Positions 1-64,000 of a stretch of DNA of 64,000 bases are shown in pieces. The stretch's first letter is position 1, and each line of letters opens with the position of its first letter. The DNA is taken from positions 1 to 64,000 of IMG/VR virus record IMGVR_UViG_3300005528_000048. The stretch is one strand, 5' to 3'. The position numbers and the translations under genes are program-made. Source of the stretch: a virus. The notes under the pieces were generated by a model, which made no database searches, was not told the DNA's origin, and saw only the letters and a program-made list of their open reading frames with translations.

Positions 1-12
1 ACAGGGGAAAAA

Positions 13-62
13 TTAGCGTGCCAGGTTCTTAGAAAAGATTTTTTTCTTTTTCGTTGACAAGG
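13..62. repeat. Imperfect ~50-bp direct repeat, copy A
   Basis: This stretch matches 1483-1532 closely. Both begin TTAGCGTGCCA, then an A-rich/AAAGATTTTTT block, a T-rich run and a TTGACA-containing end. Read on the minus strand, the left end resembles the mini-gene promoters further right (GGCACG followed by a pyrimidine-rich stretch ending TTTTCCCC), so copy A may be the upstream part of a promoter whose gene lies left of the window. The element flanks the mini-gene cluster together with copy B. Confidence 0.55.
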
Positions 63-104
63 CGCGAAAAACTCTCTCGCATGTTCTTAGGTGTGGAGCT
101 TAGG

Positions 105-181
105 GAAGATACCTAGGCCAAGGCCCTTGGGGTAGGTAAACCTCCTAGGAGCCTCACCTATCCCCCTAGGGAAACCCCCTA
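105..181. other. Non-coding palindrome cluster with three CCTAGG sites
   Basis: Three CCTAGG hexamers occur at 112, 144 and 165. The middle one sits in the perfect 10-bp palindrome CTCCTAGGAG (142-151). Around it, GGGGTAGGT (129-137) can pair with ACCTATCCCC (156-165). The stretch is GC-richer than most of the window and lies just downstream of the last mini-gene on the minus strand. It could be a transcription end, an RNA structure or a protein-binding site; the sequence does not decide. There is no good U-tract for a classical terminator. Confidence 0.5.
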
Positions 182-331
182 GAGCAAGTCGCGCTCATCC
201 CTAGTCCATCGCTGTAGCCACTGCTCGTCTGTTTCCTGCGCTTGGATAGCTTCTTCTCGTAGGGCATCCAAGTGTTCGTTGTATTCGCTGGCTAGGGCGT
301 GCATCTCTTCGGCAGTAGGTGTGAATTGCAT
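179..331 (-). CDS. Small hypothetical protein (50 aa), last gene of the mini-gene array
   Basis: ATG at 331, stop TAG at 179-181. The product begins MQFTPTAEEMHALASEYNEH and is acidic, rich in Glu, Gln, Trp and Arg and predicted mostly helical. It starts 17 bp after the stop of the 349-567 gene and has no promoter of its own; the spacer is a (GT)7 run on the plus strand. It is therefore probably co-transcribed with that gene. I recognise no family. Support comes from position, spacing and an uninterrupted frame like its neighbours. Confidence 0.5.
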   Translation of the reverse strand: MQFTPTAEEMHALASEYNEHLDALREEAIQAQETDEQWLQRWTRDERDLL

Positions 332-348
332 GGTGTGTGTGTGTGTGG

Positions 349-567
349 TTAGCGATTGGCGGCAAGCTTGGCAAGCGTGGCAGAGTTAAGGGGCGCAACG
401 CCTACACGCTCAGGGCATCCAAGAGAAACCCAAGTCTCTACATCTTGCGCCGTCATTGTTGCGTAGGGCGAGAAGTCGCACTCGACTTCTTTGCCGTTGG
501 CAAGGGTGACAAAGTGATAAAGGCGGTTGCCTTCTTCTGTGCGGTCTATTTCAGTTCTGTATTGCAT
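349..567 (-). CDS. Small hypothetical early protein (72 aa)
   Basis: I place the start at the ATG at 567 rather than further upstream, because a promoter-like pair (TTGCGC, 16 bp, TACTAT) ends 9 nt before this ATG. An upstream start would lie inside the promoter. The product begins MQYRTEIDRTEEGNRLYHFV and contains a segment 'LANGKEVECDF' that looks like a small beta-sheet domain, followed by an Ala/Leu-rich end. No family recognised. Such tiny early genes in phages often encode host-takeover proteins, but that is only inference from position. Confidence 0.6.
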   Translation of the reverse strand: MQYRTEIDRTEEGNRLYHFVTLANGKEVECDFSPYATMTAQDVETWVSLGCPERVGVAPLNSATLAKLAANR

Positions 568-576
568 GGTAGTGGT

Positions 577-604
577 ATAGTAAAGAGATTGAAGGTGAGC
601 GCAA
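577..604 (-). promoter_or_regulatory. Sigma70-like early promoter for the 349-567 gene
   Basis: On the minus strand: -35 TTGCGC (599-604), 16-bp spacer, -10 TACTAT (577-582), then 9 nt to the ATG at 567. Transcription starting 6-7 nt after the -10 gives almost no 5' leader. The -35 overlaps the region just after the stop of the 608-769 gene. Confidence 0.6.
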
Positions 605-607
605 GAG

Positions 608-769
608 TTATTTTGTCCAATCGCTTGCGATGTTGTAGATGTAGCTTTTGCTCTTGCTTGTGTGTGTGTTAACGATTTTGCCATCGAGCACAAGATTCAA
701 AGTCCAGTATTCGTGACGAGTGTTGGCAAGGCGATGGCCGATGACTACTGTTTTCGTTTGTTTTTCCAT
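608..769 (-). CDS. Small hypothetical early protein (53 aa)
   Basis: Start at the ATG at 769, chosen because the promoter-like pair at 776-803 ends 6 nt upstream. The product begins MEKQTKTVVIGHRLANTRHE and reads as a short beta-rich protein with aromatic residues (YWTLNLVLDGKIV) and a Ser/Lys-rich tail. Its stop (608-610) is followed after only 3 nt by the -35 of the next gene's promoter. No family recognised. Confidence 0.6.
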   Translation of the reverse strand: MEKQTKTVVIGHRLANTRHEYWTLNLVLDGKIVNTHTSKSKSYIYNIASDWTK

Positions 770-775
770 AGGGAT

Positions 776-803
776 ATAGTAGAGAGATGAGAGAGAAACG
801 CAA
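776..803 (-). promoter_or_regulatory. Sigma70-like early promoter for the 608-769 gene
   Basis: On the minus strand: -35 TTGCGT (798-803), 16-bp spacer, -10 TACTAT (776-781), 6 nt to the ATG at 769. This is the same layout as the neighbouring mini-gene promoters, implying a leaderless transcript. Confidence 0.6.
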
Positions 804-806
804 GAA

Positions 807-929
807 TTATTTTGTGATTTTAGGGAGCCACTTGTGAACGTAGGCAAGCCATGCCTCACGGCTTGGGAAGAAGCGCACGGGCCAAAGTTTTTCGGCCATT
901 TCAAGAAGGGGGGCAGGGATCGTTTCCAT
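807..929 (-). CDS. Very small hypothetical early protein (40 aa)
   Basis: ATG at 929, stop TAA at 807-809. The product begins METIPAPLLEMAEKLWPVRF and ends in Lys (PKITK). It is short, with several Trp residues and an amphipathic look. It is supported by a promoter pair whose -10 ends 6 nt before the ATG and is nearly identical in sequence to that of the 977-1153 gene. No family recognised. Confidence 0.55.
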   Translation of the reverse strand: METIPAPLLEMAEKLWPVRFFPSREAWLAYVHKWLPKITK

Positions 930-935
930 GTTGAG

Positions 936-963
936 AGTATAGGGGAAAAGGTTAAACGTGCAA
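936..963 (-). promoter_or_regulatory. Sigma70-like early promoter for the 807-929 gene
   Basis: On the minus strand: -35 TTGCAC (958-963), 16-bp spacer, -10 TATACT (936-941), 6 nt to the ATG at 929. The spacer (GTTTAACCTTTTCCCC) is identical to that of the 1160-1187 promoter, so the two promoters are recent duplicates. Confidence 0.7.
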
Positions 964-976
964 GGGTTTTTTTTCG

Positions 977-1153
977 TTAAAATGCAGCTTCGACTTCTGC
1001 CAAGGCTTCTGCCACTTCGCGCAAGCGGTAAGCGACGAAGTCACGCGCCCCATCTTGCAAGGGTTGCGCCATGAGGGTTTCCAAGTTTTCCTTCTTGGCG
1101 GTCAGCAGCATCTTGCATTCGATGAGAGTGGAGAGAGAGATTTTGTTTTCCAT
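977..1153 (-). CDS. Small hypothetical early protein (58 aa), MENKI family copy 1
   Basis: ATG at 1153, stop TAA at 977-979. The product begins MENKISLSTLIECKMLLTAK and is predicted all-helical, acidic and Ala/Glu-rich at the end (EVAEALAEVEAAF). Its first eight residues match those of the 1199-1405 product (MENKI[SN]LS), which suggests duplication of gene plus promoter. The start is fixed by the promoter at 1160-1187, which ends 6 nt upstream. No known family. Confidence 0.6.
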   Translation of the reverse strand: MENKISLSTLIECKMLLTAKKENLETLMAQPLQDGARDFVAYRLREVAEALAEVEAAF

Positions 1154-1159
1154 AGTGAG

Positions 1160-1187
1160 AGTATAGGGGAAAAGGTTAAACGTGCAA
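1160..1187 (-). promoter_or_regulatory. Sigma70-like early promoter for the 977-1153 gene
   Basis: On the minus strand: -35 TTGCAC (1182-1187), 16-bp spacer, -10 TATACT (1160-1165), 6 nt to the ATG at 1153. Spacer sequence is identical to that of the promoter at 936-963. Confidence 0.7.
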
Positions 1188-1198
1188 GCGATTTTGTT

Positions 1199-1405
1199 TT
1201 ATTTCGCCATCTTTTTCAGGATGGCGGAAAAGGCAGCGTATTCGTTGCGATAGTATTCTTCGCTATCGTAACCTTTTTCTTCTGCCCATTGAGCAGCACC
1301 GTCCAGTTCTTCCATCTTGGATTCGATGGCTTGGCGAACTTTGACCCACTCAAGAACGGTGAGCGTTTGGGCTTCAGTGGCGGAGAGATTGATTTTGTTT
1401 TCCAT
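1199..1405 (-). CDS. Small hypothetical early protein (68 aa), MENKI family copy 2
   Basis: The frame is open to 1570, but I place the start at the ATG at 1405: a promoter pair ends 6 nt upstream and the product then begins MENKINLSATEAQTLTVLEW, matching its neighbour's MENKISLS. The protein is acidic and helical, with Trp and Tyr residues (AAQWAEEKGYDSEEYY) and a basic end (KKMAK). No family recognised. It may be a paralogue of the 977-1153 product beyond the N-terminus, but similarity there is weak. Confidence 0.6.
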   Translation of the reverse strand: MENKINLSATEAQTLTVLEWVKVRQAIESKMEELDGAAQWAEEKGYDSEEYYRNEYAAFSAILKKMAK

Positions 1406-1411
1406 GTTGAG

Positions 1412-1439
1412 AGGATACATGATTCCACAGCCTTTGCAA
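1412..1439 (-). promoter_or_regulatory. Sigma70-like early promoter for the 1199-1405 gene
   Basis: On the minus strand: -35 TTGCAA (1434-1439), 16-bp spacer, -10 TATCCT (1412-1417), then CTCAAC and the ATG at 1405. The -10 is weaker than in its siblings, but spacing and flank are the same. Confidence 0.55.
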
Positions 1440-1767
1440 GCGTAGCGTGCGTTTTTTTTTCGTTTTTTTAGCGGGGTATTTTTTAGCGTGCCAAGTTTGG
1501 AAAAAAGATTTTTTATTTTTCGCTTGACAGGGTTGACCCTACCCCATTTCCAGGAAAGTTTGGGTGCCAAGGTTTGCCAGGACCCAGGGGGGTGGGTTTT
1601 TTCAATCTATCCTTCAATTTTCATCAACCCACTATGGTTTGTATATTCCTCTAGTGTTTCTATTAGTGTTTCTTCTTCTCTTACTCATCTCTACCCTGCC
1701 CCCACCCCATTATCAAAAAACTCGGACCCAAGAGAGAAAAACCTCTCTATTAAAACTAGAAAAAAAA
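1440..1767. other. Non-coding stretch with repeat copy B and homopolymer runs
   Basis: I see no convincing gene here. It holds long T runs near 1452-1470, repeat copy B (1483-1532), short G runs near 1585 and a pyrimidine-rich, AT-rich part toward 1740. A weak hairpin, GAGAG/CTCTC with an A-rich loop, lies near 1733-1753 downstream of the deaminase gene on the minus strand and might end that transcript, but its stem is only 5 bp. Open frames crossing this stretch have low-complexity, implausible translations. Confidence 0.5.
1483..1532. repeat. Imperfect ~50-bp direct repeat, copy B
   Basis: Partner of 13-62: TTAGCGTGCCA, an A-rich block, AAAGATTTTTT, a T-rich stretch and CTTGACAGG. Differences are scattered substitutions and a 1-2 bp length change. 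It lies upstream of the first mini-gene, as copy A lies at the far end of the array. Confidence 0.55.
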
Positions 1768-2175
1768 TCAACCCAGCTTTTCAAAAAACCCTTTTTCAGA
1801 AGAGTAGAAGAATTTCTTGAATCCAGTTTGGCGCAAAACTCTCTCACAGTTGGGGCAAGGCTTTGCCAAAGCGAGTTTGTTGTTGCCATCTATGCGCACA
1901 TTCACAAAAGAGAGGCGGCTCAAGTCTTCCTCGCCCAATTTTAAAATGGCGCTAATCTCCGAGTGCAAGCAAGGCTGGTATTTTTCAGGGTTGGTTTTGT
2001 AACCAATGTATTTTCCCACTTTGTGATATGGATGATGCTTGCGATAGTCATTGTAGCCAATGCTAACCAAGCGTTTCTTGTCAAAAATAAAAGTGGCATG
2101 AAAGCTGCGGCCATTTTGTTTTTTGGGCTTTAGCCCTTTGGTTATTTCCACGCATTTTTCTAAAGTTTTCTTCAT
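1768..2175 (-). CDS. Cytidine/deoxycytidylate deaminase-like protein (135 aa)
   Basis: A zinc-dependent deaminase of the CDA/dCMP deaminase fold. The active-site signature is visible as HSE in 'CLHSEISAIL' (zinc His plus catalytic Glu) and PCPNC in 'KPCPNCERVL' (two zinc Cys). The N-terminal half has 'FDKKRLVSIGYNDY', a typical strand pair of the fold. The likely role is dCMP to dUMP conversion in nucleotide supply, fitting the dUTPase, dNMP kinase and RNR elsewhere in the window, but free cytidine, RNA or DNA as substrate cannot be excluded. It is divergent from the 2209 gene with only 33 bp between start codons. A TTGACC/TAATTT pair with 16-bp spacing ends 6 nt before its ATG, as in the mini-genes. 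Confidence 0.8.
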   Translation of the reverse strand: MKKTLEKCVEITKGLKPKKQNGRSFHATFIFDKKRLVSIGYNDYRKHHPYHKVGKYIGYKTNPEKYQPCLHSEISAILKLGEEDLSRLSFVNVRIDGNNKLALAKPCPNCERVLRQTGFKKFFYSSEKGFFEKLG

Positions 2176-2177
2176 TG

Positions 2178-2186
2178 GTGTAAATT
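2178..2186 (+). promoter_or_regulatory. AGTGTAA-type element upstream of the 2209 gene (weak)
   Basis: GTGTAA at 2178-2183, preceded by G instead of A. The start codon is 25 nt downstream, further than the 8-12 nt seen at most other copies. Another copy at 37445-37450 shows the same longer spacing. Confidence 0.35.
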
Positions 2187-2209
2187 AACATAATACAAGA
2201 AAAGGTCAA
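2182..2209 (-). promoter_or_regulatory. Sigma70-like promoter of the deaminase gene
   Basis: On the minus strand: -35 TTGACC (2204-2209), 16-bp spacer, weak -10 TAATTT (2182-2187), 6 nt to the ATG at 2175. The geometry equals that of the mini-gene promoters. It overlaps the leader of the divergent 2209 gene. Confidence 0.45.
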
Positions 2210-3117
2210 TGTCAAAATTCATTAAATACACTAATGTTCCTGTTTTCGCGAATTTTAGCACCGCAAACCAAGCTCCGCTAACAGGAGGCGCTGGTGCTGA
2301 TTTGATGGCGGCAAACGAAGTGAGCATAAATTTTGACACATCCCTAGAGCCGCGAAAATACTTGGGCAAAACTCCCATCAGCAACGACTACTCACCAACC
2401 GCGCCACTAGCTGCCAAACTTTCTTTTTCTTGGTTTCCCATGATTGGGGAGAACGCGAATTCTCGCAGCATTTCTCAAACAGGAGTGTTAGCTCTCACAG
2501 GAGAGTTTGAAACTGGACATCAGATCAGAGTGGGCAATTTCTTGTTCAAAGATTGTCACCTTAATTCTTATTCGATTCAAATCACCCCCTATCAGCCAAT
2601 TGTTTTTAGCGCGGACTTTAACAGCTACGATGTGGACACAATTGAGGGCCAAACTTTCACTGGTATGGCAAATGCGCCAAGTCTTTTAAAAGAAGCTGGC
2701 ACAGGAGCTTACTTTGATTCTTTGCACGCTTTGGCAGTTGGCATCACAGGCAACCTAGAACCTTTGCCTCAAAGCAAAAAGAGCGCTCAGATTGGTGTTT
2801 CCTGCTCTCGCACTCCAGTTTATACAATTGGTTACAAAACACCAGAAAGAGTTCTTTTGAACAGCGTTGAGCGCACAGTGACCATTGAGGGCGAAAACGT
2901 GGGGCAAATCATTGACTTTAATGGCAGCGGCGATGGTTCTTTTGTGAGTTTTAGATTTTCTCCTTTTAGATACTTTATCACTGGAACTTCTTTCAATCCT
3001 CGCGAGGATTACAAACTGGCAATTGATGTGAGCGGCAAAATCACTAGCCAATCTTTAACCCAGCAGCAAGGAAATTCTTTAAACGGTTCAGTTACCATCA
3101 GAGAAAACATTTATTAA
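2209..3117 (+). CDS. Tail-tube-like structural protein, paralogue 1 (302 aa)
   Basis: A Thr/Ser/Asn-rich, beta-strand-dominated protein of virion type. It shares a recognisable pattern with the proteins at 15917-17062, 28185-28988 and 31243-32946: an N-terminal strand set, a segment 'LNSYSIQITPYQPIVFSADF' with counterparts '(L)xxYxxxxxxxxxP' in the others, a central 'SCSRTPVYTIG' matching 'RxxxYxLG'-like stretches, and an Asn/Ser-rich C-terminus. By comparison with tail tube and distal tail proteins these are probably beta-sandwich tube or tube-cap subunits. It stands alone in front of PhoH, far from the other tail genes. Role inferred; not confirmed by a named family. Confidence 0.55.
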   Translation: MSKFIKYTNVPVFANFSTANQAPLTGGAGADLMAANEVSINFDTSLEPRKYLGKTPISNDYSPTAPLAAKLSFSWFPMIGENANSRSISQTGVLALTGEFETGHQIRVGNFLFKDCHLNSYSIQITPYQPIVFSADFNSYDVDTIEGQTFTGMANAPSLLKEAGTGAYFDSLHALAVGITGNLEPLPQSKKSAQIGVSCSRTPVYTIGYKTPERVLLNSVERTVTIEGENVGQIIDFNGSGDGSFVSFRFSPFRYFITGTSFNPREDYKLAIDVSGKITSQSLTQQQGNSLNGSVTIRENIY

Positions 3118-3127
3118 AGTGTAATAT
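3117..3127 (+). promoter_or_regulatory. AGTGTAAT element (putative late promoter) before phoH
   Basis: AAGTGTAATAT directly after the stop of the 2209 gene; the ATG of the next gene is at 3135, 7 nt after the element. No TTGACA-like hexamer is present 15-18 bp upstream. The short distance predicts a nearly leaderless mRNA. Confidence 0.55.
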
Positions 3128-3134
3128 CTCTTGA

Positions 3135-3857
3135 ATGGCCAAATCCAAAAAGTCTTCTGAGGGTTCTCTCGAAATCGGTTCGATGGAACGTAAAATTGAG
3201 TTCAAGCAGCGCAAATTCAAATTTTCCGAAAAACAAAAACAACTGCTCGACATTTGTTTAAACCCCGAAACAAAAATAGTTTTTATAGCGGGTCCAGCAG
3301 GCAGCGCGAAAACTTACATGAGCGTTTATTCTGCTTTGAATCTGTTGGCAGCAAACAAAGATTGGGACTTGACATACATTCGCAGCATTGCTGAGAGCGG
3401 CGACAAAGGCTTGGGCAGTTTGCCAGGCACTGTGGACGAGAAGTTCATGCCCTTTCTCTTGCCTCTTGAGGACAAAATGGATGAAATCATCACTGCGCCA
3501 ACAATGGTGTCTCTGCGCAAAGATGGCGTGATCAATGCCATGCCAGTAAACTTTGTGCGCGGCTCAAGCTGGCAAAATAAAATTGTTGTTTGCGACGAGT
3601 GCCAAAACTTTTCTAAAAAGGAACTTGTAACGCTTTTAACTCGCGTTGGCGAGAATGCCAAGATTTTCTTGTCTGGCGACTTGATGCAGAGCGACATTCG
3701 CAACAGTGGATTCTCTCAGTTCTTGGAATGTTTCGATAACGATGAAAGTCGAGCGCAAGGCATTCACGTTTTCAAGTTTGACAAGACTGACATTTTCCGC
3801 AGTGAAATCCTCAAATTCATCATCGAAAAAATTGAAAACATGGATAAAAAAGTGTAA
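3135..3857 (+). CDS. phoH: PhoH-like ATPase (240 aa)
   Basis: A P-loop NTPase of the PhoH family, common in large aquatic phages; its role in infection is unsettled. The Walker A motif is GPAGSAKT (about residues 55-62) and a Walker B-type segment is 'KIVVCDECQNF'; the family-typical 'SGDLMQSDIRNSG' follows. Length is close to the core PhoH domain without the PIN domain of PhoH2 proteins. It begins 7 nt after an AGTGTAATAT element and ends in GTG TAA, which itself forms the element for the next gene. It probably leads a unit running into the packaging genes. Confidence 0.88.
   Translation: MAKSKKSSEGSLEIGSMERKIEFKQRKFKFSEKQKQLLDICLNPETKIVFIAGPAGSAKTYMSVYSALNLLAANKDWDLTYIRSIAESGDKGLGSLPGTVDEKFMPFLLPLEDKMDEIITAPTMVSLRKDGVINAMPVNFVRGSSWQNKIVVCDECQNFSKKELVTLLTRVGENAKIFLSGDLMQSDIRNSGFSQFLECFDNDESRAQGIHVFKFDKTDIFRSEILKFIIEKIENMDKKV
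3850..3857 (+). promoter_or_regulatory. AGTGTAA element before the 3866 gene
   Basis: AAGTGTAA overlaps the last codons of phoH (Lys-Val-stop) and ends 8 nt before the ATG at 3866. A weak TTGAAA lies 17 bp upstream (3832-3837), so an ordinary sigma70 reading is also possible here. Confidence 0.45.
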
Positions 3858-3865
3858 CTTAGTAT

Positions 3866-4144
3866 ATGTCTGAAAAAGCATCTCTGAGTAAAGTCAGCCT
3901 CAATTGGTTCGAAGCAATTAAAAGCGTTGTGCTTGTTGTTGTTGGCGTGCTTGTTTTATGGCTAAACAGCAACTATGCTGCTGTGGCAGATTTAAAAGTT
4001 CTTGATAATAGAGTCGTAGAAGTCGAGTCCAAAACAAAAATACTTGACCAAAAAATGCAATCAATAGTTGAATTGATTAATACTAAACTTGAATATATAA
4101 AGCGAGACACTGACGAAATTAAAAAAGAATTAAAATCAAAATAA
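3866..4144 (+). CDS. Small membrane protein with coiled coil (92 aa)
   Basis: One clear transmembrane segment (about residues 18-36, 'SVVLVVVGVLVLWL') is followed by a heptad-like charged helix to the Lys-rich end (residues 42-92). The layout resembles small phage lysis-related proteins such as XhlA-type holin partners, but there is no endolysin or second holin beside it, so a lysis role is only a guess. It ends 1 bp before the next start region (ATG at 4146). Confidence 0.6.
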   Translation: MSEKASLSKVSLNWFEAIKSVVLVVVGVLVLWLNSNYAAVADLKVLDNRVVEVESKTKILDQKMQSIVELINTKLEYIKRDTDEIKKELKSK

Positions 4145-4145
4145 C

Positions 4146-4490
4146 ATGGCTCTTTCATTCTGTACCAACTGTGGCAATAAGATGACTTACTCAGTCTCTC
4201 CGCCAAACTTTTGCGGAAAATGCGGTACAAAACTAAACGCCACTGTATCAGCCAAGGTTAACGCGCCAAGCAGAGGAAGAGAAGAGAGTTTTGAAGACGA
4301 TGAAGACTCAGAAGAGTTTTCTAATGTTTCTGAAATTCCAAACTTGTCGTCCTTGGCTTATGAGATTGAAAACGATTCTGGCAATCGTAGCTATCAACTA
4401 GGCGAACTATTTGGCCAACCCAAAACATTCTCTAAAAGAAATCGTCCAATGTCTTTAGACGAACTTAAAGACAAACATGCCAAGACGTAA
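4146..4490 (+). CDS. Zinc-ribbon protein (114 aa)
   Basis: The N-terminus holds two CxxC knuckles, 'FCTNCGNK' and 'FCGKCGTK', forming a short zinc ribbon within the first 30 residues. A Glu/Asp-rich disordered linker and a C-terminal helix region follow. The protein probably binds zinc and mediates protein or nucleic acid contact; no specific function is evident. It overlaps the downstream sigma-like gene by 14 bp, so the two are translated together and may act together in transcription. Confidence 0.7.
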   Translation: MALSFCTNCGNKMTYSVSPPNFCGKCGTKLNATVSAKVNAPSRGREESFEDDEDSEEFSNVSEIPNLSSLAYEIENDSGNRSYQLGELFGQPKTFSKRNRPMSLDELKDKHAKT

Positions 4491-5163
4491 AAAAATTCTT
4501 TTCGAGGAAAAACTACCCATCATTGAAGTTGAGATACGCAAGCGCCGAAACAAGTGGCAGCTTAATGTATTGAAGTGGATGTCTTTTGAAGACGTTGAGC
4601 AAATTATTAAATTGCACGTTTTTAAGAAGTGGCACATGTGGGATCAGAAAAAAGCTCTTGAGCCTTGGCTTTCGCGCATCATTTCCAATCAGATTCGTAA
4701 CCTGATTCGCAACAACTACACAAACTATGTGAAGCCTTGCATGAATTGCCCTCACAATTTGGGCGATGAGTTTTGTGCTTTGAACATTAGCGGAGTGCAA
4801 GACTCTTCTTGCGAAAAGTATGCAATTTGGACCAAAAGCAAGCGTCATGGCTACAACATCAAGCTGCCGCTTGAGCTTGAGAATCATTCTCGCGAAATCG
4901 AAGAGCTTTCGTTTGATCAATTGGACTTTTCACAATCAGTTCATCTGCTCAACCAAGAAATGAAAAAAATCTTGTCGGAAAACTATTACCGCGCTTATGA
5001 AATGCTTTTCTTTGAGAAGCTATCTGATGAAGAAGTTGCAAAGTTTCTTGGCTATCGCAGCAGCGAGAAAAACCGCAAGATTGGTTACAAGCAAATTAAA
5101 AATCTTAAAAAACTTTTCCGAGACAAGGCAATTGAAATCTTAAAAAACAAAGATATTCTATGA
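4477..5163 (+). CDS. Sigma factor-like protein with cysteine-rich insert (228 aa)
   Basis: Residues ~35-82 ('SFEDVEQIIKLHVFKKW', then 'LEPWLSRIISNQIRNLIRN') match the pattern of sigma region 2 helices in ECF-like factors. Residues ~175-225 ('LSDEEVAKFLGY', then basic helices) look like the region 4 helix-turn-helix. Between them lies C88-x2-C91-x8-C100-x11-C112, a likely zinc site not found in ordinary sigma factors. It would bind host RNA polymerase and direct it to phage promoters. It overlaps the next gene by 4 bp (ATGA). It could instead be a DNA-binding packaging or recombination factor; confidence in sigma ancestry is moderate. Confidence 0.6.
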   Translation: MPRRKKILFEEKLPIIEVEIRKRRNKWQLNVLKWMSFEDVEQIIKLHVFKKWHMWDQKKALEPWLSRIISNQIRNLIRNNYTNYVKPCMNCPHNLGDEFCALNISGVQDSSCEKYAIWTKSKRHGYNIKLPLELENHSREIEELSFDQLDFSQSVHLLNQEMKKILSENYYRAYEMLFFEKLSDEEVAKFLGYRSSEKNRKIGYKQIKNLKKLFRDKAIEILKNKDIL

Positions 5164-6212
5164 CCGAGCTAACAGAACAGCAAAAAGAATTCATTCGCGA
5201 AAACTATTTGCAAATCAATGACTTGAACGAACTCACCAAACAATGCTTTGGCGACCCTACTCTTGATGGTCGCAAAAAAGAGGGGCGTTTAGTTAGACAA
5301 TTTTTAATTGATAACAATTACTCTTTCTCAACAACTAAAAGAGAAAAAAGCGAAAGCATTGAACTCTCAGACTCGCAAAAAGAGTTTGCCCTTTTGCAGA
5401 GTCAAGCTGGCGTGTCAACTTTCCGCATTGCTGAACTCATTTTCCAAGATCGCGAAGTTAAAAAGCTTGGCATGGAACAAAGAGCAGTGCTTGACTACGT
5501 TAGGTCAGTGAATCCTGATCTTGTTGGCAATTCTGAGTCTGCTCTTCTCACTGAATACATTCCGCCCAAAGCTTTTAGTCGCGTTTTAAAAAAGGTGAAT
5601 GATGCCACAGGTTTGACGCTAGATGAGCATAAGCTGTCTCGCCAATACAAGGTTTGCATTGACAAACTCAGCATCAATCTTTCCAATTCTCGTTTTGTGA
5701 CAATCATGAATAATTACTTGTCGCAAAAAGACCGCACTCTTTTCGAGGAAGAGTTTATTCGTTTAACTTGGGACAAGCCAGACTTGTCTTCTGACGAATT
5801 GAATCTTTACATGAACGTGTGCAAAGAAATCATCAACTTGGAAGTGATTGGCAAGCACTTGAACAAACTGAATGATCAGTTTGATGAGATTGATGATCAA
5901 GAAGATATGACTGTTAGGCTGGCTGAAATTATCAAAGCAAAGTCGAGCGAATACCATCAGTGCGAAGGCCGCATTGAAAACCTCACGAAAAAGCTACAAG
6001 GTGATCGCGCCGAAAGAATGAAAAACAAATACAAAGAAAATGCATCAATTATTTCTTTGGTTCAGTTATTTCAAGACGAGGAAGAGCGTAAAAACATGGT
6101 AAAAATTGCAGAGATGCAAAAGAAAATGGTTAGCGAAGAAGCCAATAGACTAGAGAGCATGGGTGAATGGAAGTGCCGTGTTCTTGGTATTTCAAAAGAA
6201 GATGTCATTTAA
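5160..6212 (+). CDS. Hypothetical protein, possible small terminase-like factor (350 aa)
   Basis: A soluble, largely helical protein. The N-terminal ~70 residues ('LTEQQKEFIRENYLQI') look like a helix-turn-helix reading unit, the centre is helical, and residues ~225-345 form a coiled coil rich in Lys, Glu and Met. It lies in the operon sigma-like / this gene / nuclease / large terminase with 4-11 bp overlaps. A DNA-binding front and oligomerising coil just upstream of the large terminase suit a small terminase subunit, but no family motif proves it. Confidence 0.45.
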   Translation: MTELTEQQKEFIRENYLQINDLNELTKQCFGDPTLDGRKKEGRLVRQFLIDNNYSFSTTKREKSESIELSDSQKEFALLQSQAGVSTFRIAELIFQDREVKKLGMEQRAVLDYVRSVNPDLVGNSESALLTEYIPPKAFSRVLKKVNDATGLTLDEHKLSRQYKVCIDKLSINLSNSRFVTIMNNYLSQKDRTLFEEEFIRLTWDKPDLSSDELNLYMNVCKEIINLEVIGKHLNKLNDQFDEIDDQEDMTVRLAEIIKAKSSEYHQCEGRIENLTKKLQGDRAERMKNKYKENASIISLVQLFQDEEERKNMVKIAEMQKKMVSEEANRLESMGEWKCRVLGISKEDVI

Positions 6213-7125
6213 TTGTTTAGAGTGTCAACAAGAGTTCGATTCTGAACGCAGTCTTCATGCTCACATCAAGAAGCATGACATGTTCTTGCATGATTATTAT
6301 GTGAAGCACTACCAGCGCAGAGACTTGCTCACTGGAGAACTATTGCCCTTTAAAAACAAAGAGCAGTATTTTCAAACCTATTTCTTGAATAGCGCCAATC
6401 AAAATAAATTTTTTGACCAGCAACACTCTAAAGACTTGGGTGTTTGCATGATCTTATTAGAAATGCTTTGCTCCAAAACAAAAGAGGGTTTTGCTCCGTG
6501 CGAAGTGATCTTGAACAGCTATGGCTTGCCAAGCATCTCAGTGTTTAAAAAGTTTTTTGGCAGTTATTCTGCGGCGGCTGAGAGTTGCGGTTCTAGGCTC
6601 ATGTTTAGTGACAAGTTCCCAAAAGAGTGCCACACTCATCCAAACCCAAAGATTTTTATTGATACGCGAGAGCAACAACCTCTTTCATTCTCAAACCATG
6701 AGTTTCTAAAATTAGATTTGGGCGACTACTGTGTTGAACCAAAGTATTTTAATTATACGTTTGTTGATCGCAAGTCTGAATCAGATTTTAAATCCACGGT
6801 TAGCGAAGACAATTTGGACCGATTCAAGCGCGAACTCTTGCGTGCGCGTGAGCAGGAGAGCTTCATCTTTGTGGTTGTGGAAAGCGACTTTGAACAGATT
6901 CAGCAGAACAACGGTAAAAACTCTCACAAGAGCAACTTAGCTTACATCTACCACAACATGAGAGCTTTGCAAATTGAATTCAAAGACTGCTGCCAATTTG
7001 TGTTCTCTAGCAACCGCAAGAACAGCGAAAAACTCATTCCTCTTCTTTTGGTTCATGGCAAGAAGCTTTGGAATGTGGACTTACAATTTTATATTAATGG
7101 AGGGCTACTAAATGGCTTGGATTGA
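6202..7125 (+). CDS. C2H2 zinc finger fused to ERCC4-type nuclease (307 aa)
   Basis: I place the start at the ATG at 6202 (MSFNCLECQQEF), overlapping the previous stop by 11 bp. Residues 5-25 form a classical finger, C-x2-C-x12-H-x3-H. The C-terminal half has the ERCC4/XPF nuclease signature: 'DTREQQPL', 'GDYCV', then 'VDRKSESDF', the last matching the catalytic (V/E)RKxxxD motif with Asp-Arg-Lys. Such nucleases cut branched or flapped DNA. The gene ends inside the large terminase gene (14-bp overlap; terminase ATG at 7112), so it may trim branched replicative DNA before or during packaging. The fusion is unusual. Confidence 0.75.
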   Translation: MSFNCLECQQEFDSERSLHAHIKKHDMFLHDYYVKHYQRRDLLTGELLPFKNKEQYFQTYFLNSANQNKFFDQQHSKDLGVCMILLEMLCSKTKEGFAPCEVILNSYGLPSISVFKKFFGSYSAAAESCGSRLMFSDKFPKECHTHPNPKIFIDTREQQPLSFSNHEFLKLDLGDYCVEPKYFNYTFVDRKSESDFKSTVSEDNLDRFKRELLRAREQESFIFVVVESDFEQIQQNNGKNSHKSNLAYIYHNMRALQIEFKDCCQFVFSSNRKNSEKLIPLLLVHGKKLWNVDLQFYINGGLLNGLD

Positions 7126-8974
7126 AGGCAACCAAAAAAGAAGAAAACATTTCTTAAACATCAATCAAGAGATTCTTGCTTCCAAAGACTTTTTGGAAGA
7201 GCGGGAAGCTAAAATCATGCTATACAAGTTTCTGAAAGAAAATCCATCTTTCACTTGTGAATTATTAACTGGTATTAAATTGTTTCCGTTTCAGCACATG
7301 GCAATTAAAGCTATGATGCTCACAGATTACTTTCTAGGCGTTTGGAGTCGCGGTCAGAGTAAAAGCTTCACAACGGGTTTGTTTGCCGCCCTAGACGCTG
7401 TTCTGCATCAAGGAGTGCATATTGGCATCATCTCTAAGAGCTTTCGTCAGAGTCGCATGATCTTTAACAAGATTGAGGACATTATGAAAACTCCAAAAGC
7501 TTCCATGTTTGCCGAGGCTGTAACAAGAGTTTCCAAAACCAACGATCAGTGGGTTATGGAAGTTGGCAGAAGCAAGATCACTGCTCTGCCTCTTGGCGAT
7601 GGCGAAAAGCTGCGCGGCTTTCGTTTTCAACGCATGATTATTGACGAGTTCTTGCTCATGCCAGAACGAATTTTTAATGAAGTTATTTTGCCGTTCTTGT
7701 CTGTGGTAGAGAATCCCACAGAACGTCAAGAAATTTATGGCCTAGAAAGTCAATTGATTGAGTTGGGCCAAATGAAAGAAGAGGAAAGAACTCAGTGGCC
7801 AAATAATAAAATTATTGGTTTGTCTTCTGCGTCTTACAAGTTCGAATACTTGTATAAACTATATCAGCAATACGAGCATCTTATTTTAAATCCAGAAAAA
7901 ACTGATGTGGCACATCGCGTTATCATGCACTTGAGTTACGATTGCGCACCAACACAATTGTATGATCAGTCTTTGATTCAGCAAGCAAAGTCAACCTTGA
8001 GTCAGTCTCAGTTTGATCGCGAGTTTGGGTCAATATTCACAGATGATTCCAGCGGCTACTTTAAAGTTAGCAAAATGGCAGCTTGCACAATTGAAGACGG
8101 TCAAGGTCAGTGCGTGGAAGTGGCTGGCGAACCAAATGATGAATATATTTTATCTTTTGACCCATCTTGGTCAGAAAGCGAAAGCTCTGACGACTTTGGA
8201 ATGCATGTGATCAAGCTCAATAAAGAGAAGCGCACAGGAACAGTTGTGCATAGCTATGCTATTTCTGGCACTCGCCTAAAAGATCATATTTTTTATTTTT
8301 ATTATCTTTTGACCAGCTTTAACATTGTTTGCATTGTTGGCGACTATAATGGTGGCGTGCAATTCCTGAACGCTTGCAACGAGAGCGATTTATTCAAGAG
8401 CAACAATTTAAAGATTGACTGCTTTGATGCAGAGTTTGACGATGTGCAAAACTACAATGCAGCCTTGCGCGAAGCTCGCAATCAATATAATATAGCGTCT
8501 AAAAAGATTTGTCATCTTCGCCGCCCAACTTCGCAATGGATTCGTTTTGCAAACGAGTCGTTGCAATCCTCTTTTGATCACAAGAAGATTTGGTTTGCTG
8601 GCAGCGCAGTTAATGATGACTATCAGCGCCAAAGAGCCAAGAGCATTCCCATTGAGCAAATTAAGTTCTTGAGAGTGGCTGATGCAGATGAGAAAAACTC
8701 AGCGGCTAAAATGATTGATTTCATTGAGCATCAGAAAGACATGATTGATTTGACAAAAGCTCAGTGCGCCTTGATTCAAGTATCAACCACTAGCCAAGGA
8801 ACACAGTCTTTCGACTTGCCATCAAACCTCAAAAGACAAAATGGCGCAGATAAAGCTCGTCGCGACTCTTATTCTGCTTTGGTATTGGGAAACTGGATGG
8901 TTCAAACCTATTTTGACATGATGAATTTTCAAGCAGAAGACGCAGAAGCTTCATTCACTCCGTTCTTTGTTTAA
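7112..8974 (+). CDS. Terminase large subunit (620 aa)
   Basis: The DNA packaging motor: an ATPase with a nuclease. Seen are an adenine/Walker A-like region 'FPFQHMAIKA' and 'WSRGQSKSF' (about residues 50-90), Walker B 'RMIIDEFLLM' (about 170-180), a coupling stretch 'GLSSASYKFEY', and an RNase H-like nuclease beginning 'YILSFDPSWS' with further acids in 'VGDYNGG'. The Walker A is the deviant type common in T4-like terminases. A GGAGG site lies about 8 nt before the ATG. It is followed by 49 bp and then the portal gene with its own AGTGTAA-type element. Confidence 0.93.
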   Translation: MAWIEGNQKRRKHFLNINQEILASKDFLEEREAKIMLYKFLKENPSFTCELLTGIKLFPFQHMAIKAMMLTDYFLGVWSRGQSKSFTTGLFAALDAVLHQGVHIGIISKSFRQSRMIFNKIEDIMKTPKASMFAEAVTRVSKTNDQWVMEVGRSKITALPLGDGEKLRGFRFQRMIIDEFLLMPERIFNEVILPFLSVVENPTERQEIYGLESQLIELGQMKEEERTQWPNNKIIGLSSASYKFEYLYKLYQQYEHLILNPEKTDVAHRVIMHLSYDCAPTQLYDQSLIQQAKSTLSQSQFDREFGSIFTDDSSGYFKVSKMAACTIEDGQGQCVEVAGEPNDEYILSFDPSWSESESSDDFGMHVIKLNKEKRTGTVVHSYAISGTRLKDHIFYFYYLLTSFNIVCIVGDYNGGVQFLNACNESDLFKSNNLKIDCFDAEFDDVQNYNAALREARNQYNIASKKICHLRRPTSQWIRFANESLQSSFDHKKIWFAGSAVNDDYQRQRAKSIPIEQIKFLRVADADEKNSAAKMIDFIEHQKDMIDLTKAQCALIQVSTTSQGTQSFDLPSNLKRQNGADKARRDSYSALVLGNWMVQTYFDMMNFQAEDAEASFTPFFV

Positions 8975-9008
8975 AAGTGACTTTTAAAGTAGGATTTCTA
9001 AGAATTGC

Positions 9009-9017
9009 GTGTAATAT
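9009..9017 (+). promoter_or_regulatory. GTGTAATAT element before the portal gene
   Basis: GCGTGTAATAT ends 6 nt before the ATG at 9024. No -35-like hexamer lies at the expected distance. It marks the start of the portal/scaffold/capsid unit. Confidence 0.55.
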
Positions 9018-9023
9018 AAACCA

Positions 9024-10991
9024 ATGGCACGCTCTTACAACAAAAAATCTGACTACTGGAAAAAATTTGATCAAAAGTCACTTCCAAACTTTGAATCCAC
9101 AATTGCTGCTGACATTAATCCAGTATTAGCTGGAGAACCATTTTATACTTCTGACGCTTCCACAATTCAATTCGCCAAAGCTTCAAGAGAAGGTTTGACT
9201 AGAACAGAAGCAACTTCTGCCAGAGTAAACCGCGCAGCACTTGCGCCAACATTTGATCGCTACAGCAGCATTCGTGCTGGCATGTTGCCATACAGTTTTT
9301 CCAACGATGGCGTTTATATTCGCGAAGCGATTGAGCTATGCCAAAAAGCTTATGCTAATGTTCCTATTTTCCGCAATGCTGTAGATTTGATGTCAGAGTT
9401 TTCTAATGGCGAAATCTTTCTTGAGGATGGCACAGAAAAAGCAAGAGATTTCTTTTATCGCTGGATGCGCAAAATTCGTATTTGGGATTTAAAAGATCAG
9501 TTTTTCCGCGAATACTATCGCAGCGGCAATATCTTCATTTACCGCATGGATGGTAAATTTGACTTGGAAGACTTTAAAAAGCTTTCCACCATGTATGCAG
9601 AAGAGGGCGCTGGCATCAGCAATCAGATTCCTCTCAAGTACGTTATTCTAAATCCTTTTGATATTGTTGCTAGGCGCGTCACAACCTTTAATGCTACAAG
9701 TTACGAAAAAGTTCTTTCTGAATATGACTTGGAAAGACTTCGCAATCCGCAATCTGATGAAGACCTTGAGTTGCTTAACTCTTTCTCTGAATCAGATCGC
9801 CAAAACATTATGAAGGGCGGCTTTGCTAAGAATGGATTAAAAATCAAAATCAATCCAGAAAAATTACATTTCGCATTTTATAAAAAACAAGACTATGAGC
9901 CTTTCGCTATTCCTTTCGGTTTTCCTGTTCTGCAAGACATTAATGCCAAGCTTGAACTCAAGAAAATGGACCAAGCAATCACGCGAACCGTTGAGAATGT
10001 TATCCTACTTATCACAATGGGCGCACCGCCCGACAAAGGAGGAATCAACCACCACAATCTCAAAGCCATGCAAGACCTCTTCCGAAACGAATCCGTTGGA
10101 AGAGTGCTCATCTCAGACTACACAACAAAAGCTGATTTCGTTATTCCAGACCTTAACAAAGTTCTTGGACCAGCCAAATACGAAACACTAAACAAAGACA
10201 TTGAGCAAGGTCTTCAAAATATTTTCTTTGGTGATGACAAGTATGGCAATATCTCTACAAAGATTGACATGTTTGTTGATCGTCTCAAAGAGAGTCGCCA
10301 AGCTTTCTTAAACGAATTCTTGCAGCCAGAAATCAAACGCATTTCCAAAGCTCTTGGTTTCCGCTCTTATCCAGAGGCTCGCTTCAAAGAAATTGATTTC
10401 AAAGACAACACTCAACTTCTTCGCGTTACTACTCGACTCATGGAGCTTGGAGTTATCACTCCACAACAAGGTCTTACAGTGTTCAACACTGGCAGATTCC
10501 CACAAGCAAATGAGATTGGACCTGCTCAAGAATCATTTGTTAATGATCGTGAAAAAGGATATTACAATCCGCTTGTTGGCGGCGTGCCAGTTATTCCAAA
10601 TACTGACGCTCCAGAAACAAACCAAACGCCCAAATCTGCTGGTCGTCCAGAAGGCGCAATCACAGAGGCTAATTTCTCGCGCAAAAATATTCAAGAGGTT
10701 GTTTATGAAATCGAGGCTTTTGAAACAAATGTGAAAGCCAAAGCAAAAGAAAATATGGGAGTTAAGAGATTAAACAAGCAGCAAACTTCTGCTATCGAAG
10801 AACTCTGCAAAAAGATTATTTGCGCTCATGAGAAAAATGATTGGGAAAATAAAGCTCTTGAATGTGTAAAAGATTTTAATGCAATAGAATCTTTGGGACT
10901 TCTTAGCGAGGTTTCCGAGATTGCCGAATCTCACAAATTAGATTTTTATTCAGCAGCCATCCTACATCATAGTCGCACAAATGAGTCCTAA
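9024..10991 (+). CDS. Portal protein (655 aa)
   Basis: Dodecameric ring at the capsid vertex through which DNA passes. The assignment rests on length, position directly after the large terminase, and typical features: a mixed alpha/beta wing region, a long helix region near residues 310-420 ('ISDYTTKADFVIPDLNKVLG' followed by helices), and a C-terminal ~100-residue tail rich in Lys/Glu helices. The stop overlaps the next gene by 11 bp. No single catalytic motif is expected in this family, so the call depends on context and composition. Confidence 0.85.
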   Translation: MARSYNKKSDYWKKFDQKSLPNFESTIAADINPVLAGEPFYTSDASTIQFAKASREGLTRTEATSARVNRAALAPTFDRYSSIRAGMLPYSFSNDGVYIREAIELCQKAYANVPIFRNAVDLMSEFSNGEIFLEDGTEKARDFFYRWMRKIRIWDLKDQFFREYYRSGNIFIYRMDGKFDLEDFKKLSTMYAEEGAGISNQIPLKYVILNPFDIVARRVTTFNATSYEKVLSEYDLERLRNPQSDEDLELLNSFSESDRQNIMKGGFAKNGLKIKINPEKLHFAFYKKQDYEPFAIPFGFPVLQDINAKLELKKMDQAITRTVENVILLITMGAPPDKGGINHHNLKAMQDLFRNESVGRVLISDYTTKADFVIPDLNKVLGPAKYETLNKDIEQGLQNIFFGDDKYGNISTKIDMFVDRLKESRQAFLNEFLQPEIKRISKALGFRSYPEARFKEIDFKDNTQLLRVTTRLMELGVITPQQGLTVFNTGRFPQANEIGPAQESFVNDREKGYYNPLVGGVPVIPNTDAPETNQTPKSAGRPEGAITEANFSRKNIQEVVYEIEAFETNVKAKAKENMGVKRLNKQQTSAIEELCKKIICAHEKNDWENKALECVKDFNAIESLGLLSEVSEIAESHKLDFYSAAILHHSRTNES

Positions 10992-11595
10992 CGAAATTCC
11001 TATTCCTCTCGAAAAAACAGTTGTTATCAATGGTTCCACTATTGAAGTTTCAATTGCAGAAAAGAAAATGAGCGACAAAGAAAAAGCTTCTTACCAGAAG
11101 TTTATGGCTAAATGCATTTCTGAAAGTTCTGCCAAAACAGACAAAGAAGCTGCTATTGCTTGCGCTGTTACATTTGAAAGAATGAAAGAAAAGATCATGG
11201 CAGAAGACGATCTTGAAGAAATTAAAAAAGAAGAGGAAGACGAGGAAGAGGAAGAAGAAAAAGAAGAAGAGGGCAAAACCCTTGAAGAAAAAATCAAACT
11301 CGAAAAAGAAGACATCAAAGAAGACAAGTTTGAACTCGAACTCGAAAAACAAGACCTTAAAGATGACGAAGAATATTTGAAAGAACTTGAGAAGAAAAAA
11401 ATGGAGCAGTCAAAATCTGCTGCCAAAAAAGGCGCTAAAATGGAGTATCGTGAAAAAATTAAAACTCCAGCCAATTCTATTGGAATCATCACTGTTGAAC
11501 AAATCAACAAGTGGGAAAGGGAAGAAAAAAACGAAAACAGATTGGATGAATTGCGCGAAACCAAAGAGGTTTGGAAAAACACTATAGACTTATAA
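10981..11595 (+). CDS. Acidic coiled-coil head-associated protein (204 aa)
   Basis: The first ~40 residues are ordinary. A segment 'YQKFMAKCISESSAKTDKEA' follows, reminiscent of the short Cys-containing motif in the 67-residue protein at 37445-37648. Then comes a very acidic Glu/Lys tract (residues ~75-140) predicted to be a long helix or disordered. Position between portal and protease/scaffold suggests a head morphogenesis factor or internal core component. Such low-complexity acidic stretches are common in scaffold-like proteins. Exact role unknown. Confidence 0.55.
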   Translation: MSPNEIPIPLEKTVVINGSTIEVSIAEKKMSDKEKASYQKFMAKCISESSAKTDKEAAIACAVTFERMKEKIMAEDDLEEIKKEEEDEEEEEEKEEEGKTLEEKIKLEKEDIKEDKFELELEKQDLKDDEEYLKELEKKKMEQSKSAAKKGAKMEYREKIKTPANSIGIITVEQINKWEREEKNENRLDELRETKEVWKNTIDL

Positions 11596-11596
11596 A

Positions 11597-13129
11597 ATGG
11601 ATTTTAAATATCAGACAAAATTCGATGTTTCTATTCGCCAGTGTCAAATTGGCGAAAACTCTTTCATTTCCACCGCTTCACTTGAGAATTTAAAAAGCCT
11701 TCTTCCAAGCCAAAGCATTGACTTGGGCAAAAATATTGATCTCATGGGCGTGGCTTTTGACGCTGCTGTTGTGAATCAATTCAACCGCAATGATGACGGC
11801 ATTGATTCTGAAACCGCTGTGCAAATTGCACCATATTTTATTCATAAGCCAACAAACATTGAACACAACAAAAAACAAATTGTTGGCCACATTGTTTCTG
11901 CTGGTTTCAATTCTTGGGGCGAAAATATTCCCATGACAAACCAAGAAGTTGTTGAAACAAATGGCTTGGTAAACTTGGCTCTAGGAGCAGTTATTTATAA
12001 ACTTGTTGATCCTAAATTCACTGACTTGATTTATAAATCAACCAGCGAAAGCAACAATCTTTTTAACACAATCTCCGCAAGTTGGGAGCTTGGATTTAAT
12101 GAATATGTGTTGGCTGTTGGAAGCACAAATTTAAAAGAGGCAGAAATCATTTCAAACCCCAAGCATATTGAAGAACTCAAAGGTAAACTTCGTGCTTATG
12201 GTGGCAATGGTAAAATGGAAGATGGCTCTAAAATTTATCGCTTAGTCAAGGGTTCAGTTTATCCTCTTGGCATTGGTTTTACTGCTAATCCAGCCGCTAA
12301 TGTAAAAGGCTTGTTGCTTGATAACGGCAGCATTCCAGAAGAAAACGTGTCGTTCAAAGACCCACGGGATAAAAAAGTATTTGCAATGAATACAAAAAAT
12401 ATTTCCCAATTCAACCTCAAAGATGTAAACACTAAAAAATCTATGGATTTAGAAACATTCCTTTCAGAACTTAAAGCTTCTCTTTCAGAGAAGAAATTTT
12501 CGGAAGAAGCAATCGCCAGCATGACCAGCACCTTTGCTGATGCAATTCGTCAAAAGGACGAAGAGTATCGCGCTACCAAGGCTGAGAAAGAAGCTTCCGA
12601 AACCAAGGCCAAAGAACTTTTGGCTTCTGTTGAAACTCTTCAAAAAGAACTTGCCGACACAAAGGTAAAGCTTCAAGAAATTGAAGCCGCTCAAGAAGCT
12701 GAAAAAGCTTTGGCTCGTTTCAACGCTCGCATGGAGCAAATTGACAATCTTTATTCTCTCGAAGACGAAGATCGCAAAGTTATTGCTTCCGAGCTTCAAA
12801 CCGTTGAAGCTTCTGACGAAGCTTTCGCAGCTTATCAAGAAAAGCTCTCTGTTGTGCTCAAGCATAAGAACAAGGAATACCTTGGTCGCTTGGCCGAAGA
12901 AACAGAAGCTAAGATTGCTGCCGAAGTTGAAAAGCGTCTCGCTGAACTCAACAAATCCACCGCTTCCACTAAAACCGAAGCTGAACTCGCAGAAGAAGCT
13001 CTTGAAAAAGCCAAGGCTTCCGCTGACAAAACCATTCCGAACAACAACGGAGAAACTTCCCTAGAAAAGCAGAGCTTGAAAGAAAAATTTGCCTCCGCAT
13101 TTTCTCGTGAAAACATCCTAATTTCTTAA
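11597..13129 (+). CDS. Prohead protease fused to scaffold (510 aa)
   Basis: Residues ~1-240 look like a prohead protease of the S21/U35/U9 type: 'NIEHNKKQIVGHI' offers the catalytic His and 'TISASWELGF' a Ser in the expected Ser-x-Ser-Trp context. Residues ~285-480 are an Ala/Glu/Lys-rich coiled coil ('LSELKASLSEKKFSEEAIAS' onward), the typical scaffold layout. Such a protein would shape the procapsid and then digest the scaffold. It begins 1 nt after the upstream stop and is followed by the decoration and capsid genes. Catalytic assignment is by pattern only. Confidence 0.7.
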   Translation: MDFKYQTKFDVSIRQCQIGENSFISTASLENLKSLLPSQSIDLGKNIDLMGVAFDAAVVNQFNRNDDGIDSETAVQIAPYFIHKPTNIEHNKKQIVGHIVSAGFNSWGENIPMTNQEVVETNGLVNLALGAVIYKLVDPKFTDLIYKSTSESNNLFNTISASWELGFNEYVLAVGSTNLKEAEIISNPKHIEELKGKLRAYGGNGKMEDGSKIYRLVKGSVYPLGIGFTANPAANVKGLLLDNGSIPEENVSFKDPRDKKVFAMNTKNISQFNLKDVNTKKSMDLETFLSELKASLSEKKFSEEAIASMTSTFADAIRQKDEEYRATKAEKEASETKAKELLASVETLQKELADTKVKLQEIEAAQEAEKALARFNARMEQIDNLYSLEDEDRKVIASELQTVEASDEAFAAYQEKLSVVLKHKNKEYLGRLAEETEAKIAAEVEKRLAELNKSTASTKTEAELAEEALEKAKASADKTIPNNNGETSLEKQSLKEKFASAFSRENILIS

Positions 13130-13144
13130 TTTAACTAACCCAAT

Positions 13145-13762
13145 ATGGCTACCAGACTACTCCCATTCCGTCAATATGATGATAACGATGTCATCAACAT
13201 GTACGCACTAGCTGATGCTGCCGTCAACGACAATGTAACTGGCGTTGGCAGCGGTGATGCTGGTGTTTTCGTTAAGGTTTCCGAAGGAAACTTTGACCTA
13301 GACCCTGTAAGTTATGCTACCAACAGCTACATCGGCAAAACCGACTATCCGTTTGTTGGCGCTAACCAATATCCTTCCGTCAACCTCAAGGTTACTCCTG
13401 CCGCCTCTGGCGACACCACCAACTGCCTTGGCATCACTCTTCGCCAGACTGCAAAGTTTGACGAAAACGGTGAAAAGCTTCTTTACTATCGCCAAAAGGC
13501 CGAAGAACTTATGTGCGTGCTTCCTGGACAAGCTGTTCCAGTTGCCACTCGCGGTATGTTCTCCCTTGGCGCTAATGCTATTGATGGCACTCTCACTGTC
13601 GGCAGCGGCTTCAAGCTATCAGCTAACGCTGGTAAAGTCACTGGTTGCGCTCACTCCGATGCTGGCAAGCTTGGTCTTGTTCTTGGCACTGGTTCACGCA
13701 CTTCCCAAAGCACCACAGATCAATTCGCTGGCAATTTCGCCGTGGTTGGCCTTCGCATGTAA
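13145..13762 (+). CDS. Probable head decoration/stabilisation protein (205 aa)
   Basis: A Gly/Ala/Thr-rich, beta-rich protein placed directly between scaffold and capsid genes, where decoration proteins usually lie. It has no transmembrane segment and no enzyme motif; several short stretches (e.g. 'YPFVGANQYPSVNLKVTP') look like strand-loop repeats. It could alternatively be a minor capsid protein. GC content and codon use rise here and in the capsid gene, consistent with high expression. Confidence 0.6.
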   Translation: MATRLLPFRQYDDNDVINMYALADAAVNDNVTGVGSGDAGVFVKVSEGNFDLDPVSYATNSYIGKTDYPFVGANQYPSVNLKVTPAASGDTTNCLGITLRQTAKFDENGEKLLYYRQKAEELMCVLPGQAVPVATRGMFSLGANAIDGTLTVGSGFKLSANAGKVTGCAHSDAGKLGLVLGTGSRTSQSTTDQFAGNFAVVGLRM

Positions 13763-13770
13763 TCTTAACC

Positions 13771-13777
13771 AAGGAGG
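13771..13777 (+). promoter_or_regulatory. Strong ribosome binding site of the capsid gene
   Basis: AAGGAGG, 12 nt before the ATG at 13790. It is one of the strongest Shine-Dalgarno matches in the window, in contrast to genes with AGTGTAA elements and no visible SD. It shows that the host uses ordinary SD initiation. Confidence 0.75.
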
Positions 13778-13789
13778 AAACAATTTAAT

Positions 13790-14902
13790 ATGAAAATCAC
13801 TCTTAAAAGAACTCCAGAACAAATCGAACTAATCAAGGCCACCGCCTCTCGCAACCGTCAGGTTGCTTATGAAGCTCAGGTTGCTCTTGCCGAGTTCATT
13901 GGCCCTGTTCTAGCCGAAGTTATCAACAACGCTCCAACCCTTAGTAATCTCTTTACTCAGTTGCAGTTCAATGCTGATGACAATCCTTCCATTCCGCTTG
14001 ACCTATACTATGATATTTCCGACGAGGACTATATCACTGTTTATAGCCAAAGCGCTGCTGGTGGTCTTCCACAGAACCAAGTCCTTCCGACTGTTTCTGA
14101 AATGAAGATTGCTACCTACACTCTCGATTCAGCCCTTAGCTTTGATCGTCGTTATGCTGCCAAGAGCCGCATGGACGTTGTGAGCAAGACCTTTACCCGC
14201 ATGGCTCAAGAAATTCTTCTCAAGCAGGAGCGCACCAGCGCCAACTTGCTCATGAGCGCTCTTGCCAATGCTCAAACCAACGGTCTTGACCATATCATCA
14301 GCGCTACAACCGCTGGAAGCTTCTTGCTCCAAGACTTCAACAACCTCATCACCCGCGCTCGCCGCATCAACACTTCCTTCTCTAAGGGTACTCCAGAAGG
14401 CGCTGCTAATGCTCGCGGTATCACTGACCTCATCATCAGCCCTGAGTTGGAAAACTCAATCCGTTCGATGGCTTACAACCCCATCAACACCAAGGGCGCT
14501 GGCGCTGCTGCGCTAGGTAGCTCCGATTACCGCTCAAACGGTATCGCTGCTCCTGATGAAATGCGCATGGCTCTCTATAACTCCGCTGGTCTTCCAGAGT
14601 TTTATGGTGTGTCCATCATGGTGATCAATGAGCTTGGTAAGAATCAGAAGTACAACACCATCTTCGACACTGTTTATAGTGGCAGCTTCAATCCAGCTAC
14701 TCAAGAAATCGCCGTTGGTCTTGACCGTGGCCGTGAGTCACTCATCCGCGCTACCGCTATTGATGGCGACAGCGGTGCTGAGTTCAGCCTCATTGCTGAC
14801 GACCAATACAGCATCCGTCAGAACAAGATTGGCTACTTCGGTTCCCTCGAAGAAGGCCGTATGGTTCTCGACAACCGTGCTCTCCTTGGCGTGATCGTCT
14901 AA
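13790..14902 (+). CDS. Major capsid protein (370 aa)
   Basis: HK97-fold major head protein, inferred from position after scaffold and decoration genes, length, very strong RBS and the high-expression composition. Features include a helical N-terminal arm (~1-60), 'LPTVSEMKIATYTLDSALSF' as a probable E-loop/strand region, a long spine-like helix around residues 125-165 and a C-terminal 'GRESLIRATAIDG' region. A strong terminator follows within 15 bp, so the unit ends here. No assembly cross-link residues can be assigned by eye. Confidence 0.8.
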   Translation: MKITLKRTPEQIELIKATASRNRQVAYEAQVALAEFIGPVLAEVINNAPTLSNLFTQLQFNADDNPSIPLDLYYDISDEDYITVYSQSAAGGLPQNQVLPTVSEMKIATYTLDSALSFDRRYAAKSRMDVVSKTFTRMAQEILLKQERTSANLLMSALANAQTNGLDHIISATTAGSFLLQDFNNLITRARRINTSFSKGTPEGAANARGITDLIISPELENSIRSMAYNPINTKGAGAAALGSSDYRSNGIAAPDEMRMALYNSAGLPEFYGVSIMVINELGKNQKYNTIFDTVYSGSFNPATQEIAVGLDRGRESLIRATAIDGDSGAEFSLIADDQYSIRQNKIGYFGSLEEGRMVLDNRALLGVIV

Positions 14903-14916
14903 TCCGTCCTCAAATC

Positions 14917-14948
14917 AAGGGACTGCCCGAAAGGGCAGTCCCTTTTTT
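14917..14948 (+). terminator. Intrinsic terminator after the capsid gene
   Basis: A 12-bp perfect stem AAGGGACTGCCC/GGGCAGTCCCTT with a GAAA tetraloop, followed by TTTT. Read on the plus strand. Confidence 0.93.
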
Positions 14949-14949
14949 G

Positions 14950-14977
14950 TTTACTTTTGAAAGTTTAACTGTATAAT
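14950..14977 (+). promoter_or_regulatory. Sigma70-like promoter for the 14983 gene
   Basis: TTTACT (14950-14955), 16-bp spacer, TATAAT (14972-14977), then 5 nt to the ATG at 14983. The spacing matches the early mini-gene promoters; the transcript would be nearly leaderless. Confidence 0.55.
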
Positions 14978-14982
14978 AATAT

Positions 14983-15348
14983 ATGAATCTAAAAGACGAA
15001 TTAAACAATCTTGAACACGTTAACGGCAAAGAATACAAGGAAAAGCTTTTGAAGCTAGAAAAGATTCTTGGGGTTCAAGAAGTTAATCCATTTAAAACCA
15101 CTGACCCACAAGTATTTGAAGATCGCCTTGCTGAAATGAATTACTCGGAAATGCAAGCCTTGGCAATGCGCGTTGGCCTTAGTCCTTATCTGCAAAAGCC
15201 GCAATTAAAAAAGGCTCTTGCCAAACAATTTCGCAGCTACAATCTTAATGCAACTGGCAAGCTTTTGCCGCTAACTGCTAAGTCTATTGAGCTTGACCCA
15301 AACAATCCACAACACCAAAAAACCCTTAAAATCTTAGGAGAGTTTTAA
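14983..15348 (+). CDS. Hypothetical head/neck protein (121 aa)
   Basis: A helical, charged protein with 'RLAEMNYSEMQALAMRVGLS' and 'KKALAKQFRSYN', a pattern resembling SAP/HeH-type helix-extended-helix units. It sits between the capsid terminator and a connector gene, so a role in head completion or DNA binding is possible. It is coupled to the next gene by a shared base (stop TAATG at 15346-15350) with GGAGAG as RBS. Confidence 0.5.
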   Translation: MNLKDELNNLEHVNGKEYKEKLLKLEKILGVQEVNPFKTTDPQVFEDRLAEMNYSEMQALAMRVGLSPYLQKPQLKKALAKQFRSYNLNATGKLLPLTAKSIELDPNNPQHQKTLKILGEF

Positions 15349-15857
15349 TGAGCGTATATTCTGACTTAGCACACGAAGTTTTCTCTGTTGAGTTTGGCTC
15401 TGAAACTGGCACAACCACTTTCACTCAAATCAGCGGTTGGTTTTCTACTAATCTTGGGCTTCTCAATAATCTTCTTTACACAAGCTTTAGCGGTTCAGAC
15501 CCATCATTGGGCGAAGAAGAGAAGGCGATTTTTAAAGAGCTTTATTTAAGCAATTTTTATGCTCGTCAAGCTCGTAATGCACTGAGAGGAATCTTGGCAT
15601 CCAGCAATAATGGCGACAATATTCTTTCTGTTTCTGATGGAGACAACTCCATCACATTTGTTAACCGTAATGAAGTTAGCAAGGTTTATCGCGGTTTAGC
15701 GACAGACTCTCAGCAGAAGCTTAATGGTCTTGTTTACGCCTACAATAGCTACAAAGCTGAACCTCGTCAACTTGGAGGGCTTGAGGCTGGATACCAATCT
15801 GGAAGTGGGTATTATTATGGATTTCCATATACTTACTATCCTGGCGGCTATCTATAA
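15348..15857 (+). CDS. Probable head-tail connector protein (169 aa)
   Basis: The middle of the protein is helical ('EEEKAIFKELYLSNFYARQARNAL') and the end is Gly/Tyr-rich ('GSGYYYGFPYTYYPGGY'). Size and place, after the capsid gene and facing the neck module, fit a head completion or connector protein. No catalytic motif. It ends 16 bp before a bidirectional terminator that separates it from the minus-strand module. Confidence 0.5.
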   Translation: MSVYSDLAHEVFSVEFGSETGTTTFTQISGWFSTNLGLLNNLLYTSFSGSDPSLGEEEKAIFKELYLSNFYARQARNALRGILASSNNGDNILSVSDGDNSITFVNRNEVSKVYRGLATDSQQKLNGLVYAYNSYKAEPRQLGGLEAGYQSGSGYYYGFPYTYYPGGYL

Positions 15858-15873
15858 AACAAATTTAGGTAAT

Positions 15874-15906
15874 AAAAAACCCCGCTCTTTCGAGCGGGGT
15901 TTTTTT
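15874..15906. terminator. Bidirectional intrinsic terminator between convergent units
   Basis: Stem AAAAAACCCCGCTC/GAGCGGGGTTTTTT with a 4-nt loop. The A tract on one side and T tract on the other allow use from both strands, fitting the convergent genes ending at 15857 and 15917. Confidence 0.93.
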
Positions 15907-15916
15907 GTGTTGCACA

Positions 15917-17062
15917 TTAGAATGCGCGAGCGGATGCACCTGAGAAGTAGATACCGTGAACAGTGTCGTTAGGACCACCAATTTGAGTGGAGAAGCTAAG
16001 GTCAACACTCTTGTTGGAGCCAATGTCAGAAGAGTAGCTTTCGCTATTGAGACGAGCGGCTGCAAAGGTGTATTTCACAGCAGGAGTGCTTGTTCCAGGC
16101 TGATTAATGGTGAGAGTGATGTCTCTTTCGGTTCCATCATCAATCATATCAGCAAGGTTACGAGCTTGAACTTCATTCACAAGAGCGTTCACAGTCATTG
16201 TGGCAGTCACAGGGAAGTCAGTTACGCGAGCGAACGCGAAACGGCTACCAAGACGCTCAATTGGAGTGCGGCTCATTGGGAGTGCAATGCTGACGCTTTG
16301 AATGTTGATTGCATTAGAAGAATTGTCAACAGTGGAGGTTGGAGTGCCGCCAGTGCCAGTGAATCCACCAAAGCTTAGGCTAATATCACCAGGGCGAAGA
16401 GCGGTTACGCCGTCACCTGTGGTTGGAACAGGAAGCTTAACATAGTCTCCAGTGCCAGTGAATAGTTTGGTTCCGAGTGCTGGATTGATTGCTGGAGTAT
16501 TGAAACCAGTAACATTGCCATTTACGTCATAGGTTGCAGCGTTAAAGCCAAGACCTTCGACGGAGACGGAAACGGTTGGTAGGTCGCCTACAGCAGCATT
16601 AAGGGTATAATCAGTAATGAAACCGTTACCAATACCAATGATGCCTTTGCCGCTAAGAGCGGTGGCTGGAGTATTGTCGTAGTTAAGGTCAATGCCTTCG
16701 CTATCGGTTACAATGAAGAAGTTAATGCCAGAAGAGCTAACCATTTGGCCTGATGCAAAGTTACCAACGGTTGTTGGACCAGCAGAACCGCCAGTTCCTT
16801 GCATATAGAAACCAAGAGCGGATTCATTGAATCCATCAGCTAGATAGTATGAGAAGTCCAAGCTCACAGTCGGAGACTGTAGAACAAGAGCATCAATACG
16901 AGCAAGCTGCCCAAATTGGTTTACGTCTTGACGAGTGATTTCAAAGCTGTAGTTAGCGCTTTGCACACGTTTTAGCTGCTTGTGTTCCGCAGCAGTTTTA
17001 GATGAGAGTCCGCTGCTTACAAACAGCCCTTCAGATTGATAGATTACGCGATTTCTTGCCAT
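15917..17062 (-). CDS. Tail-tube-like structural protein, paralogue 2 (381 aa)
   Basis: A beta-rich virion protein rich in Thr, Ser, Gly and Asn. It aligns by eye with the 31243 product: 'PTVSLDFSYYLADGFNESAL' against 'PTVSLSFDYVSSLTFDNENL', 'FFIVTDSEGIDLNYD' against 'YFILSDLFGLDLIYQ', and 'SVSIALPMSRTPIERLGSRF' against 'SIGFSIGVEREASYGFGSDF'. Of the four paralogues this one, placed next to neck genes, is the best candidate for the main tail tube subunit. It is the last gene of the inverted neck module. Confidence 0.65.
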   Translation of the reverse strand: MARNRVIYQSEGLFVSSGLSSKTAAEHKQLKRVQSANYSFEITRQDVNQFGQLARIDALVLQSPTVSLDFSYYLADGFNESALGFYMQGTGGSAGPTTVGNFASGQMVSSSGINFFIVTDSEGIDLNYDNTPATALSGKGIIGIGNGFITDYTLNAAVGDLPTVSVSVEGLGFNAATYDVNGNVTGFNTPAINPALGTKLFTGTGDYVKLPVPTTGDGVTALRPGDISLSFGGFTGTGGTPTSTVDNSSNAINIQSVSIALPMSRTPIERLGSRFAFARVTDFPVTATMTVNALVNEVQARNLADMIDDGTERDITLTINQPGTSTPAVKYTFAAARLNSESYSSDIGSNKSVDLSFSTQIGGPNDTVHGIYFSGASARAF

Positions 17063-17107
17063 AAAAGAAAGTTTGCTTTATTTACAGTTAAATCAAGCGA
17101 ATGAGAA

Positions 17108-17980
17108 CTAGATTCTAGGATACCTCATGATTGAGACATCAAAATCAATAAAACCAACATACAAATCATTCACTAATGACTTGCGCGGTTTGTCGCTCAT
17201 TTTGGAAGTTTTTACCCTATCAACAAAATATTTATTGTTGTTGATGTATTGGTTCTTTAAGTTTTGATAATTATAATAGCCGCTCTTTAAATCTCCATAC
17301 TCTGTAAGTGGATAGTTGTCAAAAGGAATATCAACAATGCATTCATTTTTAGAATCTGCAAAAATAGAGAGCACGCCATCTAATTGATAAGGATTTTCCG
17401 CAATCACCACAGCATTTAGGTTGGTCATTGTTTGGTCCATGCCGCCAAAAGCAAAAGGCTTGTTTTCAAAAGCTGCGTTGCAAATATAGATAGCTGGAAC
17501 AACTTGGTCGTATGGTTGGGAGTAAGTTGGGTTTAGATTTGTTCCAATCTGACTCTGAGGAATAAACTTGTTTTCCACAAGAAGGTCTTCCTCATTTTCA
17601 TTGGTATAATAAACATTAAAATCTTTGACAGCAAAAGAGCCTGTGACGGTTGCTCCAGTTGCAGCGCCACTAATAAGAGCGCGACCATTTTCAAAGTCAA
17701 GAATTCTTGGGCTTGTTGAATTGCTTGCTCCAGTTGCTCGGCCAACAAACGATCCATTCACGAAAACACCAGAAGGAATTGTGGCTCCAGAGATTGAATA
17801 ATCAGAAACCCACTGTTTGTAAGGACTGCCAAAAACTTTGTATTCGGTTGGTAGTCTTTCGTCTTGATAATAGTAAAAACGCCCCGTTGTATTTGTGTAC
17901 GCTTGACCTTTGGTAAGCAAGTAATTGTCGAACCAGAGAACAAAAGATGAAGCGAGTTTGTGTTGAAATTGGGGAATCAT
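17108..17980 (-). CDS. Neck/tail completion structural protein (290 aa)
   Basis: Rich in Tyr, Asn and Phe, with strand-like segments and no enzyme motif. The start overlaps the stop of the 17977-18600 gene by 4 bp (ATGA). Position between a probable tail completion protein and the tube protein suggests a tail terminator or neck component. It is preceded in the operon by two small neck proteins, as in many siphovirus and myovirus neck modules. Family not recognised. Confidence 0.5.
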   Translation of the reverse strand: MIPQFQHKLASSFVLWFDNYLLTKGQAYTNTTGRFYYYQDERLPTEYKVFGSPYKQWVSDYSISGATIPSGVFVNGSFVGRATGASNSTSPRILDFENGRALISGAATGATVTGSFAVKDFNVYYTNENEEDLLVENKFIPQSQIGTNLNPTYSQPYDQVVPAIYICNAAFENKPFAFGGMDQTMTNLNAVVIAENPYQLDGVLSIFADSKNECIVDIPFDNYPLTEYGDLKSGYYNYQNLKNQYINNNKYFVDRVKTSKMSDKPRKSLVNDLYVGFIDFDVSIMRYPRI

Positions 17981-18600
17981 AGAATACCTGTCAAAACTAC
18001 AGTATTGTTAATTTGTTGGAACCTTTTAGCATATTTATTTATGAGGGCAGAAATATACGGAGTATTTTTAAACTTACCTTTTCTAATTACACTTTCGGTT
18101 TCAATACCCGCTCCTGAACGACTATTATTGGAATTAATATTTAAATAATAGCCAAAGCCAGAAATGCCGCGCTCAATGCCCTCTGCCCAACTGCGTCCGC
18201 TTGCCCAAGGCATCGGAGTCACAGAAAAAATATCTTCCTTGGAAGGTATAAGAATTTTCATTAAAAACCCAGTATCGGTTTCTCGATCAAGCTCTATTCT
18301 GGCTGACTGTAAAACATCTACGATTGAGTCTAGCGGAGAATCGCCCTCATTAAAACCAATAAAAGAAAAAAGATTACCATAACCATTCAAAGTGCCGCTA
18401 GAGTTTTGTGCGCTTGGTCCACCCACAATTTCAATTGAAACTGGATGCAGTAAAAATTCCTCAAGCATTTCTTGCTTGATTTTATTAAAAGCATCAGTGA
18501 TTCTCTGCTGAAAAGCTCTCTTGTTTTTCTTAACAACTTCGCGAACAACAAAGTTAGTTAATTCTTTTTCGAAGCTTTTTGATGTTGCTTTTTTAGCCAT
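17977..18600 (-). CDS. Probable tail completion/neck protein (207 aa)
   Basis: The N-terminal 60 residues are helical and basic ('FVVREVVKKNKRAFQQRITD'), followed by a mixed alpha/beta part. Size, helical start and place in the neck module fit HK97 gp10-like/tail completion proteins, but no diagnostic motif is visible. It shares one base with its upstream neighbour (TAATG). Confidence 0.5.
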   Translation of the reverse strand: MAKKATSKSFEKELTNFVVREVVKKNKRAFQQRITDAFNKIKQEMLEEFLLHPVSIEIVGGPSAQNSSGTLNGYGNLFSFIGFNEGDSPLDSIVDVLQSARIELDRETDTGFLMKILIPSKEDIFSVTPMPWASGRSWAEGIERGISGFGYYLNINSNNSRSGAGIETESVIRKGKFKNTPYISALINKYAKRFQQINNTVVLTGIL

Positions 18601-19061
18601 TATTCGTCCATTGGAATTAAAATAAACTCATAATATTGCGGCCCAAACATGCCAAGCGGTTTGCCATCGCTCTTGATGGAAAAACGCCGCCCATCAAGTT
18701 CAACTCTTTTTGCTTCGCGAACATATTCGTAGCCTTCTAAATTTACTTTAATTTTTACGGTTCCAGCAGGAAGAATAATTTTATCTTGACCAGAGGAATA
18801 AGAAGAATTAGATGAAGAGTCTTGCAGAAGCTCTTCGTTCATTTCCACATATTTAATTCTTGCTTGGAAAGTTTGGGAAACCTCTGTAGTGCTGGTATTG
18901 GAAGATTGCTGACGATAAAGAGCATTGTAAGTTGGCGAGGAAGCAATCACAGTTCTTTGCCCAATTTTGAAAACAGTAATCTCGCGAGCAAAAGTGTCGT
19001 GGATTTGATCAATGATTGATTTAATGTTATTTTTTTGGTTTTGTGATAAAAATCCAGCCAT
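18600..19061 (-). CDS. Probable head-tail stopper-like protein (153 aa)
   Basis: A helical start ('KNNIKSIIDQIHDTFAREIT') followed by beta strands ending 'YEFILIPMDE'. This layout, an N-terminal helix then a small beta barrel of about 110-150 residues, resembles head-tail stopper proteins. It is the first gene of the minus-strand neck unit, and its start is preceded by an AGTGTAA element 11 nt upstream. Confidence 0.5.
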   Translation of the reverse strand: MAGFLSQNQKNNIKSIIDQIHDTFAREITVFKIGQRTVIASSPTYNALYRQQSSNTSTTEVSQTFQARIKYVEMNEELLQDSSSNSSYSSGQDKIILPAGTVKIKVNLEGYEYVREAKRVELDGRRFSIKSDGKPLGMFGPQYYEFILIPMDE

Positions 19062-19072
19062 ATTATTTATTT

Positions 19073-19080
19073 TTACACTT
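19073..19080 (-). promoter_or_regulatory. AGTGTAA element for the inverted neck module
   Basis: On the minus strand AAGTGTAAAAAT, 11 nt before the ATG at 19061. No -35-like hexamer at 15-18 bp. It sits in the 47-bp gap between divergent genes. Confidence 0.55.
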
Positions 19081-19108
19081 ATTGTTTTATTATAATTAGG
19101 TATAAGGC

Positions 19109-19399
19109 ATGAACGCGAAAAAAATCTTATCTCGTCGTTATAACGACAACACTACAAATCTCTTTAAGCAATTCCTGCGAATTGTGGAAGAGTTAAAAAG
19201 AGATCACGACGATTCCTACAGGAAGCTTCGTCAAAATTTGCCACAGGAATATTCTTCTGTTTTAAACATGGGAGACTACTTCGATGACAATAAAATGTCT
19301 TATATTAGAAAAAAGATTTTGGATTTGGGCAACGAGACAATGCGTTCCTCAGACTCAGAATTAAATAATTTTACTGTAAGTTTTGTTTTTAAAGATTAA
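19109..19399 (+). CDS. Hypothetical tail-region protein (96 aa)
   Basis: Small, charged and helical, with many Arg, Lys, Asp and Asn residues ('LFKQFLRIVEELKRDHDD'). It is the first plus-strand gene of the long tail unit; TATAAT- and TATAAG-like hexamers lie within 20 nt upstream. No family recognised; its position before the chaperone-like genes suggests a tail assembly role. Confidence 0.5.
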   Translation: MNAKKILSRRYNDNTTNLFKQFLRIVEELKRDHDDSYRKLRQNLPQEYSSVLNMGDYFDDNKMSYIRKKILDLGNETMRSSDSELNNFTVSFVFKD

Positions 19400-19414
19400 T
19401 ATATAACAAGGAAT

Positions 19415-20233
19415 ATGGAATTCAAAGACATTTATAATTTTACTGTTTATGAAACAGTCGAAAAACCAGTCGAGTCTGTCTCTAAAGATGAGCAGGGTAA
19501 CGAGGTAAAGGTCACTAAAAAGGTGAGCGAAAAGTCTCCCATGAAAGTGTTTCTTAAAAAGCCTTCGCGCCGTCAAATCGAGGAAGCTGACTTGGAATAC
19601 AGCGTGGAAATGTCACGCTGCGTCAAAAAAGGCGTGCTTACCAAAGCTATGCTTGTTAAAAAGTACTCTGATACTGGAGGTTTAATGAGTGAGGAAGAAG
19701 CAAAAGCCCTCTATCAAAATTATCAAAAGCTTCTTGAACTACAGCGCGAATACACTGAAAACGAAACAATCAACAAGAAGGAAGAAAGTCGCCAAAAGAA
19801 GTTTGAAGAACTTGGCCTTGAAATGGCCAAAGTTCGCGACAAGATTGTGAAAACTGAAATGGCTTATCAGTCTCTTTTTGATCACACTGCTGACATGAAG
19901 GCGCAGAACCGTCTTCTTCTCTGGTATATCATTAATCTCACTTACATTCAAAAAGAAGGAGAGGACAAGCCAAAACCATATTTTAGCGGCGAAGATTTTG
20001 ATGAGCGTCTTGAAGACTATTATCAAAAAGAAGAGCAAGAAGATAAACTTTATTTTGAAATCGCTCGCAAGGTTTCTAATGTCGCTGCTTTCTGGTTCTA
20101 TAACCAAGGTGCTCAAAAACAAGAGTTCGACAATTTATTTGAAGATAAAGAGGACAGCGAAACCGAAAGCGAAGCTGTCGTTGAAGAATCTCCCAAAGAG
20201 AACGCGCCCAAAAAGAAAAAAGTTAAGTCTTGA
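19415..20233 (+). CDS. Probable tail assembly chaperone, first protein (272 aa)
   Basis: A hydrophilic, helical Glu/Lys-rich protein with a disordered acidic and then basic tail (PKKKKVKS at the end). It stands immediately before a second such protein and the tape measure gene, the usual place of tail assembly chaperones. The second gene begins within a 4-bp ATGA overlap rather than by an obvious frameshift; I saw no slippery heptamer near the end other than A-rich Lys codons. AAGG lies 8 nt before the ATG. Confidence 0.5.
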   Translation: MEFKDIYNFTVYETVEKPVESVSKDEQGNEVKVTKKVSEKSPMKVFLKKPSRRQIEEADLEYSVEMSRCVKKGVLTKAMLVKKYSDTGGLMSEEEAKALYQNYQKLLELQREYTENETINKKEESRQKKFEELGLEMAKVRDKIVKTEMAYQSLFDHTADMKAQNRLLLWYIINLTYIQKEGEDKPKPYFSGEDFDERLEDYYQKEEQEDKLYFEIARKVSNVAAFWFYNQGAQKQEFDNLFEDKEDSETESEAVVEESPKENAPKKKKVKS

Positions 20234-21210
20234 ATGACAATTTTTACATAGAAATTGTAAACGAGATTTTTGATGGATATACACGGTTTGATTTCAATGA
20301 TCAAACCGTGTTTTTGCGCCATTTTAGCTTAAAAGATCAAGAGTTCTTAAATAAAAGCTTTGATCGTCATAAAAACCGTGCGGTCGGAAAAGGCATTCAA
20401 GAAGAGAAAGATGTTTTAGAAAGGCTAGATAGAGATGGAACTTGGACAAAAGATGATGAATTAAAAATTTCCGAAGCTGAGAGTTATATTCAAAACTTGG
20501 AAAAAACCAAGAGCAAGCTTGTGCTTCCATCTCAAAAGGAAAGCCATCAAAAACTCATTGATGAAGAAAAGTTTAAATTGCTAGAATTAAAAATGCAAAA
20601 GAAACAACTTATTGGTAAAACAGCAACAGAATACGCCAATACTCGCTCAAACGAAGACTTTCTAAGAAATCTCCTATATTCTGATGCAGAGTTTAAAAAG
20701 CAGCACTTTTCTGATGATGAGTTTGGAGAATTAGACGATTCTGAACTCTCTTCTCTCATGAATTCATATTATGGAATAATGAATAAATTTGCCGACGAGA
20801 ATATTCAACACGCTGTTTTGCAAGACTGTTTCAGCTTGTATTTGCCGCATTGTGAAAAACCTTGGGATTTTTTCACGAAGCCATTAACAAGGTTTTCTCT
20901 TTATCAGTTAAAGATTATTGCTTATGGGCGCATGTTTTTAAACATTTTCCAGAATGTTGACAAGATTCCAGACTCTATTCGCAAAGACCCCAAAGCTCTC
21001 ATTGATTTTGCTGAAAGCAGTCGCAATAAAGAAAAACTTTCAAACGCCGCAAAAGACAATTCTGCCACTGCTCTTTTTGGCGCGAAAAAAGAAGATTTAG
21101 AATTTGTTGATCCAGAGGCAAAGAAGATGTCTCTCTCCGAGCTATTGAAGAAAAATGGTGGACAATTAAATATGGAACAAATGATGGAAGTTATGGGACA
21201 GAAGGTGTAA
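20230..21210 (+). CDS. Probable tail assembly chaperone, second protein (326 aa)
   Basis: Largely helical; residues ~55-135 are a charged coiled coil and 'LTRFSLYQLKIIAYGRMFLN' is a more hydrophobic helix. It lies between the first chaperone candidate and the tape measure gene. The C-terminus ('MSLSELLKKNGGQLNMEQMM') is amphipathic. Assignment is by position; it could also be a baseplate-type T4 gp26/gp51-like helper. Confidence 0.45.
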   Translation: MNDNFYIEIVNEIFDGYTRFDFNDQTVFLRHFSLKDQEFLNKSFDRHKNRAVGKGIQEEKDVLERLDRDGTWTKDDELKISEAESYIQNLEKTKSKLVLPSQKESHQKLIDEEKFKLLELKMQKKQLIGKTATEYANTRSNEDFLRNLLYSDAEFKKQHFSDDEFGELDDSELSSLMNSYYGIMNKFADENIQHAVLQDCFSLYLPHCEKPWDFFTKPLTRFSLYQLKIIAYGRMFLNIFQNVDKIPDSIRKDPKALIDFAESSRNKEKLSNAAKDNSATALFGAKKEDLEFVDPEAKKMSLSELLKKNGGQLNMEQMMEVMGQKV

Positions 21211-21231
21211 TAACCTTTTAAGGAATAAGGT

Positions 21232-24200
21232 ATGGCTATTAATGTCCCTCTTAACGCTCAACTTCAAAATGCAACGCAGTTACAACAGCAAGTTCAAAAC
21301 GCTGTTAACGCTGTTAGAATTAACTTGGGTGGTGCAAATGGCGCAAGATCGCTCAGTGCTCTTTCTCAACCTCTTGGCCGTTTAACTGGACAAGCTGATG
21401 AATTTACCAAGTCTCTTGATGCTGCGAATGCTCGCGTGCTCGCTTTCGGTGCTTCTGTTGGTGTTGTTAATGCCGTCTCGAATGCTTTTAAAGCATTAGT
21501 TAGCTCTACAATTGAAGTTGAGAAAGCTCTTACAGAAATTTCTGTTGTGGGTGATCAATTTAGAGGCGGATTAAAAGATATAGGAACTGGACTTTTTGAT
21601 ATTGCAAAACAAACTGGTCAAAGTTTTGGAGAGGTTTCTAAAGCCGCTCTCGAATTTGCTCGTCAAGGTTTAAGCTTGGAAGACACGCTTCAACGCACAA
21701 AAGACGCTCTTATTCTTACAAGAACAACAGGATTAGACGCTGCAAAATCAGTTGATGGCTTGACTGCTGCCGTAAATGCTTTCTCTAAAGCTGGATTATC
21801 TACAACTCAAGTTTTAAATAAACTTGCCGCAGTTGACCAAGCTTTCGCTGTGTCATCTGCCGACCTAATTGAAGCATTTCAAAGAACTGGTGCCGTTGCT
21901 CAACAAGCTGGTGTTTCATTTGATGAACTTGCTGGTATCGTTACAGCGCTACAAACTGAAACGTCTCGCGGTGGTGCTGTTATTGGTAACGCTTTAAAAA
22001 CAATTTTTTCTCGATTACAAGACACTTCAATACTTACACAGTTACAAAATTTAGGTATTGCGGTGCAAGACTTACAAGGCAATGTTTTGCCAGCCCGACA
22101 AATTCTTCAAAATCTTGCTGGAGACGTTCAAGGATTGAGTAAGCTGACTCAGGCTGGTATTTTTAAGGATGTTGCTGGAACTTTCCAACTTAACCAATTG
22201 GTTTCTTTGCTTGGAGATTTAAATAAAGAGCAGAGCATTTCTGCTGCTGCAACAGCAAAGTCTGCTCAAGCTACAAATGAAGCCTATAACGCCAACGAAA
22301 GACTTAATCAATCTCTTGATGCAATTTTAAATAAGGTTGCTACAACAGGCAAACAACTTGGTGCTTTATTGGGAGAAATTGGTTTGAGCGACAATCTTAA
22401 AGATATTTTAGATGGAGTTAATAATTTTATCGAACAAGTTACCGATGTTCTTCAAGGAGATGATCTTGGTTCTAAATTTGCCAAAGGCATTGTTAAGGGA
22501 ATTGGTTCTGTATTGAGTGGTCCAGGTTTGATGGTGTTTTTAGCCATTGTTGCCAAACTTTCTTTTGATTTGGCGAAATTTGGTGTTCAAAGTTTAAAAA
22601 CATTTTTTAATATTGGTAAAGCGGCCAATGATCAAAAACAGATTCAAGAATCTATTGTTCAGGTCTTGTTAAAAAATCAAAATGTTTTAAATCAAATTCT
22701 ATCCACTCAAGGTGGACAAAATGCTCAAGCACAAGCATTTCTTGGAATTTTAAATCAACAAGCTGCTGCCATGCAAACCATTCAAGGTTTGGCTGGTAAT
22801 ATTGCTGGAACAGTTTATGGTGCTGGATACCGCCAAACAGGACAAGGATTAGCTAGAAGATCGGCTGGAGGTTATCTTCCCGCACAAGAAGCGGCGGATG
22901 TTCGCCGTGGTGTTGGTGGCGCTTCGCCAAGCTCTAAAGTTGTTGCCATTCCAAACTTTGCGTTTGGTGGCGGCAAGCGCGGCACAATGATTGCCAACAC
23001 TAGCGAATATATTGTTCCTAACTATGCTGGTGGCGGCTCCGCCATCTTTAATCCAGACATGGTAAAAACTATGGGTTTACCCGCTGGAGCCAAAAAGATT
23101 AGCGCGGCTGGTGGATTTATACCTAATTTTACAGAAAAAGCTAAAGACTTTTCAAAAAAATATGCATTAATCACTAATAATGTAGGTGACACAGCTTTGG
23201 GAGCAACTTTTTCTTATAAACCAAAAGGCGCAGAAGAACCAGTTTTTTATAAAGCTAATATTTATGGGATTGATCCGTCTAAATTGGAAGCAAAAGACGG
23301 CTCTAACATCTACTTTAAAAGATTTTCATCAAATGAGTTAGAGAGAAGATATACGTCTTTTGCGGTTAAAGATGCTAAAAATTTCGCTGAAAAAGCGATT
23401 GGATTGCCAATTAGTCCAGTTTCTATACAGAATTTAACCAATGCTGGCTCCGTCCCTTCTGTAGTTGGCACTATTTTTGAAACTGCTATCCAATCAATAT
23501 TGACCGACGAAGAACTTATTAAGAGAATTCGGGACGATAATCAAAACGCTTTATTTGATTTCGTTTCTCCAGCTACAGCAAAAATAGGTCAATTATTTGG
23601 TATCAAAGAAAATATTCCCTATCTTGAAGCTAAATCTAGTGCTTCTAAAGATGCGAGAAAAAGTTTTGCGAAAAAAATCTATCAAGAAGAGTTAAGGGGA
23701 AATCCAATGCTGTCTTCAAAAAAAGATTTACATCGAAAAATATCTGGACCGCCTTTAACAATTAGGCCAGGTAATTTTAGTGAACAATTGCAGAAAGTAA
23801 GCGGAAAAAATTTCAAAGCCATAAACTTAACTCCCGAACAAATTAATCAATTGGAGAAAGCTGGCGGTCAACTTAAAAGCAGTTCTCAACAAGGCGCATT
23901 AGGCTACATTCCAAACTTTGCTGCTTCCGCCCTTCAAGATGCTATAACTCGCGAAAAAAGAGCAGGGCTATCAGGTTCTCAAATCTACATTGATCAAAAT
24001 CCCTCATTAAAATCACCACAGAATCCAATGGGATTAATGGTCGCAAATACTCGCGACGAACCTTTTGGTGGAATTCAAGGTATTTCACGCGCACGCAAGG
24101 AAGGCATGAATCCAAAACTTTATGGTGCGGCAAATGGATTCATACCAAATTTCTTTAGTTTTACAGGGGGAGCTTCACAATATGGTGGAGGCGCGGGTGG

Positions 24201-27200
24201 AGTTGCAGGTCAAAATGCTGCAAGTCAAAACGCTACAAGTCCAAATGTTGCAAAAGTTGAAAAAGGGCTTGGTGATTTAGCTGGTAAGTTTATTGTTTTA
24301 CAATCAGCATTATCATTTTTCCAAGGAGGATTTACAGAGGCGGGTAGTGTTGCAGAAAAATTTTCAACAGGTTTACAAACTGCCGTGTCAGCAGTGTTCG
24401 CTTATCAGGCAATTACGCAACTCAGAGCAAAACAAGAAAAAAGCGAACTTTTGGCATCTTCTGCACGACGAATGAGGTTGTCTCAAAAAGGCATGTCTAT
24501 AGAAGCGGCTGGTACTTTAAGGGGTGGAGCGATAGGTAGCTTACAAAAAGGCTACGGAAAGACAATGGGCCGTCTTTCAACAGCTACATTAGGTGGTGCA
24601 ACTGGCGCTGTTGCATTAGCTGGTATAGTTGGAAAAGGCTTCAATGATATAGCTTCTTTATTTTATAATAAAAGTCCAAAAGTTGCTGGTGCGCTCGATC
24701 TTTTAACTAATGCAGCAGATAAAGCGGCAAATTCTTTATCTCAGACGGATAAAGCTATAGTGAAACGAGGTATAACTGATCTTAATTATACTTCAGGAAT
24801 GGACACGGTGTTAAATTCTCTTTTGGTATTGAATCCATTAAGGGCGGGAAGAGAAGGTGTTTCCCTAAGCCCTGGAAAAAAATATGAAGAACAAATTACC
24901 ACTAAGCCGACAGTATTAGCTGGAGGTCAAACAGCAGAGGAATTCAAATCCGCACAGTCTAGTTTATTTAATTTAATTTACTCTAAAAAAAGAACTGGAT
25001 TAGATAAAGGACTTGAAGGAAAAAAATTGGAAGAAGCGCAAGACAAACTCCTAGAAGAAACTCAATTAGAGGTTTTTAGAATTTTTAAAGCAGCTACCAC
25101 TTTCTCTTCAATTAGTGGGTTGGAAGAATTAGATTTATCAAAAGTATTTGAAAATACTGTTGTGAAAGATTTAATTAAAAAATCTGATGAAGTTTCAAAA
25201 ATTTTAGAAATTCAAACTTCAAATATTGAATTTAATAAACCACTTCAAATCTTTAAAAGAACAATAGAAAACATTATTTTTCAAGGCGCTCAAGATATTG
25301 AAGACGCTTCTCAAGATTTACAAAGAAGAGCTAAAGTAATTAGTGCAATTACTTCTAGTAAGAGTTTTGCTACTTTAGGAGATTCTTCAAAAATAGCTTT
25401 TGAAATCAATTCATCATTAGAGCAATTCAATGCAGAATATAATAATAAAATAAAAACATTTTTAAATGAAACCCAAGCGGCATTAAAAGATTATCTGCCA
25501 GAATTAGGTATTGCTCAAGAAAAAGAAGAACCGATTCGAAAAGCGTTTGAAGCTGTTGGAAAAGCAACAGATCAAAAAGGTTTAGCAGAAGCTCTGAGAG
25601 ATGTTGTGAGCCAAATACAGTCTGCTGGCGTATCATTAGATAACGCTAAGTTTCAAGAACTTAAAAATAAAGTTATAAGTTCAACGAATGCATTTTCTAG
25701 GTTAATTAAAGAACAAGATAATGAGTTAGCAATTTTACAGTTCAACAATCAAGAAAGAATTTTAGAAGCTCAAGCTTATGATACATATCGTAATAATTTA
25801 GCTAATTTTGTAGATGGAATTATTGAGTCTGAAAAATCACTTATTAAATTAAGAGGGGAAATTGAGAGGATTGATGTTGATAAAGAAACTAATATTGCAC
25901 GCCGAACATCTTATGCAATTAGTTCAAGAGAAGCATTACTTATTCGCCAAGAAGAAGAACGTAAAGCTTTTGCCCTTAAACGCCCTAAAGAATTAGAAGC
26001 TAATTTACAAGAAAAACAAATAGCTGCCGAAAGAGACTTCTTTACAAAAGAAAATATTGCAGAATTAAATCGAAATACAACAGCCCTTGAAAACTTAACA
26101 AGTATTTTAGCGCAAGATTTTATCAAAAAAATAGATGAAGCTATAAATTTTGTTAATCAAAGCGGCTATGGTCTAGCAGGCGGTGCAGGAGGCGCTGTAA
26201 GAGGTGTTCCTTTTCCAGCAGGTATTAGTAACAATCAACAACTTCTTGATTATTACAATAATCTTAAATCTGCCTATTCTCCTTTATCTACGCGATCTTT
26301 TAATAATCAAGGTGGATTACAAACAGGGAGTGAGTTTGTTAGACAAATCGTTGCCTCAATACGCCAAGGAAATAACTTGCAAACATTACAAAATGAAATA
26401 CAAGGCTTTGACTTGAATCAGGGAGCCAAAGATAGACTCGTTGAATTTGCAAGACAAGTATATGAATCCAGCCAATTACAAGGCGCTACAATGGATCAAA
26501 CATTGGAAACAATGGAAAAAAGACTTAAAGGGGAATTAGAAATAAATGATTTAGTTAATAGTTACAATGGTAAATTAAGGGATCAGCTAAGATCAGTTGT
26601 AGATTCATTAAACGATCCTCAAACCAGAGGGGAGTTTTTATTAAAACAAGGCGTATTAACAAGAGGCGCAAAAGAACTTTCAAAAAGATCGGAGCAAGAA
26701 AAAAGAGATTATCGTTCATCTTTTGGTTATGGTTTTGACGAAGCAATGGATAAGCTTAGAGCTAGAACAGAAGATTTCCGTAATCAACTCGGTCAAGAAA
26801 TTCCAGACCTATTCTCTCAAAATCTTGCGCAAGGATTGAATGATGCAATCTCTGGAGCAAAAGACCTCAAAACAGCTCTTACTGATGCGGCCACAGCCTT
26901 CTTCCAAGAAATTACGCGTAAGAATATTTCTAATCTTGCTGATTTAGCAACAAGAGGATTAGGAAGTTTAGCGCAAACTGGATTTGGTGCTTTGGGTTTT
27001 GCTTCTGGTGGTTTTATTAAAGGAGGTTCTGGAACCAGAGATGATGTTCCAGCAATGCTCATGGGCGGTGAATATGTTGTTAAGAAGTCTGCTGTGAACA
27101 AATACGGAAAAGGTTTCTTTGATGCTATTAACAGTGGCAGAATGCGTGGCTATGCCGCTGGCGGCATGGTTGACCCACAAACTTTCCCAACGCAAACTGG

Positions 27201-28188
27201 TCGCGGCGGATTCTTTACTCCTGGCGACTATGGCCAAGGCGCAATCACTGGCAAGAATGAACTTCTTACTTTTGCCACTCAAAGCTTCACTGGTGGTCAA
27301 TATGACTACATGGGCGGTTTTGGCATGGGAGGCGCAACAGTTTCTCTTGAGCCTGAGAGTGCTCGCTTATCTGCTTTTGGGCGTGAAAATAGTCCAATGT
27401 TTGAACGCGTTCAGCAATCCAAAGAAGAAGCTTTTAAGGTTTACTTAGAAGGCTTACAGAAAGAAAAAGAATACGCTGAATTACTCGACCAAATAGCTAA
27501 AAATGAAAAAGCTCGTAAAAAACAGTTGCAAATGGCAATCATTTCAGCAGTTGTGAGTAGCGCATTGAGCTATGCTGGAAATAAATATTTCCCACAAGGA
27601 TCAAAAGAATATTCTGTATTAAATAATCCTGGATTTAGAATTACTCGTACTACTTCGCAAAGGCCAAGTCAGCCAATGATAAGTGGATCGGGTGCAGCAA
27701 GTTATTTAAGGGTATCAAATAATACATCTGCCTTGCCTCTTCCAACTTCCACAAGCGGATCATCTTCTACACCAATATTATTGCCACAAAGAACCGCTGG
27801 TGGTTTAATTTCTGGTGGTTCCAATATTCGCGATGATGTTCCAGCCATGCTCACTGGCGGCGAGTTTGTCTTGAACAATCGCGCCACTCAACGCATTGGT
27901 CTTCAAAACCTCAACAGACTCAATAGCGGAGCGCCAGTTTCTAGCGAAGGTTCTTCACCAGAGATGACTCAAACTTTGATTGCCAAGCTTGATGAACTCA
28001 TTCAAACCACTGCAAACTCTTCCAAAGAAAATGTAGTTGTGAATGTTTCCACAAATGAAGCTGGTGGTCAAACAACTGAAAATCCCACTGGCACAGAAAG
28101 AGACTTACAAAAGAAAATCCGCCAAGCTGTGCTTGATGTAATCGCTCAAGAAAAAAGACTAGGAGGGTCGCTTGAAAAATCACGATGA
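21232..28188 (+). CDS. Tape measure protein with embedded nuclease-like domain (2318 aa)
   Basis: Sets tail length and travels in the tail lumen. Residues ~90-290 hold the TP901-type core ('LEDTLQRTKDALILTRTTGL', 'GGAVIGNALKTIFSRLQD'). A hydrophobic stretch lies near 430-455. From 572 the motif IPNF/VPNY recurs: AIPNFA (572-577), IVPNYA (594-599), GFIPNF (628-633), GYIPNFA (891-897), GFIPNF (969-974). Between 635 and 890 lies a globular insert with E750, D776 and E799-A-K801, a PD-(D/E)XK-like pattern. A second insert (898-967) follows. Residues ~1200-1800 are coiled coil, and 'RDDVPAML.GGE' repeats occur near 1935 and 2200. At ~1 Angstrom scaling of 1.5 per residue the tail would be about 350 nm. 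The gene has AAGG-type RBS. Confidence 0.9.
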   Translation: MAINVPLNAQLQNATQLQQQVQNAVNAVRINLGGANGARSLSALSQPLGRLTGQADEFTKSLDAANARVLAFGASVGVVNAVSNAFKALVSSTIEVEKALTEISVVGDQFRGGLKDIGTGLFDIAKQTGQSFGEVSKAALEFARQGLSLEDTLQRTKDALILTRTTGLDAAKSVDGLTAAVNAFSKAGLSTTQVLNKLAAVDQAFAVSSADLIEAFQRTGAVAQQAGVSFDELAGIVTALQTETSRGGAVIGNALKTIFSRLQDTSILTQLQNLGIAVQDLQGNVLPARQILQNLAGDVQGLSKLTQAGIFKDVAGTFQLNQLVSLLGDLNKEQSISAAATAKSAQATNEAYNANERLNQSLDAILNKVATTGKQLGALLGEIGLSDNLKDILDGVNNFIEQVTDVLQGDDLGSKFAKGIVKGIGSVLSGPGLMVFLAIVAKLSFDLAKFGVQSLKTFFNIGKAANDQKQIQESIVQVLLKNQNVLNQILSTQGGQNAQAQAFLGILNQQAAAMQTIQGLAGNIAGTVYGAGYRQTGQGLARRSAGGYLPAQEAADVRRGVGGASPSSKVVAIPNFAFGGGKRGTMIANTSEYIVPNYAGGGSAIFNPDMVKTMGLPAGAKKISAAGGFIPNFTEKAKDFSKKYALITNNVGDTALGATFSYKPKGAEEPVFYKANIYGIDPSKLEAKDGSNIYFKRFSSNELERRYTSFAVKDAKNFAEKAIGLPISPVSIQNLTNAGSVPSVVGTIFETAIQSILTDEELIKRIRDDNQNALFDFVSPATAKIGQLFGIKENIPYLEAKSSASKDARKSFAKKIYQEELRGNPMLSSKKDLHRKISGPPLTIRPGNFSEQLQKVSGKNFKAINLTPEQINQLEKAGGQLKSSSQQGALGYIPNFAASALQDAITREKRAGLSGSQIYIDQNPSLKSPQNPMGLMVANTRDEPFGGIQGISRARKEGMNPKLYGAANGFIPNFFSFTGGASQYGGGAGGVAGQNAASQNATSPNVAKVEKGLGDLAGKFIVLQSALSFFQGGFTEAGSVAEKFSTGLQTAVSAVFAYQAITQLRAKQEKSELLASSARRMRLSQKGMSIEAAGTLRGGAIGSLQKGYGKTMGRLSTATLGGATGAVALAGIVGKGFNDIASLFYNKSPKVAGALDLLTNAADKAANSLSQTDKAIVKRGITDLNYTSGMDTVLNSLLVLNPLRAGREGVSLSPGKKYEEQITTKPTVLAGGQTAEEFKSAQSSLFNLIYSKKRTGLDKGLEGKKLEEAQDKLLEETQLEVFRIFKAATTFSSISGLEELDLSKVFENTVVKDLIKKSDEVSKILEIQTSNIEFNKPLQIFKRTIENIIFQGAQDIEDASQDLQRRAKVISAITSSKSFATLGDSSKIAFEINSSLEQFNAEYNNKIKTFLNETQAALKDYLPELGIAQEKEEPIRKAFEAVGKATDQKGLAEALRDVVSQIQSAGVSLDNAKFQELKNKVISSTNAFSRLIKEQDNELAILQFNNQERILEAQAYDTYRNNLANFVDGIIESEKSLIKLRGEIERIDVDKETNIARRTSYAISSREALLIRQEEERKAFALKRPKELEANLQEKQIAAERDFFTKENIAELNRNTTALENLTSILAQDFIKKIDEAINFVNQSGYGLAGGAGGAVRGVPFPAGISNNQQLLDYYNNLKSAYSPLSTRSFNNQGGLQTGSEFVRQIVASIRQGNNLQTLQNEIQGFDLNQGAKDRLVEFARQVYESSQLQGATMDQTLETMEKRLKGELEINDLVNSYNGKLRDQLRSVVDSLNDPQTRGEFLLKQGVLTRGAKELSKRSEQEKRDYRSSFGYGFDEAMDKLRARTEDFRNQLGQEIPDLFSQNLAQGLNDAISGAKDLKTALTDAATAFFQEITRKNISNLADLATRGLGSLAQTGFGALGFASGGFIKGGSGTRDDVPAMLMGGEYVVKKSAVNKYGKGFFDAINSGRMRGYAAGGMVDPQTFPTQTGRGGFFTPGDYGQGAITGKNELLTFATQSFTGGQYDYMGGFGMGGATVSLEPESARLSAFGRENSPMFERVQQSKEEAFKVYLEGLQKEKEYAELLDQIAKNEKARKKQLQMAIISAVVSSALSYAGNKYFPQGSKEYSVLNNPGFRITRTTSQRPSQPMISGSGAASYLRVSNNTSALPLPTSTSGSSSTPILLPQRTAGGLISGGSNIRDDVPAMLTGGEFVLNNRATQRIGLQNLNRLNSGAPVSSEGSSPEMTQTLIAKLDELIQTTANSSKENVVVNVSTNEAGGQTTENPTGTERDLQKKIRQAVLDVIAQEKRLGGSLEKSR

Positions 28189-28988
28189 GCATAGACCGAT
28201 CACTCTCAGTTCAACCATACGATCAAGTTTTTGTCGTGAATGGTGTGCAACTCTCTGGAGTTGACAGCATCAGCATAAACTATAGCGTCCCATTAGAAAA
28301 CTCTTTAACACTAGGATCAACTTATGGCTATAATCTCAACAATCCTATCCAAGCCGAAATCTCTTTACAACGCAGCATGTTATACCAAGACCCGCTTTTG
28401 GGTTTTACTGGCGATTCTAGTTTTTCTGGCAGTTTGAGCTACAATGGTAAGTCTTATGGTTTCACTAGCGGCTTTTTAAACCGATACAGCATTTCCTGCA
28501 CTGTTGGCGAGATTCCATCCATCTCTTGTGGCATCACTGTTTATGGAAAACTTGAACCCTCCCTTGAGGTTTTAAAAACACAAGAGAATCCAAGCATTTT
28601 TATTCCAAGCCCAAGATCAATGACGGTTTCTGGAGACAATACTTCAAACAATCGCGTCAAAAGCTTTTCTTTCGAGTATTCCATTAATCGTCAAGGCATC
28701 TATTCTCTTGATAGTGCAAAAGAAGTTGATGAGGTTGTGTTTTTGCCGCCAGTTAATGTTGCCGCTTCACTAACATTTGATGCAGTGAACATGACTCCAG
28801 AAAATCACGAATTCTTTTTGCAGAGCGCAGAACAGAAAAATTTTGACATTTCAATCAAAAGTCGAGATAATAATAGTGAAATTATTCATCTCACGATTCC
28901 AAACATTCAAGAAATTTCACAAGAGCTTTCAGCAAGTTCAGATAGCTCTTTGGCCATTGTTAATAACTACATAGGATACATAGAATGA
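28185..28988 (+). CDS. Tail-tube-like/distal tail protein, paralogue 3 (267 aa)
   Basis: Beta-rich; overlaps the tape measure stop by 4 bp. It shares the family pattern with the 2209, 15917 and 31243 products ('LNRYSISCTVGEIPSISCGI', then 'SFSFEYSINRQGIYSLDSAK'). Directly downstream of the tape measure is the normal place of the distal tail protein, whose fold is related to tube proteins, so a tube-cap or distal tail role is likely. Shortest of the four paralogues. Confidence 0.6.
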   Translation: MSIDRSLSVQPYDQVFVVNGVQLSGVDSISINYSVPLENSLTLGSTYGYNLNNPIQAEISLQRSMLYQDPLLGFTGDSSFSGSLSYNGKSYGFTSGFLNRYSISCTVGEIPSISCGITVYGKLEPSLEVLKTQENPSIFIPSPRSMTVSGDNTSNNRVKSFSFEYSINRQGIYSLDSAKEVDEVVFLPPVNVAASLTFDAVNMTPENHEFFLQSAEQKNFDISIKSRDNNSEIIHLTIPNIQEISQELSASSDSSLAIVNNYIGYIE

Positions 28989-31246
28989 ACTTGTTCTACA
29001 ACAGAGACAATAACATCACTGGCGCAGCAAACCTAGCGTCTTTCAACTTTAGTCCCAACTATGGTTCAACAGTTTCGTTCTCTTGCAAAAAGAACAAGTA
29101 CATGTATAACAATAATTCTTTTGCGATTATACCAACAACGCTTAATAATATTGTTGCCACATGCAGTTTTAATTTTAATGTGAATGAGAGTGATGCGCAA
29201 AACATCATGAACTTTTTTGAGAGTCAAAGTGGAACTGGCGCTTTTGCAGTGAATGATGCTTCTCAGATTTATCGCACGCTAACTGGTTTTGCTGATGATT
29301 TCAGCATATCAATGACAACCAATAACCAATACAATATTGCTTTAAATTTTTCTGTTGAAAGAAACTCTAGCGTTCTCAATTGGAGCGGAATGTCTTTTGT
29401 AAATTACGATTTTGTAAGTTGGGAAACTGGACAATTTTATCAAAAATATCAGCCTGTTTATTTTGAAATTCAGGCCCAAAATAAATTAGTCAATTTTTAT
29501 TATGCTACCGAGGACCATACAAGCACAGCAGATAATGCTCCGCCGAACACTGGCTACTGGTCACAGTCACTATTCTATGAAAATGAACTCGGACTAACTG
29601 TTGAAACAAAACCAATGGTTTCCAGAAATGAGTTTAAAAATTCTTTTGTTCAAAGAATCAAGGACAGCGAAAACATTCACTCTTTCCAAGGATTGCAATT
29701 AACTTATAAAAATATTACTGATTTCAAGCTCAAATCTCTTCTTCACTTTTTAGAGAATTCTCTTGGATACAAAAGGTTCCAATTCAATTTGCCAAAAATT
29801 TATGATCGCCCAAAACTGTTTTATGTTGATAGTTGGCAGCACTCTTGGAACTATCAAGACTCAAATAACCTAACAATATCAATTGTTGAAGACCCTCTCG
29901 GCATCAAGGTCCAAGATGATGTTCCCGCTTTTCTTGTTGGACAAGCTTTAAATCAATCTTCGCTATCATATTATGCTGACCCCAAATCGTCAGCTTATGT
30001 GATTGATGCTTCTGGCGTTAAAGAAACAAAAACAGAAGGCTCTCAACAAATCAATTGGGGCAGTTATCCAGTCAAAAATTTAAAAGTTTATCGTGAGTTA
30101 GATAGCTTTTCAGCTTATAACCAAGGAGTTGAATCTGTGATTTTTTATCCACGCTGTTATGTGGGTAATTGCGATCTTTCAGTTAATCAAATCAATAGCG
30201 TTTCTTTCGAAGGGGCGAAAGATGTTGTGGGTTTAAATTTGACAGCTAATAATTTATCAACATTTTCGGCTGATGGTGTTACAGGATTGAAAAACTTAAA
30301 TCTATCAAACAATAATCTAACATCAATCGGCATCAGTGGATGCAACAGCATCACTGGTTTAAATCTTAACGAGAATCAAATATCGCAGCAGAGTTTTTCA
30401 GATGCGCTAGTTAATTTGGCTTTTGGTTCTGGGACCAGTGGCAACATTTCTGTTCTTGGAGATGTTAGCTTTTATCAATTAAATCCAACGCCGCAGTCTG
30501 GCAATGATTATTTTTGTATTTCTTCTCTCGATTATCGCAACTGGACACAAACATATAAAAATTTAAGCTTGCCAATTCAACCAACTGGTTTTGTGGGCAG
30601 CAACGTGTTCACGGTTTGGCTTAGAGATTCTTTCTCTGAAGCAGTAACAAACGAGTATTCTTCAAAATGGACTTCCAGCCAAAACACTTACGAAACAATC
30701 CAAGATTACACGCCAAACCCTTCTTTGTGGGCAACTTTAAATCCAAATCAATTTTATAAAAGACCAGCATATCTATTTAATAATAGCTTGTTAACTGGTG
30801 GAGTTATCAATAATACTGGTGATTATTTATCAGCTTTTGTGGTTGCAAAGTTTGACAATAGCGGCGATCAATGCGTTTTGAATTTTTCTCCAAATAAAAA
30901 TTATGGACTATTTTATAGCGGCGGAACAGTATCATTCAGGGACGGAGCAACAGTCAATGTTTTGACAGGAAATGTTGCAACAGATCAGTATTACTCTATT
31001 GGCTTCGTGCGCAACTCAACGCATTTTACTGGCTATCTGAATGGCTTGGTTGGTAATTCTGGAACTCTCTCTGCTAGTAATTTAAATTCAATCAAGCTTT
31101 CTGTTGGGGGAGCAGAAGGCGCAACACCAAGATATTTTGCGGGTAATTTGGGCGAGGTTTTAGTTTTCTCAAATTCTTCCGCTTTTAATTTGGACCCTGC
31201 TTTTCATAAACCCTTTAACGCTAGATTTGCCATATTTGTGCCATGA
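28985..31246 (+). CDS. Tail protein with leucine-rich repeats and LamG-like domain (753 aa)
   Basis: Residues 1-~310 resemble phage minor tail proteins and form two related beta halves ('NNIVATCSFNFNVNES' and 'GLQLTYKNITDFKLKSLLHF'). Residues ~395-465 are leucine-rich repeats ('LNLTANNLSTF', 'LKNLNLSNNNLTSIG', 'GLNLNENQIS'). Residues ~600-740 look like a LamG/concanavalin-type jelly roll ('YYSIGFVRNSTHFTGYLNG'). The two C-terminal modules are typical surface-binding domains, so this is a candidate host-recognition or adhesion protein at the tail tip. Overlaps both neighbours by 4 bp. Confidence 0.7.
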   Translation: MNLFYNRDNNITGAANLASFNFSPNYGSTVSFSCKKNKYMYNNNSFAIIPTTLNNIVATCSFNFNVNESDAQNIMNFFESQSGTGAFAVNDASQIYRTLTGFADDFSISMTTNNQYNIALNFSVERNSSVLNWSGMSFVNYDFVSWETGQFYQKYQPVYFEIQAQNKLVNFYYATEDHTSTADNAPPNTGYWSQSLFYENELGLTVETKPMVSRNEFKNSFVQRIKDSENIHSFQGLQLTYKNITDFKLKSLLHFLENSLGYKRFQFNLPKIYDRPKLFYVDSWQHSWNYQDSNNLTISIVEDPLGIKVQDDVPAFLVGQALNQSSLSYYADPKSSAYVIDASGVKETKTEGSQQINWGSYPVKNLKVYRELDSFSAYNQGVESVIFYPRCYVGNCDLSVNQINSVSFEGAKDVVGLNLTANNLSTFSADGVTGLKNLNLSNNNLTSIGISGCNSITGLNLNENQISQQSFSDALVNLAFGSGTSGNISVLGDVSFYQLNPTPQSGNDYFCISSLDYRNWTQTYKNLSLPIQPTGFVGSNVFTVWLRDSFSEAVTNEYSSKWTSSQNTYETIQDYTPNPSLWATLNPNQFYKRPAYLFNNSLLTGGVINNTGDYLSAFVVAKFDNSGDQCVLNFSPNKNYGLFYSGGTVSFRDGATVNVLTGNVATDQYYSIGFVRNSTHFTGYLNGLVGNSGTLSASNLNSIKLSVGGAEGATPRYFAGNLGEVLVFSNSSAFNLDPAFHKPFNARFAIFVP

Positions 31247-32946
31247 TTATTAAAAGCAATTCAATCATCTTAGCTTCTGATTTAAGTCCAGCTTTTCAAG
31301 CGGTTGGAGATTTTGCGCCATATAAGAGAGGCTTGTTTCCAATTGCTTTTGTTGATAATCTTGCGTTCGATGTTCAAGGCAATCGCATTCGCTCTAAACA
31401 AGTTGGGGGTCAAGAGTTCTCTGTCGAGAACTTGGCTTTTTCACCAACTGTTTCTCTTTCCTTTGATTATGTTTCATCGCTAACATTTGACAATGAAAAC
31501 TTGCTCGGAATGTTTTTAAAAGGATGGGGAGATTTTCAATCCATCTTTAAAGGCAGCAACGGTCAATCTTGCAATCTTTATTTTATCTTGAGTGATTTGT
31601 TTGGTCTTGATTTAATTTATCAAATCAAAGATCGCGGCAATCTAAATGGTTTAGAAGTTATTTCATTTGGTAATTGCACTCTAAGCAATTACAACTTGGC
31701 CATTGCAGCGGCAACTCTTCCAAAGACTTCGATTCAAATGGAAGCAGTGAATATGGAAATGCAGGTTGTTTCCTCGAATCTTATTAATGTTCCAGCGATT
31801 AATCTTAGCGTTGGCAACAAAGATGGCGCTGCTCAACTAAGCATTAATAATTCAGAGTTCATCACTAACCTTAACGCTCTCAATACTTCTGCAACTGGTC
31901 AACCAATTTTGCCAACATATAAAACCACAGCGTTCAACATCATCACCGAAAATCCAGAAGTTCCGTCAATTCAAATCTCTCCTTGGGCAGATGCGGCAAT
32001 TTCCTCGATTGGTTTTTCAATCGGAGTTGAACGCGAAGCAAGTTATGGATTTGGCAGCGACTTTATCTACGATAAGAAAATTAAGTTTCCGATTGTTGGC
32101 AACTTAAATGTTACTGCAACAGCTTTGGCGCTTAATTCTGGCGTGCCGATTCTCACAGGAGCAATGAGCAACGAGCCTTCATACTCTCTTGAACTTCAAT
32201 TCATTGATCCTAATGAATTAAAATATATTGGCCAATCTATTGCCACTCTATCTGGTTATGCCGACCAAAACTACAGCGGTTTCTTGACAAATAATAAATA
32301 TTTAAAAATCAACAACGCCAAACTAGAATCACATAGTCACAACATTGATTATGCATCCAATCTCACTGTTGAGTTTGGGTTTTCTTTTGCTTGCAATGAG
32401 CAAAATGGTTTGTTAATGAAGTGGGGCCAAAGATCAGAAAAAGAAGGTGCGCAATTGTTTACATACGAGGGTCTAAAGTTACAGTCTAGTGATGGCGAAA
32501 AGATTGACCTTGATAATTATCTTTATTTTAATGATACTGGTTCTGCGATTATACCGTCTATCTGTGCAAGTCCAGGATTGTCAAGCGATGGCCTTCTCTT
32601 ATTAACCAGAGATAATACAACTGAAATTACCAACAGTTGCCAGTCTAATCCGCTTGGAGCTTTTACTTTTGAGGCAGCGGCGATTTATGATGCTACTGAA
32701 TATGGTCAACTTTATTGGACAAATGCTTCTGGCGCTCTCGGTTATATTGTTTACCGTTCAGAAGAATCTCCAACTGGTGCTTATGTACAAATTTTTTCTG
32801 GATTAGCTAATAATTATGAAGATTATGGAGTTAGTGCTGGAGGAAATTATTACTGGTATAGTGTTGTGGCTTTTAATAATGTTTATGTTTCTAGCGGAAT
32901 TTCTACAATTTCTAGCGGCACTAATCAAATAGTTTATTTCCCATAA
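31243..32946 (+). CDS. Tail-tube-like protein, paralogue 4, with fibronectin III-like tail (567 aa)
   Basis: Residues 1-~390 match the 15917 product segment by segment (see that entry), so it is an elongated member of the tube family. Residues ~475-560 form a fibronectin type III-like domain: 'GQLYWTNASGALGYIVYRSE' then 'NYEDYGVSAGGNYYWYSVVA'. Such add-on domains decorate tails and bind glycans weakly. The gene overlaps its upstream neighbour by 4 bp and probably forms part of the tail tip. Confidence 0.65.
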   Translation: MIIKSNSIILASDLSPAFQAVGDFAPYKRGLFPIAFVDNLAFDVQGNRIRSKQVGGQEFSVENLAFSPTVSLSFDYVSSLTFDNENLLGMFLKGWGDFQSIFKGSNGQSCNLYFILSDLFGLDLIYQIKDRGNLNGLEVISFGNCTLSNYNLAIAAATLPKTSIQMEAVNMEMQVVSSNLINVPAINLSVGNKDGAAQLSINNSEFITNLNALNTSATGQPILPTYKTTAFNIITENPEVPSIQISPWADAAISSIGFSIGVEREASYGFGSDFIYDKKIKFPIVGNLNVTATALALNSGVPILTGAMSNEPSYSLELQFIDPNELKYIGQSIATLSGYADQNYSGFLTNNKYLKINNAKLESHSHNIDYASNLTVEFGFSFACNEQNGLLMKWGQRSEKEGAQLFTYEGLKLQSSDGEKIDLDNYLYFNDTGSAIIPSICASPGLSSDGLLLLTRDNTTEITNSCQSNPLGAFTFEAAAIYDATEYGQLYWTNASGALGYIVYRSEESPTGAYVQIFSGLANNYEDYGVSAGGNYYWYSVVAFNNVYVSSGISTISSGTNQIVYFP

Positions 32947-32947
32947 T

Positions 32948-33163
32948 ATGACAGTTCTTTTTAATTATCCAAAGGTTGAAATCTCTTCTGTTTCTGAAGT
33001 TTTGAAATCAGAAGATGGGGAAATCTATCATCTTTTATTCCTTGGGGGAGACTATTCGGATTCTGATCTGTGTATTCCATCCAAAGACGAAAGCCCCAAT
33101 TATTATTTTTATTCTGGAGATGGTCAAATTTCCGTGGTAGAAGTTCAAAATCCAAATGTTTAA
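32948..33163 (+). CDS. Small tail-region protein (71 aa)
   Basis: ATG 1 nt after the upstream stop. Acidic, with aromatic residues ('SPNYYFYSGDGQISVVEV'). No family recognised; position suggests a minor tail-tip component or a chaperone for neighbouring fibres. Confidence 0.5.
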   Translation: MTVLFNYPKVEISSVSEVLKSEDGEIYHLLFLGGDYSDSDLCIPSKDESPNYYFYSGDGQISVVEVQNPNV

Positions 33164-33170
33164 AGTGTAA
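33163..33170 (+). promoter_or_regulatory. AGTGTAA element before the 33179 gene
   Basis: AAGTGTAATTC immediately after the stop of the 71-residue gene, with the ATG 8 nt further on. No -35 visible. It would start a separate transcript for the two fibre-related genes. Confidence 0.55.
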
Positions 33171-33178
33171 TTCTATAT

Positions 33179-33526
33179 ATGGCCGCAGGAACATACAATT
33201 TAACTGGTTCAAACGCAATCGAGAGAGGGGCATGTTATTCCTACTCTATTGATTTGAGCACCACAACTGGAGAATATACCCTTTCTGGCTATGCTGTATC
33301 AGGATACCTGCGCCGAAAATGGGATGGCTCTTTTGGCCCTGATTGGACAACCAGTATTTTAAGCACTGGTTCTGGCATCATCACTTTATCGCTTGATGCT
33401 GCCAAAACATCAGAATTGTCTTATGACTCTTACGAGCAAGAGATTTTCATCTATCCGCCGAATAGTGGTTGCCCTGTTAGAATCATCAAAGGCGATGTAG
33501 ATATTCAGGGAGGGGGGTTTGAATAA
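33179..33526 (+). CDS. Small tail/baseplate attachment protein (115 aa)
   Basis: A compact beta protein ('AAGTYNLTGSNAIERGACYS', later 'GIITLSLDAAKTSEL') with the look of the N-terminal domain of upper baseplate (BppU-like) proteins, which anchors fibres. It shares a base with the following fibre gene start (TAATG). Function inferred from pattern and position. Confidence 0.5.
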   Translation: MAAGTYNLTGSNAIERGACYSYSIDLSTTTGEYTLSGYAVSGYLRRKWDGSFGPDWTTSILSTGSGIITLSLDAAKTSELSYDSYEQEIFIYPPNSGCPVRIIKGDVDIQGGGFE

Positions 33527-34725
33527 TGCCTACTGATATTTCAGTTGTAATCAATCCCCCTGAGCAAGTTAATGCAACCCTACAAACCAATCCAAACCAG
33601 ATTGATTTGACAGTGAATCAATTTGGGGATGTCCCACCGCACGCAACAACTCACGCTCCAAATGGAAGCGATTCGCTTGGCGCTTATTATATCACTGGTG
33701 ACGTTGTTCGCCCAAGCGAAACTGGTAGTTTTATTACCACTGGTCAAACTGGACAGTTTGCTACAACTGGTCAATTGTCTTTTAGTAATACCGAAGTTAT
33801 TACTGGCGATACAACACTTGCTGCAAACAAATCTTATTTAGTAAGAATACCGCCTGGTTCACCCTCTTCTACTCTAAATGTTTATTTGCCATCTAATCCA
33901 CAGAGCGGTAGTTTCATTGAATTACAAACAGAATTTCTTGAATCTGGATGGGGATTTGCCAAAGGTTTAAATATTAACGCCAACGGTAATTTAGCAACTG
34001 GTTGGCAAAATGAAATTTCATGGACTGGAGATTTTTCTATTTTTGCTCCCCTTCAAGCTCCATTATTTGCTGATTTGGTATATAATGGATCAGCGTGGAT
34101 TTATACTTATAAAGGTCCAGATTTAAGCTTTGGCAGAATTTATTATGCGGGGCCAGGCGCTCTTTTAACTGTTGGTAGTAATTATCGAATATCTTCTGTT
34201 AATTCAGGCATTTTTGCCGCCGCTAGTCAAACTGGACAGTTTATTACAACTGGTCAAACAGGTCGGTTTGTAAGCACTGGTTCTACAGGTTCTTTTATAA
34301 CATCATCTCAAACTGGACAATTCGTTTGGACTGGCTCAACAGGCAATTTTATTACAGGATCAGTAGTTAGACCTTCTGAAACAGGTTCGTTTTTAACAAC
34401 CTCTCAAACAGGCAGCTTCATCTCAGCCTCTCAAACAGGCGGATTTGTTGGCACAGGTCAAACAGGCTTTTATACTGGTGTTTTTTATCCATATTCATCT
34501 AATCCAAATGGATATGTTCAAGGTGCTGTTGTGCGCCCTTCGCAAACTGGACAGTTTGTTGGCACTGGTTCTACAGGTTCATTTATATCCGTAAGCGGAG
34601 GCTCACACGGCGATATTCTTTATCGTGGACCTTCATCATGGGTGCTTTTACCAGCAGGAACCAGCGGCCAATTTCTTAAAACAAACGGCAGTGGCGCAAA
34701 TCCTGTATGGGCATCAATACTTTAA
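33526..34725 (+). CDS. Tail fibre with TGQTG/TGSTG repeats (399 aa)
   Basis: Begins with an Asn/Pro-rich attachment segment, then repeats of the type [ST]xTGxF ('TGQTGQF', 'TGSTGSF', 'SQTGSF') at residues ~65-90 and ~230-365, split by a globular beta part. The C-terminus has the common fibre ending 'GDILYRGPSSWVLLPAGT' and 'GQFLKTNGSGANPVWA'. Likely a trimeric shaft. The stop abuts the stop of the convergent SET-domain gene with no terminator between them. Confidence 0.75.
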   Translation: MPTDISVVINPPEQVNATLQTNPNQIDLTVNQFGDVPPHATTHAPNGSDSLGAYYITGDVVRPSETGSFITTGQTGQFATTGQLSFSNTEVITGDTTLAANKSYLVRIPPGSPSSTLNVYLPSNPQSGSFIELQTEFLESGWGFAKGLNINANGNLATGWQNEISWTGDFSIFAPLQAPLFADLVYNGSAWIYTYKGPDLSFGRIYYAGPGALLTVGSNYRISSVNSGIFAAASQTGQFITTGQTGRFVSTGSTGSFITSSQTGQFVWTGSTGNFITGSVVRPSETGSFLTTSQTGSFISASQTGGFVGTGQTGFYTGVFYPYSSNPNGYVQGAVVRPSQTGQFVGTGSTGSFISVSGGSHGDILYRGPSSWVLLPAGTSGQFLKTNGSGANPVWASIL

Positions 34726-35133
34726 TTAACAGTTTAACCAATCTCTTTCATTGATTGGATAGAGAACAGTTAGTTCTTCGCCTTCGTTAATTTCTCTAGC
34801 GGAGAAATAAATATCTGCATTTTCGTCATGAATTAAGTTTGGCGTTTCAGAATGATTGACGTAAAAACTCAAATCAATTTGATCCAAAAAACCATCAATA
34901 AAGAACCCGTCTTTGTCTGAGTGACAGATATATCGGATGTAATTTTTGATAGCGTCCGATACGTCAGATATTTCACTCCAGCAAATAAAATGGTTTTCTG
35001 CTCTTGGAGCGAAGATTGGATAGTCTTTGGGAATCTTAGAGAGCGCAAAAACTCCAACTCCTGCGCCATTAATCTTTGAAACGCCAAGCTTACATTGTGG
35101 CAGTTTGAGGTTCTGTATAATGGATTGGCGCAT
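34726..35133 (-). CDS. SET-domain protein, putative lysine methyltransferase (135 aa)
   Basis: Motifs of the SET fold appear in order: 'GAGVGVFA' (SAM-binding GxGxxA-type, residues ~24-31), 'FYVNHSETPNL' (matches the NHSxxPN core, ~90-100) and 'INEGEELTVLYP' (GEELTxxY, with the catalytic Tyr, ~117-128). It is compact, a nearly bare SET core, and lacks pre-SET and post-SET cysteine clusters. SET enzymes transfer methyl groups from SAM to protein lysines. It overlaps the upstream gene by 44 bp and ends against the fibre gene; substrate unknown, possibly a virion or host protein. Confidence 0.75.
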   Translation of the reverse strand: MRQSIIQNLKLPQCKLGVSKINGAGVGVFALSKIPKDYPIFAPRAENHFICWSEISDVSDAIKNYIRYICHSDKDGFFIDGFLDQIDLSFYVNHSETPNLIHDENADIYFSAREINEGEELTVLYPINERDWLNC

Positions 35134-35749
35134 CGGAAAATTCAGTCATGTAGCTATAATCTGTAAACTTGTTTCTCTTGTTTTCAACTGAATAAATATT
35201 TAAGTCAATTTTATATCCTGGATTTTTATCTATTGGGTTGTAAACCCATGCGTCATCGTGCCAGATGATGCGGTTGTTAGGATAAGCGTAAAAGTTGCCA
35301 TTATCCATTTTAAATAAGTGGGCGCATTTATGCTCTGGAGTTTCGCTGAAATTAGTGTCTAAAACGCTTTTATTTTCCCAACTCCAATCAAGAGTGAACA
35401 AGTATTCACCGCACTCTTTTGTGTTTGATGGAGTGATTAATTTGGCGCGTAAACCACGCAGTCTTTGACGCACCTGAACGTCAATATAGGGAGAGAAGCA
35501 GTCCCAATACATTGCTTGTTCAAGCGGCACAGGATCGCATTGTTTCCAGCAAAATGCTGTGATTGGTCGCCGTGTCCAATTCACGCCATTATTTAAATAT
35601 GCCTCAAAAAGCGGCACACGCTTCTCAATAGAAGCAACAGAATGAACATCTGCTGGTGTATATTCGCCGTGACCTTTTTCGTGGTTAAATAAATATTCGT
35701 TTCGGATTAAACAAGTAATCGTTGGAATATTATGATTGAGATAGGCCAT
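35090..35749 (-). CDS. Hypothetical protein beside tail fibre (219 aa)
   Basis: Trp-, His- and Tyr-rich soluble protein; segments such as 'NRIIWHDDAWVYNP' and 'WTRRPITAFCWKQCD' are aromatic-rich. No signal peptide or membrane segment and no catalytic motif that I can name. It starts 2 nt after the fibre gene stop and overlaps the SET gene, so the three form one operon; a role in fibre folding or modification is possible. Unknown family. Confidence 0.6.
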   Translation of the reverse strand: MAYLNHNIPTITCLIRNEYLFNHEKGHGEYTPADVHSVASIEKRVPLFEAYLNNGVNWTRRPITAFCWKQCDPVPLEQAMYWDCFSPYIDVQVRQRLRGLRAKLITPSNTKECGEYLFTLDWSWENKSVLDTNFSETPEHKCAHLFKMDNGNFYAYPNNRIIWHDDAWVYNPIDKNPGYKIDLNIYSVENKRNKFTDYSYMTEFSDAPIHYTEPQTATM

Positions 35750-35751
35750 AA

Positions 35752-37419
35752 TTATAGGTCAGACCAAGGACCAGAGGCAGAACTCAAGCCAACTCCAGTT
35801 CCAGTAGTTAGTTGAGTTACACGCATATTAAACTGCGTTCCAGTTACGGCCTCGGCGGTAATGTTGTCAACAAACCTCAAATATGGTCTAACTTTTGTTG
35901 CTCCAGTGATTGTAACAACACAATCAAATATGAAATTATTTAAATATCTTATATCTGAGACGCTTGATGTGTCAATTACTAAACTATCTACGTCAGTAGT
36001 TCCTGTTGCAAATACTGCTGAAACTGCATCAGTGCCAGTGATATTGAAACTTGATCCGTTTGCGTTACTACTATTTGTATAGTATCTTTTTTCAGCAAGA
36101 CCAAAACGATGTGTAAAAGTAACTGCGCTACCAGTAATTCCAAGATTAATTGCACGATTAGTTGTGCCTTTAATTAATCTTGTATTATAGTAAATATGAT
36201 AAGTGCCAGTATTTAAATAAATGCCTGTAGAACCAAGAAGCGTATTGACTGTACCGCTAGTACCGTTTCCAACAAAGAATGGTTGAGGAGCTACATAGGA
36301 ATAAACTGGATTTAATGCTGTTCTGTTTGCGGCACCAGAAATTTCATTGGTGAAATAAAACAGCCCATTAGAACCATATTCAATTGCTCCACCAGAGGGA
36401 GAAGTTGTTAGATTACGATTTAATACCAAGGCTGGAGCAGAGGCGTTTCCGCTCGCACTAATTCCGCTTGTTATTGTTGCGCGACCTGTAAAATTTGCAC
36501 TTCCACTAAATGAAGCGTCACCAATGACAGCAAAGTTTCCAGTGTTTCTTGTTTCGCCAATTAATAGTGTTGTGCCAGAATGGTTAAAATTACCAGTGTG
36601 TGTGATGTTGCCTTGAATGACATGTTGCACGCCGCTAATATTGCAACTACCAGTAATATTGGTAACACCACTAACTCCAAAATCAGAAATAACATTAAAC
36701 TTTGCAGCAGTGCCAGAAAAGGTCAATGCTGAACTCGCAGCATCAATTGAAACATTGCCTTTAAAAAAGGAATCTCCAGTTTGGTTAAAAGCTCCAGTGT
36801 GATTCCAAGCTCCAGTTGAAACAAGAGTTCCTGAATGCCCCAAAGCCCCAAAAAAGTTTGAATTGCCTGATTGAGAAAGCGAGCCAGAAAATGTTTTATT
36901 TCCAGTAGCGAGAATCGTTCCATTAAAAATGGAATTTCCAGAAACATTTAAATCTCCACTGAAAGTATTTGTTCCAGCAGAATTGATATTTCCACTAAAA
37001 TTGGCAGCATTTAAATTCGTTGTGCCAGAAAGCGTAACATTATTACCTGTAGAATTATTTAGAGTTGAAGCTGGAATTGTGGCATTTAAAGTGCCTAAAA
37101 TAGTTAAATTTTGGAAAACACCAGTAGAACCAGAAACTCCACTAAACCAGCCAGTTTTAAATCTATTGGATGCGCTACCCAAATCTACAGCAGCATTACC
37201 TGTAGGAGTGATAGCTTGAACACCGTTGAGTTGTGTTGAGCCGTTTAAAACAGCGCCACTAGAAAATACGGCCTGATCAACAAAAGTTTTAACTCCACTA
37301 ATTGTTTGATTGCCAGTTGTGCGAGCCAATCCTGTGCCACCTAAGACAAGACCAGAATAAGCTGCTGTAACAGCTTGATCAATTTGTTGAGCGGAATTTT
37401 GAAGAACGTAAGTTGCCAT
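35752..37419 (-). CDS. Long tail fibre with FSGxxxxxGN repeats (555 aa)
   Basis: A short helical start ('LQNSAQQIDQAVTAAYSGLV') is followed by a ~250-residue shaft of repeats such as 'NTFSGDLNVSGNSIFNG' and 'NHTGAFNQTGDSFFKGN', typical of trimeric beta-helical fibres. The last ~180 residues form a globular head rich in Thr and aromatic residues. It likely binds the host surface. The AAAAGGAAAAAT site upstream of ATG is a plausible RBS; an AGTGTAA element lies 25 nt before the ATG. Confidence 0.75.
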   Translation of the reverse strand: MATYVLQNSAQQIDQAVTAAYSGLVLGGTGLARTTGNQTISGVKTFVDQAVFSSGAVLNGSTQLNGVQAITPTGNAAVDLGSASNRFKTGWFSGVSGSTGVFQNLTILGTLNATIPASTLNNSTGNNVTLSGTTNLNAANFSGNINSAGTNTFSGDLNVSGNSIFNGTILATGNKTFSGSLSQSGNSNFFGALGHSGTLVSTGAWNHTGAFNQTGDSFFKGNVSIDAASSALTFSGTAAKFNVISDFGVSGVTNITGSCNISGVQHVIQGNITHTGNFNHSGTTLLIGETRNTGNFAVIGDASFSGSANFTGRATITSGISASGNASAPALVLNRNLTTSPSGGAIEYGSNGLFYFTNEISGAANRTALNPVYSYVAPQPFFVGNGTSGTVNTLLGSTGIYLNTGTYHIYYNTRLIKGTTNRAINLGITGSAVTFTHRFGLAEKRYYTNSSNANGSSFNITGTDAVSAVFATGTTDVDSLVIDTSSVSDIRYLNNFIFDCVVTITGATKVRPYLRFVDNITAEAVTGTQFNMRVTQLTTGTGVGLSSASGPWSDL

Positions 37420-37444
37420 ATTTTTCCTTTTACCTTTGGTATAA

Positions 37445-37451
37445 TTACACT
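37445..37451 (-). promoter_or_regulatory. AGTGTAA element before the long fibre gene
   Basis: On the minus strand TAGTGTAATTATACC, formed partly by the stop codon of the 37445-37648 gene. The ATG is 25 nt downstream, leaving room for a leader with an RBS, unlike most other copies. Confidence 0.4.
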
Positions 37452-37648
37452 AATCCGAGAGAATCGCCCTTACGAACATCATCCCAAGAGGCTTGGCCCT
37501 TGTTCTTGACGCGACGACGATATTGGGAATAGCATACAGCGGCTCTTTGTTTTTGATCTTTATAGTCTTTGTTCATCATATCGTCTGCCATGCAGCGACT
37601 AACAAATTCTTGTTCTTTCTCTTTCTTGGATGGGGTTGGTAAAGGCAT
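37445..37648 (-). CDS. Small basic phage protein (67 aa)
   Basis: Lys/Arg/Gln-rich, with 'EFVSRCMADDMMNKDYKDQK' and 'AAVCYSQYRR'. The spacing of the two Cys and surrounding residues recalls a segment of the head protein at 10981-11595 ('FMAKCISESS', 'AAIACAVTFERM'). Small proteins with this motif occur near head and capsid genes in phages. It may be a DNA- or capsid-binding factor. Its start is 9 nt after an AGTGTAA element. Confidence 0.6.
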   Translation of the reverse strand: MPLPTPSKKEKEQEFVSRCMADDMMNKDYKDQKQRAAVCYSQYRRRVKNKGQASWDDVRKGDSLGLV

Positions 37649-37652
37649 ATAA

Positions 37653-38702
37653 TTAAATTACACTTTCTACGAAAAATTCAGCTATGGGTTTTAGTTTTTT
37701 GTCAAAACTCGGTAGTTGATAAAAGGTATCATAGTTTTTACTAAATTTGATGGCGCAATTCAAAACCTTGTTCTTTTTGTAAGCTTTTAAAACATAAACT
37801 TCCTTTAAGTATTCTACCATGATTTTAAGCAAATTAAAGTATCCAGCAAAGTTTTTCATTTTTCTTAAATAACCTTCGTCAATTTTTTGCTTGGAAAACT
37901 CAACATATTTTTGAATCATTTGGTCTTCAAAGGCTTCTGAAAAGAAAAACTCATATCTAAGCGATAAAATATCCAAAAGAAGATCGCCTTTGTAGGCATT
38001 TTCCCAATTAATTGCGTGAACATAGTCACTCAAAATCAACATGGTTGATTGATTCAAATTGCCATGACAAAGCTGACCAGCAGATGAATCAATCAAAGAT
38101 TTTTTGTTTTTAAGGATATTTTGAATATACAAAATCTCTTCCGAAAGAAGCTTTCTGAGTTTTGAATGGTTTTTGAGCCAATCAATTTCGGCATCTGGAA
38201 CTTTAAAAATATCAAAGTTTAGATAGCCATCCAAGTAATCTGAAACTGATGGCAGTTCTTCAACTGCTTCAAACTCTGATAACTGTTTGAGAAAAAAGGG
38301 AACAGCATAGTCTTGTTCCACAATTGAAGCAATGCCAGCACTTGCAATGTTAGGCATTGGCAAAAATCCAGTAATAGAATACTCAACAGAGTTATCTATG
38401 CCATAAGCGATTGGATATGCCGATACCTTTTTGCGAATGTTTTTTTGTAAAATATCAAATTCCTTCTTTAGATTTGATGAACCCGCATCCAAAGAAAGCT
38501 TTATGCAAACTTCGCCAACGGCTGTTTTTACTAAAAAAATGTCATTATTAGTATTAGCGTCAATAAAATCTATTTTAATAACGCGACCAAGCTCCTTCTC
38601 ATCGCAGAGTTTTTCTATTAAAACTTTTTCGTTCTCATATACTTCTTGTTGACGAGAAAAGACGTAAACTTTTTCTTGGAAAAGGTTTGTGACTCTTGGC
38701 AT
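37653..38702 (-). CDS. APH/choline kinase-fold protein lacking catalytic residues (349 aa)
   Basis: The second half reads like an aminoglycoside phosphotransferase-type kinase: 'GQLCHGNLNQSTMLI' corresponds to the HGDLxxxN catalytic loop and 'VHAINWENAYKGDLLLDIL' to the IDWExAxxGDPxxDL metal site. In both, the key acid is replaced (HGD to HGN, IDWE to INWE), and the loop Asn is Thr. The N-lobe has 'EVCIKLS' as a probable ATP-Lys strand. The protein is therefore probably a pseudokinase with a binding role. It lies between a small fibre-operon gene and a terminator; it starts right after the terminator's T-tract with TATTAT 4 nt before the ATG. Confidence 0.65.
   Translation of the reverse strand: MPRVTNLFQEKVYVFSRQQEVYENEKVLIEKLCDEKELGRVIKIDFIDANTNNDIFLVKTAVGEVCIKLSLDAGSSNLKKEFDILQKNIRKKVSAYPIAYGIDNSVEYSITGFLPMPNIASAGIASIVEQDYAVPFFLKQLSEFEAVEELPSVSDYLDGYLNFDIFKVPDAEIDWLKNHSKLRKLLSEEILYIQNILKNKKSLIDSSAGQLCHGNLNQSTMLILSDYVHAINWENAYKGDLLLDILSLRYEFFFSEAFEDQMIQKYVEFSKQKIDEGYLRKMKNFAGYFNLLKIMVEYLKEVYVLKAYKKNKVLNCAIKFSKNYDTFYQLPSFDKKLKPIAEFFVESVI
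37658..37665 (-). promoter_or_regulatory. AGTGTAA element before the 67-aa gene
   Basis: On the minus strand AAGTGTAATTTAAT, 9 nt before the ATG at 37648. A CTGAAT hexamer 15-16 bp upstream is only a weak -35. Confidence 0.5.
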
Positions 38703-38716
38703 ATCTATAATAAAAA

Positions 38717-38742
38717 GAAACCCGTCGAATTCGACGGGTTTC
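38717..38742 (-). terminator. Intrinsic terminator downstream of the Clp unit
   Basis: Perfect 26-bp palindrome, GAAACCCGTCGAA/TTCGACGGGTTTC, followed on the minus strand by TTTTTATT. It ends the unit that includes the 38762 and Clp genes. Confidence 0.88.
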
Positions 38743-38761
38743 TAAGATGGTGCTAATCGGA

Positions 38762-38995
38762 TTAGGCGATAACCTTCTTACCTTGACGGTAGCCAGCTAG
38801 ACTGGTCTTGGCAAGAGTAAGGTTTTCGTCCCGATTGCGGTCATAAACACGAACATAGTTTGGTGTTTCTGATACAAAACGACCATTCACGGACTGACCT
38901 TGAGTGGTAGTTAGACCGAAAAAACGGCCACGGCTAGAACGCATTGCGCTGATAATTTTATTAATTCTTGTATTCATTGCACAGTTTATACGCAT
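38762..38995 (-). CDS. Small basic phage protein (77 aa)
   Basis: Residues ~18-77 are an Arg/Lys-rich beta unit with 'RFVSETPNYVRVYDRNRDEN' and 'LAKTSLAGYRQGKK', a pattern I associate with small conserved phage proteins of unknown function. Two starts are possible: the ATG at 38995, 3 nt after the Clp stop, or the ATG at 38977, which has TATAAA 7 nt upstream. Its basic nature suggests nucleic acid or capsid binding. Confidence 0.6.
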   Translation of the reverse strand: MRINCAMNTRINKIISAMRSSRGRFFGLTTTQGQSVNGRFVSETPNYVRVYDRNRDENLTLAKTSLAGYRQGKKVIA

Positions 38996-38998
38996 TCT

Positions 38999-41386
38999 TT
39001 ATTCAAACATTACCGTAGAGTCAATAAATTTAGCATGAATTTCTGATTTAGAATCCTTTAGCATAAACTTAGCCAAGGGAATTTCAAAATACTGGCGATA
39101 GACTTTTTGAATTGAGCGAGCATTGTTGCCATTTTCCTCGATTTTCTTTAACAAGAAATCTTTGGTTTCTTCTGAAATCTCAATAGTTTTATTATTTTGC
39201 TTGAGCATTTCATTTGTTTTCTCGATCATGCGGTCAAAGATTTTGCAGAATTCGTTTTTAGAGATTTTGTTAAATACAATTACATCATCTAGTCGAGCCA
39301 AGAATTCTGGCCTAAAGAAGTTCTCAATTGATTTTTTATATTTCGAATCTTGACTGTCTTCTGCTGGAAGGAAACCCATTGATGGCTTGGCAACTTGTTC
39401 ATGTCCTAGATTGCTGGTGAGAATGATGATAGAATTAGAGAAGTCTATTTTTCTACCCAAATTATCAGTCAAATAGCCATCATCCATGATTTGCAAGAAC
39501 AAATTATTGATGTCTCTATGGGCCTTTTCAATTTCATCAAAAAGAATCACACTATTAGGGCGATTGCGCACGAATTCAGTTAAAACGCCGCCTTCCTCGC
39601 ATTTTATATAACCAATTGCCGAACCAATTAATTTATTGATTGAACTAGACTCTTGGTATTCACTCATGTCAAGCTTTAGCAAGGCTTTTTCATTGCCAAA
39701 GAACTTTTCAGCCAAGAGTTTAGCTGTCCAAGTTTTGCCCACGCCAGTAGGCCCAACAAATAAAAACTTACCCATTGGTTTGTTTTTGGGCTTTAGTCCA
39801 GCCTTTGAGCAGATAAGAATATTGGCAATTTTCTCCAAACCTTCATCTTGACCATAAACATCGTTTTTCAAAATCTCTAAAATGTTTTCGTTTTGTAGAT
39901 TATTCGCGAAAATAATTTTATTTTTACTGATACTTAGCTTTTCAGCAAAAACATCAATCAGATTCTCTGTTGAGATTGGTACAAACTTGCGTCCTTTTTC
40001 GGCCCATTCTACAAGCTTTAGCCCAAATTCTTCAATCATCTTCTCGCACTCGCCAGAATGCTTTGGGTCATTAATCTTTTCAAGGTTCTTTTTAATTTTA
40101 GTTTCAAGATTTTTAATCTTCTTTGGAATGACAAAATTGGATATTTTAACTTTAGAACCAAGTAAATCAATAATGTCAAAAGCCTTGTCGGGAAATTTGC
40201 GGTATGGGATATACTTTTCGCACAAGAAGATTATATCTTCAATGATTTGTTCGGAGTAAGTGACTCCATGAAACTGCTCAAATTGAGCTTTAGAAGACAT
40301 TAATATCTTTTTTGTTTGCTCGTTATTTGGCTCTTCGATTGTAATAGCTTCAAATCTGCGTTTTAAAGCACCATCCTTCTCAAACAGCTTCTTGTATTCA
40401 GCATGGGTTGTAGCGCCAATACAAGTGATTTCTCCGCGAGCTAGGGCAGGTTTCAGCATGTTTGCCACATCAAGAGCGCCTTCGCCGTTTCCAGCGCCAA
40501 TCATGGTGTGAATCTCATCAATAAAAACAATATAGTTATTATTCTTTTTGAGTTCATCGAGCAAGCCTTGGAATCGCTGTTCAAATTGACCGCGATATTT
40601 TGTACCTGCAATCATGGATGCCATGTTCAAAGACACAACAATTTTATTTTTAAGCAATGCGGTTGTTTCGTCCACCATGATTTTATAAGCTAGTCCTTCA
40701 ACAATAGCTGTTTTGCCAACGCCAGGATCTCCAATCAAAATAATGTTGTTCTTTGTTTTACGAAGAATAGTTTCAGCAAGAGTGGCGATTTCAGTTTCTC
40801 TCCCATATACATTGTTCAACTTATTCTGCAAAGCAAGTTCAGTTAGGTTGGTGCAATACTTTTTAATGTAGGTTTGCTTTTCCACATTCTCTTCTTCAAT
40901 CTCTGGAACTTTTTCTGGTTTCTTTTTAACAGAATTTGGGTCCAAATGGCTAATAAGAAGTTCAGCAAAGTCATCTATGGGAAACTTGCTATGCTCTAGA
41001 AATCCCCTCACAGTTGGGGATGTCATAATTAAAGCATATAAAACATGCTCAACGCCAACATATTCTTGATTTAATTGGGCGCTTGTCTCGTTCGCAAATT
41101 TAAGAATTTCCTCAATTTCGTTGTGCCAAGCCTTTTGATTAGTTTTCTTTTTAAAAAAAGCTGGATGATTCTCTTCAACAAACGGAATAATTTTATCAGC
41201 CAAATTGTACTGATTTACCATGAATGGTCTGAAAACCGTGCGAAACAATGGATAATCAAGCTCAACAATCGTTTTAAACACATGGGCGCAGTTAATTCTT
41301 TCATGCCCCAAAGACCTTGCTAGTTCCTGAGCTTGTTCCAGAGCTTTTTTGACTCGCGGAGTCAAGTTGAAGTTTTTCATCCTCAT
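38999..41386 (-). CDS. ClpA/ClpC-like AAA+ unfoldase (795 aa)
   Basis: Two AAA+ modules. An N-domain (1-~150, 'LTPRVKKALEQAQELARSLG') is followed by D1 with Walker A GDPGVGKT (~218) and Walker B 'IVFIDEIHTM', a short middle domain (~430-490, too short for ClpB), and D2 with Walker A GPTGVGKT (~545) and 'VILFDEIEKAH'. After 'ILTSNLGHEQVAKPS' comes MGF (~668), at the place of the IGF/IGL loop that docks ClpP. So it resembles ClpA/ClpC rather than the disaggregase ClpB and may engage the host ClpP; no clpP is seen here. ATG at 41386 or 41380; the latter gives the usual spacing to the AGTGTAA element. Confidence 0.9.
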   Translation of the reverse strand: MRMKNFNLTPRVKKALEQAQELARSLGHERINCAHVFKTIVELDYPLFRTVFRPFMVNQYNLADKIIPFVEENHPAFFKKKTNQKAWHNEIEEILKFANETSAQLNQEYVGVEHVLYALIMTSPTVRGFLEHSKFPIDDFAELLISHLDPNSVKKKPEKVPEIEEENVEKQTYIKKYCTNLTELALQNKLNNVYGRETEIATLAETILRKTKNNIILIGDPGVGKTAIVEGLAYKIMVDETTALLKNKIVVSLNMASMIAGTKYRGQFEQRFQGLLDELKKNNNYIVFIDEIHTMIGAGNGEGALDVANMLKPALARGEITCIGATTHAEYKKLFEKDGALKRRFEAITIEEPNNEQTKKILMSSKAQFEQFHGVTYSEQIIEDIIFLCEKYIPYRKFPDKAFDIIDLLGSKVKISNFVIPKKIKNLETKIKKNLEKINDPKHSGECEKMIEEFGLKLVEWAEKGRKFVPISTENLIDVFAEKLSISKNKIIFANNLQNENILEILKNDVYGQDEGLEKIANILICSKAGLKPKNKPMGKFLFVGPTGVGKTWTAKLLAEKFFGNEKALLKLDMSEYQESSSINKLIGSAIGYIKCEEGGVLTEFVRNRPNSVILFDEIEKAHRDINNLFLQIMDDGYLTDNLGRKIDFSNSIIILTSNLGHEQVAKPSMGFLPAEDSQDSKYKKSIENFFRPEFLARLDDVIVFNKISKNEFCKIFDRMIEKTNEMLKQNNKTIEISEETKDFLLKKIEENGNNARSIQKVYRQYFEIPLAKFMLKDSKSEIHAKFIDSTVMFE

Positions 41387-41391
41387 GTTTT

Positions 41392-41399
41392 TACACTAT
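41392..41399 (-). promoter_or_regulatory. AGTGTAA element before the Clp gene
   Basis: On the minus strand TAGTGTAAAAACATG. It lies 5 nt before the ATG at 41386 and 11 nt before the in-frame ATG at 41380; other copies favour the second. It overlaps the stop of the polymerase gene. Confidence 0.5.
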
Positions 41400-43951
41400 T
41401 TGATTTCTGATAGTTTCATATAAATTTTCTCGTCCAAAATGGCAAGTTTATCTACGAATAAAATGTCTTCGCCCTTCTTGCCAGTAACAATTATGATGTT
41501 TTCTTCTTTGGGTAATTTATTGCCATTTTCGAGATATTCGGTGAGCCGCGCTTTTTGATTAGTATCGAGCAGCATTGCTTTGATTTTGCCGCTTTCGTCA
41601 GCGATTTCGAGTTTTGCGTATTTGTTTCCATTTGCACTTTTTTTGCGATAGCAGTCTTTGACAACGCCAACCATACGCACATTCTCGTTCATGTCAAGCG
41701 AGTTGAATGTCATGCAGTTAACATATCTCTCTGAACTTTGCTCTGAAAAAATATTTTTAATAATTTGTGAATAAGAATATCCAAGCAGTTTGGTTTCAAA
41801 ATACCAGTTTGCGAATTTGGGATATTTTGAGTTCTTATCGTAGATTTCTCGATACCCTGCATATTTTTGTTTGAATGTTTGGAATCTCTTGTCACTCATG
41901 ATGACTTTGTTATCGTCACCAACTTGTTTGTTTTTAACGCAATCGTGAACGGTTTTTAGAATATCGTAGTTGTATTTTTCGCCCAAAGAGCAGAAAAGTC
42001 GCTTTTCCCTATCTGTGAGAATATTGAACGATTGAGCTTCAAGAACCATGCGGCAACGATCTTCTGAAAAGCTATTTAAGGCTCCAGCTTGAATAAGGGC
42101 GGAAAGAGCACCAATATTCAATCCCACTTGCTTTGCCACTGTAAAAACATCATATTTGTTCTTGAGTTCAGCATTGCAAAACTCCATCAAAGCTGACATG
42201 GTATTGTCAGAAATGCCCTTGATACTGTTCAGCCCGTATCGAATATCTTTTTTCTCAATAGTGAAATCAGCCTTGGATTTTGTAAGGTCTGGAGCTAGAA
42301 GCTTCATATCAAAATATGGAAGCTCTTGAGTGATCTTGTTGATTTCTGCATAGGAGTCTGGCTCAAACTGAGTCATTTTCAGCAAGCTCAAAAAGAAATT
42401 TTGAGGATGTTTGAATTTGAGATATAGTGTCCAAGCAGCAAGAATAGCATAAGAGATGGAGTGAGATTTATTAAACGAATAGTTTGCCGAGTCTTCTGCG
42501 ACCTTCCATAACACTTCTCCAATAACAGGGTCGAGATTGTTTTGCTGAATTTTCTCCTTGATCTTGTCTTGCCAAGAAGACATTTGATCAACCTTCTTCT
42601 TACCCACGATTCTTCTAAGCTGTTCAGATTCATCCAAGGTGAAACCAACCTTTACAGCCATTCGCATCAACTGTTCTTGATACAATGGAATACCGCCAGT
42701 GTATTGCAGAATATCATCAAAGAAAGGATGAACGCTTTGGAAGTCGCCAGTATTAACATATTGCGCATATCGGTCTAAGAAGTCCAAGGCTCCAGGGCGT
42801 GCAATAGCCACCACAGCAGAAAGCTCTTCAAGGCTCTTTGGTCGAACCTTTTGTGCAACTTTAAAGTTTGTATCAGCTTCGATTTGAAAGAGTCCCTGCG
42901 GAGTTTGCAGGTTTTGAAGATGATCATAGATTTCCCTGCTTTGCAAATCCAAGGTTGTAATGTCAAAACCAATCTGCTTACAAACATCATGAATCACTGA
43001 AAGTGTTCGCAAGCCAAGAATATCAAACTTCACACACAAACTTGCAACATCATTCATGTCATAACCAGAAACCAAGTCGCCATCGCCAGTTGTTTGCAGT
43101 GGCATAATCTCTTCCAAGTTGTAATGGCTGATTGCAATGCCAGATGGGTGAACTCCTGTATTCTTAATCAAGCCTTCCAGCTTCAAAGCAATTTCAAAGA
43201 TTTTTTTATTATCAGATGCCCACTCTTTGAACTTATCACTTTCTTCACAAGCGTTCTTGAGAGAAGCTACTTTGCCAAACTTCTTTGGAATCAAGTCGCT
43301 GATTTCATTAACTGCTGATTCTGGCAGTTCTCCAACAAGCTTTCCACATTCTTTCACGCAAAGCTTGCTGCTCAAAGTATTGAGCGTAAGAATTTTACAT
43401 GTTTTGCCAGAGTATTTCTCTTCAATAAATTTGATCACTTCTTGGCGGCGTTCATAAGCAATGTCATTGTCAACGTCTGCCAAGAGAGAACCGTCCAAAT
43501 AAGTTTCTCCGTTAACCACAATCTTCTTGGCGCGGCTCTTGGAAACAAATCGCTCAAAATACAACTCATACTGAATCGGGTCAACCTTCGTGACTCCAAT
43601 CAAATATAACACTAGAGAACCTGCTGCTGAACCACGGCCAGGACCAGTTGGAATTCCATTCTCATGACAAAATTTCAAGATGTCCCAATTCAACAAAACA
43701 TAGTCAATAAACCCAAGCTCTTCAAACAAACTCAGTTCTGTTTTGACGCGCTCATAATACACTTGTGAGTTGTCTTTTTTGTCAATACCTTTTTCCAAGA
43801 CTCCTTTATGACAAAGCTTGCGAAGAAATTGATAATTTGATGATGTGTTTGGAATACCCAAAGCATCATAATACTTTTGCTCGATAATGATTTGAGGAAG
43901 CTTAACTCCAGGGAGTGTTGGTTGCTCGTATTTTTGAAAGTTTTCGATCAT
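41396..43951 (-). CDS. DNA polymerase III alpha (DnaE-type), polymerase part without PHP (851 aa)
   Basis: Family C replicative polymerase. 'TGPGRGSAAGSLVLYLIGVT' (~100-118) is the DnaE signature, and 'ADVDNDI' (~155) carries two catalytic Asp; the third is probably in the later 'VSGYDM' region. 'LGLRTLSVI' and 'KKVDQMSSW' are further family blocks. The C-terminal ~150 residues contain an OB-like strand set. The PHP domain that begins all bacterial DnaE proteins is absent: the frame starts with the linker that normally follows PHP. The missing domain is encoded at 45366-46112. The start has no obvious RBS. Confidence 0.92.
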   Translation of the reverse strand: MIENFQKYEQPTLPGVKLPQIIIEQKYYDALGIPNTSSNYQFLRKLCHKGVLEKGIDKKDNSQVYYERVKTELSLFEELGFIDYVLLNWDILKFCHENGIPTGPGRGSAAGSLVLYLIGVTKVDPIQYELYFERFVSKSRAKKIVVNGETYLDGSLLADVDNDIAYERRQEVIKFIEEKYSGKTCKILTLNTLSSKLCVKECGKLVGELPESAVNEISDLIPKKFGKVASLKNACEESDKFKEWASDNKKIFEIALKLEGLIKNTGVHPSGIAISHYNLEEIMPLQTTGDGDLVSGYDMNDVASLCVKFDILGLRTLSVIHDVCKQIGFDITTLDLQSREIYDHLQNLQTPQGLFQIEADTNFKVAQKVRPKSLEELSAVVAIARPGALDFLDRYAQYVNTGDFQSVHPFFDDILQYTGGIPLYQEQLMRMAVKVGFTLDESEQLRRIVGKKKVDQMSSWQDKIKEKIQQNNLDPVIGEVLWKVAEDSANYSFNKSHSISYAILAAWTLYLKFKHPQNFFLSLLKMTQFEPDSYAEINKITQELPYFDMKLLAPDLTKSKADFTIEKKDIRYGLNSIKGISDNTMSALMEFCNAELKNKYDVFTVAKQVGLNIGALSALIQAGALNSFSEDRCRMVLEAQSFNILTDREKRLFCSLGEKYNYDILKTVHDCVKNKQVGDDNKVIMSDKRFQTFKQKYAGYREIYDKNSKYPKFANWYFETKLLGYSYSQIIKNIFSEQSSERYVNCMTFNSLDMNENVRMVGVVKDCYRKKSANGNKYAKLEIADESGKIKAMLLDTNQKARLTEYLENGNKLPKEENIIIVTGKKGEDILFVDKLAILDEKIYMKLSEIK

Positions 43952-43962
43952 TTTAGGTTTAA

Positions 43963-43970
43963 AAGTGTAA
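43963..43970 (+). promoter_or_regulatory. AGTGTAA element before the homing endonuclease gene
   Basis: AAGTGTAAATA on the plus strand, 10 nt before the ATG at 43981. Shows that even the opposite-strand insert carries this element. Confidence 0.55.
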
Positions 43971-43980
43971 ATACAATGCT

Positions 43981-44766
43981 ATGTATGATATAAATGAAAA
44001 AATGGCTTATTTCTTTGGTTTCTTTTGGGGTGATGGAGGCATGAAATCTAATAATAAACCTACGATTCCAAAAATATGCATTGTAAAGGAAGATGCAGAA
44101 AATTTATACGAGACGTTTAAAGAGTGCTTTGAATTTTCTTATTCAGAATACGCCCAGCCTAATAGAAAACTTCGTTCAATTTTTTATTTTAAAAATAAGG
44201 GTTTAAAAACGTTTCTTTTAGAAATGGATGGTTTGAATAAATCTTATCTAGCTCCAACAAAAATTTTAAAAGCCATACCCATTCATTTGCATAAATATTT
44301 TTGGCGCGGATACGTTGATGCTGATGGTTGTTTTTATAAGAATAAGGATAAAAAGGGCGGCAAGTTTTCTTTTTCATCATCTATAAACCAAGATTGGTGT
44401 GAAGTCAAAAACTTATTTATTTCTTTGGAAATTGACAATTTTTCAATTTTTAAAAAGCAAACAGATAATGGCAATAGTTCCACTTTCGAAGTAAAATATG
44501 GCCCTGATATTAAAAAATTTGGCAATTTTATTTATGGAAATGAATTTGATGGAATAGGTTTGAAAAGAAAATTTGATAAGTTTATAGAAATTTCTAACTC
44601 TTTAGAAAAACTAACTTCAAATAAAAAGGGTATTTCTTTCCATAAAGGAATTAAAAAATGGAGAGCTTATGTAAAGCGTCAATTTTTAGGATGGTGGAAT
44701 ACAGAAGAAGAGGCTTATTCAGCTAGAATTAAATTTCTATCTCAAAAATCTGCTTCTGAAAAATAG
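43981..44766 (+). CDS. LAGLIDADG homing endonuclease with AP2-like tail (261 aa)
   Basis: Two LAGLIDADG helices: 'YFFGFFWGDGG' (~10-20) and 'FWRGYVDADGCF' (~108-119), the Asp of each being the metal ligand. The C-terminal ~45 residues ('KGISFHKGIKKWRAYV', 'GWWNTEEEAYSARIKF') look like an AP2/ERF DNA-binding module, a common add-on of phage homing enzymes. It is free-standing and the only plus-strand gene between 34.7 and 59.7 kb, sitting between the exonuclease and polymerase genes. Its 3' end overlaps the exonuclease stop by 38 bp. An upstream ATG at 43976 is out of frame and stops at once. Confidence 0.9.
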   Translation: MYDINEKMAYFFGFFWGDGGMKSNNKPTIPKICIVKEDAENLYETFKECFEFSYSEYAQPNRKLRSIFYFKNKGLKTFLLEMDGLNKSYLAPTKILKAIPIHLHKYFWRGYVDADGCFYKNKDKKGGKFSFSSSINQDWCEVKNLFISLEIDNFSIFKKQTDNGNSSTFEVKYGPDIKKFGNFIYGNEFDGIGLKRKFDKFIEISNSLEKLTSNKKGISFHKGIKKWRAYVKRQFLGWWNTEEEAYSARIKFLSQKSASEK

Positions 44767-45376
44767 CGAATGTCATCTCAATGTCCACTAATGCGTTATG
44801 AAGCTTGCTTGGATCATGGTCAATGTTGTAATGCTTGAGCAAGTGAGCTTGACTTGTTTTGATTCCTTTTTCACGATGGTTTAGCCAACGATACTGCCAG
44901 CAAATCAAGTCATCAGGGTCAACAGACTTGCACTCTTTAGCGATTGCCATTGCCATTGCTTTTGTATCAAGCACGCGATTCACATAATTGAAGTTGGAAT
45001 CTAAACCCATTGCTCTCTGCCATGAATTGAGCATATAAACATCAAAGCCAAGAATATTTTGGCCAATGATTTTTGTTTTACTATCTTCAAGATGATTATC
45101 TAAAAGTGGACAGAACTCATCCCAAACTTCTCTAGGGCTTTTGGCGAGAGAACGATATTTGCCATAGTCAAATCCAGTAATCTTAGCGGCACCTTCGCTC
45201 ATTTTCAAATCTGGCCAATAAATGTATCTCTCTTGACGAGAAACGATTTTTTTGCCAACAGCTTCAATCCACGCAATCTGCCAAGGTCTTGAATGTAAAA
45301 GATTCAATCCTTCCGTCTCAGTATCCAAGACGATATATTTTTGATTGAAATTAAATCTCAGTAAATTATCTTTCAT
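44729..45376 (-). CDS. DnaQ-like 3'-5' exonuclease (215 aa)
   Basis: DEDDh exonuclease, the proofreading partner of family C polymerases. Exo I is 'VLDTETEGL', Exo II 'IIGQNILGFDVYML' and Exo III 'HNALVDIEMTF' (HxAxxD). The frame is open to 45412, but I place the start at the ATG at 45376, which has GGGAGG about 10 nt upstream and overlaps the PHP gene stop by 11 bp. It lies between PHP and polymerase genes, in the order that PolC keeps within one chain. Length is near that of E. coli epsilon's catalytic part, without a long C-terminal tail. Confidence 0.9.
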   Translation of the reverse strand: MKDNLLRFNFNQKYIVLDTETEGLNLLHSRPWQIAWIEAVGKKIVSRQERYIYWPDLKMSEGAAKITGFDYGKYRSLAKSPREVWDEFCPLLDNHLEDSKTKIIGQNILGFDVYMLNSWQRAMGLDSNFNYVNRVLDTKAMAMAIAKECKSVDPDDLICWQYRWLNHREKGIKTSQAHLLKHYNIDHDPSKLHNALVDIEMTFAIFQKQIFEIEI

Positions 45377-46112
45377 TTTTAAAAGCCTCCCAAGAGAATG
45401 AATCGCTGCCACAGTGTTCTAAGTTTGGGCTAGAGAGCGATTGCTCTTTGCCAAAAGAACGATTGCATAAACACTTGTATGTTTGCCAAGCTTCAAAGTC
45501 TTTACGATTTTTGTAATAGATGGATTTTGTTTGCTGAATTTCTTCACCCTGCGCCGAAGCCCATTTTTCCACCTTGAGTTTTAAGATGTGATCAAAAGGC
45601 AAACTATTGTTTTCGACAAAGTAGGTTGCTTTTGTAAAGTTAAAGTTTGGCAAGCACTGTTTACCTCTAAAATTATTATTATAGATGAAAGAGTCGTAAA
45701 ATGGAATGCACAGCATCAAATCGTTCGACCAATTGTTTTGTAAAAATACAGAGTCAACGAAGCCACCATTCTTGTTTGCTAGAGAAAAAATACGAATAAG
45801 GTTTTTGACACCATTATCATTTTTAGCGAATAAGACGATCTTGTGCTCGGATGATTTTTTGTCCTCTTCTGAGACTGAATTACAACATGAAATTCTCAAA
45901 CCAAAGATTAGTTGAATATCGTGCTCTTTACATTTCTGATAAGCGTCCAAAAAACCAATCATTGAATCCTCAACCAAGAAGACTGATTTTAGTTTATTTT
46001 CTTGAGCAATCGAAATGATGCTGTCAGAACCGCCTTCTTTGGTTTCTTTTGGATGATCTAGTGTGAGTATTGATTTGCCAATACTATATGTGCTCTTGAA
46101 GAGAGGAATCAT
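45366..46112 (-). CDS. Stand-alone PHP domain of DNA polymerase III alpha (248 aa)
   Basis: Follows the DnaE PHP layout: 'PLFKSTYSIGKSIL' at the place of the family's xHSxYSxxDG start, 'LIFGLRI' as the GxE-type strand, 'HKIVLFAKNDNGVKNLIRIF' as the helix pair after it, and 'SIYYKNRKDFEAWQTYKCL' at the place of the VHYLxPEDxEAHxxLxC block. The metal-binding His and Asp of 'HSD' are Lys and Thr, so it is probably not a nuclease. It would complete the 851-residue polymerase in trans. The start codon lies inside an 8-bp stem palindrome. Confidence 0.8.
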   Translation of the reverse strand: MIPLFKSTYSIGKSILTLDHPKETKEGGSDSIISIAQENKLKSVFLVEDSMIGFLDAYQKCKEHDIQLIFGLRISCCNSVSEEDKKSSEHKIVLFAKNDNGVKNLIRIFSLANKNGGFVDSVFLQNNWSNDLMLCIPFYDSFIYNNNFRGKQCLPNFNFTKATYFVENNSLPFDHILKLKVEKWASAQGEEIQQTKSIYYKNRKDFEAWQTYKCLCNRSFGKEQSLSSPNLEHCGSDSFSWEAFKNER

Positions 46113-46130
46113 GCTTTAATCTAGCATGAT
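46108..46130 (-). promoter_or_regulatory. Hairpin enclosing the PHP gene start codon
   Basis: Inverted repeat ATCATGCT (46108-46115) / AGCATGAT (46123-46130), 7-nt loop. In the minus-strand mRNA the ATG at 46112 lies in the 3' arm, so a folded stem would hide the start codon; it may also be an operator or chance. The upstream nuclease gene stops only 23 nt away. Confidence 0.5.
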
Positions 46131-46135
46131 ACGTT

Positions 46136-47173
46136 CTACCTGTCAATTCCTTTATTGAAAGCAGGACAACCAGCATAGTGCATTATCTGGTATAAAAACT
46201 TGTCTTCTGGATATTTTTTAAGGTAATCATCAAACTCATCTAAGAAGCAAGACGTAATCATTGTGCCTTTCATGTCGCTGATTTTGTAATAATAAAAATC
46301 AAACTTGTATGGACAATGATATTTGGGATTGCCGTCTTTTTTTAATTCACCCTTTTTAGAAGCGAAACCACATTGAAGCGGCCCACTGAATGAGTTATCT
46401 TTTGGATAGTCTTGACGCGCTGCCAAATTTGAAAAGGCAGTTTGAATATTAAAATTATCCAAGTATTTTTGGATTTCGGTGAGTTCAGATTGAAACCCAT
46501 CTAGCTCTTCTTCTGTTAAAGCTGGCATTCTTACAACACCTTTTTCTGTTGGCAAAAACTTTAAAAACAAGAATTCAGAGCGGCGATTTTTATAATCTGG
46601 AAACTGCTTTTTAACAGCTAGTGAATACATCAAGTCTTGCAAGTTGTTTTCGAGGTCTTTGCCCTTGAAAACTTCTTTGCTGCTTTTGAAGTCGCGAATA
46701 ATAGCCAAGCCCTGCTTCTTGTATAAGAAAAGCTTGTCAATGAAGCCTTTGATTTTATAATCAAACTTGCCTTCTTTAACATCAATTTCAAAGTCTTGTT
46801 CGCTTAATGCTTCGGATGGTTTGCCACATTCTGTTCCAAAAAAGTCATATTGTAAACCTGCAAGCGTCATGTCGCAGATTTGTTTAATGTTTTCTTCGTC
46901 ATTAATGCCTTCTTTTTTGGCATGTTTGCGAATCAATCTTTCAATAGCTTTACTAGCAAAAACATTTCTCTTTTTAATAATAATGGAAAAATGCTTCTTG
47001 TGGCGATTTTCGCCCAAGCATTCGAAAACCAAATGGCATACAGAGCCGCGCTTTGCTCCACTATTGCTTCGATCAGGAAGTTTCAAGTGATATGAACACC
47101 AATACTTCCAACTGCACGATTGAGCAGTTTTGATGCGACTTGCCGATAGTGATGTTCGATTTTTAGATTCCAA
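46136..47173 (-). CDS. RecB/Cas4-like PD-(D/E)XK nuclease (345 aa)
   Basis: The N-terminus 'SLSASRIKTAQSCSWKYWCS' matches the family's LSxSRIxxFxxCPxKYxY opening. 'GFIDKLFLYKKQGLAIIRDF' gives the catalytic Asp and D-x-K (DFKSS), and 'NLQDLMYSLAVKK' the QxxxY motif. Cys in 'SCSWKYWC' plus 'LQCGF' and 'YHCPYKF' near the end could hold an iron-sulphur cluster as in Cas4/AddB. It would process DNA ends in recombination-dependent replication. The start appears to be TTG at 47173; no ATG precedes the conserved opening. Confidence 0.82.
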   Translation of the reverse strand: MESKNRTSLSASRIKTAQSCSWKYWCSYHLKLPDRSNSGAKRGSVCHLVFECLGENRHKKHFSIIIKKRNVFASKAIERLIRKHAKKEGINDEENIKQICDMTLAGLQYDFFGTECGKPSEALSEQDFEIDVKEGKFDYKIKGFIDKLFLYKKQGLAIIRDFKSSKEVFKGKDLENNLQDLMYSLAVKKQFPDYKNRRSEFLFLKFLPTEKGVVRMPALTEEELDGFQSELTEIQKYLDNFNIQTAFSNLAARQDYPKDNSFSGPLQCGFASKKGELKKDGNPKYHCPYKFDFYYYKISDMKGTMITSCFLDEFDDYLKKYPEDKFLYQIMHYAGCPAFNKGIDR

Positions 47174-47193
47174 AGTTTAGTTGATAGTAAAAT

Positions 47194-47412
47194 TTATTCG
47201 ATTTCAGACCATGCTGCAAAAGTTTCAAACCAATCCTCTACGAATCTTTTCTCATCGCCAAAGATGGTTTTCATATTTTTCATGAACGCTTCTTTATTAT
47301 TTAGAATCATTCCACAAAACTCTTCGACAGAGATTTCTTTTGGAAAAAAGAATGCCGTTGTTTCTTGTCTAATTGGCTGGCCAAATAAAGTTCTATTTTT
47401 AGGTTCGCTCAT
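47194..47412 (-). CDS. Small hypothetical protein (72 aa)
   Basis: Begins with 'NRTLFGQPIRQETTAFFFP', then a helical acidic part with Trp near the end. It lies in the replication operon, 5 bp after the primase stop. No family recognised; possibly a small partner of primase or nuclease. Confidence 0.5.
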   Translation of the reverse strand: MSEPKNRTLFGQPIRQETTAFFFPKEISVEEFCGMILNNKEAFMKNMKTIFGDEKRFVEDWFETFAAWSEIE

Positions 47413-47417
47413 TTATT

Positions 47418-48464
47418 TTAAATTCCAAAGTTTTCTAGTTTTTTAAAAAATTTCTGTAGTTTTTTATCTTGGAAAGCATTACGATTAGCAGAGCAGTAAT
47501 CTTTGTAATCATTTAATTTAGCTTCTTGAGAAGCGCTTGGTTGTTCATACCAATCTTTAAATGGCATTTCTTTCTGCCTCATCTCGCCAAAATCATTTGC
47601 CCAAGGTAGTTGCACTGATAGTTGCTCAAAGTCAAAAAATTGACTGAGTTTCATGTAGTTTTTCATTGCAGCAATCTTGCCATGATTCTTTTGCTTCTCA
47701 TTGTCGTTATTTGTGGCGATAATGATCTTGCGAAGGTCTTTGGAGCAAAGATAGTTCAGCAGTGCTGGAGAGCAGTCCAATCCAAAAGTAACGAGGTTAT
47801 GAGCGTAGCCTTCTTCTGTCAAGGCCAAGCTATCTCCAATGCTTTCTACTAAGATGACTTCCTTTTTCTCATCAATAAGAGAATCAACTGTTTGCTCTCT
47901 TGGAACAAATGCTGGATAAACCCATCGAGTTTTTGTGCCAACATGCTTCCACTTTGGAGCTTCGTTATTATCGTTGATTTTTCTGCCGCTAAAACCAAAA
48001 ATCTCACCATCAGAGTTATAAACTGGAAAAACAATTCTTTGATACATTTGGCCATTACCAGCCAAACCGCACTGATAGAGTTTTTGCGTTTCTTCACTGA
48101 TTCCACGCTTCTTATAAAAGGAAAAGTTTGGGAACAGCCTGTTTAAGCATTCTTTGGGGTAAATTTTATCCATTTCTATTTTTTCTTTCGCGATATAGTG
48201 GGCCTGAATCTCTTGATTAGTTGAGACATATTCTTTGATGATTTTGGGGTCTTTTGTTTGTAGCGTTAGTTCAACCAGCTTAACAAGCGGCATGGAAGAA
48301 TGACCCTGCACATAGTCTTGCCATACTCCACTATTCTTATACACTTTAATCGCTGTGGGATTATCGCCGCCACGATACAAAGCTTTGGTTCTCCAATGAT
48401 TGCCAAAATCCTTTAGAGTATAGCCAAGCTTTTCGAGCGAGTTTTTTATTTCATCAGAGTTCAT
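47418..48464 (-). CDS. DnaG-type primase without zinc cysteines (348 aa)
   Basis: Makes RNA primers for lagging-strand synthesis. I start at the ATG at 48464 (MNSDEIKNSLEKLG), overlapping the helicase stop by 11 bp. The N-terminus keeps the pattern of the CHC2 zinc domain ('YRGGDNPTAIKVYKNSGVWQ') but has none of its Cys. 'YQCGLAGNGQMYQRIVFPVY' and 'IFGFSGRKI' belong to the RNA polymerase core. The TOPRIM fold follows with 'VILVESIGDSLAL' (catalytic Glu, ~203) and 'IIIATNNDN' (~248), where the first Asp of the usual DxD is Asn. Activity therefore needs testing. Confidence 0.82.
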   Translation of the reverse strand: MNSDEIKNSLEKLGYTLKDFGNHWRTKALYRGGDNPTAIKVYKNSGVWQDYVQGHSSMPLVKLVELTLQTKDPKIIKEYVSTNQEIQAHYIAKEKIEMDKIYPKECLNRLFPNFSFYKKRGISEETQKLYQCGLAGNGQMYQRIVFPVYNSDGEIFGFSGRKINDNNEAPKWKHVGTKTRWVYPAFVPREQTVDSLIDEKKEVILVESIGDSLALTEEGYAHNLVTFGLDCSPALLNYLCSKDLRKIIIATNNDNEKQKNHGKIAAMKNYMKLSQFFDFEQLSVQLPWANDFGEMRQKEMPFKDWYEQPSASQEAKLNDYKDYCSANRNAFQDKKLQKFFKKLENFGI

Positions 48465-49971
48465 CAAAGTCGGGAGCGGTGTTTCTGCCATTCTCTTCTG
48501 CGCCTTCTCCAATATCATTGAATTCAACAACATCGCGAAGATCACCTCTTTCAGTGATGCAGAAGTTTTTAAATTCCAAATTAATAAAGTTCTTGCGAAG
48601 AGTGTCTCCAACGCGCACTGGTTCAACTGCACCAGCAATATCTTTGCCCAAGTGTCGAGCTTTCACGTTAATCAATTTATGAGTGCCAAATCTAACGCCT
48701 TCATTTAGAACTTCATCCGTTGTCTTATTTCGCAAGATGAACATGTGAGAGCAGAATTGAGTGATTCGGTCAGATAAAGAAACAATGCTTTCATCGTCAA
48801 TGACATTTTGTGAATTGCGATTATTGGTAATGCCAGAGCGATTGGATTGAACAGAAGTAATCATGGGAATTATGGGCAATCCATCATGCAAGATTTCTTT
48901 CTGCACGCAGCGCTTAAATTTATCAACCATCTCTCCAACCATTTGCCACTCTGTTTTGTTTGCGCCACCATTATCAGATGTTGTTTTGATGTAGTCGAAG
49001 CTAAAAATCATTCGATTGCCACGCCCAACCTTGGAGTAGTAAAAACGCTTTAGCGTGTTGATCATGGAATCAACATCCAATCCCCCAACATTATAATAAT
49101 AAAATTGCATCTTCTTGACCTTTGCCCAAACAGACCGAACCTTATCAACTGTTTCTTTGCCTGCTCGCAGCCATTGACCACTTTCAATCAAATGCATTGG
49201 AACTCCACTAAGAGCAGAACACTGGCGCATAATGAGTTCTTCCTTGCTCATTTCTCCATTATCAAAATGAAGAACAGGAACATTATATTTCAAACTCACC
49301 TTGGTTGAGTAATCCATAGTAAACTGAGTCTTGCCGACACCAGATCGAGCAACAATGACGGTGATATTTCCTGGTCTAAGCAATGAACCATAGATGCTAT
49401 TAATTTTTTCATGTGGTCCCATCATGCCGAACTCGCTAACAGGATTTGCGCCACGATCTTCAATCATTACCTCCATTTCATCATAGATGTTTTCTGGAGA
49501 ATCGTTACCAACTTCATACTGATTGATGCGGCTGTTGTATTCTTTATCAGCTACAGAAATGATTTCTGAATAGGAGCTTTCTGCTGGCAAGCTTTTCATC
49601 TTCTTCGCAATGTTTTGCGAAGACTCGTAGATTTCTCGGCGGATAGTGTACTTCTTGAGTTCTTTGGCTGTTTTAATGAGACTGCCATCAGCAACCTTTC
49701 TCATGCCAAGACTCTTCACATATTCTGCCACATTCACTACATCATCGAATGTGATACCAAGATTCTGAACTCGCTGTGCGATGATTACATCGTCAATTTC
49801 TTCATGCGCTTCTAGTGCCTGACGAACAATTGTGAAGATCGTTTTATTTAAACTGTTGTCTTCACTATAGAAATCTTTTTCATTTATGAATGCAGAGATT
49901 TCAAAATAGTTCTCTGGCTTTTTAATGAGAGCCGCCAGCAATTGTTTTTCAAGTTCATAAGAGTATATCAT
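48454..49971 (-). CDS. DnaB-like replicative helicase (505 aa)
   Basis: Hexameric 5'-3' helicase. N-terminal helical domain 'LEKQLLAALIKKPENYFEIS', then a RecA-like motor with Walker A 'ARSGVGKTQF' (~207), the family block 'VLHFDNGEMSKEELIMRQCS' and later 'MITSVQSNRSG' with the sensor/arginine-finger region. The frame is open to 49998 from a TTG, but the ATG at 49971 ('MIYSYELEKQLL') is the natural DnaB-like start; AAGAG precedes it. Lies with primase in one operon. Confidence 0.9.
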   Translation of the reverse strand: MIYSYELEKQLLAALIKKPENYFEISAFINEKDFYSEDNSLNKTIFTIVRQALEAHEEIDDVIIAQRVQNLGITFDDVVNVAEYVKSLGMRKVADGSLIKTAKELKKYTIRREIYESSQNIAKKMKSLPAESSYSEIISVADKEYNSRINQYEVGNDSPENIYDEMEVMIEDRGANPVSEFGMMGPHEKINSIYGSLLRPGNITVIVARSGVGKTQFTMDYSTKVSLKYNVPVLHFDNGEMSKEELIMRQCSALSGVPMHLIESGQWLRAGKETVDKVRSVWAKVKKMQFYYYNVGGLDVDSMINTLKRFYYSKVGRGNRMIFSFDYIKTTSDNGGANKTEWQMVGEMVDKFKRCVQKEILHDGLPIIPMITSVQSNRSGITNNRNSQNVIDDESIVSLSDRITQFCSHMFILRNKTTDEVLNEGVRFGTHKLINVKARHLGKDIAGAVEPVRVGDTLRKNFINLEFKNFCITERGDLRDVVEFNDIGEGAEENGRNTAPDFDEL

Positions 49972-49994
49972 GCTACTCTTACGATACTCAGCAA

Positions 49995-50282
49995 TCAATC
50001 TTCGTCAACATCATCTTCATCATTTCTTCCCATTTCTCCAAGATTGTATGCGGTTTCAGCATCGTCTGAATTTTGAAGATATTTTTCCAAAGCTTTTCTC
50101 ATGCCAAATTCAACCACTTGAGAATCATATTTACAGTAGATGACTGGAGTTCCATCTTCTGAAACATAAGCTAATAGCACACCCTTATACTTGTCCGCAT
50201 TGCCGCTTAACTCATAAATTTGTTCGATAAAGTTTGAAGGCATTTCAAACTGAGGAATTTCCTTGATTTTATTCTTCGGCAT
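49995..50282 (-). CDS. Hypothetical acidic protein (95 aa)
   Basis: 'YKGVLLAYVSEDGTPVIYCK' forms a beta hairpin, then helices and an Asp/Glu tail (NDEDDVDED). It sits between helicase and a nuclease gene. An acidic tail at the end could contact a basic partner or SSB-like site. TGTAATAT 5 nt before the ATG resembles the AGTGTAA element. No family recognised. Confidence 0.5.
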   Translation of the reverse strand: MPKNKIKEIPQFEMPSNFIEQIYELSGNADKYKGVLLAYVSEDGTPVIYCKYDSQVVEFGMRKALEKYLQNSDDAETAYNLGEMGRNDEDDVDED

Positions 50283-50287
50283 ACCTT

Positions 50288-50296
50288 ATATTACAG
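50288..50296 (-). promoter_or_regulatory. Variant TGTAATAT element before the 95-aa gene
   Basis: On the minus strand CTGTAATATAAGGT then ATG at 50282, 5 nt after the hexamer. It differs from the consensus by C instead of G before TGTAA and has AAGG as a possible RBS. Confidence 0.35.
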
Positions 50297-50698
50297 ATAA
50301 ATTTCGTACGATTCAAAAAAATCTTTATTCAATTCCGAAACGCTATAAATTTCCACAAGCTTAATGCCGTTTATTTCGCAAAACTCAAGCTTTTTATTGT
50401 CTCTTTTTAATTGCTGCAAGAATTTATTTCTGCTGCCATGAAAGAAAGGAACAAATTTTGTGTGTTGCTGTCCTTGGACCTCGATTGCTATTTTTTTGTT
50501 GGCATTGTAAAAATCAAAAGTCATTCTTGTGTCAATGACTCTCAGTTCTTCAAATACAATGTCTTCACTCCAGTAAAGCTTCAAGAATCTTTTAACTTCG
50601 TCTTGAAATTTGCTACGAGTTTTTTTGCGCCAATTGATTAAATATTTTGACGCATTCTTGAGATATTTTTCTTTTCCGTATAGAGTTTTAAACCTCAT
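50291..50698 (-). CDS. Small PD-(D/E)XK (VSR/DUF559-like) nuclease (135 aa)
   Basis: 'DTRMTFDFYNANKKIAIEVQ' is the core: Asp in FDF, then E-x-Q in place of E-x-K, followed by GQQH. Similar proteins with 'FDFY...IAIEVDGxxH' belong to the VSR/restriction-like fold. The rest ('QQLKRDNKKLEFCEINGIKL') is the helix-strand pair typical of that group. It may be a nicking or junction endonuclease in recombination. Overlaps the recombinase gene by 11 bp. Confidence 0.7.
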   Translation of the reverse strand: MRFKTLYGKEKYLKNASKYLINWRKKTRSKFQDEVKRFLKLYWSEDIVFEELRVIDTRMTFDFYNANKKIAIEVQGQQHTKFVPFFHGSRNKFLQQLKRDNKKLEFCEINGIKLVEIYSVSELNKDFFESYEIYL

Positions 50699-51827
50699 TG
50701 GAAATCATTTTGCGAAAATATTCAATTAAAAACTTCAATAAAGCTGCATCATCCTCAACAGTTTTAAACAAGGAAGCCTCGCCTTGAATCTTAGCTGGAA
50801 ACTCAAGAGAATTTTCAGCTAATAATTGCAGGAAGTCTTCGCTTGGAGAAAACCAAGCTCCGCTCTTATTAACAAGTTCCCAAGCAAGCAGTAGGTCAAC
50901 AATCTCCTTTTCAATCCAGATGGATTTGCCACCTGTGCGACCATATCGAATAGGATATGGAATAGTGAGATTGGTTTTCTCGTTTGGAGACTTTTTGACT
51001 GTGACTTTGGCCCAATGTCCAATTGGCGGATTTTTTTCCAAGTCAATGCTTTTTTCGCTAGGATTTTTAAGAATAAGATCGCCTTTAAAGCGGGGTTCGA
51101 ACTCAAGAATCCAGTTGGCAAAGTGTAGCAAGGCATTGCCTCCTGTAGCAGAGGTTTGGCGAATTGGTGCTTTTGAATATGGGTCAAGCTTGATGTCTGC
51201 TCGAACTTGAGAGATAAAGATTGCCATGTGACCGCGCTTTGCAAGCGCAATCGAAAGTTTCTTCATGAATGTCGCAGCAATCACTGCGCCACCCGCAACC
51301 TTTGAACTTTCCTCAAAGGATTTGTCCATATCATTCTTGGCAATAAGGCCATCAACCGCATCCAAGAGGAAACAGAATTTGATCTTCTCTTCGTTCTTGG
51401 AAACTAATTGTCTCATAGCATCAACAACAGTTTCATAGATGTTGCTCTCAAAAACAAAGCAAGTTCCAGCCACCCAATCTTCTGCTGAAAATACAAACTT
51501 GATGCCAGAACGCTTTTGCATTTCTGGAGAAAGGCGACCTTCTGCCTTGATGTAAAAGCCTTTGCTATTTGGAATATCAAGCAGGAAATTCTTCATCACT
51601 TCAAGAGCTTCGCTAGTTTTGCCACCCTCATTCATACCCACGAACCTGTGCAGTCCTGGACCAAAGCCGCCACCAAGTTGCAAGTCAAGCTGGAGTGAAC
51701 CACTCGATACTTTATAATCTACTGTTTCTTCAAAGTTGTAGTGATCTTCCGCATTTTGTTTCAGGAAAGATTCAAGCACTTCGCTTGAAGTAATCTTCTT
51801 TTCTTCTGTGTCTTTAGTCTTTTTCAT
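50688..51827 (-). CDS. UvsX/RecA-like recombinase (379 aa)
   Basis: Forms filaments on single-stranded DNA for recombination-dependent replication. 'SGSLQLDLQLGGGFGPGLHR' leads to Walker A 'GMNEGGKTS' (~62-70). Walker B is 'KFCFLLDAVDGL', the DNA-binding loop region 'ISQVRADI' follows and 'ATGGNALLHFANWILEF' is the family's later block. Length and the 'GLHRFVG' variation resemble phage UvsX rather than bacterial RecA. Starts 14 bp inside the previous gene's end. Confidence 0.87.
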   Translation of the reverse strand: MKKTKDTEEKKITSSEVLESFLKQNAEDHYNFEETVDYKVSSGSLQLDLQLGGGFGPGLHRFVGMNEGGKTSEALEVMKNFLLDIPNSKGFYIKAEGRLSPEMQKRSGIKFVFSAEDWVAGTCFVFESNIYETVVDAMRQLVSKNEEKIKFCFLLDAVDGLIAKNDMDKSFEESSKVAGGAVIAATFMKKLSIALAKRGHMAIFISQVRADIKLDPYSKAPIRQTSATGGNALLHFANWILEFEPRFKGDLILKNPSEKSIDLEKNPPIGHWAKVTVKKSPNEKTNLTIPYPIRYGRTGGKSIWIEKEIVDLLLAWELVNKSGAWFSPSEDFLQLLAENSLEFPAKIQGEASLFKTVEDDAALLKFLIEYFRKMISNEV

Positions 51828-52167
51828 TTAAAAAGTCTCTAATGGTTCTAGGTTTACGTTCAATTAAAACTGGTTGATGCAATGGGTCATCTTTCAAGAT
51901 GATTTGCGGTTCTCTACTTATACGAGATTCGCTGCTATAAATTTTGAATCTTTTATCCAAGTCTTGAAGGATTTTTGGCGCAAACAAAATAGCTAAACTA
52001 TCTCCTTTAAAGGAGAAGCTGGTATCTCTTAAAAATTCTAAGCTATATCTTTCAACCAAACGAGCCAATAAAACATATTCTCTTTGCCAAAATTCTCGCT
52101 TTGATTTAGCGGGAATCTCGACAAATTTGGAGACTATAAGTTTTTTATTTGGTTTTTTCTGCGGCAC
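51814..52167 (-). CDS. Hypothetical basic protein (117 aa)
   Basis: Lys/Arg-rich with 'KREFWQREYVLLARLVERYS' and 'ISREPQIILKDDPLHQPVLI'. Start appears to be GTG at 52167, overlapping the FkbM-like stop by 23 bp; no ATG gives a better start. Basic nature and position before the recombinase suggest a DNA- or recombinase-binding partner. Family unknown. Confidence 0.5.
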   Translation of the reverse strand: MPQKKPNKKLIVSKFVEIPAKSKREFWQREYVLLARLVERYSLEFLRDTSFSFKGDSLAILFAPKILQDLDKRFKIYSSESRISREPQIILKDDPLHQPVLIERKPRTIRDFLNEKD

Positions 52168-52711
52168 AATTATATTCAGATATTTGCTTTACAGAATATC
52201 CATGATACTCAAACTTTTGCAAGAGAAAATGATGCATGATACCAGGATTAAATGTGTCTTGACCATGATAAAATTCATATTCAATATATGGAATAGTAAA
52301 ATATTCATCTTTCATGTGCATTAGTGTTTTAACATCTAAACCTTCAATATCAATATATAAACGGTCTAGCGGTGGTAAATTTTTTAAAAAGTCATTAATA
52401 TCAATACATTCGGCGTCAATAAAATTCACATTGGGATGATGATGTTTCAATACATGATCTTTATTTAAAGATGCATGTGCAGATTCTTCATCGCCCTCTG
52501 GAAAGTAAAATCTACAAGTTGTATTTTCCAAACCGATTGCTTTGTTAAATACTTTTAAGTTATTAACAAAACTATAAACTTTTTGAGCCTTTTCGCAGCA
52601 TTTGGGCAGAGCATCAACAACAAAAAAATTCTCAATAACATTTTGGTTATCTTTGACGAAATCAAAAACATGATCGTCACAATTATTACATCCTATTTGA
52701 AGAATATTCAT
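52145..52711 (-). CDS. FkbM-type methyltransferase (188 aa)
   Basis: SAM-dependent methyltransferase of the FkbM group, usually acting on sugars. 'ILQIGCNNCDD' is the motif I loop, 'FFVVDALPKCCEKA' the acidic loop, and 'RLYIDIEGLDVKTL' the diagnostic D-x-EG segment. The start at 52711 (MNILQIG) puts motif I at the N-terminus; the open frame upstream lies within the Gmd coding region. It follows Gmd by 4 nt. Confidence 0.8.
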   Translation of the reverse strand: MNILQIGCNNCDDHVFDFVKDNQNVIENFFVVDALPKCCEKAQKVYSFVNNLKVFNKAIGLENTTCRFYFPEGDEESAHASLNKDHVLKHHHPNVNFIDAECIDINDFLKNLPPLDRLYIDIEGLDVKTLMHMKDEYFTIPYIEYEFYHGQDTFNPGIMHHFLLQKFEYHGYSVKQISEYNCAAEKTK

Positions 52712-52715
52712 AAAA

Positions 52716-53753
52716 TTAATTAATGTAAGGCCAACCTGAGTCTCGCGCAACCATTTTCTCAACAAGTTGCGAGAAAGATGTGTTTGGAATCCAGCCAAGC
52801 TCTTCTCTTGCTGGTGTCGAATCACCCCAAAGAAGATCAACTTCTGCTGGACGATAGAAAGCTGGATTAATTACTACAAGCTTTTGTTTCGTGTTTTTGT
52901 CAATAAAAACTTCATCTAAACCGTTGCCAATCCACTCACCTTCAATAGAAGCAGCTTCGAAGGCTAGTTCAATAAATTCTCTTACTGAGTGAGTTTCATT
53001 AGCAGAGAGAACATAGTCTTTTGGCTTTTCTTGATTAAGCATCAGCCAAACACCGCGCACAAAATCTTGAGCATCGCTCCAATCTCTTTTGGCGTCAACA
53101 TTGCCAAGCTCCATTGGCAAGAAAGATTCGTCACTTTTTTTGGCGTTATAGATTCTTGCTACATTTTTAGTGATTTTTCGCGTTACGAACTCTTCTCCGC
53201 GACGAACGCCTTCGTGATTAAATAAGATTCCTTGAACAGCATAAATGCCATAAGACTCTCGGTAAACCTTTACCAAATGATGCGCAGCGCACTTAGAAGC
53301 GCCGTATGGCGATCTTGGACGAAATGGATGGTTGATGTCTTGTGGAGAATATGCAACATCTCCGAACTGTTCGCTGCTGCCAGCATTATAGAATCTAGTT
53401 TCTGGAGAAAGGTTTCTAATAGCTTCAAGACAATGAAGCACTCCCATGCAGTTTGTTTGCATGTGATTAATTGGCATCTTCCAACTATTGCCAACAAAAG
53501 AGTTTGCAGCGAAGTTGATGAAGTAATCTGGCTTGATTTCTCTAATTGCTTGATTAATGCTTTCCGCATCAGTAAGGTCCAACTCTAACAATTTAAATCT
53601 TTCGTGGTTCTTGATATTTTCAATGTTTTGATGATTTGGAACACTCAAGCGTCTATGCGCCCCGTAAACAAAGTTGTTTGGGTCTTTTAGCAGATGGTCT
53701 GCCATCAGCGAGCCATCTTGACCAGTAATACCAGTTATAATAATTGTTTTCAT
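52716..53753 (-). CDS. gmd: GDP-mannose 4,6-dehydratase (345 aa)
   Basis: Converts GDP-mannose to GDP-4-keto-6-deoxymannose, the precursor of fucose, rhamnose and perosamine sugars. Short-chain dehydrogenase fold: 'ITGITGQDGSLMADHLL' (NADP site), 'GSSEQFG' (catalytic Ser/Thr-Glu region), 'YGASKCAAH' (Tyr and Lys), 'RRGEEFVTRKI' and 'VDAKRDWSDAQDFVRGVWLM' are all family blocks. Full length. ATG overlaps the upstream stop (ATGA). Confidence 0.93.
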   Translation of the reverse strand: MKTIIITGITGQDGSLMADHLLKDPNNFVYGAHRRLSVPNHQNIENIKNHERFKLLELDLTDAESINQAIREIKPDYFINFAANSFVGNSWKMPINHMQTNCMGVLHCLEAIRNLSPETRFYNAGSSEQFGDVAYSPQDINHPFRPRSPYGASKCAAHHLVKVYRESYGIYAVQGILFNHEGVRRGEEFVTRKITKNVARIYNAKKSDESFLPMELGNVDAKRDWSDAQDFVRGVWLMLNQEKPKDYVLSANETHSVREFIELAFEAASIEGEWIGNGLDEVFIDKNTKQKLVVINPAFYRPAEVDLLWGDSTPAREELGWIPNTSFSQLVEKMVARDSGWPYIN

Positions 53754-54097
53754 GATTTAAGTTCTGTAGTTTGTATATCGGGGAAAAATTTATTTTGTAA
53801 AGCCACTTTGCAATAATACCTTTTCATATTTAAATCGTCCACTTCTTTTGCGGAAATCTTTCCATAACGAGCTTCTTCTACAGCTTCAAAAGTTTTAAAA
53901 TTAGCGTCAATTAAATTTTTAAATTCTTGAGAACGCACAATTTTAATATGTTGGTCTTCTGGTATTTGATTCAGGATATGTTCATTACATAAAGTTCTTG
54001 CGGTAAGGGTTTTTTCATTATTGAATATTTTGTGTTTAACCGCAAGGATGGCTAAATAATCATAAGCGTACCCCTCATCTACTAAAATTGTGATCAT
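53750..54097 (-). CDS. Hypothetical protein in sugar cassette (115 aa)
   Basis: Start at the ATG at 54097, which overlaps the glycosyltransferase stop by 4 bp (ATGA). 'VDEGYAYDYLAILAVKHKIF' and 'FEAVEEARYGKISAKEVDDL' are helical. It links GT9 and Gmd genes by overlaps at both ends, so it is surely translated with them; the role is unknown. Confidence 0.55.
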   Translation of the reverse strand: MITILVDEGYAYDYLAILAVKHKIFNNEKTLTARTLCNEHILNQIPEDQHIKIVRSQEFKNLIDANFKTFEAVEEARYGKISAKEVDDLNMKRYYCKVALQNKFFPDIQTTELKS

Positions 54098-54792
54098 AAT
54101 TGATAATATGTAATTGATGGATGATTGTAATTCCACTCATCTGCATTGAATAGTGGATGATTTTGTGGCTGAATAACTTGACAATGAGCGCCAACAGAAA
54201 TAGCCAAGTGCATATCTCCAGTATTGCATCCAACATAAAGGCCCACTTTTCTCAATAAGCAAATATATTTACTCAGTTCCAAGTCTGTTAAAATATTTTC
54301 ATATTTAATAGAAACTGGATTACTAGAGCTTTGACAAATAATTGGAGTTAAGCCATCAGAAATTAATTTATCAAATAACTGCTCATAACTATCAACCTTT
54401 AAGCTTCTTACTTCATGCCACTGTTTTGCACAATGCGGCACAAAAATTACTGGATTAATCTTATTGATAAGATAATTTGCAGTCCAAATTTCTGATTCTT
54501 GATTTGAATGTAAAACTAAAGGTCTATTATCTAATAATTCTGCATGTTGAAAAAAATTTCTTAGTTTTCGTGTAGCATAGTGACCCCCACCAAGATCGGG
54601 CAAATATTGATTAACGTCTTCTATTATAACATCAGCGATGCCATCAAATAAAATAGAAAACCTTTTTATTTTAGCAGGCAATGAAACAATTGGTTTTTTA
54701 TTATTTGCAAGCAAGTGCTTACAAATACAAGTAAGTATTAACGTATCACCTAACCCCTCGGATGGACAAGATAATTTAATTAAATTATCCAT
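54094..54792 (-). CDS. GT9-like glycosyltransferase (232 aa)
   Basis: 'CPSEGLGDTLILTCICKHL' is the GDxLxxTP-like opening of the heptosyltransferase (GT9) family and 'LYVGCNTGDMHLAISVGA' is its nucleotide-sugar binding block near the C-terminus (G.DTGxxHLAxA). It is shorter than bacterial GT9 enzymes (~320-350), as both lobes are reduced. Would add a sugar to phage DNA, capsid or host glycan. Confidence 0.72.
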   Translation of the reverse strand: MDNLIKLSCPSEGLGDTLILTCICKHLLANNKKPIVSLPAKIKRFSILFDGIADVIIEDVNQYLPDLGGGHYATRKLRNFFQHAELLDNRPLVLHSNQESEIWTANYLINKINPVIFVPHCAKQWHEVRSLKVDSYEQLFDKLISDGLTPIICQSSSNPVSIKYENILTDLELSKYICLLRKVGLYVGCNTGDMHLAISVGAHCQVIQPQNHPLFNADEWNYNHPSITYYQL

Positions 54793-54793
54793 G

Positions 54794-55564
54794 TTATAAT
54801 TTTAATTTATGTTTAAGATAAGGGTATTCAAAGTCTTCGTGTTTCATGTGAATCTTGTGAGCGGGGTCTTGCCCACCGCCTTCAACATACCAATGTTCGT
54901 GCCAGAACTCATGGTTTCTCTTTAGTCGAGAGTCTAAATCTACATAACCAAAATGAACAACAAATGGTGAAACACCAAGCTCCAAGCGTTGTAGATCAGT
55001 TGTGGTTGCCATTGTTGAAACAAATTCTCCATCAGCATTAACCAAGTCACAACCATCGCTCATTTTAGTATTAATTGTGCCGTCTTGTTTTCTGGCCGCT
55101 TTACTTGGCGCACGATAAGCTTGTCCTTTATTGAAATATTGCTTGTTAGTAATTGAAGAATAGTGATTCCAATCTTTATAAAGATTCACAGATGCAACTG
55201 CTGCACACTGAACTGGACTAAGAGCAATTTGCATGGCTAAAATTTCCCACAGTGGTTTTTGCCACAATGGAATGTACTCATCGAGATCGAGTTGAATCTT
55301 AAAATCTTGCGTGCAAGCTTGAAGGGCGGCATTTTTAATCTTGCCATCAAGCCAAGGGTCTTGATATGAAAAATCGGTTTCTATAATTTTCCAGTTAGAA
55401 AAGTCTTTTAAAGTTTCTGAGATTGCTTCCTTTGTATTATCTACGGAAGTATTAACTGCGATGATTACTTCATCTGCAAATTTGCATGAATTTTGAACGC
55501 TGTTTTCCCAACCAACAAAGCCATGCTTGATGAGGTTAAATGCTGAATGATAAATGCTAAACAT
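54794..55564 (-). CDS. GT2-like glycosyltransferase (256 aa)
   Basis: 'VIIAVNTSVDNTKEAISETL' is the nucleotide-binding strand-loop of GT-A enzymes, 'LQACTQDFKIQLDLDEYIPL' has the DxD-type metal site, and 'RLELGVSPFVVHFGYVDLDS' and 'RNHEFWHEHW' are later blocks. Similar short GT2-like proteins occur in cassettes with Gmd. The start overlaps the SemiSWEET-like gene by 8 bp. Confidence 0.7.
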   Translation of the reverse strand: MFSIYHSAFNLIKHGFVGWENSVQNSCKFADEVIIAVNTSVDNTKEAISETLKDFSNWKIIETDFSYQDPWLDGKIKNAALQACTQDFKIQLDLDEYIPLWQKPLWEILAMQIALSPVQCAAVASVNLYKDWNHYSSITNKQYFNKGQAYRAPSKAARKQDGTINTKMSDGCDLVNADGEFVSTMATTTDLQRLELGVSPFVVHFGYVDLDSRLKRNHEFWHEHWYVEGGGQDPAHKIHMKHEDFEYPYLKHKLKL

Positions 55565-55841
55565 GTTTTTTGTAAATGTAATAAATTGCCACCATGACTG
55601 TTGCAGAAACTAGGCCACAAAAATAATTTACTATCCACCAAAAATCCCATCCAACACGCAAAAGGGTATATCCCATTGCTGAGACATACCCAATTATTGA
55701 AAGAATAAACATGCCAACGCTAACGTCTTGCACATTTTTTGTCCTCAAACTTTTGGAGATTTGAGGAATGTAGCAGACTGAGAAGCAGAACGTATAAATA
55801 ACACCTAGAATCTGTTCGATCACTAGGATAATACGAAACAA
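55557..55841 (-). CDS. SemiSWEET/PQ-loop membrane protein (94 aa)
   Basis: Three predicted membrane helices. The PQ motif is in helix 1: 'CFSVCYIPQISKSLRTKNVQ', followed by 'DVSVGMFILSIIGY' as in SemiSWEET sugar transporters (PQ...TKs..dvS). The third helix is 'VSATVMVAIYYIYKK'. Bacterial SemiSWEETs are ~85-95 residues and act as dimers to move sugars. It begins with TTG at 55841 or GTG at 55823; no ATG is available. It leads the sugar cassette, right after the 55857 gene stop. Confidence 0.75.
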   Translation of the reverse strand: MFRIILVIEQILGVIYTFCFSVCYIPQISKSLRTKNVQDVSVGMFILSIIGYVSAMGYTLLRVGWDFWWIVNYFCGLVSATVMVAIYYIYKKHV

Positions 55842-55856
55842 TAAAGAATTTTCTAA

Positions 55857-56891
55857 TTAAATTCCCACTTCCTCTTCAATGTAATAAACATTGTCTAATA
55901 GAGGATTAAGAGCTAAAACTTCTTCTTGAGAAGGAAAGTCTTCTTCATTCAAAATAGCATCAGACATTCTGATTTCTCTTTCGGCCTGTTTGATATAAAA
56001 GGCTTCGATTGGGTCTTCACTGCTAGTGATTTCAGTAACAGTCTTGCCCTTCTCCCAAGTTCTACAAGCCCAATATCTAGCTTTCCATTTAGGACCAGGG
56101 TTGCTGTCGCATTGATGTCTTGCGCGGAAATTCTTGCGGCGTTCAGGGTCATCGCGTTTGATTTCCATGTTAGGGTCGCCAAATTTAACCATCACAGTGT
56201 TGCCTTTGTCGTTTTTAACATAAACGCCAAATTTCTTATTAGAGCCAGAAGGAAGTCTGAAAGGCTTATTAAGAGTTTTCTTTTCTGCTTCGGTATAGTC
56301 AATGTCTTCATTGAAGATGTCCATTTCTTCGAATAAAACACCAGCTTCGATTAGATTAATATGAGCTAATTGAAGCTCAAGGTCTTCAAAATCATAATAG
56401 TCGTGATTATGATCAAAAGCTTCGGAACCTTTGGCAATGTCGCCATCAGCAGCTTTATATGCATCTTTGACTTTTTCGCCACGCATCATTTTCAAGAAAG
56501 TATTGACGCGAGCCATTGCCCACTGCTGACGACTCTTGCCTGGACGATGAGTGGAACTAAAAGCACCCAAGCCACGGCGATAAACTTTCTTTAATTGAGA
56601 AAGAGAAACTTTACGGCTGTGCTTGGAGTTATGATCTTCAACTTTCTTTTTTAGAGACTCAGTGATTTTATCATTGAAAGTGATTTCGGCCTTAACAACT
56701 TCTTTTTTATCATCTTTCTCAAGATTTTTCTCAGCGCGTTCTTTAGCATCTGGAGTAGTGCCAGCAGAGCCTGGCTCATTCATTTTTGAACCCTTTTTAC
56801 GCTCATCTGGCTTCGCAGGAGTTTGTGCGGAGCTTTTTGGTCCAGGGCGGTTCTTGGCCTCTAAAATCTGTTGAGAAAAATCTACTTCCAT
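55857..56891 (-). CDS. Phage structural-type protein with two conserved modules (344 aa)
   Basis: The first ~90 residues are Lys/Glu/Pro-rich and disordered. Module 1 (~90-150) reads 'LSQLKKVYRRGLGAFSSTHR' then 'RQQWAMARVNTFLKMMRGEK', and module 2 (~205-280) 'KPFRLPSGSNKKFGVYVKND' then 'MEIKRDDPERRKNFRARHQC'. I recall both as DUF-type modules of aquatic phage proteins (probably DUF5824 and DUF5872), often near head genes. The AGTGTAA element precedes it, so it is expressed like virion genes despite the replication context. Confidence 0.6.
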   Translation of the reverse strand: MEVDFSQQILEAKNRPGPKSSAQTPAKPDERKKGSKMNEPGSAGTTPDAKERAEKNLEKDDKKEVVKAEITFNDKITESLKKKVEDHNSKHSRKVSLSQLKKVYRRGLGAFSSTHRPGKSRQQWAMARVNTFLKMMRGEKVKDAYKAADGDIAKGSEAFDHNHDYYDFEDLELQLAHINLIEAGVLFEEMDIFNEDIDYTEAEKKTLNKPFRLPSGSNKKFGVYVKNDKGNTVMVKFGDPNMEIKRDDPERRKNFRARHQCDSNPGPKWKARYWACRTWEKGKTVTEITSSEDPIEAFYIKQAEREIRMSDAILNEEDFPSQEEVLALNPLLDNVYYIEEEVGI

Positions 56892-56900
56892 GTTTACTTT

Positions 56901-56908
56901 TTACACTT
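56901..56908 (-). promoter_or_regulatory. AGTGTAA element before the 55857-56891 gene
   Basis: On the minus strand AAGTGTAAAAAGTAAAC then ATG at 56891 (9 nt gap). A weak TTGATA lies 18 bp upstream. Confidence 0.5.
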
Positions 56909-56934
56909 AAAAAATTATTTTTATCAACAATTAG

Positions 56935-58581
56935 TTAAGCTTCGCAAGACTTACACTCATTAAGGGAGCGAGCCAATAATTGACTTGGATTGCTTGATTT
57001 TTGGTAGTAAAAGCCTTTGATGCCTTGCTGCCAGCCAAAGATCATTAGTTTACTTACTTCTCCAACGGTTGTTGCTGGAGGAATCATAAGATTGAGGCTC
57101 TGACCTTGATCAATGAACTTTTGGCGTTGAGCAGCTTGGATAACAATTTCCTTTTGGGAGATTTCTCCAAAGGTCTTGAACACATCCTTTTCGTGATCTG
57201 TCAAGAAATCAAGATGCTGAACTGAGCCGCCATTTTCCAGAATGCTCTTCCAAACTTCTTGGTCGTCTTTATCTTTTTGCTTCAAGAGTTCTTTAAGATA
57301 TGGATTCTTGTATGTGAAAGAGCCTTTGGCAAGTTTCTTGACATAGTAATTGGAGTTTTGAGGCTCAATACCTTGAGAAACTTGACCAAGAATAAAAGAA
57401 GAAGAAACTGTTGGAGCAATAGCTAAACGAGTAACCATTCTTTCGCCATATCCTTTGAGCATTTCTGGCTCACCATATTTTTCAGCCATTTCTTTGCTTG
57501 CCTTCAAGCTTTTTTCTGAAATGAGCTTGAAAACGCTTGCGTTCAATAGTTTGGCTTCCATGCTTTCCCATGCAATGTTTTTGGCTTGCAAGAGAGAATG
57601 CCAACCTAAAACTCCAAGACCAACCGCTCTCTGCTCTTTTGCAAACTTATTAGCAGCAGCCATGAACGGCATATTTTCAGTCTTACGAATGTATTCTTCG
57701 GTCACAGTATCAAGGAAGTAGGTCAATACTTCAACAGCGTCAGTGTCCTTCCATTCATCGTAATGCAATAGATTAATGCTTGAAAGCACGCAAACAAACG
57801 AAGTATCCTTGTCAGAAGAAAGATTAATCTCATTACAGAGATTGCTGGCATAAATTTTTACGCCTTTGTCTTTATAAACTGCTGGCGCTTGCTCATTTGC
57901 GTTGCCAGTGAAGTGAATATATGGATAGCCACTTTCAAAACGCTTCTTGATAACTTGGCCCCAAATTTTGAGCTTATCTTTGTCTTTGTTCAAAAGACCT
58001 TCCATCCATTCGTTTGAAATGCAAACACCAATGCTGAGTTCTTGGATTGGATGTCCTTCGCTACGAATACGAAGAAACTCTTCTAAATCTGGATGATCAA
58101 TATCCAAATACGCTGCCATTGAACCACGGCGGACATTGGATTGAGAAACAATGTTGGCTACCTTGTCAAAGAGTTCCATGAAATGAACGCTGCCACTTGA
58201 TGTTCCGCCAGAACTAATGGTTGCGCCTCTTGGACGCAGCTTGCCAAAATAAGCAGATGTTCCAGCAGCGTTCTTTGTCATCATTCCAATTTCAGCATTC
58301 TTATACAAAATGCTATCCATTGTATCGTCAATGAATGAGCCATTGCATGAGCAAGGTAAGCCTCTTTCAAGACCATAGTTTGCCCATACTGGAGAGGACA
58401 AACTAAACCAGCCACGCGACATGTAATCTTCGAACTTGTCTGCAAAGCCTCTGATCTTCAAATACTTTTCGGCAGTTTCAGCAATTTCTCTAACTCTTTC
58501 TTCTGCGGTTTGATCTTCTCTAACGTAACCGCGAGCAAGAAATTCGCGGGATTTTTGATTTAGCCAGTAGTATTTTGTCAT
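56935..58581 (-). CDS. nrdA: Class I ribonucleotide reductase alpha subunit (548 aa)
   Basis: Reduces ribonucleoside diphosphates to deoxy forms. 'GLPCSCNGSF' holds one active-site Cys, 'SNLCNEINLS' the thiyl-radical Cys with its Asn and Glu neighbours, and 'NECKSCEA' the C-terminal Cys pair that passes electrons from thioredoxin. The protein lacks the ~90-residue ATP-cone of E. coli NrdA and is about 200 residues shorter, so dATP feedback control is probably lost. It follows nrdB by 1 nt. Confidence 0.93.
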   Translation of the reverse strand: MTKYYWLNQKSREFLARGYVREDQTAEERVREIAETAEKYLKIRGFADKFEDYMSRGWFSLSSPVWANYGLERGLPCSCNGSFIDDTMDSILYKNAEIGMMTKNAAGTSAYFGKLRPRGATISSGGTSSGSVHFMELFDKVANIVSQSNVRRGSMAAYLDIDHPDLEEFLRIRSEGHPIQELSIGVCISNEWMEGLLNKDKDKLKIWGQVIKKRFESGYPYIHFTGNANEQAPAVYKDKGVKIYASNLCNEINLSSDKDTSFVCVLSSINLLHYDEWKDTDAVEVLTYFLDTVTEEYIRKTENMPFMAAANKFAKEQRAVGLGVLGWHSLLQAKNIAWESMEAKLLNASVFKLISEKSLKASKEMAEKYGEPEMLKGYGERMVTRLAIAPTVSSSFILGQVSQGIEPQNSNYYVKKLAKGSFTYKNPYLKELLKQKDKDDQEVWKSILENGGSVQHLDFLTDHEKDVFKTFGEISQKEIVIQAAQRQKFIDQGQSLNLMIPPATTVGEVSKLMIFGWQQGIKGFYYQKSSNPSQLLARSLNECKSCEA

Positions 58582-58582
58582 T

Positions 58583-59557
58583 TTAAACGAGTTCTTCTAG
58601 TTCGAATGTTTTATTTTTCTTTGCGTAGTCAACAGGACGTTGGTAGAAAAAGTCAACAGCATTGTTTGCCAAGACTTCTTCATCCATCCACTCATAGTCT
58701 CTAGCAAGCGTTTTGTCAATGGTAAATAAGGGTTTGAAACCAATCTCTTTCAAAGAATCATTGATTCTATTTTTCACATACTCTTTGAGAATATTAGCAT
58801 TCATTCTTTGTGCGCTAAAGTCGCCAATAATCCAATCAATAATCTTGGATTCTGCTTTGAAAGCTTCTTCTGCTTCGTGCAAGATTCTTTGCTCCAAATC
58901 AGCATCGAAAAGCTCTGGACACTCTTTGCGAATCACGTTCACAAGTTTCATGCCAACTTTAGCATGAATGAGTTCTTCGTTCTTGGTATAGGTGACTTGT
59001 TGAGTTGTGTCTTTTAGCACATTGCGATAACGCCCGAACCAAAGAATAATGTAAAATTGAGAAAACAAAGAAACATTCTCAATGAAAAGAGTAAAAAGAA
59101 TGAGTGCATAAACATATTGTTTACGAGAGTCTTTGTAGAAACGATGAGTGTATTTGCGAAGATAGTTGACACGACCAGACACAACATCAAGCTTGAGATT
59201 TTCCTCAAAGATTTCTTCCATATCAAGAACTTCAAGAAGACGCTGATAAGCATTGTTGTGAATCACTTCCACTCCAGCCATCACATAACCAAGATCAGTG
59301 AGTGATGGGTGGGGAAGATTGTCTCCGAGCTTGGCCCAAAACTTTTTAACCGCCACTTCGATCTGACCAATGGCAGAAAGCGTGCGAATAATAACTTCTT
59401 GCTCTTCTTTGCTTAGATTTACTTTGAAATCTTGAAGATCACTGGAGAAGCTAAATTCTTTATGCGTCCAGAACCCTTCGTGCATTGCTGAAATAAAATC
59501 TTGAACCCAAGGATACCGATCTGGCTTGCGCGAAATTTGCTCGTCGAAAATAGTCAT
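58583..59557 (-). CDS. nrdB: Class I ribonucleotide reductase beta subunit (324 aa)
   Basis: Holds the diiron/tyrosyl radical. Metal ligands are in 'GQIEVAVKKF' (Glu), 'GVEVIHNNAY' (Glu, His, with Tyr at the radical position 7 residues after Glu), 'FIENVSLFSQF' (Glu) and 'EELIHAKVG' (Glu, His). The frame is open to 59617, but the promoter ends just before the ATG at 59557 (MTIFDEQ), and the sequence upstream is the promoter. First gene of the leftward unit. Confidence 0.93.
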   Translation of the reverse strand: MTIFDEQISRKPDRYPWVQDFISAMHEGFWTHKEFSFSSDLQDFKVNLSKEEQEVIIRTLSAIGQIEVAVKKFWAKLGDNLPHPSLTDLGYVMAGVEVIHNNAYQRLLEVLDMEEIFEENLKLDVVSGRVNYLRKYTHRFYKDSRKQYVYALILFTLFIENVSLFSQFYIILWFGRYRNVLKDTTQQVTYTKNEELIHAKVGMKLVNVIRKECPELFDADLEQRILHEAEEAFKAESKIIDWIIGDFSAQRMNANILKEYVKNRINDSLKEIGFKPLFTIDKTLARDYEWMDEEVLANNAVDFFYQRPVDYAKKNKTFELEELV

Positions 59558-59562
59558 ACGAT

Positions 59563-59590
59563 ATATTACACACTGGTTGGTCGCTGTCAA
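59563..59590 (-). promoter_or_regulatory. Promoter of nrdBA
   Basis: On the minus strand: TTGACA (59585-59590), 16-bp spacer, TAATAT (59563-59568), 5 nt to the ATG at 59557. The -10 lies within GTGTGTAATAT, so this promoter carries both a perfect -35 and the AGTGTAA-like element. Confidence 0.75.
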
Positions 59591-59797
59591 GAATTTTGAA
59601 ACAGAAAAATTTCTCAAACTTTTTTCACATTTTTTGAAAGAAATACCCCCTCTCCCTTCGTATCCCTAGCGTTCTTTCCTTGCCGAACGTAAATAGTCCT
59701 TAAAATAATATTTATACTAAAGTTTCTTTAAAGTATATATCGTATAAATATAGAAAAATCTTCTTGACAGAAGATGTTTTCTGGAAGAAGTTGAGAT
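59591..59797. other. Intergenic control region between divergent units
   Basis: No gene seen. It contains a T-rich part, a CCCCCTCTCCC run near 59645, several TATAAA/TATATA words (59720-59752) that could be -10 elements for the rightward unit, and a TTGACA at 59764-59769 without a good -10 after it. The main switch between leftward and rightward replication-gene transcription lies here. Confidence 0.45.
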
Positions 59798-60085
59798 ATG
59801 GTTATCCTCAAAAACTTCAAACAAAAAATCTTCCTTGTCCAAAGTGGCGATTGGGAGTGTGTAGTTAACGCAGAAGACGTTACAGATGCTTGCTCAAAAG
59901 CACTAGAACAAGCAATGGCTTGCTACAAAGAAGCTGGTCTTGAAAATATCAGTCTTGGTTTTTTAATGTCTTGTCAAGAAATTCAGGAAGATTTAGAAAA
60001 TATTTCGTATGTTCATACAGCGGCTATTTTAGCAAACAATGGCCACTACGAACTCGCTAAAAATTTAGATAATGAATTTTCCTGA
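59798..60085 (+). CDS. Hypothetical protein (95 aa)
   Basis: 'IFLVQSGDWECVVNAEDVTD' then 'CSKALEQAMACYKEAGLENI': a small alpha/beta protein with several Cys. First gene of the rightward unit; overlaps the dUTPase gene by 14 bp. Function unknown. Confidence 0.6.
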   Translation: MVILKNFKQKIFLVQSGDWECVVNAEDVTDACSKALEQAMACYKEAGLENISLGFLMSCQEIQEDLENISYVHTAAILANNGHYELAKNLDNEFS

Positions 60086-60605
60086 CCTGCTTTATGTTGT
60101 TGATCAAGATTCAAATTTATCCCATCCTGCCCATGATGGCGATGTTGGATATGATGTAGTTGCAGCTTCAAATCCAAAAATTGTTGGTGAATGTTTTGAA
60201 GACACCAACATTTACAAAAGAATTGATTACATTGAGTATGATTTAAACGTCAAGGTTGACGGCTTTCAACCAGTCAATTCGCCAAATGAAGACATCTACA
60301 CTCTTGTTTTTCCAAGATCAAGCGTGAGCAAATATAACTTGCTTTTAGCAAACTCCATTGGAGTTGTTGACTCTGGTTTTCGATCTACAATTAAAGTTAG
60401 ATTTAAGTATATCATGCAGCCAGAAGATTTAGTATTTTTTGATAATAAAATTCTCTGTATAGTTAATGAAAATAAAATTTATCAAAAAGGTGATAAAGTT
60501 TGCCAATTAGTATTTCAAAAGCATTTTCACCCATCTATTGAATTTGTTGAAGAGCTTGAACAAACAGAAAGAAACGAAGGAGGCTTTGGCAGCACTGGCT
60601 TATGA
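60072..60605 (+). CDS. dut: dUTPase (177 aa)
   Basis: Hydrolyses dUTP to dUMP, keeping uracil out of DNA. Motifs in order: 'DVGYDVV' (1), 'PRSSVSKYNL' (2), 'GVVDSGFR' (3), 'KGDKVCQLVF' (4) and 'ERNEGGFGSTG' (5, the flexible tail). It is longer than the ~150-residue norm because of an insert between motifs 1 and 2. Overlaps the kinase gene by 4 bp. Confidence 0.93.
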   Translation: MNFPDLLYVVDQDSNLSHPAHDGDVGYDVVAASNPKIVGECFEDTNIYKRIDYIEYDLNVKVDGFQPVNSPNEDIYTLVFPRSSVSKYNLLLANSIGVVDSGFRSTIKVRFKYIMQPEDLVFFDNKILCIVNENKIYQKGDKVCQLVFQKHFHPSIEFVEELEQTERNEGGFGSTGL

Positions 60606-61216
60606 TTATTGGAATTTCAGGAGTAGCCCGAAGTGGCAAAGACACTCTTGCCAACAACTTTGTAAAAATTTTTAAACATCTTGGCATCAAAGCCAAGAGA
60701 TATGCTTTTGCAGATGAGCTAAAGAGAGAAGTGCGACCATTTCTTAAAAAGAAAACTGGATTAGACTCCTTCACTCAAAATGATGACGAAAAGAAAATGA
60801 TTCGTCCATTTCTTGTTGCTTATGGCACGCATATTCGCAGAGCGCTCAATGAGAACTGCTGGATTGATACTCTTTCTTCATATTTAAAAAATAACGAAAT
60901 CGCAATCATTTCTGACGTTCGATACAAGAACGAGGCTGATTGGATTCAAAAAAATGGCTTTCTTATTCATATTGCGAGGCTTGACAAAGAAAACAATCTC
61001 ATCAAACCAGCAAATTCAGAAGAGCTTGAAAATGACCCTATTCTACAAGCACAAGCCAACTTGTCTTATGTTTGGCAAACAGTAGAAGAAAGCAAGGAAA
61101 AAGACAATCCATTCTCGCTTTCTGAATATAGCTGGGCTATTTTTGAACAATGCTTCGACTCGGAGGAAATCACACAATGGCAGACGACTTATCCCTTATC
61201 GAAGAAATCAAAATAA
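60602..61216 (+). CDS. Deoxynucleoside monophosphate kinase (204 aa)
   Basis: T4 gene 1-like. Walker A 'GVARSGKDTLA' (~7-17), 'LKREVRPFLKKKTGL' and 'YGTHIRRALNENCWIDTL' are family blocks, followed by 'AIISDVRYKNEADWIQKNG', the typical DxRxxxEA segment. Phosphorylates dNMPs to dNDPs. The 3' end overlaps the sigma-like gene by 40 bp. Confidence 0.87.
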   Translation: MIIGISGVARSGKDTLANNFVKIFKHLGIKAKRYAFADELKREVRPFLKKKTGLDSFTQNDDEKKMIRPFLVAYGTHIRRALNENCWIDTLSSYLKNNEIAIISDVRYKNEADWIQKNGFLIHIARLDKENNLIKPANSEELENDPILQAQANLSYVWQTVEESKEKDNPFSLSEYSWAIFEQCFDSEEITQWQTTYPLSKKSK

Positions 61217-61743
61217 ATAACAACGAAAGTTGTTTAAAAGAATTGATCGCAAAACACTCTGGAATTTATTTACAGATTGTTAACCAAACAATTTCTGATC
61301 AGTCAAATATCAATAAAAACGATATTATTGACGATAAAGACCTTTTCATCTATGAGAAGGCTCTAAAGTTTGACCCCAACAGAAGAATCAAGTTTTCAAC
61401 TTATTTAGGCAACGAAATAAAATGGAAATGCTTGAATATTCATAACAAGGTTAAAAAGTATGAATACTGTGATGTTGGTGATTTGTCTGAACATTTAGTT
61501 GACAAAGATTATATTGGCGAGTATATTAACCAAGAAATCATCTCACTGATTTATGATAAGGCAGACAAATACCACGATGAAAGGGTAAGAAAAATTATTC
61601 AAATGCGTTATAGAGATTGCAAAAAGAATAAACTAACACCGTGGAAAAGAATTGCAAAAAAATTGAAATTATCAATACAAGGATGCATTAATATTCACAA
61701 TAGGTTCATCAAGGAAATTAAACACGAATTAAACAATAATTAA
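61177..61743 (+). CDS. Second sigma factor-like protein (188 aa)
   Basis: Start at the ATG at 61177 (MADDLSLIEEI) with GGAGG about 10 nt upstream. 'LIAKHSGIYLQIVNQ' and 'IYEKALKFDPNRRIKFSTYL' match sigma region 2 (FDPxxxxKFSTY with helices around it). 'IIQMRYRDCKKNKLTPWKRI' and 'KLKLSIQGCINIHNRFIKEI' resemble the region 4 helix-turn-helix. Such compact proteins serve as phage late sigma factors (T4 gp55 role). It is a candidate reader of the AGTGTAA element. Confidence 0.75.
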   Translation: MADDLSLIEEIKINNNESCLKELIAKHSGIYLQIVNQTISDQSNINKNDIIDDKDLFIYEKALKFDPNRRIKFSTYLGNEIKWKCLNIHNKVKKYEYCDVGDLSEHLVDKDYIGEYINQEIISLIYDKADKYHDERVRKIIQMRYRDCKKNKLTPWKRIAKKLKLSIQGCINIHNRFIKEIKHELNNN

Positions 61744-61751
61744 ACACGAAT

Positions 61752-62195
61752 ATGGTAAATAAAACAATTCTCTACGGCTTTTTGGTCGCTGACCCCGAAG
61801 CTCGATACACAAAAACTGGCAAGTGCGTTTGCAATCTTCGCATTGCTCATCGCGAAAATTATAAGGATGAAAACAAAGACCCTCTTTATATGAGCGTTGA
61901 TGTTTGGGATAAACAAGGCGAAATTTGCGCCAAAAATCTCAAGAAAGGTTCTAGTGTTATTGTTGATGGTCGCTTGGCTACCGATACTTACGAAAACAAA
62001 GAAGGTAAGAAAACTACCAAGACCTTTATTGTTGCTGATCGTGTTAACTTTGTTCCTCGATTTGAAAAGTCTGAAAAGACTGAAAGCTCCCCGACACAAA
62101 AAGAAAAGAAAGTCGCGCCAAAGAAGATCACAGCCACAGTTGAGGAAGAAGAGTCTGGGACTGGCGGTGAAGAGGGTGATGACATTCCATTTTAA
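61752..62195 (+). CDS. ssb: Single-stranded DNA-binding protein (147 aa)
   Basis: OB-fold SSB: 'FLVADPEARYTKTGKCVCNL' and 'MSVDVWDKQGEICAKNLKKG', then 'GSSVIVDGRLATDTYENKEG'. A Glu/Gly-rich linker leads to the tip 'GDDIPF', the C-terminal acidic tip by which SSB recruits partners. Bacterial-type rather than T4 gp32-type. Confidence 0.93.
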   Translation: MVNKTILYGFLVADPEARYTKTGKCVCNLRIAHRENYKDENKDPLYMSVDVWDKQGEICAKNLKKGSSVIVDGRLATDTYENKEGKKTTKTFIVADRVNFVPRFEKSEKTESSPTQKEKKVAPKKITATVEEEESGTGGEEGDDIPF

Positions 62196-62197
62196 TT

Positions 62198-63268
62198 ATG
62201 CAATTAATTGTTGAAGCTCCAATTAATTCCCTTTCCTTTGGAAATGTGGCAATTAATCTACTGCGCGAGATGTGGCGCAAAAATATGCAAGTTGGTCTTT
62301 TCCCCATTGGAAAAGTTGACCCATCTGCTCACAATCTTGAACCAGAGTTCTCCAATTGGCTTCAAAACGCAGTTAATAATCGGTTCTTATACTTGAAGAA
62401 AGAAGTGCCAAGTTTGAAACTTTGGCATCTAAACGGTAGCGATAATCGCAAAACTGAAAAGCAATATTTAATTACTTTTTACGAAGCGTCTCAACCAACA
62501 TTTGTTGAAAAAGCCCTCTCCAATCTACAGACAAAAACTCTATTTTGTGGAGATTATGCCGCAAATGCCTTTAGGAAAGAAGGTTGCGAAAACATCGCCT
62601 CATATAAACTTGGATTTGACCAAACCTTTCATGTCACTGGTAAAAAATACTTGCCAGAAAGAATTCACTTTGGACTCATGGGCAAGTTTGAAAATCGCAA
62701 ACATACTGCTAAAATCATTCAAACTTGGCTAGAAAAATATGGTAATAATCCACGCTACTTGTTAAGTTGCTGCGTTACAAATCCATTCTTGCCGCATGAG
62801 CAAATGAAGCAGATTTATGATTCTGTTCTTGGAGGAAAGAGGTATAGCAACATCAACTTCTTGCCATTCCTTCAAACCAATGCGGAAGTCAATGATTTTC
62901 TCAATGCTATTGACATTGACCTCACTGGCTTGAGTGGAGCAGAAGGTTGGAACTTGCCAGCTTTCAATGCTACTTGTTTAGGTAAGTGGTCAATTGTCTT
63001 GAATGCAACCGCTCACAAAGATTGGGCCAATGAAACCAACACTATTCTTGTTGAACCTAATGGTATGATTCCAATTTATGATGGAGTTTTCTTCCGCGAA
63101 AATGACATGTATAATCAAGGAAATATGTGGAATTGGAGTAAGGAATCTGTGATTTCTGCGTTTGAAAGAGCAGAGCAAAAAGTTGGAACAGTTAACGAGG
63201 CTGGCATTCAACTCTCCAAAGAACTAACCTACGAAAACACTCTTAACCAAATCATCTCTCACCTATGA
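62198..63268 (+). CDS. Glycosyltransferase, GT-B type (356 aa)
   Basis: 'VEAPINSLSFGNVAINLLRE' is a first-lobe opening; 'HFGLMGKFENRKHTAKIIQT' and 'LTGLSGAEGWNLPAFNATCL' match the second lobe of GT1/GT4-type enzymes, with the E-x-x-x-N-x-P segment for the donor. Could modify phage DNA, tail or host glycans. Overlaps the Hsp20 gene by 4 bp. Confidence 0.8.
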   Translation: MQLIVEAPINSLSFGNVAINLLREMWRKNMQVGLFPIGKVDPSAHNLEPEFSNWLQNAVNNRFLYLKKEVPSLKLWHLNGSDNRKTEKQYLITFYEASQPTFVEKALSNLQTKTLFCGDYAANAFRKEGCENIASYKLGFDQTFHVTGKKYLPERIHFGLMGKFENRKHTAKIIQTWLEKYGNNPRYLLSCCVTNPFLPHEQMKQIYDSVLGGKRYSNINFLPFLQTNAEVNDFLNAIDIDLTGLSGAEGWNLPAFNATCLGKWSIVLNATAHKDWANETNTILVEPNGMIPIYDGVFFRENDMYNQGNMWNWSKESVISAFERAEQKVGTVNEAGIQLSKELTYENTLNQIISHL

Positions 63269-63510
63269 AAGAAGACCTAGTATTAGAAATCCAAGCGCCT
63301 GGATATAAGAAAAACGAAATTCAAATCGAATTCGATAACCGCTACTTAATCATTTCAGCAAATAGCGAAAAGTATGGTTCGAGTTATCTTGCAGAAACTA
63401 TTCCTCAAGCTTATGAGATTACCAGCACTTCTGCTAAACTTGAAGATGGCATCCTAGAAATCAGGATTCCTCAAAAGCCAAAAGAAACAAGAGTTGTTCA
63501 AATTCAATAA
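63265..63510 (+). CDS. Minimal small heat-shock (Hsp20) protein (81 aa)
   Basis: Alpha-crystallin domain alone: 'EIQAPGYKKNEIQIEFDNRY' (APGxxKxDI-type), 'LIISANSE' and 'SAKLEDGILEIRIPQKP', the A-x-LxDGxLxIxIP block. It lacks the usual N-terminal arm and C-terminal I-x-I anchor, apart from 'VVQIQ', so large oligomers are unlikely. A holdase role for virion proteins is plausible. Followed by a terminator. Confidence 0.85.
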   Translation: MKEDLVLEIQAPGYKKNEIQIEFDNRYLIISANSEKYGSSYLAETIPQAYEITSTSAKLEDGILEIRIPQKPKETRVVQIQ

Positions 63511-63514
63511 TAAG

Positions 63515-63542
63515 AAAAGCGGGTTGAAAAACCCGCTTTTTT
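63515..63542 (+). terminator. Intrinsic terminator after the Hsp20 gene
   Basis: Stem AAAAGCGGGTT/AACCCGCTTTT with GAAA loop, then T run. Reads on the plus strand; the A/T tracts may also allow minus-strand use. Confidence 0.9.
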
Positions 63543-63556
63543 GTTTTAAAATGGTT

Positions 63557-63940
63557 ATGCCGCTATACTGCTATCGTAACCCGCAAACTGGTGAAGAGAT
63601 TGAAATCATTCAAAGAATGAATGACATTCATGAATTCGTTGATTCAAATGGACTAAAATGGGACAGAGTGTTTTTTTCGCCCAATGCAAGCATTGATACA
63701 AAGATGGATGCTTTTAGTCAACAGAAGTTTGTAGAGCGCACAGCGGCCAAGAAAGGTTCTTATGGAGACTTGCTTAATTATAGCGCAGAAATGAGTGCTC
63801 AACGAGCAGAGAAAGCTGGCGGTGTTGACCCTGTTAAAAAGCAATACTTGGAAGACTATTCTAAAAAGAGAAATGGTGCAAAACACGCCTCAGAGCAACC
63901 TAAAACCATTGAGAGCAAAAACATTAAGGTCGAATTATGA
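63557..63940 (+). CDS. FmdB-like small protein without zinc cysteines (127 aa)
   Basis: Begins 'MPLYCYRNPQTGEEIEIIQR', which resembles the FmdB zinc-ribbon start (MPxYxYxC), but the Cys pairs are gone except one Cys; the rest is helical and Lys-rich. Starts at 63557, or at the ATG at 63551 two codons earlier. The frame is open further upstream but overlaps the terminator. Ends in ATGA shared with the next gene. Confidence 0.6.
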   Translation: MPLYCYRNPQTGEEIEIIQRMNDIHEFVDSNGLKWDRVFFSPNASIDTKMDAFSQQKFVERTAAKKGSYGDLLNYSAEMSAQRAEKAGGVDPVKKQYLEDYSKKRNGAKHASEQPKTIESKNIKVEL

Positions 63941-64000
63941 ACATCCCTAAGTTTACTGATAAGGGTTTTTATAAAACAAAAATTCCAGAAAAATCATGGC
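63937..64000 (+). CDS. Partial gene running off the window
   Basis: ATG at 63937 overlaps the upstream stop by 4 bp. The first 21 codons are open and the frame continues past the window end. The product begins MNIPKFTDKGFYKTKIPEKS. Too short to assign. Confidence 0.6.
   Translation, partial: MNIPKFTDKGFYKTKIPEKSW

Follow-up and report, generated by a model that had tools for sequence, protein, structure and literature searches.

The DNA analysed here, termed the window, is a stretch of 64,000 nucleotides, and all coordinates are window positions 1–64,000; the whole virus record has 91,613 bases (91.6-kb). Pfam, PHROGs and NCBIfam searches identified a PHP domain, a DEDDh exonuclease and a DnaE-type polymerase without PHP as the products of three adjoining minus-strand genes (table 1). 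The initial annotation had described these genes as a DNA polymerase III (Pol III) alpha divided into PHP, DnaQ-type exonuclease and polymerase. This description is borne out by Pfam and PHROG matches and by conserved loci, and a profile search confirmed the PHP gene as such (PF02811, 7e-10). Synteny extends to both sides: the PD-(D/E)XK exonuclease is a conserved neighbour upstream of the three genes, and the Clp-like AAA+ ATPase lies directly downstream of the polymerase in the surveyed relatives with that end present.

Table 1. Genes of the three-part polymerase locus and their neighbours.
Feature	Position	Strand	Assignment and evidence
Clp-like AAA+ ATPase	38999..41386	-	PF07724 2e-60; PHROG 4871 1e-216
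DnaE-type polymerase, 851 aa	41396..43951	-	palm, fingers, (HhH)2, OB; DNA_pol3_alpha (PF07733) 1e-61, fingers (PF17657) 2e-31, HHH_6 (PF14579) 1e-15, OB match weak
LAGLIDADG homing endonuclease	43981..44766	+	PF14528 5e-7; PHROG 4645 5e-16; at exonuclease/polymerase junction
Exonuclease, 215 aa, DnaQ superfamily	44729..45376	-	RNase_T (PF00929) 4e-10; PHROG 192 'DNA polymerase exonuclease subunit' 2e-22; DEDDh motif intact
PHP gene, 248 aa	45366..46112	-	Pol III alpha PHP domain as a separate protein, predicted to be without catalytic activity
PD-(D/E)XK exonuclease	46136..47173	-	PF12705 3e-18
DnaG-like primase (Toprim)	47418..48638	-	PF08275 4.5e-8; PHROG 47 6e-25
DnaB-like replicative helicase	48454..49998	-	PF03796 2e-14; PHROG 19 2e-38

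For the exonuclease, the ATG at 45376, which overlaps the end of the PHP gene by 11 nt, is the most likely start, in place of the GTG at 45412. The gap between exonuclease and polymerase is filled by the LAGLIDADG gene, on the opposite strand to both. The initial annotation was right to place a homing endonuclease in this second gap, but the gene is an incidental insertion, since it is not constant among relatives: in an 82%-identical relative (L004) the gap is a single nucleotide without an endonuclease, and another (L003) carries a different endonuclease at the same junction. A full DnaE or PolC elsewhere was also looked for. The 91,613-base record gave one PF07733 match only, with no second family C polymerase and neither PolA nor PolB found; nor was any clamp or clamp-loader family found in it.

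A single family profile, PHROG 405 (phage DnaE, 1190 positions), spans both products, the PHP protein matching positions 63–292 and the polymerase positions 330–1078, so the two chains abut. Profile–profile alignment (hhalign) to a set of fused DnaE proteins led by E. coli K-12 DnaE placed PHP residues 6–234 on DnaE 12–234 (98.6%) and the polymerase from its residue 38 on DnaE 287 onward. Read by eye, PHP ends at about DnaE 248 and the polymerase begins at about DnaE 262, with approximately 14 residues of one helix missing from both chains. The polymerase begins just before the linker that reads FLPQFP in E. coli and GVKLP in the phage, in which G15, L18 and P19 are invariant among 128 sequences. 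The split of PHROG 405 and the alignment to DnaE together uphold the earlier proposal of a cut at the PHP/polymerase boundary. Judged from these sequence comparisons, PHP and polymerase represent one ancestral domain order divided over two chains.

The polymerase chain has neither PHP nor the C-terminal tau-binding region. Its catalytic residues D159, D161 and D310 are conserved in 128/128 sequences, and an AlphaFold2 model reached a pLDDT of 90 and a pTM of 0.86. Only DnaE-type NCBIfam models match it, and Foldseek returned DnaE at about 5e-39 (23–28% identity) and PolC at 2e-16 (15%). It is a C-family polymerase of the DnaE type, with a sequence and a fold nearer to DnaE than to PolC; these results rule out a PolC origin of the polymerase. 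In DnaE-type enzymes PHP precedes the palm on a single chain, but here PHP is a separate ORF in each of the 157 complete loci described below.

The initial annotation had also stressed a PolC-like order, and this analogy did not hold. PHP, exonuclease and polymerase do follow one another as in PolC, but that enzyme is one chain with the exonuclease inserted inside PHP (PMC3919608). The phage PHP gene aligns contiguously to DnaE 12–234, and the exonuclease gene comes after a whole PHP domain. The shared order is superficial, because the polymerase is DnaE-like and not PolC-like.

Protein-guided scans of IMG/VR and GTDB genomes gave at least 554 confirmed PHP relatives among at least 599 pattern matches. 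PHP, exonuclease and polymerase are three ORFs on one strand, in the same order, in 157/157 distinct complete viral or MAG loci; 16 incomplete loci, most of them visibly cut by contig ends, stand outside this number. In a control with the same pipeline, 62 of 66 bacterial DnaE loci had an ORF that extends for at least 255 residues ahead of the polymerase match. Full-length ORFs were found in the named phages Sundance, MTATph1 and BillNye. No close relative was found among the named phages of the searched collection, where the best identities are about 33%. Further scans from the most divergent members gave the same arrangement, with exceptions within one subclade. The genes are dispersed in L253. 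In L358, PHP lies well away from the polymerase, on the upstream side of the genes for helicase, primase and PD-(D/E)XK protein, and no exonuclease was found in the 31-kb record; L355, a 16.7-kb fragment, showed neither PHP nor exonuclease.

In a maximum-likelihood tree all 22 split representatives fall in one clade, parted from all fused enzymes by a branch with 100% support and a length of 0.93. On this sequence tree the split lineage appears as monophyletic on a long branch, and the simplest reading is one ancient cut. The three proteins have correlated distances (r 0.81–0.90), as shared ancestry alone would predict; their clusters are concordant, with no sign of subunit exchange between lineages. 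In 74 of 128 loci the start and stop codons of polymerase and exonuclease genes share 4 nt, and PHP and exonuclease genes overlap in most. Such overlaps suggest translational coupling.

A division on this scale could still hide a single working chain, if frameshifting, readthrough or protein splicing brought the parts together again. The family contains a precedent for splicing: several members have an extra cut inside the polymerase, between NYSFNK and SHS, at which both halves have intein-like ends and are separated by an ORF that resembles a homing endonuclease. Split inteins appear to rejoin the halves in L238, L239, L240 and L256, and the same pattern occurs in L185 and L360. To go by these terminal sequences, the halves are presumably rejoined by splicing, with PHP still separate. 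At the PHP cut itself, neither PHP nor the polymerase N-terminus carries an intein extension, which rules out rejoining of this kind. A programmed frameshift or readthrough is ruled out by the variation of frames and overlaps between loci: the frame from PHP to exonuclease differs (64, 51 and 13 loci over the three registers), and no locus keeps the three genes in a common frame. The PHP gene does contain a T TTT AAA heptamer at its end, but a -1 slip there misses the exonuclease frame. In L358, moreover, PHP is remote from the polymerase. Fusion in disguise is therefore highly improbable, and PHP stands as a gene in its own right: frames differ, the cut holds no intein, and the most divergent subclade no longer keeps the genes together. 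An assembly or sequencing error splitting one gene is a negligible risk. The starting point was a single metagenomic contig, but the split recurs in 157 distinct loci from many metagenomes and MAGs, with differing overlaps, frames and inserted genes.

The PHP gene product has the fold of a polymerase-type PHP domain in its AlphaFold2 model (pLDDT 91, pTM 0.89). The 18 best PDB matches in Foldseek are all Pol III alpha, including the alpha–epsilon chimeras 4gx8 and 4gx9, and thus none of them points to a different family. An active PHP nuclease has nine metal ligands, HHDHEH(C/H)DH. Across 128 phage sequences the family residue is kept at none of these positions, although the position beside D49 depends on the alignment. 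Loss of ligands had been recognized earlier as a change from HSD to KST; it is in fact wider and takes in all nine. Four are now conserved lysine or arginine: the equivalents of E. coli H12, D19, D69 and H83 are K6 (118/128), K/R13 (128/128), R/K73 (127/128) and K91 (128/128). E48, D49 and Y139 are invariant or nearly so. The site is predicted to be dead as a metallo-enzyme, yet it is not drifting and should therefore have another conserved role. The rebuilt site may be a salt-bridge core, or a pocket for an anion or for DNA.

The exonuclease retains its DEDDh residues (D18, E20, D112, H193 and D198) in 127–128 of 128 sequences. Most of its homologues match PolC exonuclease profiles too; a PolC origin, rejected for the polymerase, is conceivable for this enzyme. 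It is moderately similar to the N-terminal exonuclease of Bacteroidota DnaE1. E. coli epsilon has approximately 76 residues after the last catalytic aspartate. Just 17 follow it in all 128 phage sequences, so this enzyme is without the long tail that wraps PHP in E. coli. Its C-terminus, Q-I/L-F/W-D/E-I-E, is not canonical as a clamp-binding motif and the glutamine is not conserved; no such motif is claimed.

Published work on E. coli bears on function. The E. coli PHP domain, itself ligand-poor, is a structural element needed for Pol III stability and full activity, and loss of PHP ligands is accompanied by an epsilon exonuclease on a chain of its own (PMC3666897). Epsilon rests on PHP and winds its tail about it; an isolated PHP fragment, residues 1–270, is soluble and binds epsilon (PMC3642679). 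The phage PHP, ending at about DnaE 248, is slightly shorter than this fragment; E. coli 1–255 is insoluble (PMC3642679). By analogy with these studies (PMC3666897, PMC3642679), a trans-acting structural and docking subunit is the most likely role for the phage protein. Our best reading of the locus is that the three products form one replicase. In this phage lineage a family C (DnaE-type) replicase is probably translated as three separate subunits, with a dead PHP that docks in trans, stabilizes the polymerase and acts as a platform for the exonuclease. We infer the trans docking, the recruitment of the exonuclease and the host origin of the clamp in the following scheme. (i) The polymerase chain, with its palm, fingers, HhH and OB modules, would perform synthesis. 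(ii) The dead, free PHP would dock on it in trans, at the site held by the covalent PHP in DnaE. (iii) Docked PHP would stabilize the polymerase. (iv) It would also provide the platform for the separately encoded DEDDh exonuclease, (v) which would carry out proofreading. (vi) The sliding clamp would probably come from the host, since the record gave no match to a clamp or clamp-loader family. The three-subunit reading is favoured by the PHROG 405 split, the constant order in 157/157 loci, the gene overlaps, the PHP fold and the sole detected polymerase. Counted against it are a polymerase predicted to fold well alone, an exonuclease lacking the tail, a PHP that stops short of the end point of the insoluble E. 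coli fragment, and the lack of a clamp or clamp-loader match in the record. PHP–polymerase coevolution was no higher than in control pairs (58 sequences).

Two other views of the free PHP protein have to be considered. If it were a remnant in decay, left over from a fused DnaE and no longer needed by the polymerase, both the lost ligands and the confident model of the polymerase chain alone (pLDDT 90) would be accounted for. Decay is nonetheless very unlikely: the protein is full length, has 19 invariant columns over 101 sequences (38–95% identity to the window protein) and is present in every complete surveyed locus, and the gene is therefore under selection. In the second view PHP would act independently, perhaps by binding DNA or an anion or by interacting with the host, and would not belong stably to the polymerase. 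The strong conservation of the new residues K6, K/R13, E48, D49, R/K73, K91 and Y139 in the dead site fits such a role, as does the retention of PHP in L358, where it has moved from the polymerase. This alternative deserves some weight but is unlikely, given that adjacency and order with exonuclease and polymerase are nearly invariant elsewhere, that the fold is specifically that of a polymerase PHP and that known ligand-poor PHP domains are structural (PMC3666897). A bolder version of the three-subunit replicase can be put forward tentatively. The former metal site may have been rebuilt as a conserved basic pocket, formed by K6, K/R13, R/K73 and K91 beside E48-D49 and Y139, in a PHP that would be an obligate free subunit of the C-family enzyme. 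The pocket might receive the exonuclease, which has no tail, or else primer DNA or the N-terminus of the polymerase, and access to proofreading might then be governed by a detachable adaptor and not by an epsilon tail.

Compared with E. coli-type DnaE1, the phage has homologous PHP, palm, fingers, (HhH)2 and OB domains in the same order, and both systems have a separate DEDDh proofreader. The phage differs in its separate PHP gene, the absence of the C-terminal domain, its long divergent branch and the loss of PHP ligands at nine positions, against five in E. coli (PMC3666897). Bacteroidota DnaE1 likewise associates an exonuclease with a DnaE-type enzyme, but on one chain and in front of PHP (PMC3919608; L341, L342). 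Split phage Pol III genes are already known, and the examples found are cut inside the polymerase or lack PHP. A split minimal Pol III was described by Iyer et al. (2021) in group 2.2 jumbo phages (PMC7824862). There too, Pol III alpha is made from separately encoded proteins, but the two-protein enzyme is cut inside the catalytic module, has no PHP or other Pol III domains and, unlike in the record studied here, accompanies a family B polymerase (PMC7824862). DnaE also occupies more than one ORF in Cellulophaga phage phiST, Bacillus phage KLEB27-3 and Rossellomorea phage phiT1. In these, ORF sizes and profile matches place the cut inside the polymerase, the first chain comprising PHP and part of the polymerase, and no exonuclease gene is annotated at the cut. 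In surveys of the C-family polymerases of bacteria, PHP counts as a domain that all of them share (PMC3919608, PMC12926913); it is described as part of a single polypeptide (PMC3666897), and the open-licence literature searched yielded no account of PHP as a free Pol III subunit. A large group of uncultured phages thus carries its replicative polymerase genes in three pieces with PHP free. A bacterial-type replicase, it appears, can evolve into a multi-subunit enzyme. The free protein makes the role of PHP directly testable, by comparing polymerase with and without PHP and with no engineered cut, and the three genes offer modular parts for reconstitution.

Contigs of the family also occur in MAGs labelled Flavobacteriaceae, Saprospiraceae, Halobacteriovorax, Verrucomicrobiales, Woesebacteria and Lokiarchaeota. 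These MAGs are probably mis-binned, and for this reason no host is claimed. Spacing within the loci is variable, gene-to-gene overlaps running from -43 to positive values. On inspection of the sequences, some gaps hold unrelated genes resembling those for IMP dehydrogenase, SET-domain and cupin proteins.

The phage DnaE-type polymerase gene carries a further cut in some family members, distinct from that separating PHP and polymerase. This second break, at NYSFNK|SHS, is seen in six loci from surveyed viral and MAG records (L238:7372-10576, L239:8347-12222, L240, L256, L185 and L360). Intein-like N- and C-terminal extensions flank the cut, with Cys as first residue and an end reading ...TSN|S, and the ORF lying between the polymerase halves is nuclease-like or contains NUMOD3. 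The arrangement is apparently a split intein accompanied by a free-standing homing endonuclease.

In L358, a relative (905-9535), the PHP gene has moved upstream of the helicase, primase and PD-(D/E)XK genes, and no exonuclease gene was found in the 31-kb record. The trio of PHP, exonuclease and polymerase can therefore come apart. Across the surveyed family, the order of polymerase followed by Clp-like ATPase is the same as in the window wherever that end is present.

The gap between PHP and exonuclease holds IMP dehydrogenase/GMP reductase-like ORFs, judged by sequence appearance only, in L055, L057, L111, L159 and L234. In other members, L053 and L146 for example, it holds SET-like ORFs similar in appearance to the phage-encoded SET protein of the window.

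Other genes of the window
Product	Position	Strand	Match	Remark
Clp-like AAA+ ATPase	38999-41386	-		directly downstream of polymerase gene, adjoining it
SET-domain protein	34726-35133	-	PF00856, 1.4e-9	
Protein with ferredoxin annotation	35090-35749	-	PHROG 3704, 1e-52	without Pfam match
HNH/homing-endonuclease-like protein	50291-50698	-	PHROG 9084, 2.6e-16	adjoins recombinase gene
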